NCBI GenBank assembly: GCA_016926755.1
Contig: JAFGNZ010000263.1
Coordinates: 1 to 43,653, forward strand
Length of the DNA: 43,653 bases
Reading direction: 5' to 3'
Source: Myxococcaceae bacterium
GTDB taxonomy: Bacteria; Myxococcota; Myxococcia; Myxococcales; Myxococcaceae
This document shows positions 1-43,653 of this stretch, in pieces (position 1 is the first letter of the stretch; every line of letters starts with the position of its first letter). Both the position numbers and the translations under genes were made by a program. The notes under the pieces are model-generated. The model did no database searches and had not been told where the DNA came from. It saw only the letters and a list, made by a program, of their open reading frames with translations.

Positions 1-11
1 ACCTTCGGCAT
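1..11 (-). CDS. Start of a gene running off the left edge (partial)
   Basis: Only the first three codons (Met-Pro-Lys) of a minus-strand gene can be seen. The ATG is the complement of bases 9-11. The evidence is a very good Shine-Dalgarno match, GAGGAGG (complement of 19-25), seven bases before the ATG. The gene would follow the 226-1029 gene on the same strand after a gap of about 214 bp. No function can be given. It could be a chance ATG, but the ribosome-binding site is among the best in the window. Confidence 0.4.
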
Positions 12-225
12 GGCTCTGCCTCCTCAGGCCATCCTACCCACCAGATTCTCTGGACTTTGTCCAACGCTCAGGATCAGATCCACACCCGTTCGGCGAGGCG
101 AAGATGCTCGCGGTGGCGCGCGCCTTTCAGGAGGCTACCGACTGCCACCTGCGGCGGCCGATCCTGTAATCAACCGGTACTTGTTCATGAGCAGGCAGGC
201 TCCAAGGGAATCCTACTGACTCCGT
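12..225. other. Non-coding gap, no gene recognised
   Basis: No reading frame here has codon use like the neighbouring genes, and the short open frames translate to Arg/Pro-rich sequence typical of shadows. The leftmost bases hold the ribosome-binding site of the gene leaving the window. I see no convincing hairpin terminator. Confidence 0.4.
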
Positions 226-1029
226 CTATTGGCTCTCGAATTGCCGATCCCAGAGATGGAGTTGCCTGATGAGCGTCGCTGTCCACGCCCCTGAAATGTG
301 CGCGAAGAGTTCCGGTTCCAACGTCATCAGGCGCTGGCGCAGCAACTCTGGATCAGCCAGCAAGGCTCGGTGTTTCAAGCCATCAGCATGGGCAAAGGCC
401 ACCGGCATCTGCCGGAGAATCGCCTCGATGCTATCTTCCCTTGTCGCTCGCGCCATCCGCTCCGCAGCCACCTCCAAGCGCGCGCGCACCGAGGCGTCTC
501 CCACGGGGCACCAGGCATCCATGGCCCAATCGCAGGAGGCCATCATCAATTCCTCCAGGGTGAGCACCTCGTTGAGCGTCTTGAACTGGTAGCGCGCCGA
601 TTGGAGCGTCTCCCAGAAGCGCAGCACCGCTTGAAGGCGGAGGGCCACGCGCTCCGCGCTCATCGCGCCTGTTTGTGAAACCACGAAATACAGAGCGCCC
701 CAGGCTGTCTCGCGAAAGAATGCCTCGTATGTGTCTCTCACACCAAATGTGTCCTGCCAGTTCAAGGCCTCAGTCAAGGCCCCCATGACCTCCGACACCA
801 TGTACAACCGCCAGGCCGGGCGCTCACGCTGGAAGTCAGACACTACGTGAGTCAACACCACATCACCGGGTGGCACCTCGGACATCCGGCGAGGGGGGAG
901 GAAGGAGCCGTTCTTCTGGTATTGCTCGGCGCATCGCCGGCCCTCTGCCCGAGCATTCCGGTGGATCGCGGGGTAGATGCCATGAAGGAAGGACGGCATC
1001 CGCAGGGAGGAGGACTGTCCAGGCGCCAT
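226..1029 (-). CDS. Uncharacterised protein in the immunity position downstream of a toxin-like lipoprotein
   Basis: 267 residues, ATG at 1029 with AGGA about eight bases upstream. The protein appears soluble: there is no signal peptide or membrane segment, and it is mostly helical with many Trp, Arg and Glu residues (for example a segment FFRETAWGALYFV near residue 105). I recognise no catalytic motif and no named family. It lies 62 bp downstream of the nuclease-like lipoprotein at 1092-2135 on the same strand, which is where the cognate immunity gene sits in polymorphic-toxin loci. The immunity role is therefore inferred from position only. An accessory or unrelated gene is also possible. 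A second ATG at 999 could be the true start. Confidence 0.7.
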   Translation of the reverse strand: MAPGQSSSLRMPSFLHGIYPAIHRNARAEGRRCAEQYQKNGSFLPPRRMSEVPPGDVVLTHVVSDFQRERPAWRLYMVSEVMGALTEALNWQDTFGVRDTYEAFFRETAWGALYFVVSQTGAMSAERVALRLQAVLRFWETLQSARYQFKTLNEVLTLEELMMASCDWAMDAWCPVGDASVRARLEVAAERMARATREDSIEAILRQMPVAFAHADGLKHRALLADPELLRQRLMTLEPELFAHISGAWTATLIRQLHLWDRQFESQ

Positions 1030-1091
1030 GGAGTGCGTCCTAGCAGAGCGGGTCAGTCATGAGGAAGTGGCCAGTATGTAACGCCACCAGG

Positions 1092-2135
1092 TCACCTGCC
1101 CACAGCGGCAGGCCGCTCCGCTGGGAGTGAGGCGGGTGGCGGGCGCGCGGGGAAGGGGATGATCTTGCTTCCTCCCTGGGCGGGTGGTGGCTTTGGGGGG
1201 GACTGGCTCCCGGAGCCAGCGCCCCGCCGGCCGCCGATCGCACCGGAGAAGACCGCCACTGCGCTGTTGCCGATGATGTCGATGCCAATGCCGATGGCAC
1301 CTCTGAACGTGGCGAGACGCTCACGCCGGCTGACCAGCTCTTCCACGGCGATTCCCACCCACCCGCCGTACTGCTGCATCTCCTCCTCGGTGAGTTCCAC
1401 CCACTGCCCAGCCTCGTACGCGGCCGCCTCCGACTCGAAGCGCTGCTGACTTCGGGTCCAACGGTACTGGACCACTCCGGGGTCAGGGGTGTGCCACTCC
1501 AGTCGCCAGATGTATTGTCCACGAGCAAAACGGATCAGGAGCTCGCCGCGAAAGTCGGTGCCGCCTGTGAAGCGGAGACCGCTCAGGAGAGCCCGATTGA
1601 ATGCGTTCAAGTATGTCTGCGCCACTTGACGTCCTTCCTGGCGTGCTCGGTCATTCCAGGGTTTGATCTCAAAGACATACAATGCGGCGACGTCGGTGAT
1701 ATCTGGGCGTAGGTTGCGCTCGTTTGGAAATAGCCGGGATGGGTCGCCGATGGCTGCTTCCTGCAAGATGCGCAAGATTGTCCTGTTATTATAGAAAACT
1801 TGATTCTGCGGGTGCCTCACGCCGTACATGTAGGCAATCAGCCGGTGCGCGGCGTGTCCGAGGAAGAATTCCCAGGGCATCTGTGAAGTCGGGTTCCGGC
1901 CGGGGACGTTGTAGCCCTGCACGTTGGTCCCGGTGGACTCCCCCGTGGTCAAAGGCCCATCGCTCGTCGCCAACTGGATTCGCGGTCGCACGGCGACACC
2001 CGATGGCTGAGATGACCGGGGGATGCTGCCAGGTGGGGACGGCTTGCCGGAGGTGACACAGCCGGTGAGCCCCCATACGAGCAGCAGACTCACCCAGTAC
2101 CACCGCTTGGACCGACGCCAGACGCGAACGTGCAT
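1092..2135 (-). CDS. Lipoprotein with PD-(D/E)XK-like nuclease domain (Sit-type polymorphic toxin candidate)
   Basis: 347 residues. The start at 2135 is chosen because GGAGGAGGGG lies just upstream and the first residues form a lipoprotein signal: basic region, hydrophobic stretch WVSLLLVWG, then lipobox LTGC with the lipidated Cys at 26. The open frame continues further upstream but without a signal. A Pro/Ser-rich linker (27-85) is followed by a globular domain (about 86-240). It contains R-P-D-I-T-D at 143-148 and F-E-I-K at 155-158, a spacing that fits the PD-(D/E)XK nuclease core, with Gln-rich helix residues following. The C-terminus has a Gly/Ile/Val-rich stretch and a Pro-rich tail. 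In Myxococcus, SitA toxins are lipoproteins with C-terminal toxin domains that are passed between cells by TraA/TraB outer-membrane exchange. That role is inferred here. The domain DNA is AT-richer than its surroundings. Confidence 0.8.
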   Translation of the reverse strand: MHVRVWRRSKRWYWVSLLLVWGLTGCVTSGKPSPPGSIPRSSQPSGVAVRPRIQLATSDGPLTTGESTGTNVQGYNVPGRNPTSQMPWEFFLGHAAHRLIAYMYGVRHPQNQVFYNNRTILRILQEAAIGDPSRLFPNERNLRPDITDVAALYVFEIKPWNDRARQEGRQVAQTYLNAFNRALLSGLRFTGGTDFRGELLIRFARGQYIWRLEWHTPDPGVVQYRWTRSQQRFESEAAAYEAGQWVELTEEEMQQYGGWVGIAVEELVSRRERLATFRGAIGIGIDIIGNSAVAVFSGAIGGRRGAGSGSQSPPKPPPAQGGSKIIPFPARPPPASLPAERPAAVGR

Positions 2136-2260
2136 GGGGAGCCCCTCCTCCGCGCACGAGAGCTGGCGCGGAGTCCGCGAGCAGTAGAGCCGGCAAGCCG
2201 CGGGAGGACCACGCCCTCCAGGGTAGCGGCGCGCGTCCCACCCCCTCCCATCGCTTTGGC
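2136..2260. other. Intergenic gap upstream of the lipoprotein gene
   Basis: 125 bp between the epimerase stop and the lipoprotein start, both on the minus strand. It contains the lipoprotein ribosome-binding site and a short GGAGG/CCTCC inverted repeat near 2199-2220 that could be a weak terminator for the pruA-epimerase unit. No promoter can be called with confidence. Confidence 0.35.
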
Positions 2261-3103
2261 TCAGGCCTCGATCTCGAAGACGAGCGAGGAGGACTCTCCC
2301 GGGGGAACGGTGAACAGCCCCTCGCCCGTGGCCAGCGCTCCCGCGGCCGCCGTCCAGGGCTCCACGCAGACGAAGTCGCGCCCCTGCAGCGTCCAGACGA
2401 CGAGCATCCGGAACTCGGAGGTCCACGAGAGGTGCAGCGGTCGGCGCCCCGGGCCCCGGTGGAGCACCGTCCCCTCGCGCGAGTGGTCCCTCAGGTGCAG
2501 GTCCACCTCGGCGGCGGTGAGATCCAGCCCGGTGAAGGGCACCTCCTTGCCCTGTTGATTCTCCCAGGCGCGCGTGGCGTCTGTCTCGATGCGGGCCTCG
2601 GCCTTGGCGGCCTGCGGCACGGAGAAGTAGGGGTGGAAGCCCAGGTGCAGCGGCATGGGGCGCGTGTCCCGATTCTCCACGTCGAAGTTGATCGCCAGCT
2701 GTGTGCCATCCAAGAGGAACGTGAGCTGCGCGTCGAAGCGCCAGGGGAACTGGCGCAGCGTCTCCTCCGAGGAGGCGAGGTTCAGGACCAGCAGCGACTT
2801 CTCCACCTGGCGCACCGTCCACGGCAGCCGCCGGGCGAAGCCGTGCTGCGGCAGGGAGTACGCCTGCCGCTCGACGGGATAGGAGTCCCCGGGGAGCCGG
2901 CCGGCCGTGGGGAAGAGGACCGGAATGCCCCCGCGCACGTTCTTCGAGAGATCCGCCACGGTGCTCTCATCGAGGAAGAGCACCTCGTCCCCGTCCACGC
3001 TCATGCGCGTGACGAGAGCGCCGCGGCTGGGGATGAGCTCCACCCGGCTCTTCCCGTCCACCAGCGCGTACGTCTCCAGCCCGCCGATTCCCTGGAACGG
3101 CAT
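2261..3103 (-). CDS. Aldose 1-epimerase / D-hexose-6-phosphate mutarotase family protein
   Basis: 280 residues, cytoplasmic, ATG at 3103. It belongs to the galactose-mutarotase fold. H87 in QHGFAR, H157 in the GFHPYF motif and E248 in CVEPWTA sit where the mutarotase catalytic His, second His and general-base Glu are expected. The family interconverts alpha and beta anomers of free hexoses or hexose 6-phosphates, and the sequence does not decide which substrate is used. The length is usual for bacterial members. The start lies six bases beyond the pruA stop, so the two genes are almost certainly cotranscribed, although I see no direct metabolic link between them. Confidence 0.9.
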   Translation of the reverse strand: MPFQGIGGLETYALVDGKSRVELIPSRGALVTRMSVDGDEVLFLDESTVADLSKNVRGGIPVLFPTAGRLPGDSYPVERQAYSLPQHGFARRLPWTVRQVEKSLLVLNLASSEETLRQFPWRFDAQLTFLLDGTQLAINFDVENRDTRPMPLHLGFHPYFSVPQAAKAEARIETDATRAWENQQGKEVPFTGLDLTAAEVDLHLRDHSREGTVLHRGPGRRPLHLSWTSEFRMLVVWTLQGRDFVCVEPWTAAAGALATGEGLFTVPPGESSSLVFEIEA

Positions 3104-3109
3104 GTGCGC

Positions 3110-4747
3110 TCAGCCCTGCATGAAGGGGTAGGGCACGCGCGTGGGCGGCGCGAAGTTCTCCTTGATGGTGCGCGGCGACGTCCACCGGACGAGGTTGAGC
3201 ATGGAGCCCGCCTTGTCATTGGTGCCCGAGGCGCGCGAGCCGCCGAACGGCTGCTGCCCCACCACCGCGCCGGTGGGCTTGTCGTTGATGTAGAAGTTGC
3301 CGGCCGCGTGGCGCAGCTCGCGCGACGCCGTGGAGATCGCCTTGCGATCCCGGGCGAAGACGGCCCCCGTGAGCGCGTAGGTGGCGGCCTGATCGCACTC
3401 GCGCAGCGTCTCCTCGTAGCGCGCGTCCGGGTACACGTGGACGCCCACCAGCGGCGCGAAGATCTCCTCCCGCATGATGCGGTGGCGCGGGTTGGCCAGC
3501 TGCACCAGCGTGGGCTTCACGAACCAGCCCTCGCTCCGGTCCGCGTCCCCGCCCGCGACGATGGAGGCCTCCGCGCCGCCCTGCTTCGCCAGCTCGATGT
3601 ACGAGGAGACCTTCTTGAAGGATCTCTCGTCGATCACCGCCCCCATGAAGTTGCGGAAGTCCGTCACGTCCCCCATGCGCAGCTCGGCGATGAACTCCTG
3701 CAGGCGCGGCTTGAGCTTCGGCCACAGCGACTCGGGGATGTAGACACGCGAGGCCGCCGAGCACTTCTGCCCCTGGTACTCGTAGCCGCCGCGCACGATG
3801 GCGGTGGCCAGCGCGTCCAGATCCTCCGCCGCCGAGGCGTGGGCGAAGATGAAGTCCTTGCCGCCCGTCTCTCCCACCAGCCGCGGGTACTGCTTGTAGC
3901 GCTGGATGTTCTCTCCCACCGTGCGCCACATGCTCTGGAAGGTGGGCGTGGAGCCCGTGAAGTGCACGCCACCCAGGTGCGGGCTCGTCAGCGCCGCGTT
4001 GCCGATGGTGGGGCCGTCCCCGGGCAGGAAGTTGATCACCCCCTCCGGCAGGCCCGCCTCGCGCAGCAGCTCCATGATGTACCAGGCGCTCAGGGCCGAG
4101 GTGGACGCCGGCTTGAGCAGCACCACGTTGCCCATGATGGCCGGCGCGGTGCACAGGTTGAGCGTGATGGACGTGAAGTTGAACGGCGCCACCGCGAAGA
4201 CGAAGCCGTCCAGCGGGCGGTAGTCCATCAGGTTCCACGTCTGCGCCGGGCTCAGCGGCTGCTGGGCCAGCAGCTCCTGCGCGAAGTGGACGTTGAAGCG
4301 CAGGAAGTCGATGGCCTCGCACGCCGCGTCGATCTCCGCCTGGTGCGCCGTCTTCGACTGGCCCAGCATGGTGGAGGCGTTGAGCAGGGGGCGGTAGCGG
4401 GTGGCCAGCAGCTCCGCGGCGCGCAGGAAGATGGCGGCGCGCTCGACGAACGGCATCCGGCTCCACTCCGGCTTCACCTCGAGCGCGTTCTGGATGGCCT
4501 GCTCCACGTGGCTGGCGTCCGCCTCGTGCAGCGTGGCCAGCACGTGCGAGTGCCTGTGCGGCATCCGCACCTCGTCCTTCTTCCCGGTGTGCAGGTGCTT
4601 GCCGCCGATGACGACCGGGATCTCCAGCCGCTCGGAGGCCATGCGCTGGAGCGTGGCCTGGAGGGCGGCGCGCTCGGGGGCGCCGGGCGTGTAGGGGAGG
4701 ATGGGCTCGTTCTGGGGCGGGGGAACGCGGGGGAAGGCGTTGATCAC
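3110..4747 (-). CDS. pruA: L-glutamate gamma-semialdehyde (1-pyrroline-5-carboxylate) dehydrogenase
   Basis: 545 residues, cytoplasmic. It oxidises glutamate 5-semialdehyde/P5C to glutamate with NAD+, the second step of proline catabolism. Aldehyde-dehydrogenase residues are in place: N190 in APFNFT, E293 in GETGGKD and the nucleophile C329 in YQGQKCSAAS. The N-terminus (INAFPRVPPP) and overall layout match the stand-alone PruA/ALDH4A1-type enzyme rather than the bifunctional PutA. I chose the GTG at 4747 because GAGG lies six bases upstream and homologues, as I recall them, begin near INAFP. An ATG at 4786 would add 13 residues with a poorer ribosome site. No proline dehydrogenase gene is visible nearby. 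Confidence 0.93.
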   Translation of the reverse strand: MINAFPRVPPPQNEPILPYTPGAPERAALQATLQRMASERLEIPVVIGGKHLHTGKKDEVRMPHRHSHVLATLHEADASHVEQAIQNALEVKPEWSRMPFVERAAIFLRAAELLATRYRPLLNASTMLGQSKTAHQAEIDAACEAIDFLRFNVHFAQELLAQQPLSPAQTWNLMDYRPLDGFVFAVAPFNFTSITLNLCTAPAIMGNVVLLKPASTSALSAWYIMELLREAGLPEGVINFLPGDGPTIGNAALTSPHLGGVHFTGSTPTFQSMWRTVGENIQRYKQYPRLVGETGGKDFIFAHASAAEDLDALATAIVRGGYEYQGQKCSAASRVYIPESLWPKLKPRLQEFIAELRMGDVTDFRNFMGAVIDERSFKKVSSYIELAKQGGAEASIVAGGDADRSEGWFVKPTLVQLANPRHRIMREEIFAPLVGVHVYPDARYEETLRECDQAATYALTGAVFARDRKAISTASRELRHAAGNFYINDKPTGAVVGQQPFGGSRASGTNDKAGSMLNLVRWTSPRTIKENFAPPTRVPYPFMQG

Positions 4748-4862
4748 GCGGGACCTCGGGTTCAGGGCGGAAGGGCCGCGCAGCATAGCCCTTTGTCCCC
4801 GAGGTGGGAGCGGAAAGCCCGGCCGAGTGCCCGTGGGCGAACAGCCGGGATGACCGGGCGCG

Positions 4863-5267
4863 TCAGCTCTCCTGATCCAGGTGGATGGGAGGCTCGTTCG
4901 GGCCCCGCTCCCGGTTGAGCAGGGCGTGGAGCTGCGCGATGAGCTGCGGAGGCTGCACGGGCTTGAGGAGGTAGGCGTCCGGCTGCGAGGAGGGGGCCTC
5001 CCCGGCCCGCGGCGGGTAGCCGCTGAGGAAGACGACCCGGATGTGCTGGAGCCGTGGCTCCGCGCGCACCCGGCGGCACAGCTCGTACCCGTCGATCCCG
5101 TCCAGGTTCACATCCGACAGGAGCAGATCCGGGGGCCGCTCCATCATCTTCTCCAGCCCGGACTCGCCTCCCGTGGCCACGCTGCAGTCGAACTCTCCGG
5201 CCAGGAGCAGACGCAGGGTTTCCCGCATCGTCCGAGTGTTCTCCACGATAAGCACTTGAGGCTTCAC
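4863..5267 (-). CDS. Stand-alone receiver-domain response regulator
   Basis: 134 residues, one CheY-like receiver domain and no output domain. The phosphoacceptor is D52 (LLLSDVNLDG), the switch Ser is S82 (VVFLSG) and the conserved Lys is K102 (LLKPVQPP). The usual acidic pair near residue 10 reads E9-N10, so the metal-binding pocket is altered. The start is GTG at 5267 with only a weak upstream GGGG. No histidine kinase is adjacent, so its partner lies elsewhere. It probably acts by protein-protein contact. It lies 115 bp upstream of pruA on the same strand and may or may not be cotranscribed with it. Confidence 0.88.
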   Translation of the reverse strand: MKPQVLIVENTRTMRETLRLLLAGEFDCSVATGGESGLEKMMERPPDLLLSDVNLDGIDGYELCRRVRAEPRLQHIRVVFLSGYPPRAGEAPSSQPDAYLLKPVQPPQLIAQLHALLNRERGPNEPPIHLDQES

Positions 5268-5657
5268 GGCGATGATTCCCCTGAGCGAGACGCTCTTCGC
5301 ACGCCCCGCACCGGGTTTCGGGCCCAGGAGCGGTGTGTGCTGAGGACAAAATCATTCCCCGGGCAGGATGTGAAGCAAGGGGTCATTGAGGCCCCGGTTC
5401 AGCGGGGGCCGGGACGCCTGCCCGCCTACTGCCGGGGTGGCGGGGACCTGTGCGGGAGGGAAGGTCGAGGGGCAGGGCGGTGGCGAGGCAGCGCCAGGGC
5501 CGCCCAATGTAGGTCCGGGAGCGATTCCCGGTCACCCGTTGAAGGAGCCAGGTGAAGGGAGCAGCGGACAATCCCCCCGGGTTCACGAGGGCCTGCTCGC
5601 TCGGCCTGGCGAGTGGCTGGCCGCGCTGGGAGGCTCCCCAGCCGGCATGGCTGGGGG
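5268..5657. other. 390-bp gap between the response regulator and the giant gene
   Basis: The gap lies downstream of the giant gene and upstream of the response-regulator gene. It must contain the promoter of the latter, but no clear -35/-10 pair is visible. It is GC-rich, with short overlapping open frames that look like noise. The only structure I can support is the hairpin at 5636-5656 next to the giant gene's stop. Confidence 0.4.
5636..5656 (-). terminator. Hairpin just after the giant gene
   Basis: Perfect 8-bp inverted repeat CCCCAGCC / GGCTGGGG around a 5-base loop, starting two bases beyond the stop of the 5658-22478 gene. There is no T-tract, so it may be a weak intrinsic terminator or an mRNA 3'-end protector. 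Confidence 0.45.
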
Positions 5658-8600
5658 TCAGAGCAGGTACCACCGGGCTTCCCAGTAGCGGAGGAGATCG
5701 CCCAGGGCCTTGCGTACCTGCGTGGAGTCCCCGCCCATGTGCCGTGTCGACTCGATGGCTACGAACAGATCCTCGAAGGTGGCCTCGATGTCTCCACGTT
5801 GCTCGATTCGTCGGGCCTCGACTCTCTCGAGCCGTGCCTCGATCTCGCTCACGGTGTTCGGGTCATGAGCCTGGAGCGGCTCGAGGGCAGCCCGGACCCG
5901 TGTGAGCAGCTCGCTGGTGGGCAGAGGCTGTGCCAACTCCAGGCTCCGCGGCCCCAGGCCCAGCGGAGCGGTGCCTCGCAGCGAAGTCACCGCGGCCGAC
6001 ACGGCATGGCTTCCGGCACCCTCGGGCAGTCGGACGAGCATGCGCAGCTCGCGCGTCGAGCCCTGCTCCATGGAAGGCTCCCAGATGACCCCACGACCTC
6101 CCGGAGCGATGCCACCCTCCGAAGAGGCCCAGAGCGCGGCGACGGCCGAAGGGAGCGTCTCCACCACGCGCAGCCGTGCATCCCGTGCGCGGCTCGTCAA
6201 CCGCAGCTCGACACCGGCCACTCCCAGCGGAGCGGGTTGTGGCGCCGCTGGCATGACGTGGGCCACCGACTGCCGGAGGGCGAGCGCCGCATGAGCGGCG
6301 GGAAGCGCGTTCGTGAGATCGACACCGAAGGTGACCGAGCGGCCCTGGCCTGGCGTGTACAGCGCCCCCGCGAGCTTCCCGCTGTTCTCGGAGTAGACCG
6401 CCGCGGGCCGTACAGAGGGCTCCTGCGCCTGGAGGATGACTCCGCCAGCGGGAGTGCTCAGGTAGGCGGGCCCTGCCAGCGGAGAGGAGGGGAGCTGCAC
6501 CTGTCCCTGAGGGCTCGTCCCGAGGAAGTCGACGCCGAGCGCCTCGCGCAGCAGGGGCATCTCCTCCGCCCGCGAGCGGATGACCACGAGGCCCGAGTGT
6601 CCGGCGAAGACCTGCTCGGTCAGCTCTCGCGACCACGCCTTGCGGATCTTCATGGCCTCCGTGCCAGCAGGATCGGTCTCCTGCGGCACGATCGCCTCGC
6701 TGCACTCACTCCCCGTGCTGCCGAGGCTGAAGATGACGACCACGTTCGCCACCCCGGAGCGGAGGGCTTCCAGGAACGCAGCCTCCTCGGTCATGAGCGT
6801 GAGGAGCCGCTCGGGGCCACCCAGCTCGGCCTCGAGGAAGGACTGGACCCGCTGCACCTCCGCGGCGGTAGCGGTGCAGGTGCCCGCCCGCACCAGTGCC
6901 AGCACGCGAGTGAACGAGGCCGCGGCGACCTGCGCAACCTCCACCTGCTCGGCCTGCAGGGAGAAGAGCAGGGTCTTCTCCGTCACCCAACCGGCCAGAT
7001 CCTCTGCGCGGACCGTCAGCGTGTAGCTGCCGTCCTGGGTGACCGGTGTGCCGGACATGAAGGGCAGGCCATTGAGCCGCACGTCGCTCGTGGCGAGGTG
7101 GGCGTCCTGGAGGGTGATGATCGGAGTGACGGCGCTCGGGTACTGGGTCTCATGGGTGACACCGCTGACGTCGATGGCCGGCGGAGTCTGGTCAACGGTG
7201 AAGGTGAGCAGACGCTCCGTCTGGTTCCCGGCGCGATCCGCCGCCCAGGCGCGGAGGGTGTGAGCACCCTCGGCCGTCACCACTGTTCCCGGAACGAACG
7301 GCTGGTCATCCAGCGTGATGGAGGACTCCAGCAGGTCGCGATCCCGGACGGTGACGACGGGCATCACGTCCTGGCGGAAGACGCCTCCCTCGGTCACCCC
7401 ATGGATGGACACCCAGGGCGCGGTCATGTCCACGGTGAACTGCAGGCTCTCCACGGTCTCGCGCCCGGCGAGATCCGTCGCACGGACCACCAGCTCGTGC
7501 TGTCCATCCGTGGTGACCGCGGTCCCCGAGAGGAAGGGCACACCGTCGAGGGAGATGTGGACCGAGGCCAGATGGTCGTCCTGCACCGCCACGACGGGGA
7601 CGGCAGCGTCCTTGAGCAGCGCTCCGTTCGTGACGCCCGTGATGGTGACCACGGGCGGCGCGGAGTCGAAGAAGAGGGTGACGCTCAGCTGGCTCGTGTT
7701 TCCCTCATGGTCCGTCGCGGTGAGGACGAGCGTGGTGGGATTCTCCCAGAGAGAGAGCGGGCTGAGCCAGGTGCCGTCGAACGCGGTCCCGCTCGTGAAG
7801 CCCATGGCGATCTCCGAGGGGTTGTTGACGACCTGGTAGAAGACGCTGGCCACTCCGGATTCAGCGTCGATGACTCGGACCTTGGGATACTCGGGGCCAC
7901 TCAGGACCATGCCGTCCGCGAAGTTGATGGGCAGGAGAGTGGGGCCCTGGCCATCCGCGAGCCGGAAGCGCGCGGAAGCGAGCACCTGGCTCGTTCCATC
8001 CGGCCTCTCCGCGAGGAGGTACGCCGCATAGCTCTTCAGCGGCAGGCCGGCCGTGGAGAAGTCGTGCTGACCCGAGATGGAACCCCCCACCTCGATCGGC
8101 TGGGCCGGCAGCGCATGTGAGGCCACGGCCTGCTCCGTATCAGCATCGATGATGGCCACCCGCAGCGCGGCGCTCGGCTCCGCGCTCGTGCCTTGGTTGC
8201 CCGCCGCGAAGTCGACCGTCAGCGTCTGCCCTGACTTGACCACGGGAGGAGTCCCCTGGCCGAGGACCGAGATCGCACCCGTCAGCAGGGGACGACCCTC
8301 GACCGAGAAGTGCGCCGAGGCGGTCGCGAGCTGCCAGGAGCCGAGGCTGATGACGCCCTGAGCCGTGTACTGTCCCGGCGGGAGCGCCAGGGAGGACAGC
8401 TCCGTGTGTGCCGAGTGGCTGGCGCCCTGGGCCATCAGCGGCAGCGCGGTGGTGGCCGCCAGCACGGGGACGCTCTGCGGCCCCGTCACGGTGAGCGCGT
8501 AGCTCGCGCCCTCCAGGAGGCTGTTCGTGGAGTCGTTGCGCACGGTGGCGGTCAGCGCGATGGTCTCACCAGGGACGTAGCTGGCGCGCGATGTGGCGAG

Positions 8601-11600
8601 CCTCAGGTGCGTGGTGCGATCCGCCTGGATGGTGAGCGGCGCCCCCATCTCGCTGAGGACCTCGGTGCCTTCACGCACCACGGCCTTCACCTGGTACGGC
8701 CCGGCCAGCGTCCGGCCCACCGCCACCCGTCGGGTGAAGGTGATGCTCTTGCCAGCGCCCAGAGGCGCGAGGTGCTCGCTCTCCCCCACCTGGAAGACGG
8801 ACTCTCCCTGAGGCGTGACGAGTTGGACCTCCACGTCGACGGTCCTCGGGCCGCCGGGGTTCGCCACGGTAATGGTGGCCAGACTCTCCCCCTCCACGTT
8901 GACCGTTTGAGGCGAGACGGAGACAGCCACCACGGGCTGGTCGTCAGGCGCCAGGGAGAACGGGTAGCGCACCCGGTTGTTGTCCCGCGCCGGGTCCTCC
9001 ACCCGCTGCTCGGGGTCGACGATGATCTCCAGGAGCTGCGGCCCCTGCAGCGACGGATGAGACAAGGGAACGACCGCCGTCGTCACCCCACCCGAGGGGA
9101 GGGCCGGCAGGGAGATGGGACTCGGCGTGATGGACTGGCCATCCGGAGACAGCACTGCCACCGAGAGGGTCGTGGCAGGAGCCGCGCCTCCGCCCTGGTT
9201 CCGCACGGTCACGAAGGCATCGAACGGGTGTCCCATCCGAGGAGCCTCGGGGCGGAGCTGCACCTCCGCGGCGAGGTCCGGCAGGTGGGCCGAGTCCAGG
9301 GTGAGCTGGATCGGAGCCGCTGGGAGGCTCGTACGCTGAGCCGCATCCGTGGCGGTGGCGGAGAATGAGGTGTCCCCCGGCTCCAGGCGCACGCCTGTGA
9401 ACTCGAAGCGGGCGCCCCACTCCAGGCGGGCAAGGCCGCGAGGCATCGACGCGAGCAGCTCTCCAGGCTGGCTCCAGGACAGCCGCAAGCTCGAGAGGCC
9501 ATCGAACCGCTGCTCTCTGCCATCCTCGTGGATCACCAGGAAGTTGCCGCGCTTGAAGGCCAGGCGCTGCCCGTCCGGGGAGAAGGCCGGCATGCTCTCA
9601 GCCTCCGCGCCGTGGGTCAGCCGCACCGAGGCGCCGCTCGAGACGGAGACGGTGTACAGATCCGTCTGCCCATCCCGGTTGGCGACGAGCGCGATGCGTC
9701 CCGAGTCGGGTGAGACCGCATAGCCCGGCTCGATGGAGGCGGCCTCGAACAGAGAGGTAGAGCCGCCGGAGACCGGATCCATCCGGACCAGCTGCCGGGT
9801 CCCACCCTTGTCACTGATGGCGAAGAGCGAGCTCCCATCCGGTGAATAGCGGGGTGCCATGAGCTGCGCACCGGCCTCGCCCGTCAGCCACTCCTCACTC
9901 CCCGTCTCGAGGTCCACCACGACGACCGCGGCTGGCACACCAGAGCGGGTGAGCTGATAAGCCAGCTCTCGAGAGTCCGAGGACCAGGTGGCGGACACCT
10001 CAGGGCCCTGGGAGGTAGTGGCAGGCCGTCGCACCTCGCCCGTGTCGAGATCCGCGATGAAGAGCTCCGGCCGGAAGGTCGAGAGCGAGAGCACCTGGAT
10101 GGCCACGCGCCGTGCATCGGGCGAGAAGGTCACCTCCTGGATGAGGGAGGGTGACGGGAGGTTGAAGGTGCCGAGCAGCTCACCCAAGCGCGACTCGACG
10201 GCCAGGGCCTGGGTCCCGCTGGCGCTGTCCTGCACGACATAGGCGACGCGCTGCCCATCCGCCGACGGCCAGCCTGAGCCCGCCGGAGTGAGGCCCAGCT
10301 CCAAGGGCAAGGCCTCGACGCCGAGCGCACCCGCGGGAGCTTCGGCATGGGACAGGCCATTTCGGAGCAGGGTGACGCGAGTGCCTGGCTCGGTGAGACC
10401 GGAGAGGGTCACCGTCGGGCTCGAGACCGTCACGGGCCTGCCGGCCACTGTGGGCCGCATCAGGCGCGGCGGGGCAGGAGGAGTCAGGTCTACCGGCACG
10501 CCCGTGGCAATGAGCGACGGGCTGCTGAGGTTCCCGAGATCATCGAGCGCGAGGATCCGATAGCGATACCAGGTGTTGTCGCTCAACGGCAGGTCAACGA
10601 TCCGGGTCGTGCTGACGCGCTCGAAGCCGGCAAGGACCTCGAAGGTGCCTTCCGCGCCGAGGGCACGCTCCACGCGATAGGCCACGGACCGAGCATCCCC
10701 AGGCGCCCAGCTCACCGCCAGGGCACCGCCCGAGGGAAGCGGCTCGACCGCCACCTCCACGGGCGCGGCGGGCGGCGCGATCTCCACCGTCACCGTGACG
10801 CCATTCGAGGCAGGACCCCGGAAGCCGCTCTCGTTGAACGCATGGGCGCGATACGTGTACGTGCCATTGCGAACGCCCCGATCGACGAAGCTGCGCGCGG
10901 CAGCGGGGGAGGGCGGCAGCTCCAGGGTGCCCTCGCTGCCCTCGCGAACGAGCACGTACCCCGCGACATCCTCCAGCGCTCCCTCGACGGAGAGGCCGAG
11001 CGAGACGTCCGACTGCTCCACACCGCCGAGCGCCAGCGTGAGGACCGCGCTCGGAGCCGGGGCGCTCATCACCGTCACGGTTTCGGAAGGAAGGCTGCGG
11101 TTGCCTGCTCCATCCGTCGCGCGGACCTGGAAGTCGTTGGCCCCAGGAACCAGAGGCGCGGTGAACTCGAAGCGACCCTGCGCGTCCGCCATGGTGGTGG
11201 CGATCACGCCGGTCCCATTGAAGAGCTCGACCTGCGCGGATGGCGGAACCTCGCCGCCCTGGAGCGTGACGGAGCTCTCCGGTGTCGAGGCCACGGTGGC
11301 TTCCAGCCGGGGGGCATAGATGAGGACGGAGACCTCCGATGGCTCGGAGGGAGTCCCCCCGAAGCCCATCGCACGCAGGCGGTAGGTGTGCCGGCCCGCG
11401 GGGAGGGAGCTGACCAGGGCGGAGGTGCCGTGCTCGAGGGGCAGCGCGTCCAGCTGCACGTCCTTCAGGGACGGGCTGCCATTTCGGACGGAGAGGAACG
11501 TCACCCGGATGGCATCGACCTCGAGGGCCTGCCCCAGCGAGTGCGTCCGGGACAGGGAGGTCTTTATCTCCGCATCGGCGGCGAGCGTCACCCAGAAGCC

Positions 11601-14600
11601 GGCGACCCGTGCCTCCAGCCGCAGCTGGCTCTCAGCCCCCGTGTGAAGCGCCAGCTCTCGCAGGAGAACCGGCTCCGCCAGCGCGAGCGTCCACGCTTGA
11701 GGGAGCGGGGACCAGGGAACCCAGCCCGTCACGTAGGGATCAGCGTCGTAGGCGGCGGCCGGCGAGCCAGACAGGGTTGATGTGGCGGAGGCCGTGCCGG
11801 GCCACCGCTCGGGAGCCTGCGTGACGGGCGCGCCCGCCGTAGACAGCTCGAAGCCCGCGAGCAGACCCGCCGGGTTCGTGTCCGTCCAGGAGAACTGGAC
11901 CTGATCGCCGTCGACGAGCGCCGTCAACGACGGCTGGGAGGGGATCGCCTCCTTCAGCACGTGGATCGAAGCAGGCGAAGGATCGACCTTGTTGGAGCTG
12001 TCCCTGGCAATGGCCCGCAGCTCGATCACCCGGCCGCTGAACGGCGAGAGGGGCAGGCGCGAGGTAAACGGGATCTGCGTCGCCGGAGCTCCGATCGTGG
12101 CGAAGGAGCCGTCCGGCACGCCGCGAGCCTCGAACTGGATCGAGGCGATGTCCTGATCCTCGCCATGGGCGACCAGCCATGCGTCATGGCGCAGCCGCTC
12201 GAGCGCTGCCGGCTCCGTGAGCCGCGCCGTGGGAGGCCGCGTCTCGACCGTGGCCTGGCGGCTGTTCGAGGGCACGCTGATGTTGCCGGCCCGGTCGATG
12301 GCCACGAGGTGGTAGGAGTGGCTTCCGTCCGGAACGAGCATGTCCACATAGCTCCGGCTGGTGGACGGGAGCGCGTAGGGCCGCAGGTCCCGAGGGCTCG
12401 CCTCGCCCGGACTCCCCAGCGGTGCGCCATTGCGGAAGGGCACGAACCCGAGCACATCCTCCTCGGGGTTCGCCTGCCACGTGAGGGTGACCTTCGCCCC
12501 CGAGACCGTCGCGCTGTCGAGCACCGGCGCCTCGGGTGGCAGGTTGTCGACCGTGAACGTGACGCGGGCCTCGCTCACGTTGCCGATCAGGTCCTCGGCC
12601 TCCAGGCGCAGCGTCTGGATCGAGCCCTGCGGGAGCGGCAGCACGTCCAACTCGCCCAGGAGCCCGTTGCTCACGGGCAGCGGAGCGCGCTCCAGGAGCG
12701 TGAAGCTCGCCGGCGAACTGCCCGCCCCGAGCGACACGCGATACTCCCGGAAGTCACTCTGGCTGTACGCGGTTCCCTGGAGCTCGAGCAGCCCGCGCAC
12801 CCGCTCTCCGGGGGCAGGCGCGAGCCACAGCGCGATGGGCGGCGTGGCGTCGATCTCCACCTGAGCCTCGGGCGAGGGGTTGCTCGTGTTCCCGGCGGCG
12901 TCGCGCGCGAGGATGAAGTAGCGGAAGCGCCCATCCGGAAGACCGGTGTCCAGGTACGAGCGGGCCTCCCCGCCGAGCGTCGCGATGAGCACGGCGGAGC
13001 CACTGGCCGTGGCCCGGAACACCTCGTACGTCGTGACATCGCCCGAGGGGCTCGCCTCCCAGGTGAGCGCGACGGTATTCGGACGCTCCACGGCCGCCGA
13101 CAGCGCGGGCGCGGGCAGGGGGGCGATGGAATCGACGGTGAACGCCGCCTCGTCCACGGACTCGTTACCGGCCGAGTCACGGACACGGAGGCGAGAGACG
13201 TAGGCACCGTCTCCCACGGAGGCCAGGGTCGTCAGCACACCCGAGGAGACCGGCTGCGAGGAGCTCGCGATCCGCTGGAGGCCATCGGCCGAGCCAGCCT
13301 CTCCGCGACCGAGCTCCAGCTCCCAGGTGGACAGGTGCGCATCGGTAGCGGAGCCGCGGAACGCGAGCTCCTTTCCATGCACCCCGCCGCGAGGCTCGAC
13401 CAGGGCCGCCACGGGCGGCGTGCTGTCGAGCACGAGGGAGATGAGGCTATCAGCCGTGTTGCCGGCGGCGTCCTCCGCCACCAGGTGCAGCTCGGCCGGG
13501 CCATCGGCCTCATAATCCACGGCCCACGAGTGGATGAGCCCCTCTGGCGGCAGGCTCGTCCCCGTGAAGAGCGTCTGCGTACCGCTGACCGTGGTGGCTT
13601 CGAGGCGCACCGAGCGGAGGTGCGCATCCTCGGCCTGGCCACGGATGGCCAGGGGACCTGCGCCTCCGGAGAGGATCGCTCCACTCGTAGGCGACAGGAA
13701 CGAGACGAGGGGCGGAGTTGCGTCCACGGTGAAGGACACGGACTGCTCGCTGGCGTGCCCCGCCCGGTCATGGGCTTTGAGCACGAGCTGATGAGTCCCC
13801 TCCGCGAGTCCACTCCGCACGGCGAGGACGCCAGAGGCAGCCGAGCTCCCGCTCGCGATCACCTGCCCAGCGTTGTTCTCGCCGGGGGCGACGTGGGTAA
13901 GCGTCCAGCTCTCGAGGCGGGTGTCATCGATGAGGCCCTCCACGGTGAGGTTGGCTCCATAGACACTGCCAGCGACAGGCGAGCTCAGCACGACGTGAGG
14001 AGCGCTGAGATCGATCTCCAGCGACGCGAGCGCCGCCTCCACCGTCGAGCCGGAGTCCGCCGACACGCGCAGCGTGTAGACGCCGTCCGGGAGCCCCTCG
14101 AGCGCCGCTCCAGCGAGAGGCAGCTGGCTCAGGTCAGCAGGCAGCGCGGTGGGCTCCACCAGCACGCGCATCGGCTGGCCAGCGCCGTCGAGGAGCGTCA
14201 CGCTCACGGTCGCGGGAGTGGCCAGCGTGACGCTGAGGACGGTCGTGTCCAGCACCCCATCTCCGTCGGGGGAGACCAGAGTGGGCACCACGGCGGTGGC
14301 CTGCAGCAGCGCCCCCGGCTGATTCTGGAACCGCCGCAGCGTCTGCTGGGAGTTGCCAGCCTGGTCCTCCACGATCAGCCGCAGCGTGTACTCGCCCGTC
14401 GGCAGGTTCGCGAGAGACACCGCCCCGAGGACACCCGAGGCAGCGGTGGGAGCCGAGGCGATGGGGCTGAACTGGCCCGGAGAGGCTCCCTCGCCGAGTG
14501 ACAGCTCGTAGCGGAGCAGGTTCTCGTCCGTCGCCTGGCCGGTGACGGTGAAGGACGCCCCCAGCACCTGTCCCTCGGCGGGGAAGTCGATCCGCGCAAC

Positions 14601-17600
14601 AGGGTTCGTCGTGTCCAGCCGGACCAGCGTGGACGCTTCACCCGTCATGCCGCAGGCCCCTGTCGCGCGGACGCGCAGCCGGTAGGTGCCATCCGCCAGG
14701 CGCGTGCCTCCCGCCAGCCCATCCCAGGGCACCTGCTGATTCCCCTCCAGCAGCGGCCCCTGGAAGATCGTGTAAACCTGTCCCCCAGCGGCTTCGGCGG
14801 TGATGGTGACGGACACATCCTGGTCGACCGTGAGCTGGAGGGTCGTGGTGTCGAGCCTGCCATCCACGTTGGGAGAGAAGAGCTCGGGCGACACCGAGAG
14901 GGCGGTGACGGACGGCGGCGTGGCCACCTCCACTACCACGGGAGCGGCGCACCACGAGGAGCCGCTCACATCTCGCGCGCTCAGCAGCAGCTCGAAGTCG
15001 TCTCCCCAGTGGGTGATGTCAATCGTCCCCAGCACTCCCTGAACGGAGCTCGGGCTGGACGGTTTGAACGCCTCACGGAACACACGCTGGGGCACACCGC
15101 CGGACGTAACGAGCAGCAGCTCATAGGACTCCAGGTGACGATCCGCGACGCTCCCCTCGACGACCAGGTAGCGCTCGATCACGCCCGCCGAGTTCCGGCG
15201 GTACTCCGGGCAGAGACGCCCTGTGGCGGCCGGGCGCGTCACGACGGTGCTCGCCGGAGTCCGGTCGATGAAGAGCGGCTGTGCCTTGGCACTCGTCTTC
15301 TCGCCGGTGGACCAGGTGGCCGTCGCGCGGAGCCAGTGAGCGCCCTCTGGCAGCGCCTGAGCGTTGATGCGGACCGTGGCGTTCACCCCTGTGGCCCCCG
15401 GCACGACACCGGAGACCTCGGGCTGAGAGATCACCTCTCCCTGCGCGGAGACGATCTCCACGCTCAGGGCCTGAAGCTGCCTACCACTGCCCTGACCGAT
15501 GAGGCTGGCCGTATGGATCGGCGCGTGGATGCCGCACAGGGGAGCGTCCGCATCCCGGAGCGGAGACGAGAGCTCCAGCGTACTCGGCGGAGTGGTCAGC
15601 GAGTCCTCGTCATTGCAGCCCGGATCGGGCAGCATTGGATCATCCTCCTCGAGGTTGGGCTCGGTGACGAAGTGGGTCCCGTTCGTGAGAGTGGCCCGAG
15701 CCCTGAGGGTGTGTCCCGTTCGGTTCGGGAACAGCGACCAGTCGAGCGGGTGGACCGGCGAGATCCCCTCGAAGGGCCCGAAGCGCGCGACGACCACGTC
15801 ATGCCCCAGGTGGGTCACGAACACTTCGGCTGAGTCGATACCCTGCCGGAAGGACTCCGAGAGAGAGAGGCCGTCCTCGCCCAGGGTGACCTGGGCCTTG
15901 CAGAGATTGACTTCGCCCCGGGTCACCCGGTCAAACAGACCGGGGTCCAGGAGCTCCACATCGTACTCGCACTCACTCAAGGCCGAGGTGGAGATCGTCT
16001 GCCTGACCGAGATGTAGAGTCCCTTGTGAGTCAAGGTCGGCACGGCGGGGAAGTACGTCACCTGACCTGAGTCCTTCGCGGTGAAGCTCCACCGAGCCGC
16101 CGGGTTGAAGTCCTCGATCCTGCTGTTGGAATCCCCAACGTAGGCAGTGAGCACGACGGCCTCGCCAGGTCGCGTCTTGACGCACGCGAAGCGGGTCGCG
16201 CTCGGCTGATTAGGACCGATGGCTTCTTTGAGAATGACTGGAGCCCGGAGGAGCTTCTGGTTCTCATCGAGAGCCCTGATCTCCAGCTCGGAGATGCGAC
16301 CTGCCCCACGCGCATCCCAGATGACCATGTTCTCCCCCACCACCCTCACGTTCTGGGTGTCGACCCGCCACTCGTCCCCCACGGAATACGCAATGGAGAA
16401 CGACACCAGGCGGGAGCCGCTGCTCGTGTTGAGGCCAAAGGCGTATTGACCGTCCTCCAGGGCCTGCCTCGGGAAGCTGAAGACCGCTGTCCCTGCTCCG
16501 TTCGTCTCTTCCAGAGGCGCTCCCGGGATGCGAGGCATGGTGTGGCCGGGAAGCGGCCAATACCCCAGGAAGAAGTCAGGCATGGGGGGGAGGCCCCCGA
16601 GCGTGACGAACAGCCGGTCATCGAGCTGGAGCAGCGGCGTGAGCGTCTGGTTGCCGGCCCGATCCCTGGCTCGGAGCCGGAGCGAGCCGCGCAAGGTGTC
16701 GATGGCAATGGCGCGCTCTCCGACGAAGGGGGTGCTCCCCGTCATGAGAGGCCTGTGCACCGTGGGAGCCTCAGGAGAGGAGACCTCCAGGGCCCATTCC
16801 GTCAGGTTCGTATCCTGGACATCCCAGAGGGTGGCCGCGGTCACGATTCGCTGGAGCTGGAGTTCGTCCTGTCGTGAGTCTCTTGCCGCGACGGGCTTCA
16901 GGTAGAGATCAGTGAGCCGGTAGGGCGCGGGCAGGCCCGAGTCTCCTATCTCCGAGAGGCTGAGCTCCGCCAAAGGCGGCGTGCTGTCGACCACCACCGA
17001 GAGCCGCGTCCCGTCGAGGCTCAGCGTGTACTCACCGTCTGGAACGGGCTGGCCCTGGGCATCACGCCCATCCCAGCTCAGCGTGAAGTCCCCGGCCACC
17101 TCGTGAGGCAGGGCTTGCTGACGAACGACCTGGTTGCTCGCATCCAGGATCTGGAGCTCCCCGATGGTGGCCCGGGTGATGGTGTAGCGGAGCTCGACCG
17201 TGTCGAGGACGCCGTCGCCATTGGGCGAGAAGAACTCGGGGGCGCGGGACACGTTGGCCACCGCGGGGCTCAGGCTGTAGCCAAAGGCCACCGTCCGGGT
17301 GCGGACGTTGCCCGCGCGGTCCCTCGCGAGCAGCTGCGCCTCGTACATGCCAGGCCCCGGCGGGATCCACTCCGTCAGCCGCCCGTTGAGCACCGGGGTG
17401 GTGGAGGTGGCCACCGCGACGAACGGCCCCGAGGCGCCATAGGCGCGGACACCGAGCTGCCACTCCTCGAGGTTCAGATCGGCCACCGTCCCCTGGAAGC
17501 TCATGCTGGCCGCGCCCGGAGTCCGGGTCGCCGTCAGCCGGACGAAGAGGTTGTCCCGCGTGGTGATCGCGCTCAGCGGTGCGCTCGCCCAGTCATCCTT

Positions 17601-20600
17601 GAAGCCGAAGAGGAAGCTGCCGCCATAGGACCAGCGCAGCGCTCGAACGTCGTAGGGCAGCAGCATGCGCGCCGCGCCAGCCGCCGACACGGTCCAGATC
17701 TGGGGAGACGTGCTCAGCAGTGGACTGTGGCGGAAGGCGATGCCGCCGCTGGTGGGGTGGGGCGCGACAGCGGCCCATTCCTCGGTGAAGTCCAGGGACT
17801 GGAGGGTCCCCGCGAAGAGCTGCCGAACCTCGCCCGTCGTCCCATCCTTGAGGGAGAGCTGGGGAGCAAGCGGGCCCCAGCCATCCGACTCGGGGAGGAG
17901 CCCAAACAGGCCTGGATTCGAGTAGGCCAGCGCCTCGCCGGAAGCCGTCCAGCCATGGCGGAGATCCATCCTGTACTCGACGTAGAGCGAGTCGGCCTGC
18001 CACAGACCGGTGATGGTCGTCGGGGGGAGGAACTCCTGGCGGTTCCCCTGTGGCAGCTCGATGACGAAGAGAGCGCCTCTTTGATCGACGACGGCCAGGC
18101 GGTCTCCCCCTGGGGACAAGCTGGCCTCGATCAGCGGATGCTCGCTGCGCGCCAAGGTGCGCCGCTGGGTTCCATCGACGCGGATCTCCTCGAGGGTGAA
18201 CTCGGACGAGGAGAGCTCGTAGTTCACGAAGTACACCCGAGCGCCGTCTCGGCTGAACACCAGGGGGAACTGGGTGCTGAGCAGCTGGCCCTGGGAGTCA
18301 TCATCCTCGGCGATGCGGAGGATGCTGCGGTCCGCCACCGATAGGATCTCCAAGGTGGAGCACGTGCTGTTGCTCGGCTCGCAAATCCCGATCCCGTGGA
18401 AGGCAATCCAGCGTGCATCCGGACTGACAGCCGGTCCACTCAGGAGGGGGTAGGTGTCACATGGCCAGTCATCCGGCGTGAGGCGCCGCGCCCGAGCGCC
18501 ACCGAGCGGCTGATGGAACAGGCCACACTGGCCAGTTCCATGCTCCTGGCCATAGAACACCACGCCGCTCTCATCAGGCATCGCGGCAGCAGGGCTATCG
18601 AACATGGGGGTGGCCGTCCCCTCGAGGTTCTCCACCTCGAGTGACGAGAACTCGGAGCTGTCCAGCGGCGTGCGGTTGGTGTCCACCACGGCGGTCAGCG
18701 TCCCCAGCATCGCCTCCGTGGCGGGAGCCAGCGTGCGCACGTGGATGCGGTAGAGGCCGTCCGGGACGATGCGCCCCTCGCTCGACCGGCCATCCCACTG
18801 GAGGCTCGACGCGGAGGCCGCGGGCGCCGAGAGGACCCGGACCCTGCGCCCCTGCTCATCCTCGATGAACGCCTCCACGGGCGCTTCGGCTGCGAGGCGA
18901 TAGGAGATCTCCGTCGCATCCCGGACGCCGTCTCCATTGGGAGAGAAGTAGGGCTCGGACAGCGCGAGCGCCGCATCCTGCACGGACACCTGCCGCTCGG
19001 CGCGGTTGTTGTCCGCGCGCTGCTCGGGCACCGTCTGCCCACGGTTGATGACGGCGATCAGCCGCTGTGGCCCGCGAAGTCCCGTGGTGTTCCAGGTGAT
19101 GAGGGCCTCACCCCGCTGGCCCGGCGCGATGGCTGGAAGGGTCGCCTGGCCGATGGGCTCCTCGCTCCCTCCGGCGCCCACGCGCAGCAGCTCCACCTGG
19201 ACGCCCTCCGCGCCCTGTCCGCCCGCGTTCAGCACCGACACTGTCACCGGGACGGAGGTGTCCTCACGCGGGAAGGCCGGGGTCGGCCGGATGTCCGCCG
19301 CGGACACCACCAGGTCCGCGATCGGAACCGGAGAGATGACGAGGAAGCTCTGGTTGTCCTCCTCGTCGAACTCCGAGACGGCCTGCGCACCGTCCAGCAC
19401 GACGTAAATGCGCTCCGGTGCATCCTGGGGCAGGGTGAGCGTCCCGGTGATGGAATGTGAGGCCCCAGCGGCCAGCGCGGCGATCTGCTCCTGGTGGAAC
19501 CGCGTCCCGCCTTCCGCGGGAGCCCCCAGGTACAGGTCCACGGTGAAGCCCTGGGCCTCGCTCTGGCCGCTGTTGCGGACGGTCACTGTCACGGTGGCCG
19601 CCTGTGTCTCCAGGGGCGGCTCGGGCGTGATGGACAGGCTGCCCGAGACGATCATCAGGTTGGGCAGCGAGGACGGCAGCACCTCGAAGAGGGTCGAGCC
19701 CGTGTCATTGCTCGGGTCCAGATCCCCCGGGTGCTGCACCCGCAGCGCGGCCTGCAGCGCGCCCGCGACGTTCGCGCGCCAGAGGAGCTGACCCGTGGCC
19801 TGGCCCCCTGCTGCCAGGAGCTGCGAGGCGAGCGGGAGCGTCGCGACCGTGGCTCCGCCGGAGAGGATCTCCAGGCTGCCGGTGGACTGCGCCTCGGTGG
19901 TACCGCCGTTGGTCAGCGCATACTGGAAGACGATGTCCTGCCCCTGGTTCACCGTGGCCGGAGCCGTCAGCCCCGTGACGCGCAGGTCTACCCCGGGGCT
20001 CAACCCGAGCTTCACCGTCCCCGCGTTGTTGGTCTCGACCGGCTCCTGCACCACCTGGGCCGGATCCACCTCCACCGTGATGACGCCGGAGGCCTGCACC
20101 GAGGCGACCTGCACCGTCCAGCTCACGAGCTGGCTCGACTGCGCGCCGAGCGTCAGCTGAGACGTTGCGAGCACCTGCGTCCCCATGCGGGCGACCACCT
20201 CCACGGGCGGAGCGTCGGTCTTGCCGAGGTTGCCCACGCGCGCGTTGATCACCACCTGCGCGGGGAGCCGATCAACGGCCGCCGGAGTGACGGTGACGCC
20301 GCCCGCATGGGCGATCAGATCCGGCGGGGTCGGGGCCTCGGACACGAAGAGGGGAACGGCGGCCCGGTTGTCGGACTCCTTCCCTTCGTCGAGCGTCCCC
20401 TCCGGATCCGCCACGACGAACACCTGGCTCGACCCTCCCGACTGAAGGGTGTCGAGGGACAGCAGCAGCTGAGCGCTGTCACCCGCCTCGATGAGCGCGA
20501 CCTGGACTCCCGTCCCCAGCGGCCGGCCCAGCGAGTCGAAGGCCTGGACGAGGACATTCCGCGCCTCGGCATAGCCCGTGTTCAAGACCCGCACGGTCGC

Positions 20601-22478
20601 CAGGACGGTCTCGCCCTCCGTCACCTGCGTGGCGGAGAGCTGGACGTCCGTAGGGGCCAGGCTCAGGTTGGGCGTGAGGACCAGGCGCAGCGCGCGCAGG
20701 GCCAGCGCCGTGTCCACCAGCGAGCCCTCCCAGCTCCCATCCTGCCGCTGCAGCCCGAGCAGGGCCTGCTTCGCGGAGAAGGCCTCCTCGGCCGTGAGCT
20801 GCCCCCACGTGGCGAGCGACGTGAGCGCCCAACCGGTCGAGGCGACACGAGAGCCTTCCTCCAGGAAGAGGCCATTCGCCTGACGGTGGTCGCGGAGGAA
20901 CTCGAAGGCCTGGGTCGCCGCGGCGCTGATGGCCGGCGTCCGGGGAACCCGGGCCAGGTACTCCAGGACCAGGGCCGTGGGCTCGAACCGGCTGGGGCCT
21001 CCCGGCAGCGCCGGCCAGCCGCCATCCAGGTTCTGGCGCTCGAGCAGGAAGCGCGTCACCGCGGGAGTCGAGTCGGGCGCGGCGGGCGGCTGCGTCAGCG
21101 CGAGCCCGAGCAGCGCCGTGTCGAGCAGGGTGGAGCGGTAGCCGGGAGACAGCCCCACGCTCCCGGACGGCTGGAGCCACGCGCGCAGGCGCGCCAGGGC
21201 CGCCGCGTTCCCACCCTGGGTGGCGAGCGAGAGCCGCGCCAGGCCGTCCACGTCGATGGGCTCGCGAAGCTCCAGCCATCCATCGGCGCGCTGGAGCGCG
21301 GCGGGCACTCCCGCGCTGGAGAGGAACAGGCGCAGCACCTCGACGGCCTGCTGCGTGTCACGCATCGCGGACTCCGGTCGGCTACCCCAGTCTCCAGCGA
21401 GCGTCTGCTGGGCCAGCAGGTACGAGAGTCCGAGCTCCACGCCGGGGTTCTGCGCGACGGGGCCCGGCGGCTGCTCCACGAGATCCGTCTCGAAGATGCC
21501 CCGCCCCCGCGTGAGGAAGAAGAAGTGGTTCTCGAAGGCGTGGCGGAGCGACTCGGCGTAGGCGAGCTGGGCGGTCGTCGCGGACTGCCCAGCGGGCGTG
21601 AGGACGATGAAGGCCGCCCGGAAGTGCTTCTGCGCGCTGCCGCTGTCCGGAAGCCGGGGCCCCTCCGCGCGGAGGATGTCGTCAATGCCCAGCAGCCGGG
21701 AGGTGGCGGAGATCCGGGTCCCCTCCGGTGGAGGGAGGTCCGCCGGAGAAGCGGAGGGCTCCTCGGGGGCCGGAGAGAGCAGGGACAGCGGGCCCACCTC
21801 CCCAGGGTTCAGGAAGCCCATGAGGTACAGGTCCAGCGCCGAGTAGCGGCCCATCCTGCCGACGGACTCGAAGCTCCCGGGCTCCCGGGTCTCCCAGTCC
21901 GAGCCGTAGAGCACCGAGGCCTCCGAGTCGAGGTAGTAGCTCCAGTGGGCCGAGTCCCTGCCCAGCAGGGCCTCGCTGCGTGGAGCGGACGGCGTCTCCT
22001 TGAAGCCCACCCGACCCGACCACTGGTGGGCCACCTCGTGGGCCAGCACGACGGCGCCCCACTCGGTGGACGCGGGCACTCCCTGCATCAGGGCCCGCAT
22101 GTCGATGTAGCCCTTGAGGCGCGCCAGGCTGCCGAAGCCAGGGCCGTTGTCGAAGAGGGACTGGCCGATGCCGCTGACCTGGTTGCGCACCCCGACATGG
22201 AGGCCATCCGCGTCCTTGCCCAGGACCGCGTTGAACGTCGGCAGCACCACCAGGAAGTCGTAGTTGTCGCCGTGCGTCGTATAGAACTTCTTCGCCACCT
22301 CCTCCCGGGCCCGGATCCAGGCGTCGGAGCCCTCCGTGACGCTGTAGTTGGGACCCGAATGTCCCAGGACCACGACGTCCCCACTGGCTCGGCTCACTCT
22401 GGGGAGCATGACGGTGATGAGGGCCCACGCGAGCATCACGGGGCGGATCCACTTCCATCCTTCTTGGCGGCTTGGCAT
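5658..22478 (-). CDS. Giant secreted multidomain protein, about 5606 residues, with HEXXH peptidase-like head
   Basis: The uninterrupted frame codes for roughly 0.6 MDa. I chose the ATG at 22478 because a signal peptide follows directly (basic start, hydrophobic MLAWALITVMLP, then RASGD). A Met at 22523 would put 15 extra residues before it. Approximate order by position: peptidase-like domain with HEVAH at residues 147-151 and a later LDLYLMGF motif (22400-21480); alpha/alpha-barrel repeats with Q-x-x-G-x-W (21460-20680); CARDB repeats (20660-19000); FlgD-Ig-like modules with SPNGDG (18965, 17230) or variants (14880, 14280); TolB-like propeller (18640-17580); Ig-like repeats; FnIII-like modules from 13130; discoidin-like module (11810-11440); second propeller (10290-9420); more CARDB; three near-identical Ig repeats (7655-6960); C-terminal region (6960-5658). 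It is probably an extracellular or surface protease or adhesin. The role is unknown. Confidence 0.9.
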   Translation of the reverse strand: MPSRQEGWKWIRPVMLAWALITVMLPRVSRASGDVVVLGHSGPNYSVTEGSDAWIRAREEVAKKFYTTHGDNYDFLVVLPTFNAVLGKDADGLHVGVRNQVSGIGQSLFDNGPGFGSLARLKGYIDMRALMQGVPASTEWGAVVLAHEVAHQWSGRVGFKETPSAPRSEALLGRDSAHWSYYLDSEASVLYGSDWETREPGSFESVGRMGRYSALDLYLMGFLNPGEVGPLSLLSPAPEEPSASPADLPPPEGTRISATSRLLGIDDILRAEGPRLPDSGSAQKHFRAAFIVLTPAGQSATTAQLAYAESLRHAFENHFFFLTRGRGIFETDLVEQPPGPVAQNPGVELGLSYLLAQQTLAGDWGSRPESAMRDTQQAVEVLRLFLSSAGVPAALQRADGWLELREPIDVDGLARLSLATQGGNAAALARLRAWLQPSGSVGLSPGYRSTLLDTALLGLALTQPPAAPDSTPAVTRFLLERQNLDGGWPALPGGPSRFEPTALVLEYLARVPRTPAISAAATQAFEFLRDHRQANGLFLEEGSRVASTGWALTSLATWGQLTAEEAFSAKQALLGLQRQDGSWEGSLVDTALALRALRLVLTPNLSLAPTDVQLSATQVTEGETVLATVRVLNTGYAEARNVLVQAFDSLGRPLGTGVQVALIEAGDSAQLLLSLDTLQSGGSSQVFVVADPEGTLDEGKESDNRAAVPLFVSEAPTPPDLIAHAGGVTVTPAAVDRLPAQVVINARVGNLGKTDAPPVEVVARMGTQVLATSQLTLGAQSSQLVSWTVQVASVQASGVITVEVDPAQVVQEPVETNNAGTVKLGLSPGVDLRVTGLTAPATVNQGQDIVFQYALTNGGTTEAQSTGSLEILSGGATVATLPLASQLLAAGGQATGQLLWRANVAGALQAALRVQHPGDLDPSNDTGSTLFEVLPSSLPNLMIVSGSLSITPEPPLETQAATVTVTVRNSGQSEAQGFTVDLYLGAPAEGGTRFHQEQIAALAAGASHSITGTLTLPQDAPERIYVVLDGAQAVSEFDEEDNQSFLVISPVPIADLVVSAADIRPTPAFPREDTSVPVTVSVLNAGGQGAEGVQVELLRVGAGGSEEPIGQATLPAIAPGQRGEALITWNTTGLRGPQRLIAVINRGQTVPEQRADNNRAERQVSVQDAALALSEPYFSPNGDGVRDATEISYRLAAEAPVEAFIEDEQGRRVRVLSAPAASASSLQWDGRSSEGRIVPDGLYRIHVRTLAPATEAMLGTLTAVVDTNRTPLDSSEFSSLEVENLEGTATPMFDSPAAAMPDESGVVFYGQEHGTGQCGLFHQPLGGARARRLTPDDWPCDTYPLLSGPAVSPDARWIAFHGIGICEPSNSTCSTLEILSVADRSILRIAEDDDSQGQLLSTQFPLVFSRDGARVYFVNYELSSSEFTLEEIRVDGTQRRTLARSEHPLIEASLSPGGDRLAVVDQRGALFVIELPQGNRQEFLPPTTITGLWQADSLYVEYRMDLRHGWTASGEALAYSNPGLFGLLPESDGWGPLAPQLSLKDGTTGEVRQLFAGTLQSLDFTEEWAAVAPHPTSGGIAFRHSPLLSTSPQIWTVSAAGAARMLLPYDVRALRWSYGGSFLFGFKDDWASAPLSAITTRDNLFVRLTATRTPGAASMSFQGTVADLNLEEWQLGVRAYGASGPFVAVATSTTPVLNGRLTEWIPPGPGMYEAQLLARDRAGNVRTRTVAFGYSLSPAVANVSRAPEFFSPNGDGVLDTVELRYTITRATIGELQILDASNQVVRQQALPHEVAGDFTLSWDGRDAQGQPVPDGEYTLSLDGTRLSVVVDSTPPLAELSLSEIGDSGLPAPYRLTDLYLKPVAARDSRQDELQLQRIVTAATLWDVQDTNLTEWALEVSSPEAPTVHRPLMTGSTPFVGERAIAIDTLRGSLRLRARDRAGNQTLTPLLQLDDRLFVTLGGLPPMPDFFLGYWPLPGHTMPRIPGAPLEETNGAGTAVFSFPRQALEDGQYAFGLNTSSGSRLVSFSIAYSVGDEWRVDTQNVRVVGENMVIWDARGAGRISELEIRALDENQKLLRAPVILKEAIGPNQPSATRFACVKTRPGEAVVLTAYVGDSNSRIEDFNPAARWSFTAKDSGQVTYFPAVPTLTHKGLYISVRQTISTSALSECEYDVELLDPGLFDRVTRGEVNLCKAQVTLGEDGLSLSESFRQGIDSAEVFVTHLGHDVVVARFGPFEGISPVHPLDWSLFPNRTGHTLRARATLTNGTHFVTEPNLEEDDPMLPDPGCNDEDSLTTPPSTLELSSPLRDADAPLCGIHAPIHTASLIGQGSGRQLQALSVEIVSAQGEVISQPEVSGVVPGATGVNATVRINAQALPEGAHWLRATATWSTGEKTSAKAQPLFIDRTPASTVVTRPAATGRLCPEYRRNSAGVIERYLVVEGSVADRHLESYELLLVTSGGVPQRVFREAFKPSSPSSVQGVLGTIDITHWGDDFELLLSARDVSGSSWCAAPVVVEVATPPSVTALSVSPELFSPNVDGRLDTTTLQLTVDQDVSVTITAEAAGGQVYTIFQGPLLEGNQQVPWDGLAGGTRLADGTYRLRVRATGACGMTGEASTLVRLDTTNPVARIDFPAEGQVLGASFTVTGQATDENLLRYELSLGEGASPGQFSPIASAPTAASGVLGAVSLANLPTGEYTLRLIVEDQAGNSQQTLRRFQNQPGALLQATAVVPTLVSPDGDGVLDTTVLSVTLATPATVSVTLLDGAGQPMRVLVEPTALPADLSQLPLAGAALEGLPDGVYTLRVSADSGSTVEAALASLEIDLSAPHVVLSSPVAGSVYGANLTVEGLIDDTRLESWTLTHVAPGENNAGQVIASGSSAASGVLAVRSGLAEGTHQLVLKAHDRAGHASEQSVSFTVDATPPLVSFLSPTSGAILSGGAGPLAIRGQAEDAHLRSVRLEATTVSGTQTLFTGTSLPPEGLIHSWAVDYEADGPAELHLVAEDAAGNTADSLISLVLDSTPPVAALVEPRGGVHGKELAFRGSATDAHLSTWELELGRGEAGSADGLQRIASSSQPVSSGVLTTLASVGDGAYVSRLRVRDSAGNESVDEAAFTVDSIAPLPAPALSAAVERPNTVALTWEASPSGDVTTYEVFRATASGSAVLIATLGGEARSYLDTGLPDGRFRYFILARDAAGNTSNPSPEAQVEIDATPPIALWLAPAPGERVRGLLELQGTAYSQSDFREYRVSLGAGSSPASFTLLERAPLPVSNGLLGELDVLPLPQGSIQTLRLEAEDLIGNVSEARVTFTVDNLPPEAPVLDSATVSGAKVTLTWQANPEEDVLGFVPFRNGAPLGSPGEASPRDLRPYALPSTSRSYVDMLVPDGSHSYHLVAIDRAGNISVPSNSRQATVETRPPTARLTEPAALERLRHDAWLVAHGEDQDIASIQFEARGVPDGSFATIGAPATQIPFTSRLPLSPFSGRVIELRAIARDSSNKVDPSPASIHVLKEAIPSQPSLTALVDGDQVQFSWTDTNPAGLLAGFELSTAGAPVTQAPERWPGTASATSTLSGSPAAAYDADPYVTGWVPWSPLPQAWTLALAEPVLLRELALHTGAESQLRLEARVAGFWVTLAADAEIKTSLSRTHSLGQALEVDAIRVTFLSVRNGSPSLKDVQLDALPLEHGTSALVSSLPAGRHTYRLRAMGFGGTPSEPSEVSVLIYAPRLEATVASTPESSVTLQGGEVPPSAQVELFNGTGVIATTMADAQGRFEFTAPLVPGANDFQVRATDGAGNRSLPSETVTVMSAPAPSAVLTLALGGVEQSDVSLGLSVEGALEDVAGYVLVREGSEGTLELPPSPAAARSFVDRGVRNGTYTYRAHAFNESGFRGPASNGVTVTVEIAPPAAPVEVAVEPLPSGGALAVSWAPGDARSVAYRVERALGAEGTFEVLAGFERVSTTRIVDLPLSDNTWYRYRILALDDLGNLSSPSLIATGVPVDLTPPAPPRLMRPTVAGRPVTVSSPTVTLSGLTEPGTRVTLLRNGLSHAEAPAGALGVEALPLELGLTPAGSGWPSADGQRVAYVVQDSASGTQALAVESRLGELLGTFNLPSPSLIQEVTFSPDARRVAIQVLSLSTFRPELFIADLDTGEVRRPATTSQGPEVSATWSSDSRELAYQLTRSGVPAAVVVVDLETGSEEWLTGEAGAQLMAPRYSPDGSSLFAISDKGGTRQLVRMDPVSGGSTSLFEAASIEPGYAVSPDSGRIALVANRDGQTDLYTVSVSSGASVRLTHGAEAESMPAFSPDGQRLAFKRGNFLVIHEDGREQRFDGLSSLRLSWSQPGELLASMPRGLARLEWGARFEFTGVRLEPGDTSFSATATDAAQRTSLPAAPIQLTLDSAHLPDLAAEVQLRPEAPRMGHPFDAFVTVRNQGGGAAPATTLSVAVLSPDGQSITPSPISLPALPSGGVTTAVVPLSHPSLQGPQLLEIIVDPEQRVEDPARDNNRVRYPFSLAPDDQPVVAVSVSPQTVNVEGESLATITVANPGGPRTVDVEVQLVTPQGESVFQVGESEHLAPLGAGKSITFTRRVAVGRTLAGPYQVKAVVREGTEVLSEMGAPLTIQADRTTHLRLATSRASYVPGETIALTATVRNDSTNSLLEGASYALTVTGPQSVPVLAATTALPLMAQGASHSAHTELSSLALPPGQYTAQGVISLGSWQLATASAHFSVEGRPLLTGAISVLGQGTPPVVKSGQTLTVDFAAGNQGTSAEPSAALRVAIIDADTEQAVASHALPAQPIEVGGSISGQHDFSTAGLPLKSYAAYLLAERPDGTSQVLASARFRLADGQGPTLLPINFADGMVLSGPEYPKVRVIDAESGVASVFYQVVNNPSEIAMGFTSGTAFDGTWLSPLSLWENPTTLVLTATDHEGNTSQLSVTLFFDSAPPVVTITGVTNGALLKDAAVPVVAVQDDHLASVHISLDGVPFLSGTAVTTDGQHELVVRATDLAGRETVESLQFTVDMTAPWVSIHGVTEGGVFRQDVMPVVTVRDRDLLESSITLDDQPFVPGTVVTAEGAHTLRAWAADRAGNQTERLLTFTVDQTPPAIDVSGVTHETQYPSAVTPIITLQDAHLATSDVRLNGLPFMSGTPVTQDGSYTLTVRAEDLAGWVTEKTLLFSLQAEQVEVAQVAAASFTRVLALVRAGTCTATAAEVQRVQSFLEAELGGPERLLTLMTEEAAFLEALRSGVANVVVIFSLGSTGSECSEAIVPQETDPAGTEAMKIRKAWSRELTEQVFAGHSGLVVIRSRAEEMPLLREALGVDFLGTSPQGQVQLPSSPLAGPAYLSTPAGGVILQAQEPSVRPAAVYSENSGKLAGALYTPGQGRSVTFGVDLTNALPAAHAALALRQSVAHVMPAAPQPAPLGVAGVELRLTSRARDARLRVVETLPSAVAALWASSEGGIAPGGRGVIWEPSMEQGSTRELRMLVRLPEGAGSHAVSAAVTSLRGTAPLGLGPRSLELAQPLPTSELLTRVRAALEPLQAHDPNTVSEIEARLERVEARRIEQRGDIEATFEDLFVAIESTRHMGGDSTQVRKALGDLLRYWEARWYLL

Positions 22479-22942
22479 CTGTTCTCTCGTGCGGTCAGTC
22501 GAAGCGTCCGGCGCCCAATGCATCTGCCGGTCCGCTCGCTGGCCGAACGAGCCAGGCCCGTGGTTTCAAGGGCTTGCGGGTGATCAACGTGCCTGATCCG
22601 CCAGCCCGGCCCCCGGACCGTCCGCGGAACGGGACGGTGGAGTCCACGGAACGAGACGGGGGAGGGGCGAGCTCAGGCACCCCAGGCCTGTAGCACCCGA
22701 GAGCAGAGCAGCCCTCGGAGCAGGCGCCCGCCATGCAGCACCCGACCTGGGAGGGCGGCCAGAAGGAAGCTCGGCCTGTCAGCGCTCGGGAGACGATCCC
22801 CCAGGGTCTCTGAGTCGACCCTACACACCAGGTAGGACTGGATCCGAAAGGGCCGCCGCCGCAGAATGTGTCGAAGCCGCTGAAAGCTGGTAGTTTTCCC
22901 TCAGAAACCTCTTCCGTGCCCGCCCCTACGCCACGGCTCTCG
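22479..22942. other. Divergent promoter region between the giant gene and the STAND kinase
   Basis: About 460 bp separates the two divergent starts and must hold promoters in both directions. A GTG at 22868 could extend the kinase by 25 residues, which would shorten the gap. I see no confident -35/-10 or -24/-12 element. The inverted repeat at 22617-22638 is the only clear symmetric element. Confidence 0.45.
22617..22638. repeat. Inverted repeat in the divergent promoter region
   Basis: Perfect 7-bp arms, ACCGTCC and GGACGGT, separated by eight bases. It lies between the giant gene and the kinase gene, so it could be an operator or an mRNA leader hairpin. Its GC-richness makes a chance occurrence plausible. 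Confidence 0.3.
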
Positions 22943-25900
22943 ATGAGCGACGAAGACAAGACTTCAGTCCTCGACGAGCGTAGCCGGCCGACGAGCACCG
23001 GGGAGGAGCGGACGCGCACCCCCATCACGCTGCCCAGCCTCCAGACGGGGCCGGAGCGCCGCTCGCTGGAGCCCGGGACGCTGGTGCGGGGCCGCTACCG
23101 CATCGAGCGGGTGCTCGGCGAGGGGGGCATGGGGCGCATCTGGCTGGCGGAGGATCTCCAGGAGCTGCGCCCGGTGGCGCTCAAGGAGATGCAAGTCCCC
23201 GAGGGCCTGAGCCCGTCCAAGGTGGAGGAGCTGGTGCTGATGTTCCGGCACGAGTTCTTCGCCATGACGAAGCTCCAGCACCCGGGCACCCTCAAGGTCT
23301 TCGACTGCGGGATGACGGAGGCGGGCAACCGCTTCATCACCATGGAGGTGGTGGGCGGCAAGGACCTGAGCACCGTGGCGCGCGAGCAGCCCCTGGAGCC
23401 GCGCACCATCTACCGCATCCTCATCCAGATGGCGCAGGTGCTGGCCTTCATCCACGCGCGCCTCTACGTGCACTGCGACATCAAGGCCAGCAACGTGCGC
23501 ATCATGGATGACGGCGAAGTGAAGCTGATGGACTTCGGCGTGATGCACCAGCTGGGCACGCCGAGCCCCGGCAAGCTCAAGGGGACGCTGGAGTACATGG
23601 CCCCCGAGTGGCAGCGCGGCGCCAACATCGACGGGCGCGCGGATCTGTACTCGCTGGGCGTGATGGCCTATTTCCTCGCCACGCGCCGGCTGCCCTTCAA
23701 GCGGCAGAGCCCCGCGGCGCTGCTGGCCGATCACCTCACCCGGCCGCCGCCGAAGCCCTCGACGATCTGCCCGGTGGATCCCGCGCTGGAGCAGATCATC
23801 CTCCTGCTGCTGGCCAAGGATCCCCGGGATCGCTACCAGAACGCGGGCGAGCTGCTGGAGGCGCTCTGTCAGGCCAGCGGCGAGCCGCTGCCCGAGGAGC
23901 CGCTGTCCGCGCGCGCCAGCTACCTGCACGTGCCCGAGGTGGTAGGCCGCGAGCAGGAGCTGGAGCAGCTGATGAACATGCTGGCGGAGGCCGACTGGGG
24001 CCAGTCCCAGGCGGTGCTCATCGGCGCGCCGGCGGGCGTGGGCAAGTCCCGGCTGCTCCAGGAGTTCGAGCTGCAGGCCAAGCTGGCGGAGATCGCCTTC
24101 GGGATGGGCCAGTGCCGCGCGGAGGGGCTCGCGCCGCTGGCCCCGCTCTCGCAGGCCCTGCGCACCCTCGTCCCCCTGACGCCCCAGGAGCTGTCCGAGC
24201 ACGTGGGGCCGCTGCTCTGCCGGCTGGTGCCCTCGCTCGCCACCGGGCAGGCGCCCGCATTCAAGGATGCGGGCGCGGAGAAGATCGCCATCTTCGGCGC
24301 GCTCACCGAGTGGCTCCAGGATCTGGCGCGGCGCCACACCTTCGTCCTGTGCTTCGAGGATCTGCAGTGGGCGGACTCCGCCACGCTGGAGGTGCTCAAC
24401 GTCATCATCCGGGCGCTGCACCACACGCGCGGGATGGTGGTGGGCTCCTACCGCTCGGACGCGCTGAGCCGGCTGAGCCTCGCCTTCCAGACGGTGGACG
24501 AGGGCCTCTCCCACCGCATGGATCTGGCGCCGCTGTCGGCCGCGCACGTGGAGACGCTGGTGCAGCTGGCGCTGCCGGGCCTGCAGGTGCCCGCCGGCTT
24601 CGTCACGCGGCTGCACACCATCACCTGTGGCAACGCCTTCTTCGCCACCGAGTGCCTGCGCGCGCTGGTGGAGAAGGAGGCCCTGCGGCGCGTGGGCGGG
24701 CGGTGGATGGCGGATGGAGATCTCGCCACGCGCCCGCTGCCCGCGACGATCGAGGACGCGGTGCTGGAGCGGCTGGCCGCGGCGCCGTCGGATCGCGTGG
24801 CGCTGCTGCGGCGGCTGGCCCCCGCCGGGCGCAGCCTGGATCTGCGGATGGTGCGCGCGCTGGCGGGCATGATCGAGGTGGATCTGTTCCAGGCGCTGGA
24901 CGACATCGTCGCGCGGCAGTTCCTCCAGCTCATCGAAGGGCGCTACGTCTTCACCCACGACACCGTCCACCAGGCCATCTACGACAGCACCGCCGAGCTG
25001 ATGCGCAAGGCCTACCACGGGCGCGTGGCCGAGGTGCTCCAGTCGCTCAGGCAGGACAACCTGAACGCCGATCGCATGGTGGGCTACCACTTCGCCCGCT
25101 CCACCCAGCCGCAGCGCGCCATCGAGCCGCTCATGCGCGCGGGGCAGGCCGCCATCGGGGCCCAGGCGCTGCTGGACGCCACGCTCTTCCTGAAGGAGGC
25201 CGCGGAGCTGCTGGAGCAGGAGCCCCGCACGCCCGAGCGCGTGGGGCAGATCATCCGCACCTGGGCCGCCCTCATCGAGGTGGGCTACACGAGCGATCCC
25301 CCCACCTCGCTGCTGTACGCGGAGAAGCTCTTCCAGCACTGGACGGACACGGTGGATCTGGAGGCGGGCCGCCGGGAGGCGCACGAGCAGCTCGACATGG
25401 CGCGCACCGCGCCGGAGGCGGAGCGGGCCGGGCTGCTGCGCCGCACGTTCCGCGAGGTCCTCCTGTCGGCGGACATGGCGCCGGTGGAGGTCTTCTGGAA
25501 GAAGGCGGAGCTGCAGATCCTCCAGGGCATCGCCATGGCCATCATGGGGCGCACCGAGGACTTCCAGGCGCTGCTGGAGCGCGTAGAGCGCGAGCACCCG
25601 GTGGACTCGCCCTACCGGGCCGGCGTGCTCATCGCGCGGGCGGCGCTGAGCTCTCACACGGGGCACTTCGCCGGGGTGATCAAGGCGCAGCGCGAGCAGG
25701 TGAGCCAGCTGCGCGCTTTCTGTGACGCGGTGGAGCGCACCTCTCCGCGCATGGCCTGGGCGCTGGGCATGGGGTGCTACTTCCTGAACCTGGTCCGCGC
25801 CTTGCGCGGCGAGCCGCTGGACGCCGAGGCCACGCGGGACGGGTTCGAGCTGGCCGAGACGTTCGGCTTCACCGACATCCGCATCTACCACCTGTTCACG

Positions 25901-26659
25901 CAGATCGTCCGCGCCTCCTTCACCGGCGACAGCGAGGCGCTGGTGCCCGCGCTCACCGAGAAGCAGGAGCTCATCCGCCGGCTGGGCAACCCGCGCCTGC
26001 CCGAGCGCAACCTGGCCATCTACACGCCGCCCTACTACCTGGAGCGCGGCGAGCTGGAGCAGGTGGAGGCCGTGCTCGCCCGCGGGCAGACGCTGGCCAA
26101 GGTGCTGCCGGGCGATCGGTGGCTGCAGCTCTACCTGGAGGTGTACACGGCGTGTCGGGACGTGCTCGCCGAGGACGTCTCCGCCGCGCGCGAGTCGCTG
26201 CCCCGCGCCCTGGCGCAGGCGCGCATGGGAGAGCTCCGGATGGAGACGCTGGTGCGCGTGTACCAGGCGCGCTTCGAGCGGGCCCAGGGCCGGCAGGCCG
26301 CCGCTCTCGAGGCCGCGGAGGCGGCGCTGGCGCGGGCCACGGATCCGGTGCTGGAGAACCCCTTCGACGAGATCCTCGCCCGGCGGGAGCTGGCGTCGCT
26401 GGTGCCGCCGGAGGAGGGCCTGGCCCACCTGAAGCGCGCGCTGGTGCTGGCGGAGGAGTCCCACAACGTGCTCCAGACGGGGCTGGTGAACCTGGCCCTG
26501 GCGGAGCTGTGGCTCGAGCGCGCCCCGCTGGAGGCCTCGCTGGCGCTGGATACGGCGGAGCGGCTCTTCCACGCCGCCCGCGCCCCGGGCCTGCTGTCCC
26601 GTGTCGCCCGCCTGCGCCGCGAGGTGATGCGACAGCTCGGCCTGCGGACGACGGCGTAG
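22943..26659 (+). CDS. Ser/Thr protein kinase fused to a STAND/AAA-type ATPase and helical repeats
   Basis: 1238 residues from the ATG at 22943 (MSDEDKTSV). An in-frame GTG at 22868 would add 25, and neither start has a good ribosome site. The kinase domain (about 50-310) has GEGGMG at 59-64, catalytic K81, HCDIKASN at 177-184 (D179), DFG at 197-199 and APE in the activation segment. The Cys in place of the HRD Arg makes it a non-RD kinase. After VPEVVGREQEL comes an ATPase with Walker A GAPAGVGKS (361-369) and Walker B VLCFEDLQWAD, then a long TPR-like helical C-terminus. There is no membrane segment or DNA-binding domain. Such kinase-ATPase fusions (PknK-like) act as large signalling switches. 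It is divergent from the giant gene. Its substrate is unknown. Confidence 0.92.
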   Translation: MSDEDKTSVLDERSRPTSTGEERTRTPITLPSLQTGPERRSLEPGTLVRGRYRIERVLGEGGMGRIWLAEDLQELRPVALKEMQVPEGLSPSKVEELVLMFRHEFFAMTKLQHPGTLKVFDCGMTEAGNRFITMEVVGGKDLSTVAREQPLEPRTIYRILIQMAQVLAFIHARLYVHCDIKASNVRIMDDGEVKLMDFGVMHQLGTPSPGKLKGTLEYMAPEWQRGANIDGRADLYSLGVMAYFLATRRLPFKRQSPAALLADHLTRPPPKPSTICPVDPALEQIILLLLAKDPRDRYQNAGELLEALCQASGEPLPEEPLSARASYLHVPEVVGREQELEQLMNMLAEADWGQSQAVLIGAPAGVGKSRLLQEFELQAKLAEIAFGMGQCRAEGLAPLAPLSQALRTLVPLTPQELSEHVGPLLCRLVPSLATGQAPAFKDAGAEKIAIFGALTEWLQDLARRHTFVLCFEDLQWADSATLEVLNVIIRALHHTRGMVVGSYRSDALSRLSLAFQTVDEGLSHRMDLAPLSAAHVETLVQLALPGLQVPAGFVTRLHTITCGNAFFATECLRALVEKEALRRVGGRWMADGDLATRPLPATIEDAVLERLAAAPSDRVALLRRLAPAGRSLDLRMVRALAGMIEVDLFQALDDIVARQFLQLIEGRYVFTHDTVHQAIYDSTAELMRKAYHGRVAEVLQSLRQDNLNADRMVGYHFARSTQPQRAIEPLMRAGQAAIGAQALLDATLFLKEAAELLEQEPRTPERVGQIIRTWAALIEVGYTSDPPTSLLYAEKLFQHWTDTVDLEAGRREAHEQLDMARTAPEAERAGLLRRTFREVLLSADMAPVEVFWKKAELQILQGIAMAIMGRTEDFQALLERVEREHPVDSPYRAGVLIARAALSSHTGHFAGVIKAQREQVSQLRAFCDAVERTSPRMAWALGMGCYFLNLVRALRGEPLDAEATRDGFELAETFGFTDIRIYHLFTQIVRASFTGDSEALVPALTEKQELIRRLGNPRLPERNLAIYTPPYYLERGELEQVEAVLARGQTLAKVLPGDRWLQLYLEVYTACRDVLAEDVSAARESLPRALAQARMGELRMETLVRVYQARFERAQGRQAAALEAAEAALARATDPVLENPFDEILARRELASLVPPEEGLAHLKRALVLAEESHNVLQTGLVNLALAELWLERAPLEASLALDTAERLFHAARAPGLLSRVARLRREVMRQLGLRTTA

Positions 26660-26732
26660 TGTGTGTGCCATGGACGGAGGCGCGCCCCCGCCGCTACGGT
26701 GAGGCCATGGCCTCGACTCGCGGAGCCCGCCC

Positions 26733-27380
26733 ATGAACGTCCTCGGCCAGCTGGCCACCGTGGTGGCGGGCGTGGTGCTCGCCGTGATGCTCCTGTCCCT
26801 CAACTACTGGAGGGCCCTGCTCTTCCTCTTCCCGGCCCGCGTCCGCGTGGAGCCAGACGCTCCGGGTGATCAGATGGAGCTGCCCTCCGAGCTCACGGGG
26901 CTGGCGGAGCAGCTCCAGGCGCTCGGCTTCCTCCCGCTCGGGAGCCACGAGGAGAAGCCGCCCCTGGCGCGCGCCACGCTCTCCTACGACTTCGCGCACC
27001 CGGCCGAGCGTGTCTTCGCCACGCTCCACCTGAGCCCCAAGGGTGCCCCGCGCCTCTACTTCCTCACCCCGCTGGCGCCCGAGGGCTTCGTCATCACCGC
27101 CGGCTACCGGCGCGCGGCGTTCGAGCTCCCCGGCCGTTACCGCTCTGGAGGGCTGGAGCAGGTCCCCCCCGAGCGCCTCTTCCGCGCCCACCTCAAGCGC
27201 CTGGAAGGCTTGAGTCCTACAGGAGACTTCACCTGGGAAGGTCGGGTGGAGACCGGGCGTTCATGGTACCGAGGGCTCGGCCAGAAGGAGCTCCGCCGAC
27301 AGAACCTCCCGGGGCTGTTGTGGACGGTAGCGGCCTTGGCCATCGTCGTCAGCGCCTTCCTGGGCGGGCGTGCCCGTTGA
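26733..27380 (+). CDS. Membrane protein with one segment at each end, unknown function
   Basis: 215 residues, ATG at 26733 with GGAG upstream. There is one hydrophobic segment at 5-33 (LATVVAGVVLAVMLLSL and onward) and one at the C-terminus (LLWTVAALAIVVSAFLGG). The roughly 160-residue region between them begins acidic and ends basic, with EGRVETGRSWYRGLG near the end. It does not match a family I know. The two-segment topology would place the middle domain on one side of the membrane. It is 73 bp after the kinase gene and 32 bp before the thiolase gene on the same strand, so cotranscription with either is plausible. Confidence 0.75.
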   Translation: MNVLGQLATVVAGVVLAVMLLSLNYWRALLFLFPARVRVEPDAPGDQMELPSELTGLAEQLQALGFLPLGSHEEKPPLARATLSYDFAHPAERVFATLHLSPKGAPRLYFLTPLAPEGFVITAGYRRAAFELPGRYRSGGLEQVPPERLFRAHLKRLEGLSPTGDFTWEGRVETGRSWYRGLGQKELRRQNLPGLLWTVAALAIVVSAFLGGRAR

Positions 27381-27412
27381 AGGGGAGGAGCGGTTTCGTT
27401 AAGGAGCCTGCC

Positions 27413-28609
27413 ATGAAGAGCGTTTCCAAGAATGAAGAGATCTATTTCCTGTCCGGCAAGCGGACGGCCTTCGGCACCTACGGAGGCAGCCTCAAGGATC
27501 TGAGCGCCACGGAGCTGGCGGTGGAGTCGGCGAAGGCGGCCCTCGCGCAGGCGAAGGTATCCCCCGAGCAGATCCAGCACGTGGTGTACGGCAACGTCGT
27601 CCAGACGAGCGCGGACGCCATCTACCTGCCGCGCCACGTGGGGCTGCGTACGGGCGTGCCGGTGCCGGTGCCGGCGCTGGGCGTCAACCGGCTGTGTGGC
27701 TCCGGCTTCCAGGCCTTCATCACCGCCGCGGAGATGATGCTCACCGAGCAGGCCTCGTGCGTGCTGGCCGGCGGCACCGAGTCCATGAGCCAGGCGCCCC
27801 ACGTCATCCGCGGCGCGCGCTGGGGGATTCCCCTGGGCAAGGGTGGCCTGGAGGACATGTTGTGGAGCGCCCTCACGGACAGCTACACCGGGCAGCCCAT
27901 GGCGCTGACGGCCGAGCAGCTCGCGGTGGACTACCAGCTCTCCCAGGAGGCGGTGGACACGTACGCCGTGCTCACGCAGCAGCGCTTCGCCGCCGCCCAG
28001 GAGGCCGGGCGGCTGCAGGAGGAGATCACCCCCGTCACCCTCAAGTCGAAGAAGGGGGAGACGGTGTTCGCCAAGGACGAGCACAACCGCCCGGACACCA
28101 CCGTGGAGGGGCTGCGCAAGCTGCCCAAGGTCTTCAAGAAGGACGGCGTGGTGCACGCGGGCGCCGCCAGCGGCATCTGCGACGGCGCCGGCTCCATGGT
28201 GATGGCCACCCGCTCCTTCACGGAGAAGCACGGGCTGAAGCCGATGGCCCGGCTGGTCAACTGGGGCATCTCCGGGTGTGATCCGAAGGTGATGGGCATC
28301 GGCCCGGCGCCCGCCATCCGCCGGCTGCTGGAGCGCGCCGAGTGCAAGCTGGGGGACGTGGAGCTCTTCGAGGTGAACGAGGCGTTCGCTCCGCAGTACC
28401 TGGCGGTGGAGAAGGAGCTGGGGCTGCCACGCGAGCAGACGAACGTCAACGGCGGCGCGATCGCGGTGGGGCACCCGCTGGGCGCCTCGGGCGCGCGCAT
28501 CACCATGAGCCTCATTTACGAACTGAGGCGTCGGGGGGCTCGCTATGGTATCGGTTCGGCGTGCATCGGCGGTGGCCAGGGGATCGCTGTCCTGGTCGAG
28601 GCGCTCTGA
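27413..28609 (+). CDS. Acetyl-CoA C-acetyltransferase (thiolase II family)
   Basis: 398 residues, cytoplasmic. The start at 27413 is supported by AAGGAG seven bases upstream. The thiolase catalytic set is complete: C95 in NRLCGSGFQ (acyl acceptor), H354 in GHPLGASG and C384 in CIGGGQG. It catalyses condensation of two acetyl-CoA to acetoacetyl-CoA or the reverse thiolysis, serving beta-oxidation, ketone use or isoprenoid and branched-chain supply. The sequence alone does not say which direction dominates. Length and motif spacing are normal. No hydroxyacyl-CoA dehydrogenase or CoA-transferase is adjacent, so this is probably a stand-alone copy. Confidence 0.93.
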   Translation: MKSVSKNEEIYFLSGKRTAFGTYGGSLKDLSATELAVESAKAALAQAKVSPEQIQHVVYGNVVQTSADAIYLPRHVGLRTGVPVPVPALGVNRLCGSGFQAFITAAEMMLTEQASCVLAGGTESMSQAPHVIRGARWGIPLGKGGLEDMLWSALTDSYTGQPMALTAEQLAVDYQLSQEAVDTYAVLTQQRFAAAQEAGRLQEEITPVTLKSKKGETVFAKDEHNRPDTTVEGLRKLPKVFKKDGVVHAGAASGICDGAGSMVMATRSFTEKHGLKPMARLVNWGISGCDPKVMGIGPAPAIRRLLERAECKLGDVELFEVNEAFAPQYLAVEKELGLPREQTNVNGGAIAVGHPLGASGARITMSLIYELRRRGARYGIGSACIGGGQGIAVLVEAL

Positions 28610-28639
28610 GCAGGGACGGACTTCCAACTGGGATGTGAG

Positions 28640-28849
28640 ATGAGCAACGAGGTGGACGCGAAGACGGCTCGCGAGCGGGCCAAGCTGATCGCCGAGCAGC
28701 GCCGGGCGGAGCGCAGGAACCGCAAGCGCAAGTGTGTGGTGTGTGGGGTGGAGGAGAGCGACAAGACCCCCCTGGGCCCACACCCGGACGGGATCGGCCC
28801 CTCCTGCAAGGACGAGGTCGCCTGTCAGCAGCGCCGCGTGGCCCGCTGA
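28640..28849 (+). CDS. Small zinc-ribbon-like protein
   Basis: 69 residues. A highly charged Arg/Lys/Glu helix (8-31) leads into a compact Cys motif: C32, C35 (CVVCG), then C56 and C62. This suggests a four-Cys zinc site. The basic helix could contact RNA or DNA, which is inference. It lies 30 bp after the thiolase stop, with a modest GGGATG ribosome site, and its codon use fits the genome. The family is not known to me. Confidence 0.7.
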   Translation: MSNEVDAKTARERAKLIAEQRRAERRNRKRKCVVCGVEESDKTPLGPHPDGIGPSCKDEVACQQRRVAR

Positions 28850-28933
28850 AGCCCGGAAAAACCGCCCGTTTCTTGCTGGGCGCTCGGACTCGGGGTAAAC
28901 GTGCGGAATCTCTGGTTTTAAACGAGGGTCGGA

Positions 28934-29131
28934 ATGGGCGTTATCAGCTTCACGGGAGTCAAGGTGTTCTCCACCACACTCGCGCGCGATCGCGAGAACA
29001 TGGGTGAGAACATCACCAAGTGGCTCAAGGAGAACCCCAACGTGGAGGTGGTGGACCGGGTGGTGACGCAGTCCTCGGACAAGGAGTTCCACTGTCTGAC
29101 CATCACGCTCTTCTACAAGTTCAAGAGCTGA
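28934..29131 (+). CDS. Small conserved-looking protein of unknown function
   Basis: 65 residues, ATG at 28934 with GAGG upstream. The pattern suggests one alpha/beta unit: a strand (VISFTGVKVF), a helix (DRENMGENITKWLKENP), then two strands ending in LTITLFYKFKS. The layout weakly recalls the small Cse60-type sporulation proteins of bacilli, but I cannot support homology by eye. It is followed by a good terminator-like hairpin at 29167-29206, which supports a real short transcription unit. Confidence 0.7.
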   Translation: MGVISFTGVKVFSTTLARDRENMGENITKWLKENPNVEVVDRVVTQSSDKEFHCLTITLFYKFKS

Positions 29132-29166
29132 GCCGGTTGCCCGCCTGACAGGCAGGCGACACACGG

Positions 29167-29206
29167 AGGGCGCTCTCCCTGGACCGGGGATGGGCGCCCT
29201 TCATCG
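29167..29206 (+). terminator. Terminator-like hairpin after the 65-residue gene
   Basis: Arms AGGGCGC (29167-29173) and GCGCCCT (29194-29200) pair perfectly. Part of the enclosed 20 bases can also pair, and a T-rich stretch follows. A smaller hairpin (CGCCTG/CAGGCG) lies just upstream, soon after the stop. Confidence 0.55.
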
Positions 29207-29299
29207 TTTCTGGCGACCACTGGATGACGAAGTGGTTGCGAAGTGGCGTGCCTTCCATCACCTTTGGTCGGCTCGAGGTTGGAGCACGGAGGAGTACGG

Positions 29300-30028
29300 A
29301 TGCGACCGATGCGCAGTTTCAGGGGAGGCGGGTTTGGCGGCTTCCCTGGCATGGAGTCCATGTCGGCCAAGCTCGCGATCGGGCTGGTGGCGGGCTCGGT
29401 GCTGTTCCTGCTGACCCGGAGCGGCCTGGGCAACCTGCTGCTCCTCATCCCCGGCTTCCTCGGGAGCTTCCTCTGGCAGCCCTTCACCTACGCGTTCATC
29501 GAGGTCCACGCCATCAGCATCCTCTTCGGGGCCATCATCATCTGGTCCATCGGAGGGTTCCTGGAGGGAGTGTGGGGCGCGAAGCGGATGCTGCTGGTGA
29601 CGTTGGGCTGCGCCGTGCTGGCCGGCTTTCTCACCGCGTTGGTGGGCCTGCTGCTGCCGGTGGGCACCGCCTATACGGGCGGCACGGTGATGACGACCGT
29701 CCTGTGGGTGGCCTATGGGCTGACCATCGGGCGAGGGCAGACGAACTTCTGGGGCATCCCGCTGTCGGGCAACATGTTCGCGGGCCTCGGCGTGGGCTTC
29801 GTGGTGCTGTCCATCCTCACCAGCGGGCGGACCCCCTATGAGGGACTGCTGCTCCAACTGCCCGACGTCTTCGGCCTGCTCCTCATCTTCGGCTACGTGC
29901 GAGGGGCGAGCCCGCGGAAGCTCTGGCTGCACTTCCAGCACTGGCGGCTCCAGCGGCAGCTGCGCGGCCGCGCTCGCAACCTGCACATCGTCTCGTCGGA
30001 TCGGCGCGACGATCGCTATATCAACTGA
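29300..30028 (+). CDS. Rhomboid-fold polytopic membrane protein, probably catalytically inactive
   Basis: 242 residues. The start at 29300 (MRPMRSFRGG) is chosen for the GGAGGAG just upstream; the frame is open further 5'. About six hydrophobic segments follow a short Gly-rich cytoplasmic N-terminus. The region FTYAFIEVHAISILFG with GFLEGVWGAKRMLL resembles the rhomboid L1/TM2 pattern (His, then E-x-x-W-G). I find no GxSG serine motif in the expected fourth segment (TVMTTVLWVAYGLTIG) and no late catalytic His, so protease activity is unlikely. It could act like derlin or iRhom pseudoproteases in binding membrane proteins, which is inference. It converges on the sigma-54 regulator with a shared hairpin at the stops. 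Confidence 0.8.
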   Translation: MRPMRSFRGGGFGGFPGMESMSAKLAIGLVAGSVLFLLTRSGLGNLLLLIPGFLGSFLWQPFTYAFIEVHAISILFGAIIIWSIGGFLEGVWGAKRMLLVTLGCAVLAGFLTALVGLLLPVGTAYTGGTVMTTVLWVAYGLTIGRGQTNFWGIPLSGNMFAGLGVGFVVLSILTSGRTPYEGLLLQLPDVFGLLLIFGYVRGASPRKLWLHFQHWRLQRQLRGRARNLHIVSSDRRDDRYIN

Positions 30029-30041
30029 GCGGGCTCAGTTG
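30022..30041. terminator. Bidirectional hairpin spanning two convergent stop codons
   Basis: Perfect inverted repeat CAACTGAG / CTCAGTTG around a four-base loop. The left arm contains the Asn codon and TGA of the rhomboid-like gene. The right arm contains the same Asn-stop of the regulator gene read on the other strand. It can fold in both transcripts, but neither side has a T-tract. Confidence 0.6.
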
Positions 30042-31675
30042 GGGGCCTCGGGGTGTCCGTACTGCTTGAGCTTGCGGTAGAGCGTCGCCAGGCCGATGTC
30101 GAGCTGCTCCGCGGTGCGCGAGCGGTTGCCGCTGTTGCGCGCCAGCACCGCGAGGATGTACTCGCGCTCCATGTCCTCCAGCGTCCTCGGCGAGGTGCCG
30201 GGCAGGAAGCTGGGGGGCGCCTCGCGCACCTCCTCGGGCAGATCCTCCCGCTCCACCCGTGAGCCCTCGCACAGCGCCACCGCGCGCTCGATGGCGTTGG
30301 ACAGCTCGCGCACGTTGCCCGGCCAGCTGTAGCGCAGCAGCTGGTCCGCGGCCTCCGGGGAGAAGGACAGCACCTTGCGCCCCAGCCGCTCGGCGGCCTC
30401 CACCAGCAGCAGGCGCGCCAGCGGGAGGATGTCCTCTCGCCGCTCTCGCAGCGGGGGGATCTTCAGCTCGATGACGCGCAGCCGGTAGTAGAGATCCTGC
30501 CGGAAGCGCCCCGCGTTCACCTCCTCCAGGAGGTGGCGGTTGGTGGCCGCCACCACGCGCACGTCCACCTTGCGGCTCTGGTTCTCCCCCACGCGCCGCA
30601 CCTCCTTCTCCTGCAGCGCGCGCAGGAGCTTGGCCTGCATGGACGCGGGCACCTCGCCCACCTCGTCCAGGAAGAGGGTGCCGCCGCTGGCCGCCTCGAA
30701 CAGGCCGGGCCGATCGTGCGTGGCGCCGGTGAAGGCGCCCCTGGCATGCCCGAAGAGCTCGCTCTCCAGGAGGCTCTCCGTGACGGCCGCGCAGTTGATG
30801 GCCACGAAGGCCTTGGGCGCCCGGCCGGACTCGTCATGGATGAGGCGGGCGATGCGCTCCTTGCCCACGCCGCTCTCGCCGGTGATGAGCACGGTGGAGT
30901 CCACCTTCGCCGCGCGGCGGGCCAGCCCCAGCACCCGCTTCATCTCCTCCGTGCGCGCCACCAGGCCGGACGGATCCTCCGCGGTGCCCGTCACCCGCGC
31001 CAGCGTGCGCCGCTTCGCCCGGAGCTGCTGCTCGGCCTGCTTGAGGGCCTCCGTCACCTCTCCCAGCACCCCCTCCATGCACCGCGTCTCGTAGAAGCGC
31101 AGCGCCTCCACGCACTCCTTGCCCCACTCGTCCCCGGACTTGCCGACGATCTGGCACACCGCGTCTCCCTTCCCCACGCAGCGCGTCTCCAGGCAGTAGA
31201 TGGGCTTGCCGTTGCAGTAGCTCATGTACCCGCTGGCGAACCCGGTGAGGCTCCAGCACACCGGCTGGTCCGCTCGCCCCAGGTGGAGCAGGTGCTGCTC
31301 GGCCTCGTAGGACTCGCGCCACTGGGCCTCCGCGAAGGGCGGCGGGCCGTCCTCGGGCTTGCGCTCCACCGGCTCCATCAGCACCTGCCCCTGCAGGGTA
31401 TGCAGCCGGCCGCCCGCTCGGCGCCATGCCCCCTCATCCGGCCAGGGGAAGGCCGTCTTCAGGGCCTCGGCCGTGCGCCAGCCGTGCGCGTAGCCCAGCC
31501 GCGTCAGGATGCTGCGCGCCGCCGTCATCCCCAGGGTGCTGATCAGCTCCTTGCGCAGCAGCCCCAGCGCCACCGCGTCCATCAGCAGCGCCCGCTGCCC
31601 GGCGAAGTAGATCAGCCCCCCGCCCGGCTCGAAGCTCAGCAGCTCCCTCAGGTCCAGCTCCAGTCGCCCCGCCAT
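30035..31675 (-). CDS. Sigma-54-dependent activator with XylR_N/V4R aromatic-sensing domain (XylR/DmpR/MopR type)
   Basis: 546 residues, ATG at 31675 with GGAGGAG upstream. An XylR_N-type sensor (about 1-140) with V4R (140-200) is followed by a linker, an AAA+ domain (240-470: Walker A GESGVGKE at 266-273, GAFTGA at 313-318, Walker B LFLDEVGE) and a C-terminal Fis helix-turn-helix (RSRTAEQLDIGLATLYRKL). C140, E163, C166 and C174 have exactly the spacing of the MopR zinc ligands (C155, E178, C181, C189). H92 and W119 lie close to the positions of its phenol-contacting His and Trp. It should bind an aromatic effector and open sigma-54 promoters. The divergent dioxygenase, with a -24/-12 match in its promoter region, is the obvious target. 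Confidence 0.93.
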   Translation of the reverse strand: MAGRLELDLRELLSFEPGGGLIYFAGQRALLMDAVALGLLRKELISTLGMTAARSILTRLGYAHGWRTAEALKTAFPWPDEGAWRRAGGRLHTLQGQVLMEPVERKPEDGPPPFAEAQWRESYEAEQHLLHLGRADQPVCWSLTGFASGYMSYCNGKPIYCLETRCVGKGDAVCQIVGKSGDEWGKECVEALRFYETRCMEGVLGEVTEALKQAEQQLRAKRRTLARVTGTAEDPSGLVARTEEMKRVLGLARRAAKVDSTVLITGESGVGKERIARLIHDESGRAPKAFVAINCAAVTESLLESELFGHARGAFTGATHDRPGLFEAASGGTLFLDEVGEVPASMQAKLLRALQEKEVRRVGENQSRKVDVRVVAATNRHLLEEVNAGRFRQDLYYRLRVIELKIPPLRERREDILPLARLLLVEAAERLGRKVLSFSPEAADQLLRYSWPGNVRELSNAIERAVALCEGSRVEREDLPEEVREAPPSFLPGTSPRTLEDMEREYILAVLARNSGNRSRTAEQLDIGLATLYRKLKQYGHPEAPN

Positions 31676-31701
31676 GGTCCGCTCCTCCCAGAACGATGGG
31701 T

Positions 31702-31725
31702 GGGGCTCTCAATCTGAGAGTCCCC
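31702..31725. promoter_or_regulatory. Palindrome, candidate activator-binding site (UAS)
   Basis: CTCTCA-ATC-TGAGAG is a perfect 6-3-6 palindrome at 31706-31720. It is flanked by GGGG and CCCC, which extend the symmetry with one bulged base. It lies 27 bp upstream of the regulator's ATG and about 64 bp upstream of the -24 element facing the dioxygenase. That suits binding by the Fis-domain activator and autoregulation. The binding role is inference. Confidence 0.55.
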
Positions 31726-31750
31726 TCGTGCGCCACAGTATAAGCACCCA

Positions 31751-31760
31751 TGAAATTTCA
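31751..31760. promoter_or_regulatory. Second short palindrome in the divergent region
   Basis: TGAAATTTCA is a perfect 10-bp palindrome, AT-rich in very GC-rich surroundings, 23 bases before the -24 element. It could be a second regulator half, an IHF-type bendable site, or chance. Confidence 0.35.
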
Positions 31761-31783
31761 GGCACTTGGAGTGTCTTGGCCCC

Positions 31784-31799
31784 TGGCTTGGGGGTTGCT
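31784..31799 (+). promoter_or_regulatory. Sigma-54 (-24/-12) promoter candidate
   Basis: TGGCTTGGGGGTTGCT matches the consensus TGGCAC-G-N4-TTGCA/T with the invariant GG and GC at the correct spacing; the two differences are in the weak middle positions. It points toward the dioxygenase. The predicted transcript start is near 31810, only five bases before the ATG at 31815, so the mRNA would be nearly leaderless or the true start lies further downstream. Confidence 0.6.
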
Positions 31800-31814
31800 A
31801 TGCAGGCTTCGCGA

Positions 31815-32699
31815 ATGAGTACCGAGCTCGACAGGCGTGAGGTGCTGCAGGCGGCCGCCGCGGTGGGGGTGGCGGGAGCCGCCGAGGCGGCCGGCGGGGT
31901 GAAGGTGGCGCGGCAGGCCGTGGCGCCCGCGTTCTTCGTCTCCCACGGCTCTCCCATGGTGGCGCTGGACACGGATGCCTACCCGCGGGCGCTGCGCAGG
32001 TTCGGCGAGGCGGTGGGGGCGGTGCGGGCCCTGGTGGTGGTCTCCGCGCACTGGGAGACGCGGGGCGGCCTCCTCGTCACCTCGAGCGCGGCGCCTCCTG
32101 TCATCTACGACTTCGGCGGCTTCCCCGAGGCGCTCTACCGGCTGACCTACCCGTGCCCGGGGGAGCCCGCCCTGGCGCGGGAGGTGGTCTCCCTGCTGGC
32201 CGCCGCGGGCTTCCCGGCGGCGGCGGACGCCGAGCGCGGGCTGGATCACGGCACCTGGGTGCCGCTGAGGCTGGCGCTGCCCGCGGCGAAGCTCCCGGTG
32301 GTGCAGGTGTCCCTGCCCCGAGGCGCCTCGGCGGACGAGGTGGCGCGGATGGGCGAGGCGCTGCGTCCCCTGCGCGCCAGCGGCGTGCTGCTCATGGGCA
32401 GCGGCAGCATCACGCACAACCTGCGTCAGGTCGTCTTCGGGGACAAGAACGCCCCGGCCGTGCCCTGGGCCCAGGCCTTCGACACCTGGGTGGCCGAGCG
32501 CCTCGCCTCCCAGGACTTCACCGGCCTTCGGGAGTGGACGAGCGCACCGAACGCGCGGCTCGCGCATCCCACCACCGAGCATCTGCTCCCGCTCTATTTC
32601 GTCCTCGGCGCCGCCCTCCCCGAGGACCGTGTCACCCCCGTGTACGAGGGCTTTCATCACGGAACCTTGTCCATGCGCAGCTTCGCGCTGCGCGCCTGA
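31815..32699 (+). CDS. Class III extradiol dioxygenase, LigB/DODA type (YgiD-like)
   Basis: 294 residues from ATG 31815; an ATG at 31800 would add five. The fold is that of the 4,5-DOPA extradiol dioxygenase/YgiD group, which cleaves catechol rings next to the hydroxyls with a bound metal. Metal and active-site His candidates are H44 (VSHGSPM), H79 (SAHWE), H145 (LDHGTWVPL) and the C-terminal FHHGTLSMRSF (H281/H282). The N-terminus, DRREVLQAAAAVGVAGAAEA, resembles a Tat-type signal. A GTG at 31905 would give a cytosolic form without it. The gene is divergent from the aromatic-sensing activator, with a sigma-54 promoter match just upstream, and is followed 23 bp later by yceI-like. The substrate is probably a catechol, but which one is unknown. 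Confidence 0.88.
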   Translation: MSTELDRREVLQAAAAVGVAGAAEAAGGVKVARQAVAPAFFVSHGSPMVALDTDAYPRALRRFGEAVGAVRALVVVSAHWETRGGLLVTSSAAPPVIYDFGGFPEALYRLTYPCPGEPALAREVVSLLAAAGFPAAADAERGLDHGTWVPLRLALPAAKLPVVQVSLPRGASADEVARMGEALRPLRASGVLLMGSGSITHNLRQVVFGDKNAPAVPWAQAFDTWVAERLASQDFTGLREWTSAPNARLAHPTTEHLLPLYFVLGAALPEDRVTPVYEGFHHGTLSMRSFALRA

Positions 32700-32722
32700 A
32701 CCGCAGTCTGGAGATCCACACC

Positions 32723-33349
32723 ATGAAGACGCTGTTGAAGTCCGTCCTCGCCGCCGCCACCCTCGCCGCTCCCTCCATCGCCCTGGCGTCCACCTGGGAG
32801 ATCGACCCGAGTCACTCGAGCGCCAGCTTCTCCGTGCGCCACATGATGGTGACGAACGTGAAGGGCTCGTTCAGCAAGGTGGCCGGCACGATCAACCTGG
32901 ACGACAAGGACATCACCAGGTCCTCCGTCACGGCGACCATCGACGCGTCCACTGTGGACACGGGCGAGCCGAAGCGGGATGCCCACCTGAGGAGCCCGGA
33001 CTTCTTCGAGGTGGAGAAGAACGGGACCATCACCTTCAAGTCGAAGAAGGTGGAGAAGGTGGGGGAGGGCAAGCTCAAGGTGACGGGCGACCTGACCCTG
33101 CGCGGCGTGACGAAGCAGGTGACGCTGGACGTCGAGGGCCCCTCCCCCGAGGCCAAGAACCCGTTCACCGGCGGCATCAACCGCGGCTTCTCGGCGACCA
33201 CGAAGATCAACCGCAAGGACTACGGCCTGAACTGGAACAAGGCCATCGAGACGGGCGGCGTGCTGGTGGGTGACGAGGTGGCCATCACGCTCGAGCTCGA
33301 GGTGTTCAAGAAGGACGCCGCCCCGGCGACCGCCAAGGACACGAAGTAA
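32723..33349 (+). CDS. Secreted YceI-family lipid/isoprenoid-binding protein
   Basis: 208 residues, ATG at 32723 with GGAG upstream. A signal peptide (MKTLLKSVLAAATLAAPSIALAS) is followed by the YceI beta-barrel: WEIDPSHSSASFSVRHMMV near the start, then the typical DxxxxxSSVTATIDASTVDTG and DAHLRSPDFF motifs, ending with GVLVGDEVAITLELE. YceI proteins are periplasmic and bind long isoprenoid or fatty chains such as polyprenyl quinones. The gene lies 23 bp after the dioxygenase and before a strong terminator, so the two form an operon. Its link to ring cleavage is not known and may concern quinone or lipid binding. Confidence 0.92.
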   Translation: MKTLLKSVLAAATLAAPSIALASTWEIDPSHSSASFSVRHMMVTNVKGSFSKVAGTINLDDKDITRSSVTATIDASTVDTGEPKRDAHLRSPDFFEVEKNGTITFKSKKVEKVGEGKLKVTGDLTLRGVTKQVTLDVEGPSPEAKNPFTGGINRGFSATTKINRKDYGLNWNKAIETGGVLVGDEVAITLELEVFKKDAAPATAKDTK

Positions 33350-33371
33350 CCCCTGAGCGTCGTCGCTTCCC

Positions 33372-33407
33372 GAGGGGCCTCGTGAACCGAGGCCCCTCTT
33401 TCTTTGC
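33372..33407 (+). terminator. Intrinsic terminator after the dioxygenase-yceI operon
   Basis: Eleven-base perfect arms, GAGGGGCCTCG (33372-33382) and CGAGGCCCCTC (33388-33398), with a five-base loop, followed by TTTCTTTG. It is the clearest terminator in the window. It lies 22 bp after the yceI stop and just before the convergent stop at 33418. Confidence 0.85.
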
Positions 33408-33417
33408 GGGGAGAGGA

Positions 33418-36400
33418 CTACCCCTCGGCGACGGCCTGGACGCTCGAGCGGTAGACGAAGATCCGCGCCGTGTTGGTGCGGTTGTCGGCGGGGATCAGGA
33501 AGAAGCCCTGGCCGCCTTCCTTGAAGTCCCGCGAGAAGCCCGCCACCTGCCGGCCGTCGTTGAAGGTGACGCGGATCTTCTGCCCGTCCGCCTGCGGCTG
33601 GCGCGCGCCGGCGGGCAGCATGAAGAAGATGGCCTTCATGCGCTTGCCGGGGATGCGCTCCGGGGTGAAGCCGGTCTGCTGCTCGAGCGCGATGGCCTCG
33701 TCGAGCAGATCCACGTCGCGGATGATGCCCCGCTTCACCTGGCCTTCGATGGTGTGGATGATGACGCGGTGCTCGCCCTCCACGAAGCAGGAGCGCGAGT
33801 CGGAGGCGGCGGGCGCGAGCGGGGCCCCCGCCGGCTCGAAGAGGGGCACCTCCTCCTCGATCGCGATCGCCTCCTCGGGCGGAGGTATCGCGCGCGGAGG
33901 AGGCGGAGGCACGGCCACGGCGGCCATCGCCGCGGCGGTCGCGCGAGCGGGCGCGGGCGGCGGGGTGTCCATGGGAGGCAGGGGCGAGGGCAGCGGTACG
34001 GCCACGGCCGGGCTGGGAGCTGCGGGGATGTTCTGGAGGGAGGCCGGGCGGGCCGCCGGAGGCGCGGGAGGCGGCAGCGCCACCGCCTCGAAGGGGACGG
34101 CGGAGCTGCTCGGGCGGGCCGCTGGACGGGCCGCCGCGGGAGCGGGGAGTGGCACGGCCATTGCCGCCGACGGCGCTGGCGGTGGCCTCGGGCTCGGAGC
34201 GGGAGGGGCCATGGCGGGCTCCTCCACGACCTCGACCTCGGCCAGCTCCATCACGGGCAGCTCCTCGGTGGCGGGAGCCGCGGCGGGCGGCGGCGGAGGC
34301 TCGTCGTCGATGGCGACGTCGATGCTCGGCTCGAACGTGGATGCCTCGGCGGGCGGCGGCGGCGGAGGCGGATCGTCGATGGTGACGTCGATGCTCTCCA
34401 CCGACTCTTCGAGGCTCTGAACCGGCGCGCCGAAAGCGCTGAGGTCCGCCGGATACTGCTGCAGCTGCGGGGCGCCAGCGCCCAGATCATCCATCGGCGC
34501 GTCGAAGGGACTGGGACCCGCGGGCCACGGCTCCCGAGGAGCGAACTCATTCTCCTGCTCGGCGGACAGCTTCCCGATCTCCGAGGTCGTTCCAAACAGG
34601 TCGCTCGCGGGCGGCTGGCCGGCCCACTCCGGCTCGGGCTCGGCCCACTCGGCGCGCTCGGGCTGTGGCTGCGGCTGCGTTGCCACCGAGGGCTGCGCGG
34701 CCCACTCCTGCTGGGCGGGCTCCGCGGGCTCTGCCTCCCAACCCGGTGTCGGAGCAGGGGCCGAGGCCTGCCAGCTCGCGTCCTGGGACGTGGCGGACCA
34801 CTCGGCCTGGGCGGCAGGCTCGGGCTGGGCGTTCCAGGGCTGCTCCTGCGCCTCGGGCACCGCCTCGAGGAGCGGCTGCTCGGGCTGTCCCGCCTCGCTC
34901 CATTCGGGGGATGGGGCGGGGGCCGCGGGCTCGGTCCACGGAGTGCTCTGGGCCTCCGGAGCGGTCCACTCCTGCGCGGCGTCCGCGGCGGGAGAGGAGG
35001 CCTGCGCGGTCTCTCCCCAATCGCTCTGAGGGCTCTCCGGGGCCGTGGCCCAGTCCAAGGCGGCGTCGCCCGCCGCCTGTTGCTCCGAGGCTGGTGCCTC
35101 CTGTGAGGCCTGTGCGGTGCTCCAGCTGTCCTGGGCTCCGGCGGCGGAGAAGTCCGCCTGCGGCTGAGCTTCGGAGGGGGTGAGCTCGATGACATCACTC
35201 CCCGCGGAGGGCGCGGGCTCGGTGGAGAGGTCGATCGATCTGTCAGACGGCTCCCACGAGGCGCCCGCCGTCAGCCCCGGCACGAAGTCCGCATTGGCCG
35301 CGAGCGGGACGGCTTCATCCGGGCTGCCGGAGAGGTCGACATCGTCGACGGCGGAGGCGGCGCGGGAGGGCTGGACTTCCGGCTCCTGCGACACCACGGA
35401 GGGCTCGGGGGCGGGCCAGGGCTCCGGCGGAGCGCCGGGGCCAGCTCTGAGCTGCGAGGCCATGACGGCGTCTTCGGAGATCTCGATGGTGTCCGCCTGG
35501 AGGTCCGGTCCGACCTGCACCGGTCGGATCTCGAGCGGAGGCGGTGCCTCGCTGGCCGCCATGGGGGAGTCGGCGGGCTCGATCTCGGCGCCGAGATCGG
35601 CCATGTCGAGGGTGGGCTCCTCCGCGGCGACGGGCGCCTGGGCGGGCTGTAGTGAGGCCTCCGCCTCTGGCGGCGCCACTTCGAGCTCGGAGATCTCGAG
35701 CGTAGGCGGCTCGGGAGTGGTGGGAGCCTGAGGCTCCGCGGGCAGCTCCTCGAGGGGGGCCGCCTCCAGGAGCGGAGTGCTATCCGTGCTCGCCTCCGGC
35801 TGGCCCAGGTCCATCGCCGGGAGCTCGATGGAGTCGGAGGGCTGAGGCGCCTCGGGGGCAGGAGGTGCCTCCTCGACCATGTCCTCAGAGCTGAGGGCGA
35901 TCTCCTCGACTGCGGAGACAGTCTCGACCGGGGCGGGCTCGGCCTCGAAGGTCGGAGCGGTCTCGAAGGTTGGAGCAGTCTCCAGCGATGGAGCAGCCTC
36001 CAGCGTTGAGGTGGCCTCGAAGGCCGCAGTGGCCTCGAATGTTGGTGCAGCCTCGAACGTCGGTTCAGCCTCCAGCGTCGGAGTGGCCTCGAACGTCGGT
36101 GTTGCCTCGAACGTCGATTCAGCCTCGAACGTCGGTGCGGCCTCGAACGTCGATTCAGCCTCGAACGTCGATTCAGCCTCGAACGTCGGTGCGGCCTCGA
36201 ACGTCGGGGTGGCCTCGAAGCTCGGCGTGGCTTCCACCATCTGCTGGGGCTCGGCCTCTGCTGCCATCGCGTCCGTGGCGATCGGCGCCGCGTCCCAGGG
36301 ATCATTCGCGGTCGGAGAGGGCTGCTCCACGGCGAACACGGACTCGCTCGCGGGGGCCGTCGTCTCGATGACCGCAGACGACGGAGGCTCCGCGGGCTCC

Positions 36401-37611
36401 GGCTCCAGGGGGAGCTCCTCGACCGGTGAGGCCAAGGTGGGCTGCGGCGGTGTTTCCTCGGTGGCGATCTCGGCGAAGGAGGTATCGAGCACCACCTCGG
36501 AGGCGGGCTGCGGCGCGGCCTCTGCGTGAGTCGGCTGCGCGGCCGCGGGAGCCTCGGGCTCCGGCTCCGGCTCGATCAGGGAGACATCGTCCGCGCCCAG
36601 CTCGATGGGCTCTGCGGAGTCCTCCGCGGGAGCCTCGGCCTGCGCGCTCACAGGCTCCGGCTCGGGGCTGTACTCCGAGCTGGACGGAGCGGGCGTCTCC
36701 GCCTGCGGCGCGGGCTCGGGCTGCCGGTCGCTGTTCAGGTCCGCGAACGAGGCGCCGGGGTCCGCAGCGCCGTCCGCGCTCTCGACATCCGTCACATCTT
36801 CGGCGGACACCTCGAGGACATCCTCCGCTTCCACCTGCGGCACGGCGTCCTGCTCGGCCGTGTTCTCATCCGAGGTCGGAGTCGGCGCGGCAGTCCCATC
36901 CGGCGTGCCCCAGGAGGAGGGGCCGCTCAGCGCGGCCATGTCCACTTCCTCTACGCCGGACGTGGCGGTGTCGGAAGTAGGAGCGGGAGCAGGCTGCTCG
37001 TAGGTGCTCTCGGGCGTGGCCGGCCAGGCTGCCTCCGCCTGACTCTGCTCGGGGGAGTACGGCTGCGGGTAGCCATCGGCATAGGCCTGCTGGCTCGGGT
37101 CAGCCGGGTAGGGCTGGCCCTGGGGGGCGTAGCCCTGCGAGTCATAGGCGGCGTAGCCCTGGTTCGGGTCGTAGCCCTGCTGGGGATAGGCGGCGTAGGC
37201 CTGGTTCGGATCGTAGCCCTGGCTCGGGTCATAGCCCTGCTGGGGATAGGCGGCGTAGGCCTGGTTCGGATCGTAGCCCTGGCTCGGGTCATAGCCCTGC
37301 TGGGGGTAGCCCTGTTGAGGGTAGCCGGCGGGGTAGGGGTACCACTGGCCGTCCTGGCCGTAGTAGCCCTGGGGCTGCTGCTGCGAGTAGTCAGCGGGGT
37401 AGGGGTACCACTGGCCATCCTGGCCGTAGTAGCCCTGGGGCTGCGCTGGGTAGGCCTCGGCCGCGATCGGCTCCTGGGCGGGCGCGTCCTGGACTCCCAA
37501 AAGTCCACGCAGCTCGTTCCAGCGAGCTTCCTCCGCGGGGGAAAGGCTCCCCATCTTTCGCTTCTCATCGAGGAAGCGAAACTCTCTCATCGCCGCTCGC
37601 GTGTCGGACAT
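33418..37611 (-). CDS. Large repeat-rich Pro/Glu/Ala protein with conserved C-terminal domain
   Basis: 1397 residues, ATG at 37611, no signal peptide. The N-terminal 38 residues are charged and helical (REFRFLDEKRKMGSLSPAEE). Next come tandem Tyr/Gln/Pro repeats (GYYGQDGQWYPYPA twice; GYDPSQGYDPNQAYAAYPQQ), then about 1000 residues rich in Pro, Glu, Ala and Ser. This includes about 16 hexapeptides of the type xxTFEA (near residues 460-555) and Pro-rich runs. The last 128 residues (1270-1397) are globular (HRVIIHTIEGQVKRG, GKRMKAIFFMLP, DGRQVAGFSRDF). They resemble a domain found at the end of other myxobacterial scaffold-like proteins, in the style of DUF6982; that name is from memory. It probably acts as a cytoplasmic scaffold with an unstructured arm. 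The function is not established. Confidence 0.85.
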   Translation of the reverse strand: MSDTRAAMREFRFLDEKRKMGSLSPAEEARWNELRGLLGVQDAPAQEPIAAEAYPAQPQGYYGQDGQWYPYPADYSQQQPQGYYGQDGQWYPYPAGYPQQGYPQQGYDPSQGYDPNQAYAAYPQQGYDPSQGYDPNQAYAAYPQQGYDPNQGYAAYDSQGYAPQGQPYPADPSQQAYADGYPQPYSPEQSQAEAAWPATPESTYEQPAPAPTSDTATSGVEEVDMAALSGPSSWGTPDGTAAPTPTSDENTAEQDAVPQVEAEDVLEVSAEDVTDVESADGAADPGASFADLNSDRQPEPAPQAETPAPSSSEYSPEPEPVSAQAEAPAEDSAEPIELGADDVSLIEPEPEPEAPAAAQPTHAEAAPQPASEVVLDTSFAEIATEETPPQPTLASPVEELPLEPEPAEPPSSAVIETTAPASESVFAVEQPSPTANDPWDAAPIATDAMAAEAEPQQMVEATPSFEATPTFEAAPTFEAESTFEAESTFEAAPTFEAESTFEATPTFEATPTLEAEPTFEAAPTFEATAAFEATSTLEAAPSLETAPTFETAPTFEAEPAPVETVSAVEEIALSSEDMVEEAPPAPEAPQPSDSIELPAMDLGQPEASTDSTPLLEAAPLEELPAEPQAPTTPEPPTLEISELEVAPPEAEASLQPAQAPVAAEEPTLDMADLGAEIEPADSPMAASEAPPPLEIRPVQVGPDLQADTIEISEDAVMASQLRAGPGAPPEPWPAPEPSVVSQEPEVQPSRAASAVDDVDLSGSPDEAVPLAANADFVPGLTAGASWEPSDRSIDLSTEPAPSAGSDVIELTPSEAQPQADFSAAGAQDSWSTAQASQEAPASEQQAAGDAALDWATAPESPQSDWGETAQASSPAADAAQEWTAPEAQSTPWTEPAAPAPSPEWSEAGQPEQPLLEAVPEAQEQPWNAQPEPAAQAEWSATSQDASWQASAPAPTPGWEAEPAEPAQQEWAAQPSVATQPQPQPERAEWAEPEPEWAGQPPASDLFGTTSEIGKLSAEQENEFAPREPWPAGPSPFDAPMDDLGAGAPQLQQYPADLSAFGAPVQSLEESVESIDVTIDDPPPPPPPAEASTFEPSIDVAIDDEPPPPPAAAPATEELPVMELAEVEVVEEPAMAPPAPSPRPPPAPSAAMAVPLPAPAAARPAARPSSSAVPFEAVALPPPAPPAARPASLQNIPAAPSPAVAVPLPSPLPPMDTPPPAPARATAAAMAAVAVPPPPPRAIPPPEEAIAIEEEVPLFEPAGAPLAPAASDSRSCFVEGEHRVIIHTIEGQVKRGIIRDVDLLDEAIALEQQTGFTPERIPGKRMKAIFFMLPAGARQPQADGQKIRVTFNDGRQVAGFSRDFKEGGQGFFLIPADNRTNTARIFVYRSSVQAVAEG
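35940..36235 (-). repeat. 18-bp tandem repeats coding for xxTFEA hexapeptides
   Basis: About 16 units of 18 bp inside the repeat-rich gene, coding for TFEAAP, TFEAES, TFEATP and variants. Neighbouring units are nearly identical in DNA (for example CCTCGAACGTCG recurring on the plus strand), so the tract probably expands and contracts by slippage or recombination. Length may vary between strains. Confidence 0.8.
37171..37315 (-). repeat. 60-bp tandem repeat in the N-terminal Tyr/Gln-rich region
   Basis: About 2.4 copies of a 60-bp unit; the blocks beginning at 37201 and 37261 are identical over at least 55 bases. A separate near-identical 49-bp pair lies at 37329-37377 and 37395-37443. All keep frame and code for the GYDPSQGYDPNQAYAAYPQQ and YYGQDGQWYPYP peptides. 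Confidence 0.8.
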
Positions 37612-37745
37612 CCGTCCACCTTGCTACGGGTAAGGCGTAGGCGGAGCGAGGTTCCCGCCAGAACGCCCCAAGCGCAAATTTTGAAGGGCGGAGTGTAGGA
37701 GAGTCCCATCGACGGGTAAACGGACCAGAATGGCTCGCCTGCCCG

Positions 37746-39113
37746 TTACCTGCGGGAGACGGCGGTCTTGACCTCCTCGTCCAGCTTCGCGACGTCCATG
37801 TCGTACCTGGCCTGGAGGGCCTGCGCGAAGGGGGTGCCCTGGCCCACCTCGCGGATCAGGGCAAGCAGACGACTGGCCCCTCCCCTGCGCATCAGCTCTC
37901 GGACGGCGACGGCGGAGGTGGCGTAGGCCAGGGTCGGGTTCGAGCTCTGGAGCAGCGCGCCCTGGGAGAGGGCGGCGAGGCTGGGGAGCCGGCCGCTGCG
38001 GGCCGCGCCGCGCAGCGCGTTGCCGATCACCACGGGCGGGCCGTCCCCGCCGAGGTAGCGCCACTCGAGGTACTCGGCGAGGCCCTCGTTGAGCCAGGTG
38101 GGGAGCTGGTGGCCGCCGCCGCACAGCTCGTCCACGGCGGCGTGGACGTACTCGTGGACGAGGGTGGCCTTGGTCTCCTGGGTCAGCTCGGCGGCGCCGT
38201 TGATGCGGATGGCCGAGTCCGAGTACAGCCCGGCGACGGAGCGGGCCATGGAGGCGCCGTGGTGGGTGCGGAACTCCTCGCGGGTGTAGAGGATGACGTC
38301 CACGGTGGACTCGCGGGCCTCGCCGAGGATCTCCCGGGTGTGCGCGTAGGCCTCGTCGAGCGCGGCGACGATGCGGCCCTCGTACTCGGCGCGCTGGCCG
38401 AAGTCGCGGTGGTTGTTGAAGTACTTGATGACGAAGTGGCGGTTGGAGCGGGTGCGCATGCCGTCCTCGCCCACGCCGGACTCGTAGGTGAGGCTGGCCG
38501 AGCGGGTGTCGCCCTCGTCCTGGCCGAGGGTGGGCTGGGTGCTGCGCTTGGGGGTGGGGGGCTCGCCGTTGATGCGCCGCTCGAGGCTCTCGGCCTGGGC
38601 GCGGGCCTGGCTCTCCTGGGTGGAGAGGCCGCGGGCCTTCTGGAGGAGCTTCTTCGCCTCGGCGGCCTGGCGGGAGCGGGGCGGCACCTTGCCGAGCGCG
38701 GCGATGGCGCCGGTGGCGTCCTTCTCGGCGAGCAGCAGCTTGCCGAGCTCCAGCGGGAAGGTGCCGTCGCTGGGGTACTTCTCCAGGCCCTTGCGCAGGG
38801 CCTCCTCGGCGGTGCCGCGCTGGTCGGTGGTGTTGGCGGCGCGGGCCAGGCAGCGCAGTGCGGGGGCGGACTCCTCGAAGGCGACGGCGCGCTCGCCGAG
38901 GGAGAAGGCCATCACCGCGTCGCTCTTCACCAGGGCCTCGCAGCCCTTGAGCAGCGGCCCGGCGATGAGCTTGCGCTGGTTGGGGGGATAGCCCTGGGGG
39001 TCCGCGGCGGAGTAGGCGAGGTACAGGTCCTCCCACGCCTTGGCCTTCGCGAGCTGCTGGGCACGCTGGGGAGGGGGCGCGGCGGCGAGGAGGAGGGCGA
39101 GGAGGAGGCTCAT
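37746..39113 (-). CDS. TPR-containing peptidase MA-like metalloprotease
   Basis: 455 residues, ATG at 39113. A short hydrophobic start (MSLLLALLLAAA) suggests export. Residues 15-170 are helical and TPR-like. The C-terminal half carries the zinc-peptidase motif HEYVH at 320-324 and the downstream W-L-N-E-G-L-A-E-Y-L-E (E343 as probable third ligand), as in peptidase MA-family proteins. The family forms a gluzincin-like fold; substrates are mostly unknown. It is on the same strand as the repeat-rich gene, 134 bp upstream of it. The DNA is extremely GC-rich and codon bias is strong, so the long open frame on the other strand is a shadow. Confidence 0.88.
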   Translation of the reverse strand: MSLLLALLLAAAPPPQRAQQLAKAKAWEDLYLAYSAADPQGYPPNQRKLIAGPLLKGCEALVKSDAVMAFSLGERAVAFEESAPALRCLARAANTTDQRGTAEEALRKGLEKYPSDGTFPLELGKLLLAEKDATGAIAALGKVPPRSRQAAEAKKLLQKARGLSTQESQARAQAESLERRINGEPPTPKRSTQPTLGQDEGDTRSASLTYESGVGEDGMRTRSNRHFVIKYFNNHRDFGQRAEYEGRIVAALDEAYAHTREILGEARESTVDVILYTREEFRTHHGASMARSVAGLYSDSAIRINGAAELTQETKATLVHEYVHAAVDELCGGGHQLPTWLNEGLAEYLEWRYLGGDGPPVVIGNALRGAARSGRLPSLAALSQGALLQSSNPTLAYATSAVAVRELMRRGGASRLLALIREVGQGTPFAQALQARYDMDVAKLDEEVKTAVSRR

Positions 39114-39201
39114 GGCGGCTCAGTATCGCCGAGCCAACGCGTGCCATTGAAGGCCCCCCTCCAGGCCTGCGCATGAGGCGAGAGTTGCTGCGCCATCGCG
39201 G

Positions 39202-39238
39202 GCCCAGCAACTCCGCGCATCAGAAAATGCGCTTTGGG
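39202..39238. repeat. Hairpin in the gap between kinase and metallopeptidase genes
   Basis: GCGCAT-CAGAAA-ATGCGC is a perfect inverted repeat (39215-39232), with outer GCCCA/TGGGC pairing partly possible. It lies 42 bp beyond the kinase stop on the minus strand and could terminate that transcript, although no T-tract follows in that direction. Confidence 0.4.
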
Positions 39239-39273
39239 CTGGAGACGGCTACTTGGGGCAAGGTGGGTGATCA

Positions 39274-40851
39274 TCACGGCTTGGCTACGGGGTGGGACGT
39301 AGGCTGGCGCGCACGTAAGAGGACGGGCATGTAACACGCGCCCTTGAACATGTACCCGTCGTGGCCGCTGAACTTGAGCGCCTCGCATCCCTCGCGATCA
39401 AATGGAGCCACCACCCAGCACCCCCCATTGAGGGAGACCTGCCGTTTGTGAGGGCATCGTCCTTTCGCGTCAGGCCGCGTCTGCCCCGGCAGCGGCTCGG
39501 GGAGTGCGTCCTCGGCCAGCGTTCCAGGCGAGGAGGGGGTGGGGGAGGTCACTGAGGATGCGGTCGCTGCCTCATCGCCGAGCCCTGCTGTGCCTCCGTC
39601 CTCCAGACGGGCATTGCCTGGCTCCTGCCTTACGATGGAACGCTCCGGGGATTTTTCGCGAGCCACCCATCCTGCCCACGCTCCCAGAGCCAGGAGCACT
39701 GCTGCCGCCGCGAGCCGAGCCAACCCAGGCCGCACGTGCGCTGGGGGGCTGACATACCTGGCCGCGCCCTGCGTACGAGAGGAGACGGCGGGGACATGGA
39801 CTTCGACCGCGGTAGCCTCTTCTGGCGTGCGGGCGATCCCTTCGGCCTCGTTCCTCGGGGGATGGCCCGGCACTGAAGCGCCAATGACTTCTTTTCCTGG
39901 AGATACCGAGGGCGGTGTCTCCTGGGCAAAGAGCGCCTGGGCGCTCGCTTGACTCGTGGGCTGCGCTGCTTGCTCCAGCGTATCGATCAGTTCCCCAGTG
40001 GGGCCCCGCTCTTCGGGGCGCACCGAGAGCATGCGAAGGATCAAAGCATTGAGCTGTGGCGCCACGCGAGGGTTGAGGGTGAGCGGAGCCGGTGAGGCAA
40101 CACCCTCCAGGTGCCAGGTACCCGCCTCATCCTGGGAGGGCTCCGCAAGCTCGGGGTACTCGCCCGTGACGAGTCGGTAGGCGGCGACTCCCAGCGCGTA
40201 GAGGTCATCGGCCGGCCGTGCGCAGTAGCGAGCCGTGCGGTCGCGCAGGAACTGCAGCGAGAACAGCCAGGCTTCCGGCGAGCGGTAGGCCGGAGTGCCT
40301 GGAGGCAGGATGTCTGGCGTGAGGGTGGCGGCGTCCGGGTAGCGACCGGAGCCGAAGTCGATGAGCAGGGCGCGGCTGTCGCTGTGCCGCACCAGCACGT
40401 TGTCCCCTTTGACGTCTCGGTGGACACAGCCCTGGGCGTGCAGGGCCTGGAGGGCGCTCGCGAGCTGGGCCAGCAGCCGGAGCACCTGCTGTGAAGAGGG
40501 GTTGTGAAGCCGGGCCCAGTCATACAGCGGCGCTCCATCGATCCAGTCCATGACGATGAAGGGATGGAGCGTGCCGGAGGGGTGCTGCCATTCACCGTGC
40601 TCCCACAGGCGCGGGATGCTGGGGTGGCGCGCGCAGGAGAGCAGCTCCGCCTCGCGCGCGAAGCGAGGATCTCTCGGGAGCAGCGCGAGCTTGAGCGCCA
40701 CGGGGTTGGCCAGCTCATTGTCCACCGGCACGGCGCGGTAGACGGCGCCGTGGATGCCGCGGCCGGCCCAGGCCACCACGCGCCAATCTCCCACCACGGT
40801 GCCTGGGGGGAGGAGCGCGGGGTTCAATGCGGGGGGGCGGGGCGTCTGCAT
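39274..40851 (-). CDS. Transmembrane Ser/Thr protein kinase with Cys-containing C-terminal tail
   Basis: 525 residues from the ATG at 40851 (MQTPRPPALNPALLPPG). The decayed copy at 43243-43378 aligns with this Met, which supports the start over 40878. The kinase domain (about 20-295) has GRGIHG at 30-35, K54 in VALKLA, HRDVKGDN at 144-151, DFG at 165-167 and the SPE variant of APE, so it should be active. A linker and one membrane segment (LARLAAAAVLLALGAWAGWV, about 378-397) lead to a periplasmic tail. The tail ends in a small domain with four Cys (RCPHK, GGCW, EGCE, GACY), suited to ligand sensing or disulphides. It is 77 bp downstream of the immunity-like gene. Its order and partial duplication tie it to the toxin cassette. 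Confidence 0.9.
   Translation of the reverse strand: MQTPRPPALNPALLPPGTVVGDWRVVAWAGRGIHGAVYRAVPVDNELANPVALKLALLPRDPRFAREAELLSCARHPSIPRLWEHGEWQHPSGTLHPFIVMDWIDGAPLYDWARLHNPSSQQVLRLLAQLASALQALHAQGCVHRDVKGDNVLVRHSDSRALLIDFGSGRYPDAATLTPDILPPGTPAYRSPEAWLFSLQFLRDRTARYCARPADDLYALGVAAYRLVTGEYPELAEPSQDEAGTWHLEGVASPAPLTLNPRVAPQLNALILRMLSVRPEERGPTGELIDTLEQAAQPTSQASAQALFAQETPPSVSPGKEVIGASVPGHPPRNEAEGIARTPEEATAVEVHVPAVSSRTQGAARYVSPPAHVRPGLARLAAAAVLLALGAWAGWVAREKSPERSIVRQEPGNARLEDGGTAGLGDEAATASSVTSPTPSSPGTLAEDALPEPLPGQTRPDAKGRCPHKRQVSLNGGCWVVAPFDREGCEALKFSGHDGYMFKGACYMPVLLRARQPTSHPVAKP
40716..40829. repeat. Direct repeat, copy 1 (kinase 5' end)
   Basis: 114 bp inside the kinase gene, matching 43243-43356 with three differences by my count (about 97 per cent). 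It codes for residues of the segment PALLPPGTVVG through VPVDN. The near identity points to recent duplication or gene conversion. Confidence 0.85.
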
Positions 40852-40928
40852 GGTGCGCTTGGCGAAGGCGAGACACACCTTAGCTCAAGGGTGACGTTGC
40901 CTCGAACTCCCGAAGAGGAGGCGTCGAA

Positions 40929-41528
40929 TCAGTACAGCACGCCGTCCAGCTTCTCGAGGGTGGCCCGGATGGCCTCTGGAGTGGTGCTGAACCGCTTGGC
41001 GAGCTCCGGCGCTGAGTACGTCACCGCGACGGTTGTCGGCGGCGCCATCGCGAACCCTTCGACCTTGATGCGGCCGATGTCCCCAGGCCACGGGGCAGCG
41101 CGTAGCTCACGGTACCGGCGAACAGGATCCAGAATGGTGAAGCAGGGCCAGCGAGGAAAGCGCAAGGTACTGGCGTCGCATCCGAGGAAGCGGCATCCAT
41201 CCAGGTGCGCCGCGCTGAAGTCACAATCCTCGATGAAGCCCGGGTGAAGGGAATCCGGGCGTGGCCCGAAATCGTTTCCGAAGAACCGCCCTGTGAACCG
41301 GCACCCTTGTAGCAAGTTGGTTTCCCACCGAAAGCCTTTGAGCTCTTTCTTCACGTCGATGGTGCAATCGATCAACTTGGACCGGGCGATGATCAGCGCG
41401 CGCGCGGGCACCTTCACAATGATGGAACAGTGCCGGAGCGTCAGATCATGGCCGAGGTAGTACACCTCGGTCTTGCTATCGAGCACGAGTTGCTCGTTCA
41501 CGATTTCGCGATCACTGAACTGAATCAT
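40929..41528 (-). CDS. Pentapeptide-like beta-helix protein, candidate immunity protein
   Basis: 199 residues, ATG at 41528. The middle has irregular short repeats with Cys/Phe/Leu at regular steps (LTLRHCSIIV, SKLIDCTIDV, LLQGCRFTG, IEDCDFSAAHLDGCRFLGCD), resembling a pentapeptide-type right-handed beta-helix. The C-terminus is helical and ends EKLDGVLY. There is no signal peptide. It starts 27 bp after the toxin stop on the same strand, which is the immunity position in Sit-type loci, so the protective role is inferred from context. A clear Shine-Dalgarno is lacking, which suggests translational coupling to the toxin gene. In 41341-41520 I count 101 G/C of 180 (56 per cent), low for this genome and a sign of transfer. 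Confidence 0.75.
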   Translation of the reverse strand: MIQFSDREIVNEQLVLDSKTEVYYLGHDLTLRHCSIIVKVPARALIIARSKLIDCTIDVKKELKGFRWETNLLQGCRFTGRFFGNDFGPRPDSLHPGFIEDCDFSAAHLDGCRFLGCDASTLRFPRWPCFTILDPVRRYRELRAAPWPGDIGRIKVEGFAMAPPTTVAVTYSAPELAKRFSTTPEAIRATLEKLDGVLY

Positions 41529-41555
41529 GACGTGAGAGAACTGCGCCTTCTCCCT

Positions 41556-43035
41556 TCAGAGAAACGTGATGAGCCGGAAGAACTCGTCCGCCATGCGGCG
41601 ACCGTGCAGCTCCATGTTCCAGTGGGTGCCCGTGAGGATCTCGTATTTGTACCCCGTCGAGGGATCGACAGCAGCCACACCTGTTCTACTCCATTCCAGC
41701 CGCTTGAATTGGTCCCTCAGCTGATTCTCCACGAACTTCCCGCGGGCCATTCGTTCCAACTGCTGCGCTCTCCAGTACTTGCCCTGGGCTCTGGCAGCGC
41801 TGATGGCGTCGAGTTCGGGATCCGTCAATTGGCTGGGGCTCCAGCGGCGGGCGGCCTGCTTTGCGGCGGCCTGGAGCTGGTCTCCCATCGGGTCGGAAGT
41901 CGGGATCTCCTTCACGGACCTGTGGGCGGGCACGTGCCAACGCTGGCCGTTGATGAAGACCTGCCGGTTGCCGAGCCGGTGGCGGATGATGGTGATGACG
42001 GAGCGTGCCTTGCCCTGTGCCACGGCTCCCTCACTGGGGGAGCCGCGCGCCAGGACGGAGAAGGTCCCCTCGGAGGAGGCGGCCACCTGCTCCACCCGGG
42101 CCACGTGCTCCAGGGTCACGCCCTGCGCCTCTGCGTTCGCCGCCGCGCGCCTGAAGCCAGGGAGCTTGGGCAGCTTCTGAGCGAACTTCGCCGCGGTGCC
42201 GCCGAGGGCGGCCGAGACCAGCAGCACCAGCACCTTCGCCGCGTTGTCTCCCAAGGTGCGACCGAAGCGCTCGCTGGCCGCGCGCACGTGGTTGAACGAG
42301 GTGGCCCTGTCCACGTCCACCACCAGGGCCGCCCAGCCGTCCATCAAGCTCCACAAGGTCTCCGCGCCCAGCCAGGCAATGAGCGCTACCGTCATGGACG
42401 CGGCCAGCACCTTGCTTACCGGCTCTGGCAGCAGCCAGAGCGTGAGGTACGCCACGCACGTCCACACGAGCAGGGAGAGCACGGCCCTGGGTTCCACCAT
42501 CTCCTTCAGGGAGTGCTGCACCTGCTGGAGCGCCGGGCGCAGGGACATGGCCAGCGCCAGGGTGTGCACGTCCTCGCGGCTCAAGGAGGGGCCATCGGCC
42601 AGCAAGCCCAGGCAGTCAGCGCCAGCGCCCACCTCATGGCACAGGCGAGCGTACTCGCGCCTGACCTCGGCCGCGTCGAGGGACTCCAGGGGGGCTGTTC
42701 TCGTCCAGCGGGGTCAGCCGCAGCACGCGGCCCGAGCGGACTTCCGCCAGCAGGTGGGTCTCCATCTGCTGAGACATCAACCACTGTGCCTGCTGCCTGG
42801 GATCGGCGGGGGGCGGCACGTGGCGAAGCGCCGCGCCCACGGCTTCCCGAAAGTCTTCGTCCTCCACCTCCACGGGCTCGGTACCCGTGGCGCCCGAGGT
42901 GAGGTCGCGCAGCTCGTAACGGAGCGCGGACACCTGTGCCTCGTGCGGGTCGGTGTTTGCTGGAGGCGGGCGGGGCGTGCTGGCGCAGGCCGTGAGCAGG
43001 GCCAGCGCCAGGGCATCCAGGCGGTCGCATTTCAT
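41556..43035 (-). pseudogene. SitA-like polymorphic toxin lipoprotein, frameshifted
   Basis: Starts at ATG 43035 with GGAGG seven bases upstream. A lipoprotein signal (ALALALLTAC, lipid Cys 17) begins the first piece (42690-43035). The second piece (41556 to about 42689) continues in another frame with REDVHTLALAMS, a double hydrophobic region (LTLWLLPEPVSKVLAASMT, near 42430) and an Ala/Gly-rich region. It ends in a C-terminal toxin domain (about 41860-41556) with the motif GYKYEILTGTHWN and a final FRLITF. Removing one base from the six-G run at 42689-42694 joins both into one frame of 492 residues. The layout matches the SitA toxins of myxobacteria, lipoproteins exchanged between kin cells. 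It is either a real inactivation or a homopolymer sequencing error. Confidence 0.82.
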
Positions 43036-43242
43036 GAGGTAGCCTCCAGCGGCGGGAGGGCCTCAGGTTAGGGGAGCGCGATGGCACGGACGACGATGCG
43101 TCAGGTCACCTCGTCGTCCCACCGCACGGAGTCTTGAGGCACCGTTCTCCCGCCCGCCGCTGGTGGTCTCCTTGACCGCGCAACCGAAGCCAGGACTTCA
43201 AGGGGGAATGTGTGCTTGGCCAGCGCACTTGGTGGGCGTTCG
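43036..43242. other. Upstream region of the toxin gene, with kinase-deletion junction
   Basis: Holds the toxin gene's ribosome-binding site and presumably its promoter. Coming from the right, similarity to the kinase gene stops at 43243 and unrelated sequence begins, so this is the junction where a kinase copy was deleted or replaced. No clear promoter or gene is visible. Confidence 0.4.
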
Positions 43243-43356
43243 CATTGTCCACCGGCACGGCGCGATAGACGGCGCCGTGGATGCCGCGGCCCGCCCAGGC
43301 CACCACGCGCCAATCTCCCACCACGGTGCCTGGGGGAAGGAGCGCGGGGTTCAATG
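43243..43356. repeat. Direct repeat, copy 2 (kinase 5' end)
   Basis: Matches 40716-40829 with three differences in 114 bp. The two copies are in the same orientation about 2.5 kb apart and enclose the complete immunity and toxin genes, so recombination between them could delete or amplify the cassette. Confidence 0.85.
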
Positions 43357-43378
43357 TGGGAGCGCTGAGGATCTCCAT
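43243..43378 (-). pseudogene. Truncated copy of the transmembrane kinase gene
   Basis: From ATG 43378 (MEILSAPTLNPALLPPG) the frame matches the first 45 residues of the kinase at 39274-40851, through the glycine-rich loop WAGRGIHGAVYRAVPVDN. Similarity then stops abruptly, and the frame runs on as unrelated Arg/Ser-rich sequence to 43106. The catalytic Lys, HRD and DFG regions are absent, so no kinase activity is possible. Confidence 0.85.
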
Positions 43379-43494
43379 GGCGTGTTTCAAGTAGGGGAGA
43401 ACATCCAGAGCTCTGAGGAGCAGTAGGCCGGGGTGGTTGGCGGCAGGGCGTTTGGGGCGAGGAGGGGCAGTGCCAGCACGGGACGACGCGGGGA

Positions 43495-43560
43495 TCAGTA
43501 CAGGACGCCGTTCAGCTTCTCGAGGTTGGTCTGAAGAGCCTCTGTGCCAAGGCGGTAGGG
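43495..43560 (-). pseudogene. Remnant of a second immunity-gene 3' end
   Basis: The last codons read GTEALQTNLEKLNGVLY-stop, closely matching the end of the 40929-41528 protein (PEAIRATLEKLDGVLY). An in-frame stop lies about 20 codons upstream. A second frame just upstream reads LSDNPTAL, comparable to SAPELAKR-type residues, so a frameshift has occurred. The remnant lies 116 bp upstream of the kinase remnant, the same order as the intact immunity-kinase pair. Confidence 0.7.
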
Positions 43561-43653
43561 TTGTCAGACAGGTGTGCGCCAGGAGAAGCCTGGCCGAGGA
43601 GGAAGCGATGTAGGAGCTGAAACTTCGGTGAGTCACCCTGCGGGTTCAACCCC

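What the first reader, a model, noticed from the sequence alone, without database searches (positions are those of the whole stretch)
5658..22478. A single 16.8-kb gene for a giant secreted mosaic protein
One uninterrupted frame of about 5606 residues has a signal peptide, a peptidase-like head, an alpha/alpha-barrel segment, many CARDB, Ig, FlgD-Ig and FnIII-like modules, a discoidin-like module and two beta-propellers. The frame and modular order are seen directly; module names rest on family motifs (SPNGDG, CARDB pattern, propeller repeats). A role in prey contact, surface adhesion or matrix is inference. I know of no described protein with this order.
Basis: partly seen in the sequence, partly recalled or inferred. 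Interest (0 to 1): 0.8.

Follow-up and report, generated by a model that had tools for sequence, protein, structure and literature searches.

The report
Giant companion of myxobacterial toxin genes
A soil bacterium carries a very long gene, and its relatives show that the huge secreted mosaic protein it encodes is kept together with a second giant protein built like a toxin with an exchangeable tip, so it is probably the surface carrier of an undescribed weapon system.

Summary
The frame is real: minus strand, ATG 22478 to stop 5658, 5,606 aa. It is no one-off. Eighteen of 195 genomes of the phylum have a head-bearing frame of at least 4,449 aa; nine of 14 compared align collinearly over more than 5,100 residues. 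In 11 of 18 it lies directly downstream, almost touching. Other transglutaminase genes have a shorter mosaic upstream in 12 of 15 testable loci; RHS relatives lacking that domain have none in 8 of 8. Best reading: the giant is the secreted carrier of a two-protein polymorphic toxin system. In the window's own genome the partner lies on another contig. Docking and secretion are inferred; structure predictions failed.

The parts
5658..22478 (-). whole gene, 5,606 codons plus stop (in-frame upstream ATG at 22523)
   Evidence: homologues
22386..22478 (-). signal-peptide-like start (positive residues, then a hydrophobic stretch), by eye
   Evidence: translation; no signal-peptide predictor available
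21456..22388 (-). metallopeptidase-like head
   Evidence: A1: invariant H-E-H in 15 of 15; weak Peptidase_M1
22026..22040 (-). HEVAH (HExxH) motif
20670..21458 (-). squalene-cyclase-like alpha/alpha domain; cyclase DxDD motif absent here
   Evidence: PDB profile E 8e-31; DxDD in 1 of 15 homologues, not the window's
18996..20666 (-). array of five CARDB domains
18690..18953 (-). first FlgD-Ig-like domain (FSPNGDG), approximate ends
17565..18689 (-). beta-propeller 1, approximate ends
   Evidence: A9 profile: PkwA 7.5e-16, TolB 7.3e-15
17007..17243 (-). second FlgD-Ig-like domain
14658..14849 (-). third FlgD-Ig-like domain
13452..14603 (-). Big_7/Big_13 Ig array, with a fourth FlgD-like motif near 14016-14282
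11316..11921 (-). discoidin (F5/8 type C)-like module with flanks
9576..10295 (-). beta-propeller 2 (TolB/PD40 type), approximate ends; by eye inserted in an Ig-like domain
   Evidence: A8 profile TolB 2.5e-27
8973..9281 (-). late CARDB domain (Pfam counts two stretches in this third of the protein)
6957..7556 (-). Big_13/OmpL47-type Ig repeats ending the shared core
5661..6959 (-). type-A tail: glutamine-amidotransferase-like part (inferred from a weak match), beta part, helical end YWEARW; replaced by a DUF7305/bactofilin-like tail in 4 of 15 homologues
4866..5267 (-). response regulator next downstream (context; the order giant - response regulator - dehydrogenase also stands in G020)
3113..4786 (-). 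aldehyde dehydrogenase family gene (delta-1-pyrroline-5-carboxylate dehydrogenase by recall; context); in G020 the toxin partner follows it

Best explanation
The 5,606-aa protein is the first component of a two-protein polymorphic toxin system of the window's phylum (Myxococcota, judged from the relative Myxococcus sp. RHSTA-1-4). Component 1 (this gene) is exported by its signal peptide and serves as an extracellular carrier: Ig-like stalks, two propellers, a discoidin module, a squalene-cyclase-like domain, a metallopeptidase head and an exchangeable C-terminal tail. Component 2, encoded directly downstream in 11 of 18 carriers, has a catalytically dead transglutaminase domain, usually RHS repeats (recalled to form a cage that holds the tip), and a C-terminal toxin tip that is nearly always of another type; a small gene that could be its immunity gene follows in 7 of 12 copies examined. 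I infer that the dead transglutaminase domain docks component 2 on component 1 at the cell surface, that component 1 binds or positions neighbouring cells, and that the head helps to process or release the toxin. Shown: conservation, co-occurrence, order, close spacing, tip variability, loss of the catalytic cysteine. Inferred: secretion, complex formation, docking site, role of the head, target cells.
For: Co-occurrence: 17 of 18 genomes with the giant have a component-2 match (profile A5) at E<=1e-40, against 23 of 177 without it (Fisher p 1e-12). Counting only matches that include the transglutaminase region, the others fall to 11 of 177 (p 3e-16 with 17 of 18; 1.6e-14 with 16 of 18 if G002, whose matches are cut by contig ends before that region, is taken out). 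No test corrects for kinship. Position: directly downstream on the same strand in 11 of 18; nearest plausible start -28 to +11 nt from the giant's stop in 8 of 9 measured, the ninth frame being cut by the fetched stretch. In G000, G002 and G006, where the two are on different contigs, both are still present, while the other 4 of the genus's 7 genomes have neither at E<=1e-40. Component 2: transglutaminase, DUF6531 and 15 and 18 RHS stretches in the two copies scanned; no cysteine in the catalytic motif of 28 of 28 sequences read (motif recalled). Tips: after the RHS core the copies diverge, and among the last 130 residues of 12 copies only one pair is related at E<=1e-3; one of 10 tips is a YwqJ-like deaminase, 2e-13. 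Other transglutaminase genes: a mosaic with the alpha/alpha domain and/or a tail stands upstream on the same strand at 12 of 15 testable loci; one such short partner ends in Ntox16, 6e-7. Control: RHS relatives lacking the transglutaminase region have no A1-A4 match within about 12-13 kb upstream in 8 of 8. Distances of the two proteins correlate after removing RpoB distance (12 taxa, r 0.72, 0 of 10,000 permutations).
Against: In the window's own genome the partner is on another contig and is cut by its end, so the pair cannot be seen here. G147 has a giant (cut by a contig end) but no partner match at E<=1e-40. Three testable transglutaminase loci (L173, L176, L180) have no mosaic upstream. 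Giant and partner trees disagree in part: G163 lies far from G051/G062 in the giant (1.54) but not in the partner (about 0.5). Secretion, binding and toxicity were not tested; both structure models were useless (mean pLDDT 41 and 34). Pfam names only 1 of 10 tips at E<=0.01. No small gene was found right after the partner in 5 of 12 copies (G033, G051, G054, G125, G163a).
Confidence: 0.62

Rival explanations
1. A surface adhesin or prey-contact/matrix protein that merely lies next to toxin genes, both being accessory genes of the same variable region.
For: Ig, CARDB, discoidin and propeller modules are common in adhesins (recalled); DUF7305/ice-binding-adhesin-like tails in some homologues; in three genomes of the window's genus it is on another contig than the toxin.
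Against: The same gene order, close spacing and 17-of-18 co-occurrence in several families of the phylum, and the 0-of-8 result for transglutaminase-less RHS genes.
Confidence: 0.2
2. The giant is itself an effector: a secreted metallopeptidase with a long targeting array; component 2 is a separate toxin under the same control.
For: HExxH in 15 of 15 aligned heads, and in G163, G145 and G147; separate relatives of the head in frames of about 400-1,000 aa exist in other genomes of the phylum.
Against: The shorter mosaics beside transglutaminase genes give no head (A1) match at 12 of 12 loci, apart from short matches in L149 that overlap the alpha/alpha domain, so the head is not the shared part. 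Activity and third metal ligand are unknown.
Confidence: 0.1
3. A split teneurin-like toxin: modules that teneurin-like proteins carry in one chain (beta-sandwich repeats, propeller) sit in a separate upstream protein, and the two chains assemble into one particle.
For: Bacterial teneurin-like proteins carry Ig, fibronectin, carboxypeptidase-regulatory and CARDB repeats ahead of propeller and YD shell (PMC6425310, one passage; PMC13018210, passages and part of the Results); a short mosaic has carboxypeptidase-regulatory and teneurin-TTR-like matches.
Against: Component 2 has its own transglutaminase and Ig-like N-terminal region and no propeller family among its matches at E<=1 in the two copies scanned; the giant's propellers match TolB and WD40 types, and no NHL protein was seen in those lists.
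Confidence: 0.08

Closest known systems
Polymorphic toxins with inactive transglutaminase and RHS repeats (Zhang et al. 2012, PMC3482391, passages read)
   Same: Component 2: transglutaminase fold with lost catalytic residue near the N-terminus, RHS repeats, exchangeable C-terminal tip.
   Different: The paper suggests that the dead domain anchors the toxin by binding peptides; the passages shown name no giant companion, and the held main text (first 300,000 of 357,715 characters) does not contain CARDB. The window gene is the companion, not the toxin.
Large signal-peptide-bearing Rhs proteins of Myxococcus xanthus (Rhs4, Rhs5, about 4,000 aa; PMC10433427, passages read)
   Same: Similar size, RHS architecture, myxobacterial host, signal sequence; delivery not by the type VI system.
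   Different: The passages shown mention no accessory giant; I did not test whether Rhs4/5 have the transglutaminase region. Transglutaminase-less RHS proteins here have no giant neighbour in 8 of 8 loci.
Bacterial teneurin-like proteins (PMC13018210, passages and part of the Results; PMC6425310, one passage)
   Same: Surface polymorphic toxins with propeller, beta-sandwich repeats and YD shell; reported in more than 20% of Myxococcota.
   Different: One chain; the word transglutaminase is absent from both held texts. Here propellers and Ig array sit in a separate, larger protein.
Tc toxin complexes
   Same: Several proteins with RHS cage and propeller (recalled; TcdB/TcaC entry seen in a passage).
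   Different: No SpvB or Tc family match at E<=1 in the giant or in two partners.

Membership tests
Inactive-transglutaminase RHS polymorphic toxin (component 2, not the window gene) | transglutaminase-like domain near the N-terminus with catalytic residue lost | tested here: met
   PF01841 in both partners scanned; no Cys in the motif of 28 of 28 (motif recalled)
Inactive-transglutaminase RHS polymorphic toxin (component 2, not the window gene) | array of RHS repeats | tested here: met
   PF05593, 15 and 18 stretches in the two scanned; the short partner L136 gives no RHS match
Inactive-transglutaminase RHS polymorphic toxin (component 2, not the window gene) | variable C-terminal toxin domain | tested here: met
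   divergence after the RHS core in 12 copies, one of them an extra cassette; 1 related pair among the last 130 residues of the 12; YwqJ deaminase in 1 of 10 tips
Inactive-transglutaminase RHS polymorphic toxin (component 2, not the window gene) | immunity gene directly downstream | tested here: inconclusive
   ORFs of 78-194 aa starting 4-38 nt after the stop in 7 of 12 copies; function untested
RHS toxin or teneurin-like protein (the window gene) | RHS/YD repeats in the chain | tested here: not met
   no RHS family at E<=1 in three slices; 0 YD motifs by a simple pattern
Tc toxin subunit | SpvB / TcdB-type domains | tested here: not met
   no match at E<=1
HExxH metallopeptidase (head) | HExxH zinc-binding helix | tested here: met
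   15 of 15 aligned, plus G163, G145, G147
HExxH metallopeptidase (head) | assignable peptidase family and third metal ligand | tested here: inconclusive
   best Peptidase_M1 0.0017; an invariant His-Trp-Ser 27 residues on is only a candidate; model failed
Squalene-hopene cyclase | alpha/alpha-barrel sequence profile | tested here: met
   E 8e-31 to 3sqc
Squalene-hopene cyclase | catalytic DxDD motif (recalled) | tested here: not met
   present in 1 of 15, not in the window copy
Alpha-2-macroglobulin-like proteins | thioester motif in the alpha/alpha domain (recalled) | tested here: not met
   CxEQ in 0 of 15; only weak C4/A2M profile matches

The most novel reading that the evidence does not exclude
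A new toxin-delivery principle: a dedicated extracellular giant receives a second, toxin-bearing protein through a dead transglutaminase domain, both exported as ordinary signal-peptide proteins and assembled outside the cell, with no membrane-spanning injection machine. The unit occurs in short (about 2,400 + 1,100 aa) and long (about 5,600 + 3,900 aa) forms and could be the missing delivery route for some large Rhs proteins of myxobacteria.
Probability: 0.3. Interest if true: 0.86.

Novelty: new variant of a known kind. Interest (0 to 1): 0.72.

Why it matters
Large secreted Rhs toxins take part in kin discrimination in Myxococcus xanthus independently of the type VI system, and their delivery is presumed only by analogy (PMC10433427, passages). 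A conserved giant gene that keeps company with one class of such toxins, and not with the class lacking the dead transglutaminase domain, gives that question a concrete genetic handle. It also gives a testable role to the inactive transglutaminase domain noted in 2012 (PMC3482391, passages).

Tried and rejected
Rejected: artefactual frame. Rejected: a recent, unique mosaic (collinear alignments to distant relatives). Rejected: function read from the window's own neighbours (response regulator, dehydrogenase, kinase), because each is shared with few relatives. Rejected: alpha-2-macroglobulin-like trap and cyclase enzyme, for lack of the thioester and DxDD motifs.

Led nowhere: structure predictions of the tail alone (mean pLDDT 41; only part of the helical end above 70) and of the head with one homologue (33.7), so no fold search was run. 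Locus L046 (a Liptonbacteria MAG) matched weakly in the alpha/alpha part; its open frames were not followed. Phage and plasmid collections gave no match, with one query each. The first RpoB tree used wrong frames and was discarded (redone). G000 has no RpoB match and is not in the trees.

Rows dropped before counts: A3 uses 11 of 15 tails and A4 the other 4; A7 leaves out L040 and L044, A8 leaves out L044, A9 leaves out L040; the mirror tree uses 12 genomes. In one search only one flank was held for G019, G141, G056 and G110. One search examined 8 of the 13 RHS places that lack the transglutaminase region. The downstream-gene list kept only ORFs of 75 aa or more with coding-like GC.

Full report
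Observation. The only long frame that fits lies on the minus strand, from an ATG at 22478 (or 22523) to a stop at 5658. The plus-strand reading contains stops. GC by codon position is coding-like throughout. The 5,606-aa start has a plausible ribosome site by eye, and its MPSRQEGW context is shared by L031-L033.

Modules. Pfam and NCBIfam place CARDB, FlgD-Ig, Big_13/Big_7/OmpL47-type Ig domains and TolB/PD40 repeats. Profiles of homologues against the PDB give squalene-hopene cyclase for the alpha/alpha segment (8e-31), TolB for propeller 2 (2.5e-27), PkwA and TolB for propeller 1 (7.5e-16 and 7.3e-15), and an F5/8-type protein for the discoidin part (3e-7; Pfam F5_F8_type_C in 12 of 13 copies). 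The head has HExxH in 15 of 15 but no firm family. FnIII is not supported by Pfam in the window copy.

A conserved giant. A head search of 144 genomes found 14 besides the window's own with frames of 5,466-6,375 codons. BLASTP to the window protein gives a single alignment of more than 5,100 residues in 9 of 14, a single one of about 3,850-3,880 in 2, and several collinear pieces in 3; identity runs from 27 to 66%. In a phylum sample of 195 genomes, 28 have a head match at E<=1e-40, 18 of them in a frame of at least 4,449 aa; two of the 18 (G145, G147) run to a contig end. G011 has a 108-aa start of a head at a contig end and was not counted. The named carrier is Myxococcus sp. RHSTA-1-4. Four of seven genomes of the window's genus lack it.

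Two tails. After about residue 5,200 the proteins diverge into two types: tail A in 11 of 15 (window included), most ending YWEARW or similar, with a weak match to a beta-galactosidase chain (0.0021), which I read as a glutamine-amidotransferase-like fold; and tail B in 4 of 15, DUF7305/bactofilin-like (4.6e-12).

The partner. Clustering the neighbours of 12 homologues and the window put a second family, about 3,830-3,914 aa where complete, near the giant in 7 of 12 (for four of the 12 only one flank was held). It has a transglutaminase-like domain, DUF6531 and RHS repeats. With a profile of its N-terminal 1,600 residues (A5), 40 of 195 genomes match at E<=1e-40: 17 of the 18 with a giant and 23 of the 177 without. 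Of those 23, 12 match only downstream of the transglutaminase region and 11 include it. Fisher tests, uncorrected for kinship: p 1e-12, and 3e-16 for transglutaminase-bearing matches. G002's matches are cut by contig ends before the transglutaminase region; taking it out gives 16 of 18 and p 1.6e-14.

Arrangement. The partner is directly downstream on the same strand in G013, G019, G033, G051, G054, G056, G062, G119, G125, G141 and G163 (11 of 18). In G110 a contig break falls at the junction and two partner contigs begin with the giant's last 19 codons, so adjacency is inferred. In G020 a response regulator and a dehydrogenase lie between. In G000, G002 and G006 the two are on different contigs, with a partner in a shared other neighbourhood. 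G145 is cut by contig ends and G147 has no partner match. Start-to-stop spacing: -28 to +11 nt in 8 of 9; the ninth (G033) is cut by the fetched stretch. In G141 the partner frame ends, by eye, in an HExxH stretch and was not scanned by Pfam.

Toxin character. In 12 copies (one an extra cassette) homology to the others mostly ends soon after the RHS core; 281-385 residues follow, and some pairs share more of them. Among the last 130 residues only one pair, G006b and G013, is related at E<=1e-3; among the last 200 also G062 and G163b. One of 10 tips scanned is a YwqJ-like deaminase. G125 carries an extra RHS C-terminal cassette after its partner and G163 has two partners in tandem. ORFs of 78-194 aa start 4-38 nt after the partner in G020, G119, G013, G062, G006a, G006b and G163b (7 of 12), with GC 0.46-0.61; this fits immunity genes but was not tested, and 5 of 12 have none there. 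All 28 transglutaminase regions read lack cysteine in the catalytic motif.

Other pairs and control. Of 17 further loci with transglutaminase genes (mostly shorter, 950-1,300 aa), 12 have upstream a protein with the alpha/alpha domain and/or tail A or B, 3 do not (L173, L176, L180) and 2 cannot be tested at a contig edge (L175, L179). In L171, L174 and L149 only the alpha/alpha domain was matched, and in L177 only tail B. One short partner ends in Ntox16. The mosaic of L178 has the alpha/alpha domain, FG-GAP propeller repeats, seven CARDB stretches and a DUF7305 tail. RHS proteins that share the partner's start and Ig region but lack the transglutaminase region have no match to head, alpha/alpha domain or tails within about 12-13 kb upstream in 8 of 8. 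This ties the mosaic to the dead transglutaminase domain rather than to RHS repeats and is the basis of the docking proposal, which remains inference.

Co-evolution. For 12 genomes with both, distances of giant and partner correlate at 0.76, and at 0.72 after removing RpoB distance (0 of 10,000 permutations). The G163 giant departs from its partner's pattern, which suggests exchange between copies.

Known work. Inactive transglutaminases ahead of RHS repeats were described in 2012 with a suggested anchoring role (PMC3482391, passages). Large Rhs proteins act in kin discrimination of M. xanthus, with delivery presumed by analogy to contact-dependent inhibition (PMC10433427, passages). Teneurin-like proteins combine similar modules in one chain (PMC13018210, passages and part of the Results; PMC6425310, one passage). 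Searches of the held library (listings only, except for the four papers just named) showed me no description of a giant companion of such toxins; the library holds only open-licence papers.

Verdict. A real and conserved giant gene; the mosaic is best explained as the carrier half of a two-protein polymorphic toxin system. The partnership is well supported by genomics, the mechanism is not yet.

Noticed in passing
window 1092-2822 (-) with 226-1029 (-): A frame with an internal lipoprotein-like start and, by eye, a nuclease-like C-terminus, followed by a 267-aa gene; looks like a lipoprotein toxin/immunity pair of the SitA kind (recalled). No Pfam match at E<=0.01 for either.
   Followed up: partly
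window 41556-42632 (-) with 40929-41528 (-): A second possible toxin/immunity pair by eye; no Pfam match at E<=0.01.
   Followed up: partly
window 33418-37611 (-): 1,397-aa protein with long Pro/Glu/Ala-rich repeats ending in DUF6982 (2.9e-28).
   Followed up: no
G110 contigs C134 and C138 (L129, L128): Two partner contigs both begin with the last codons of the giant, as if the giant's end were duplicated or two partners stood in tandem.
   Followed up: no
L173 and L176: Similar loci in G164 and G080 with a transglutaminase gene but no mosaic upstream; their ends look like a nuclease by eye.
   Followed up: no
places such as L016-L022: Relatives of the HExxH head in frames of about 400-1,000 aa, scattered through the phylum: possibly an unassigned peptidase family.
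   Followed up: no
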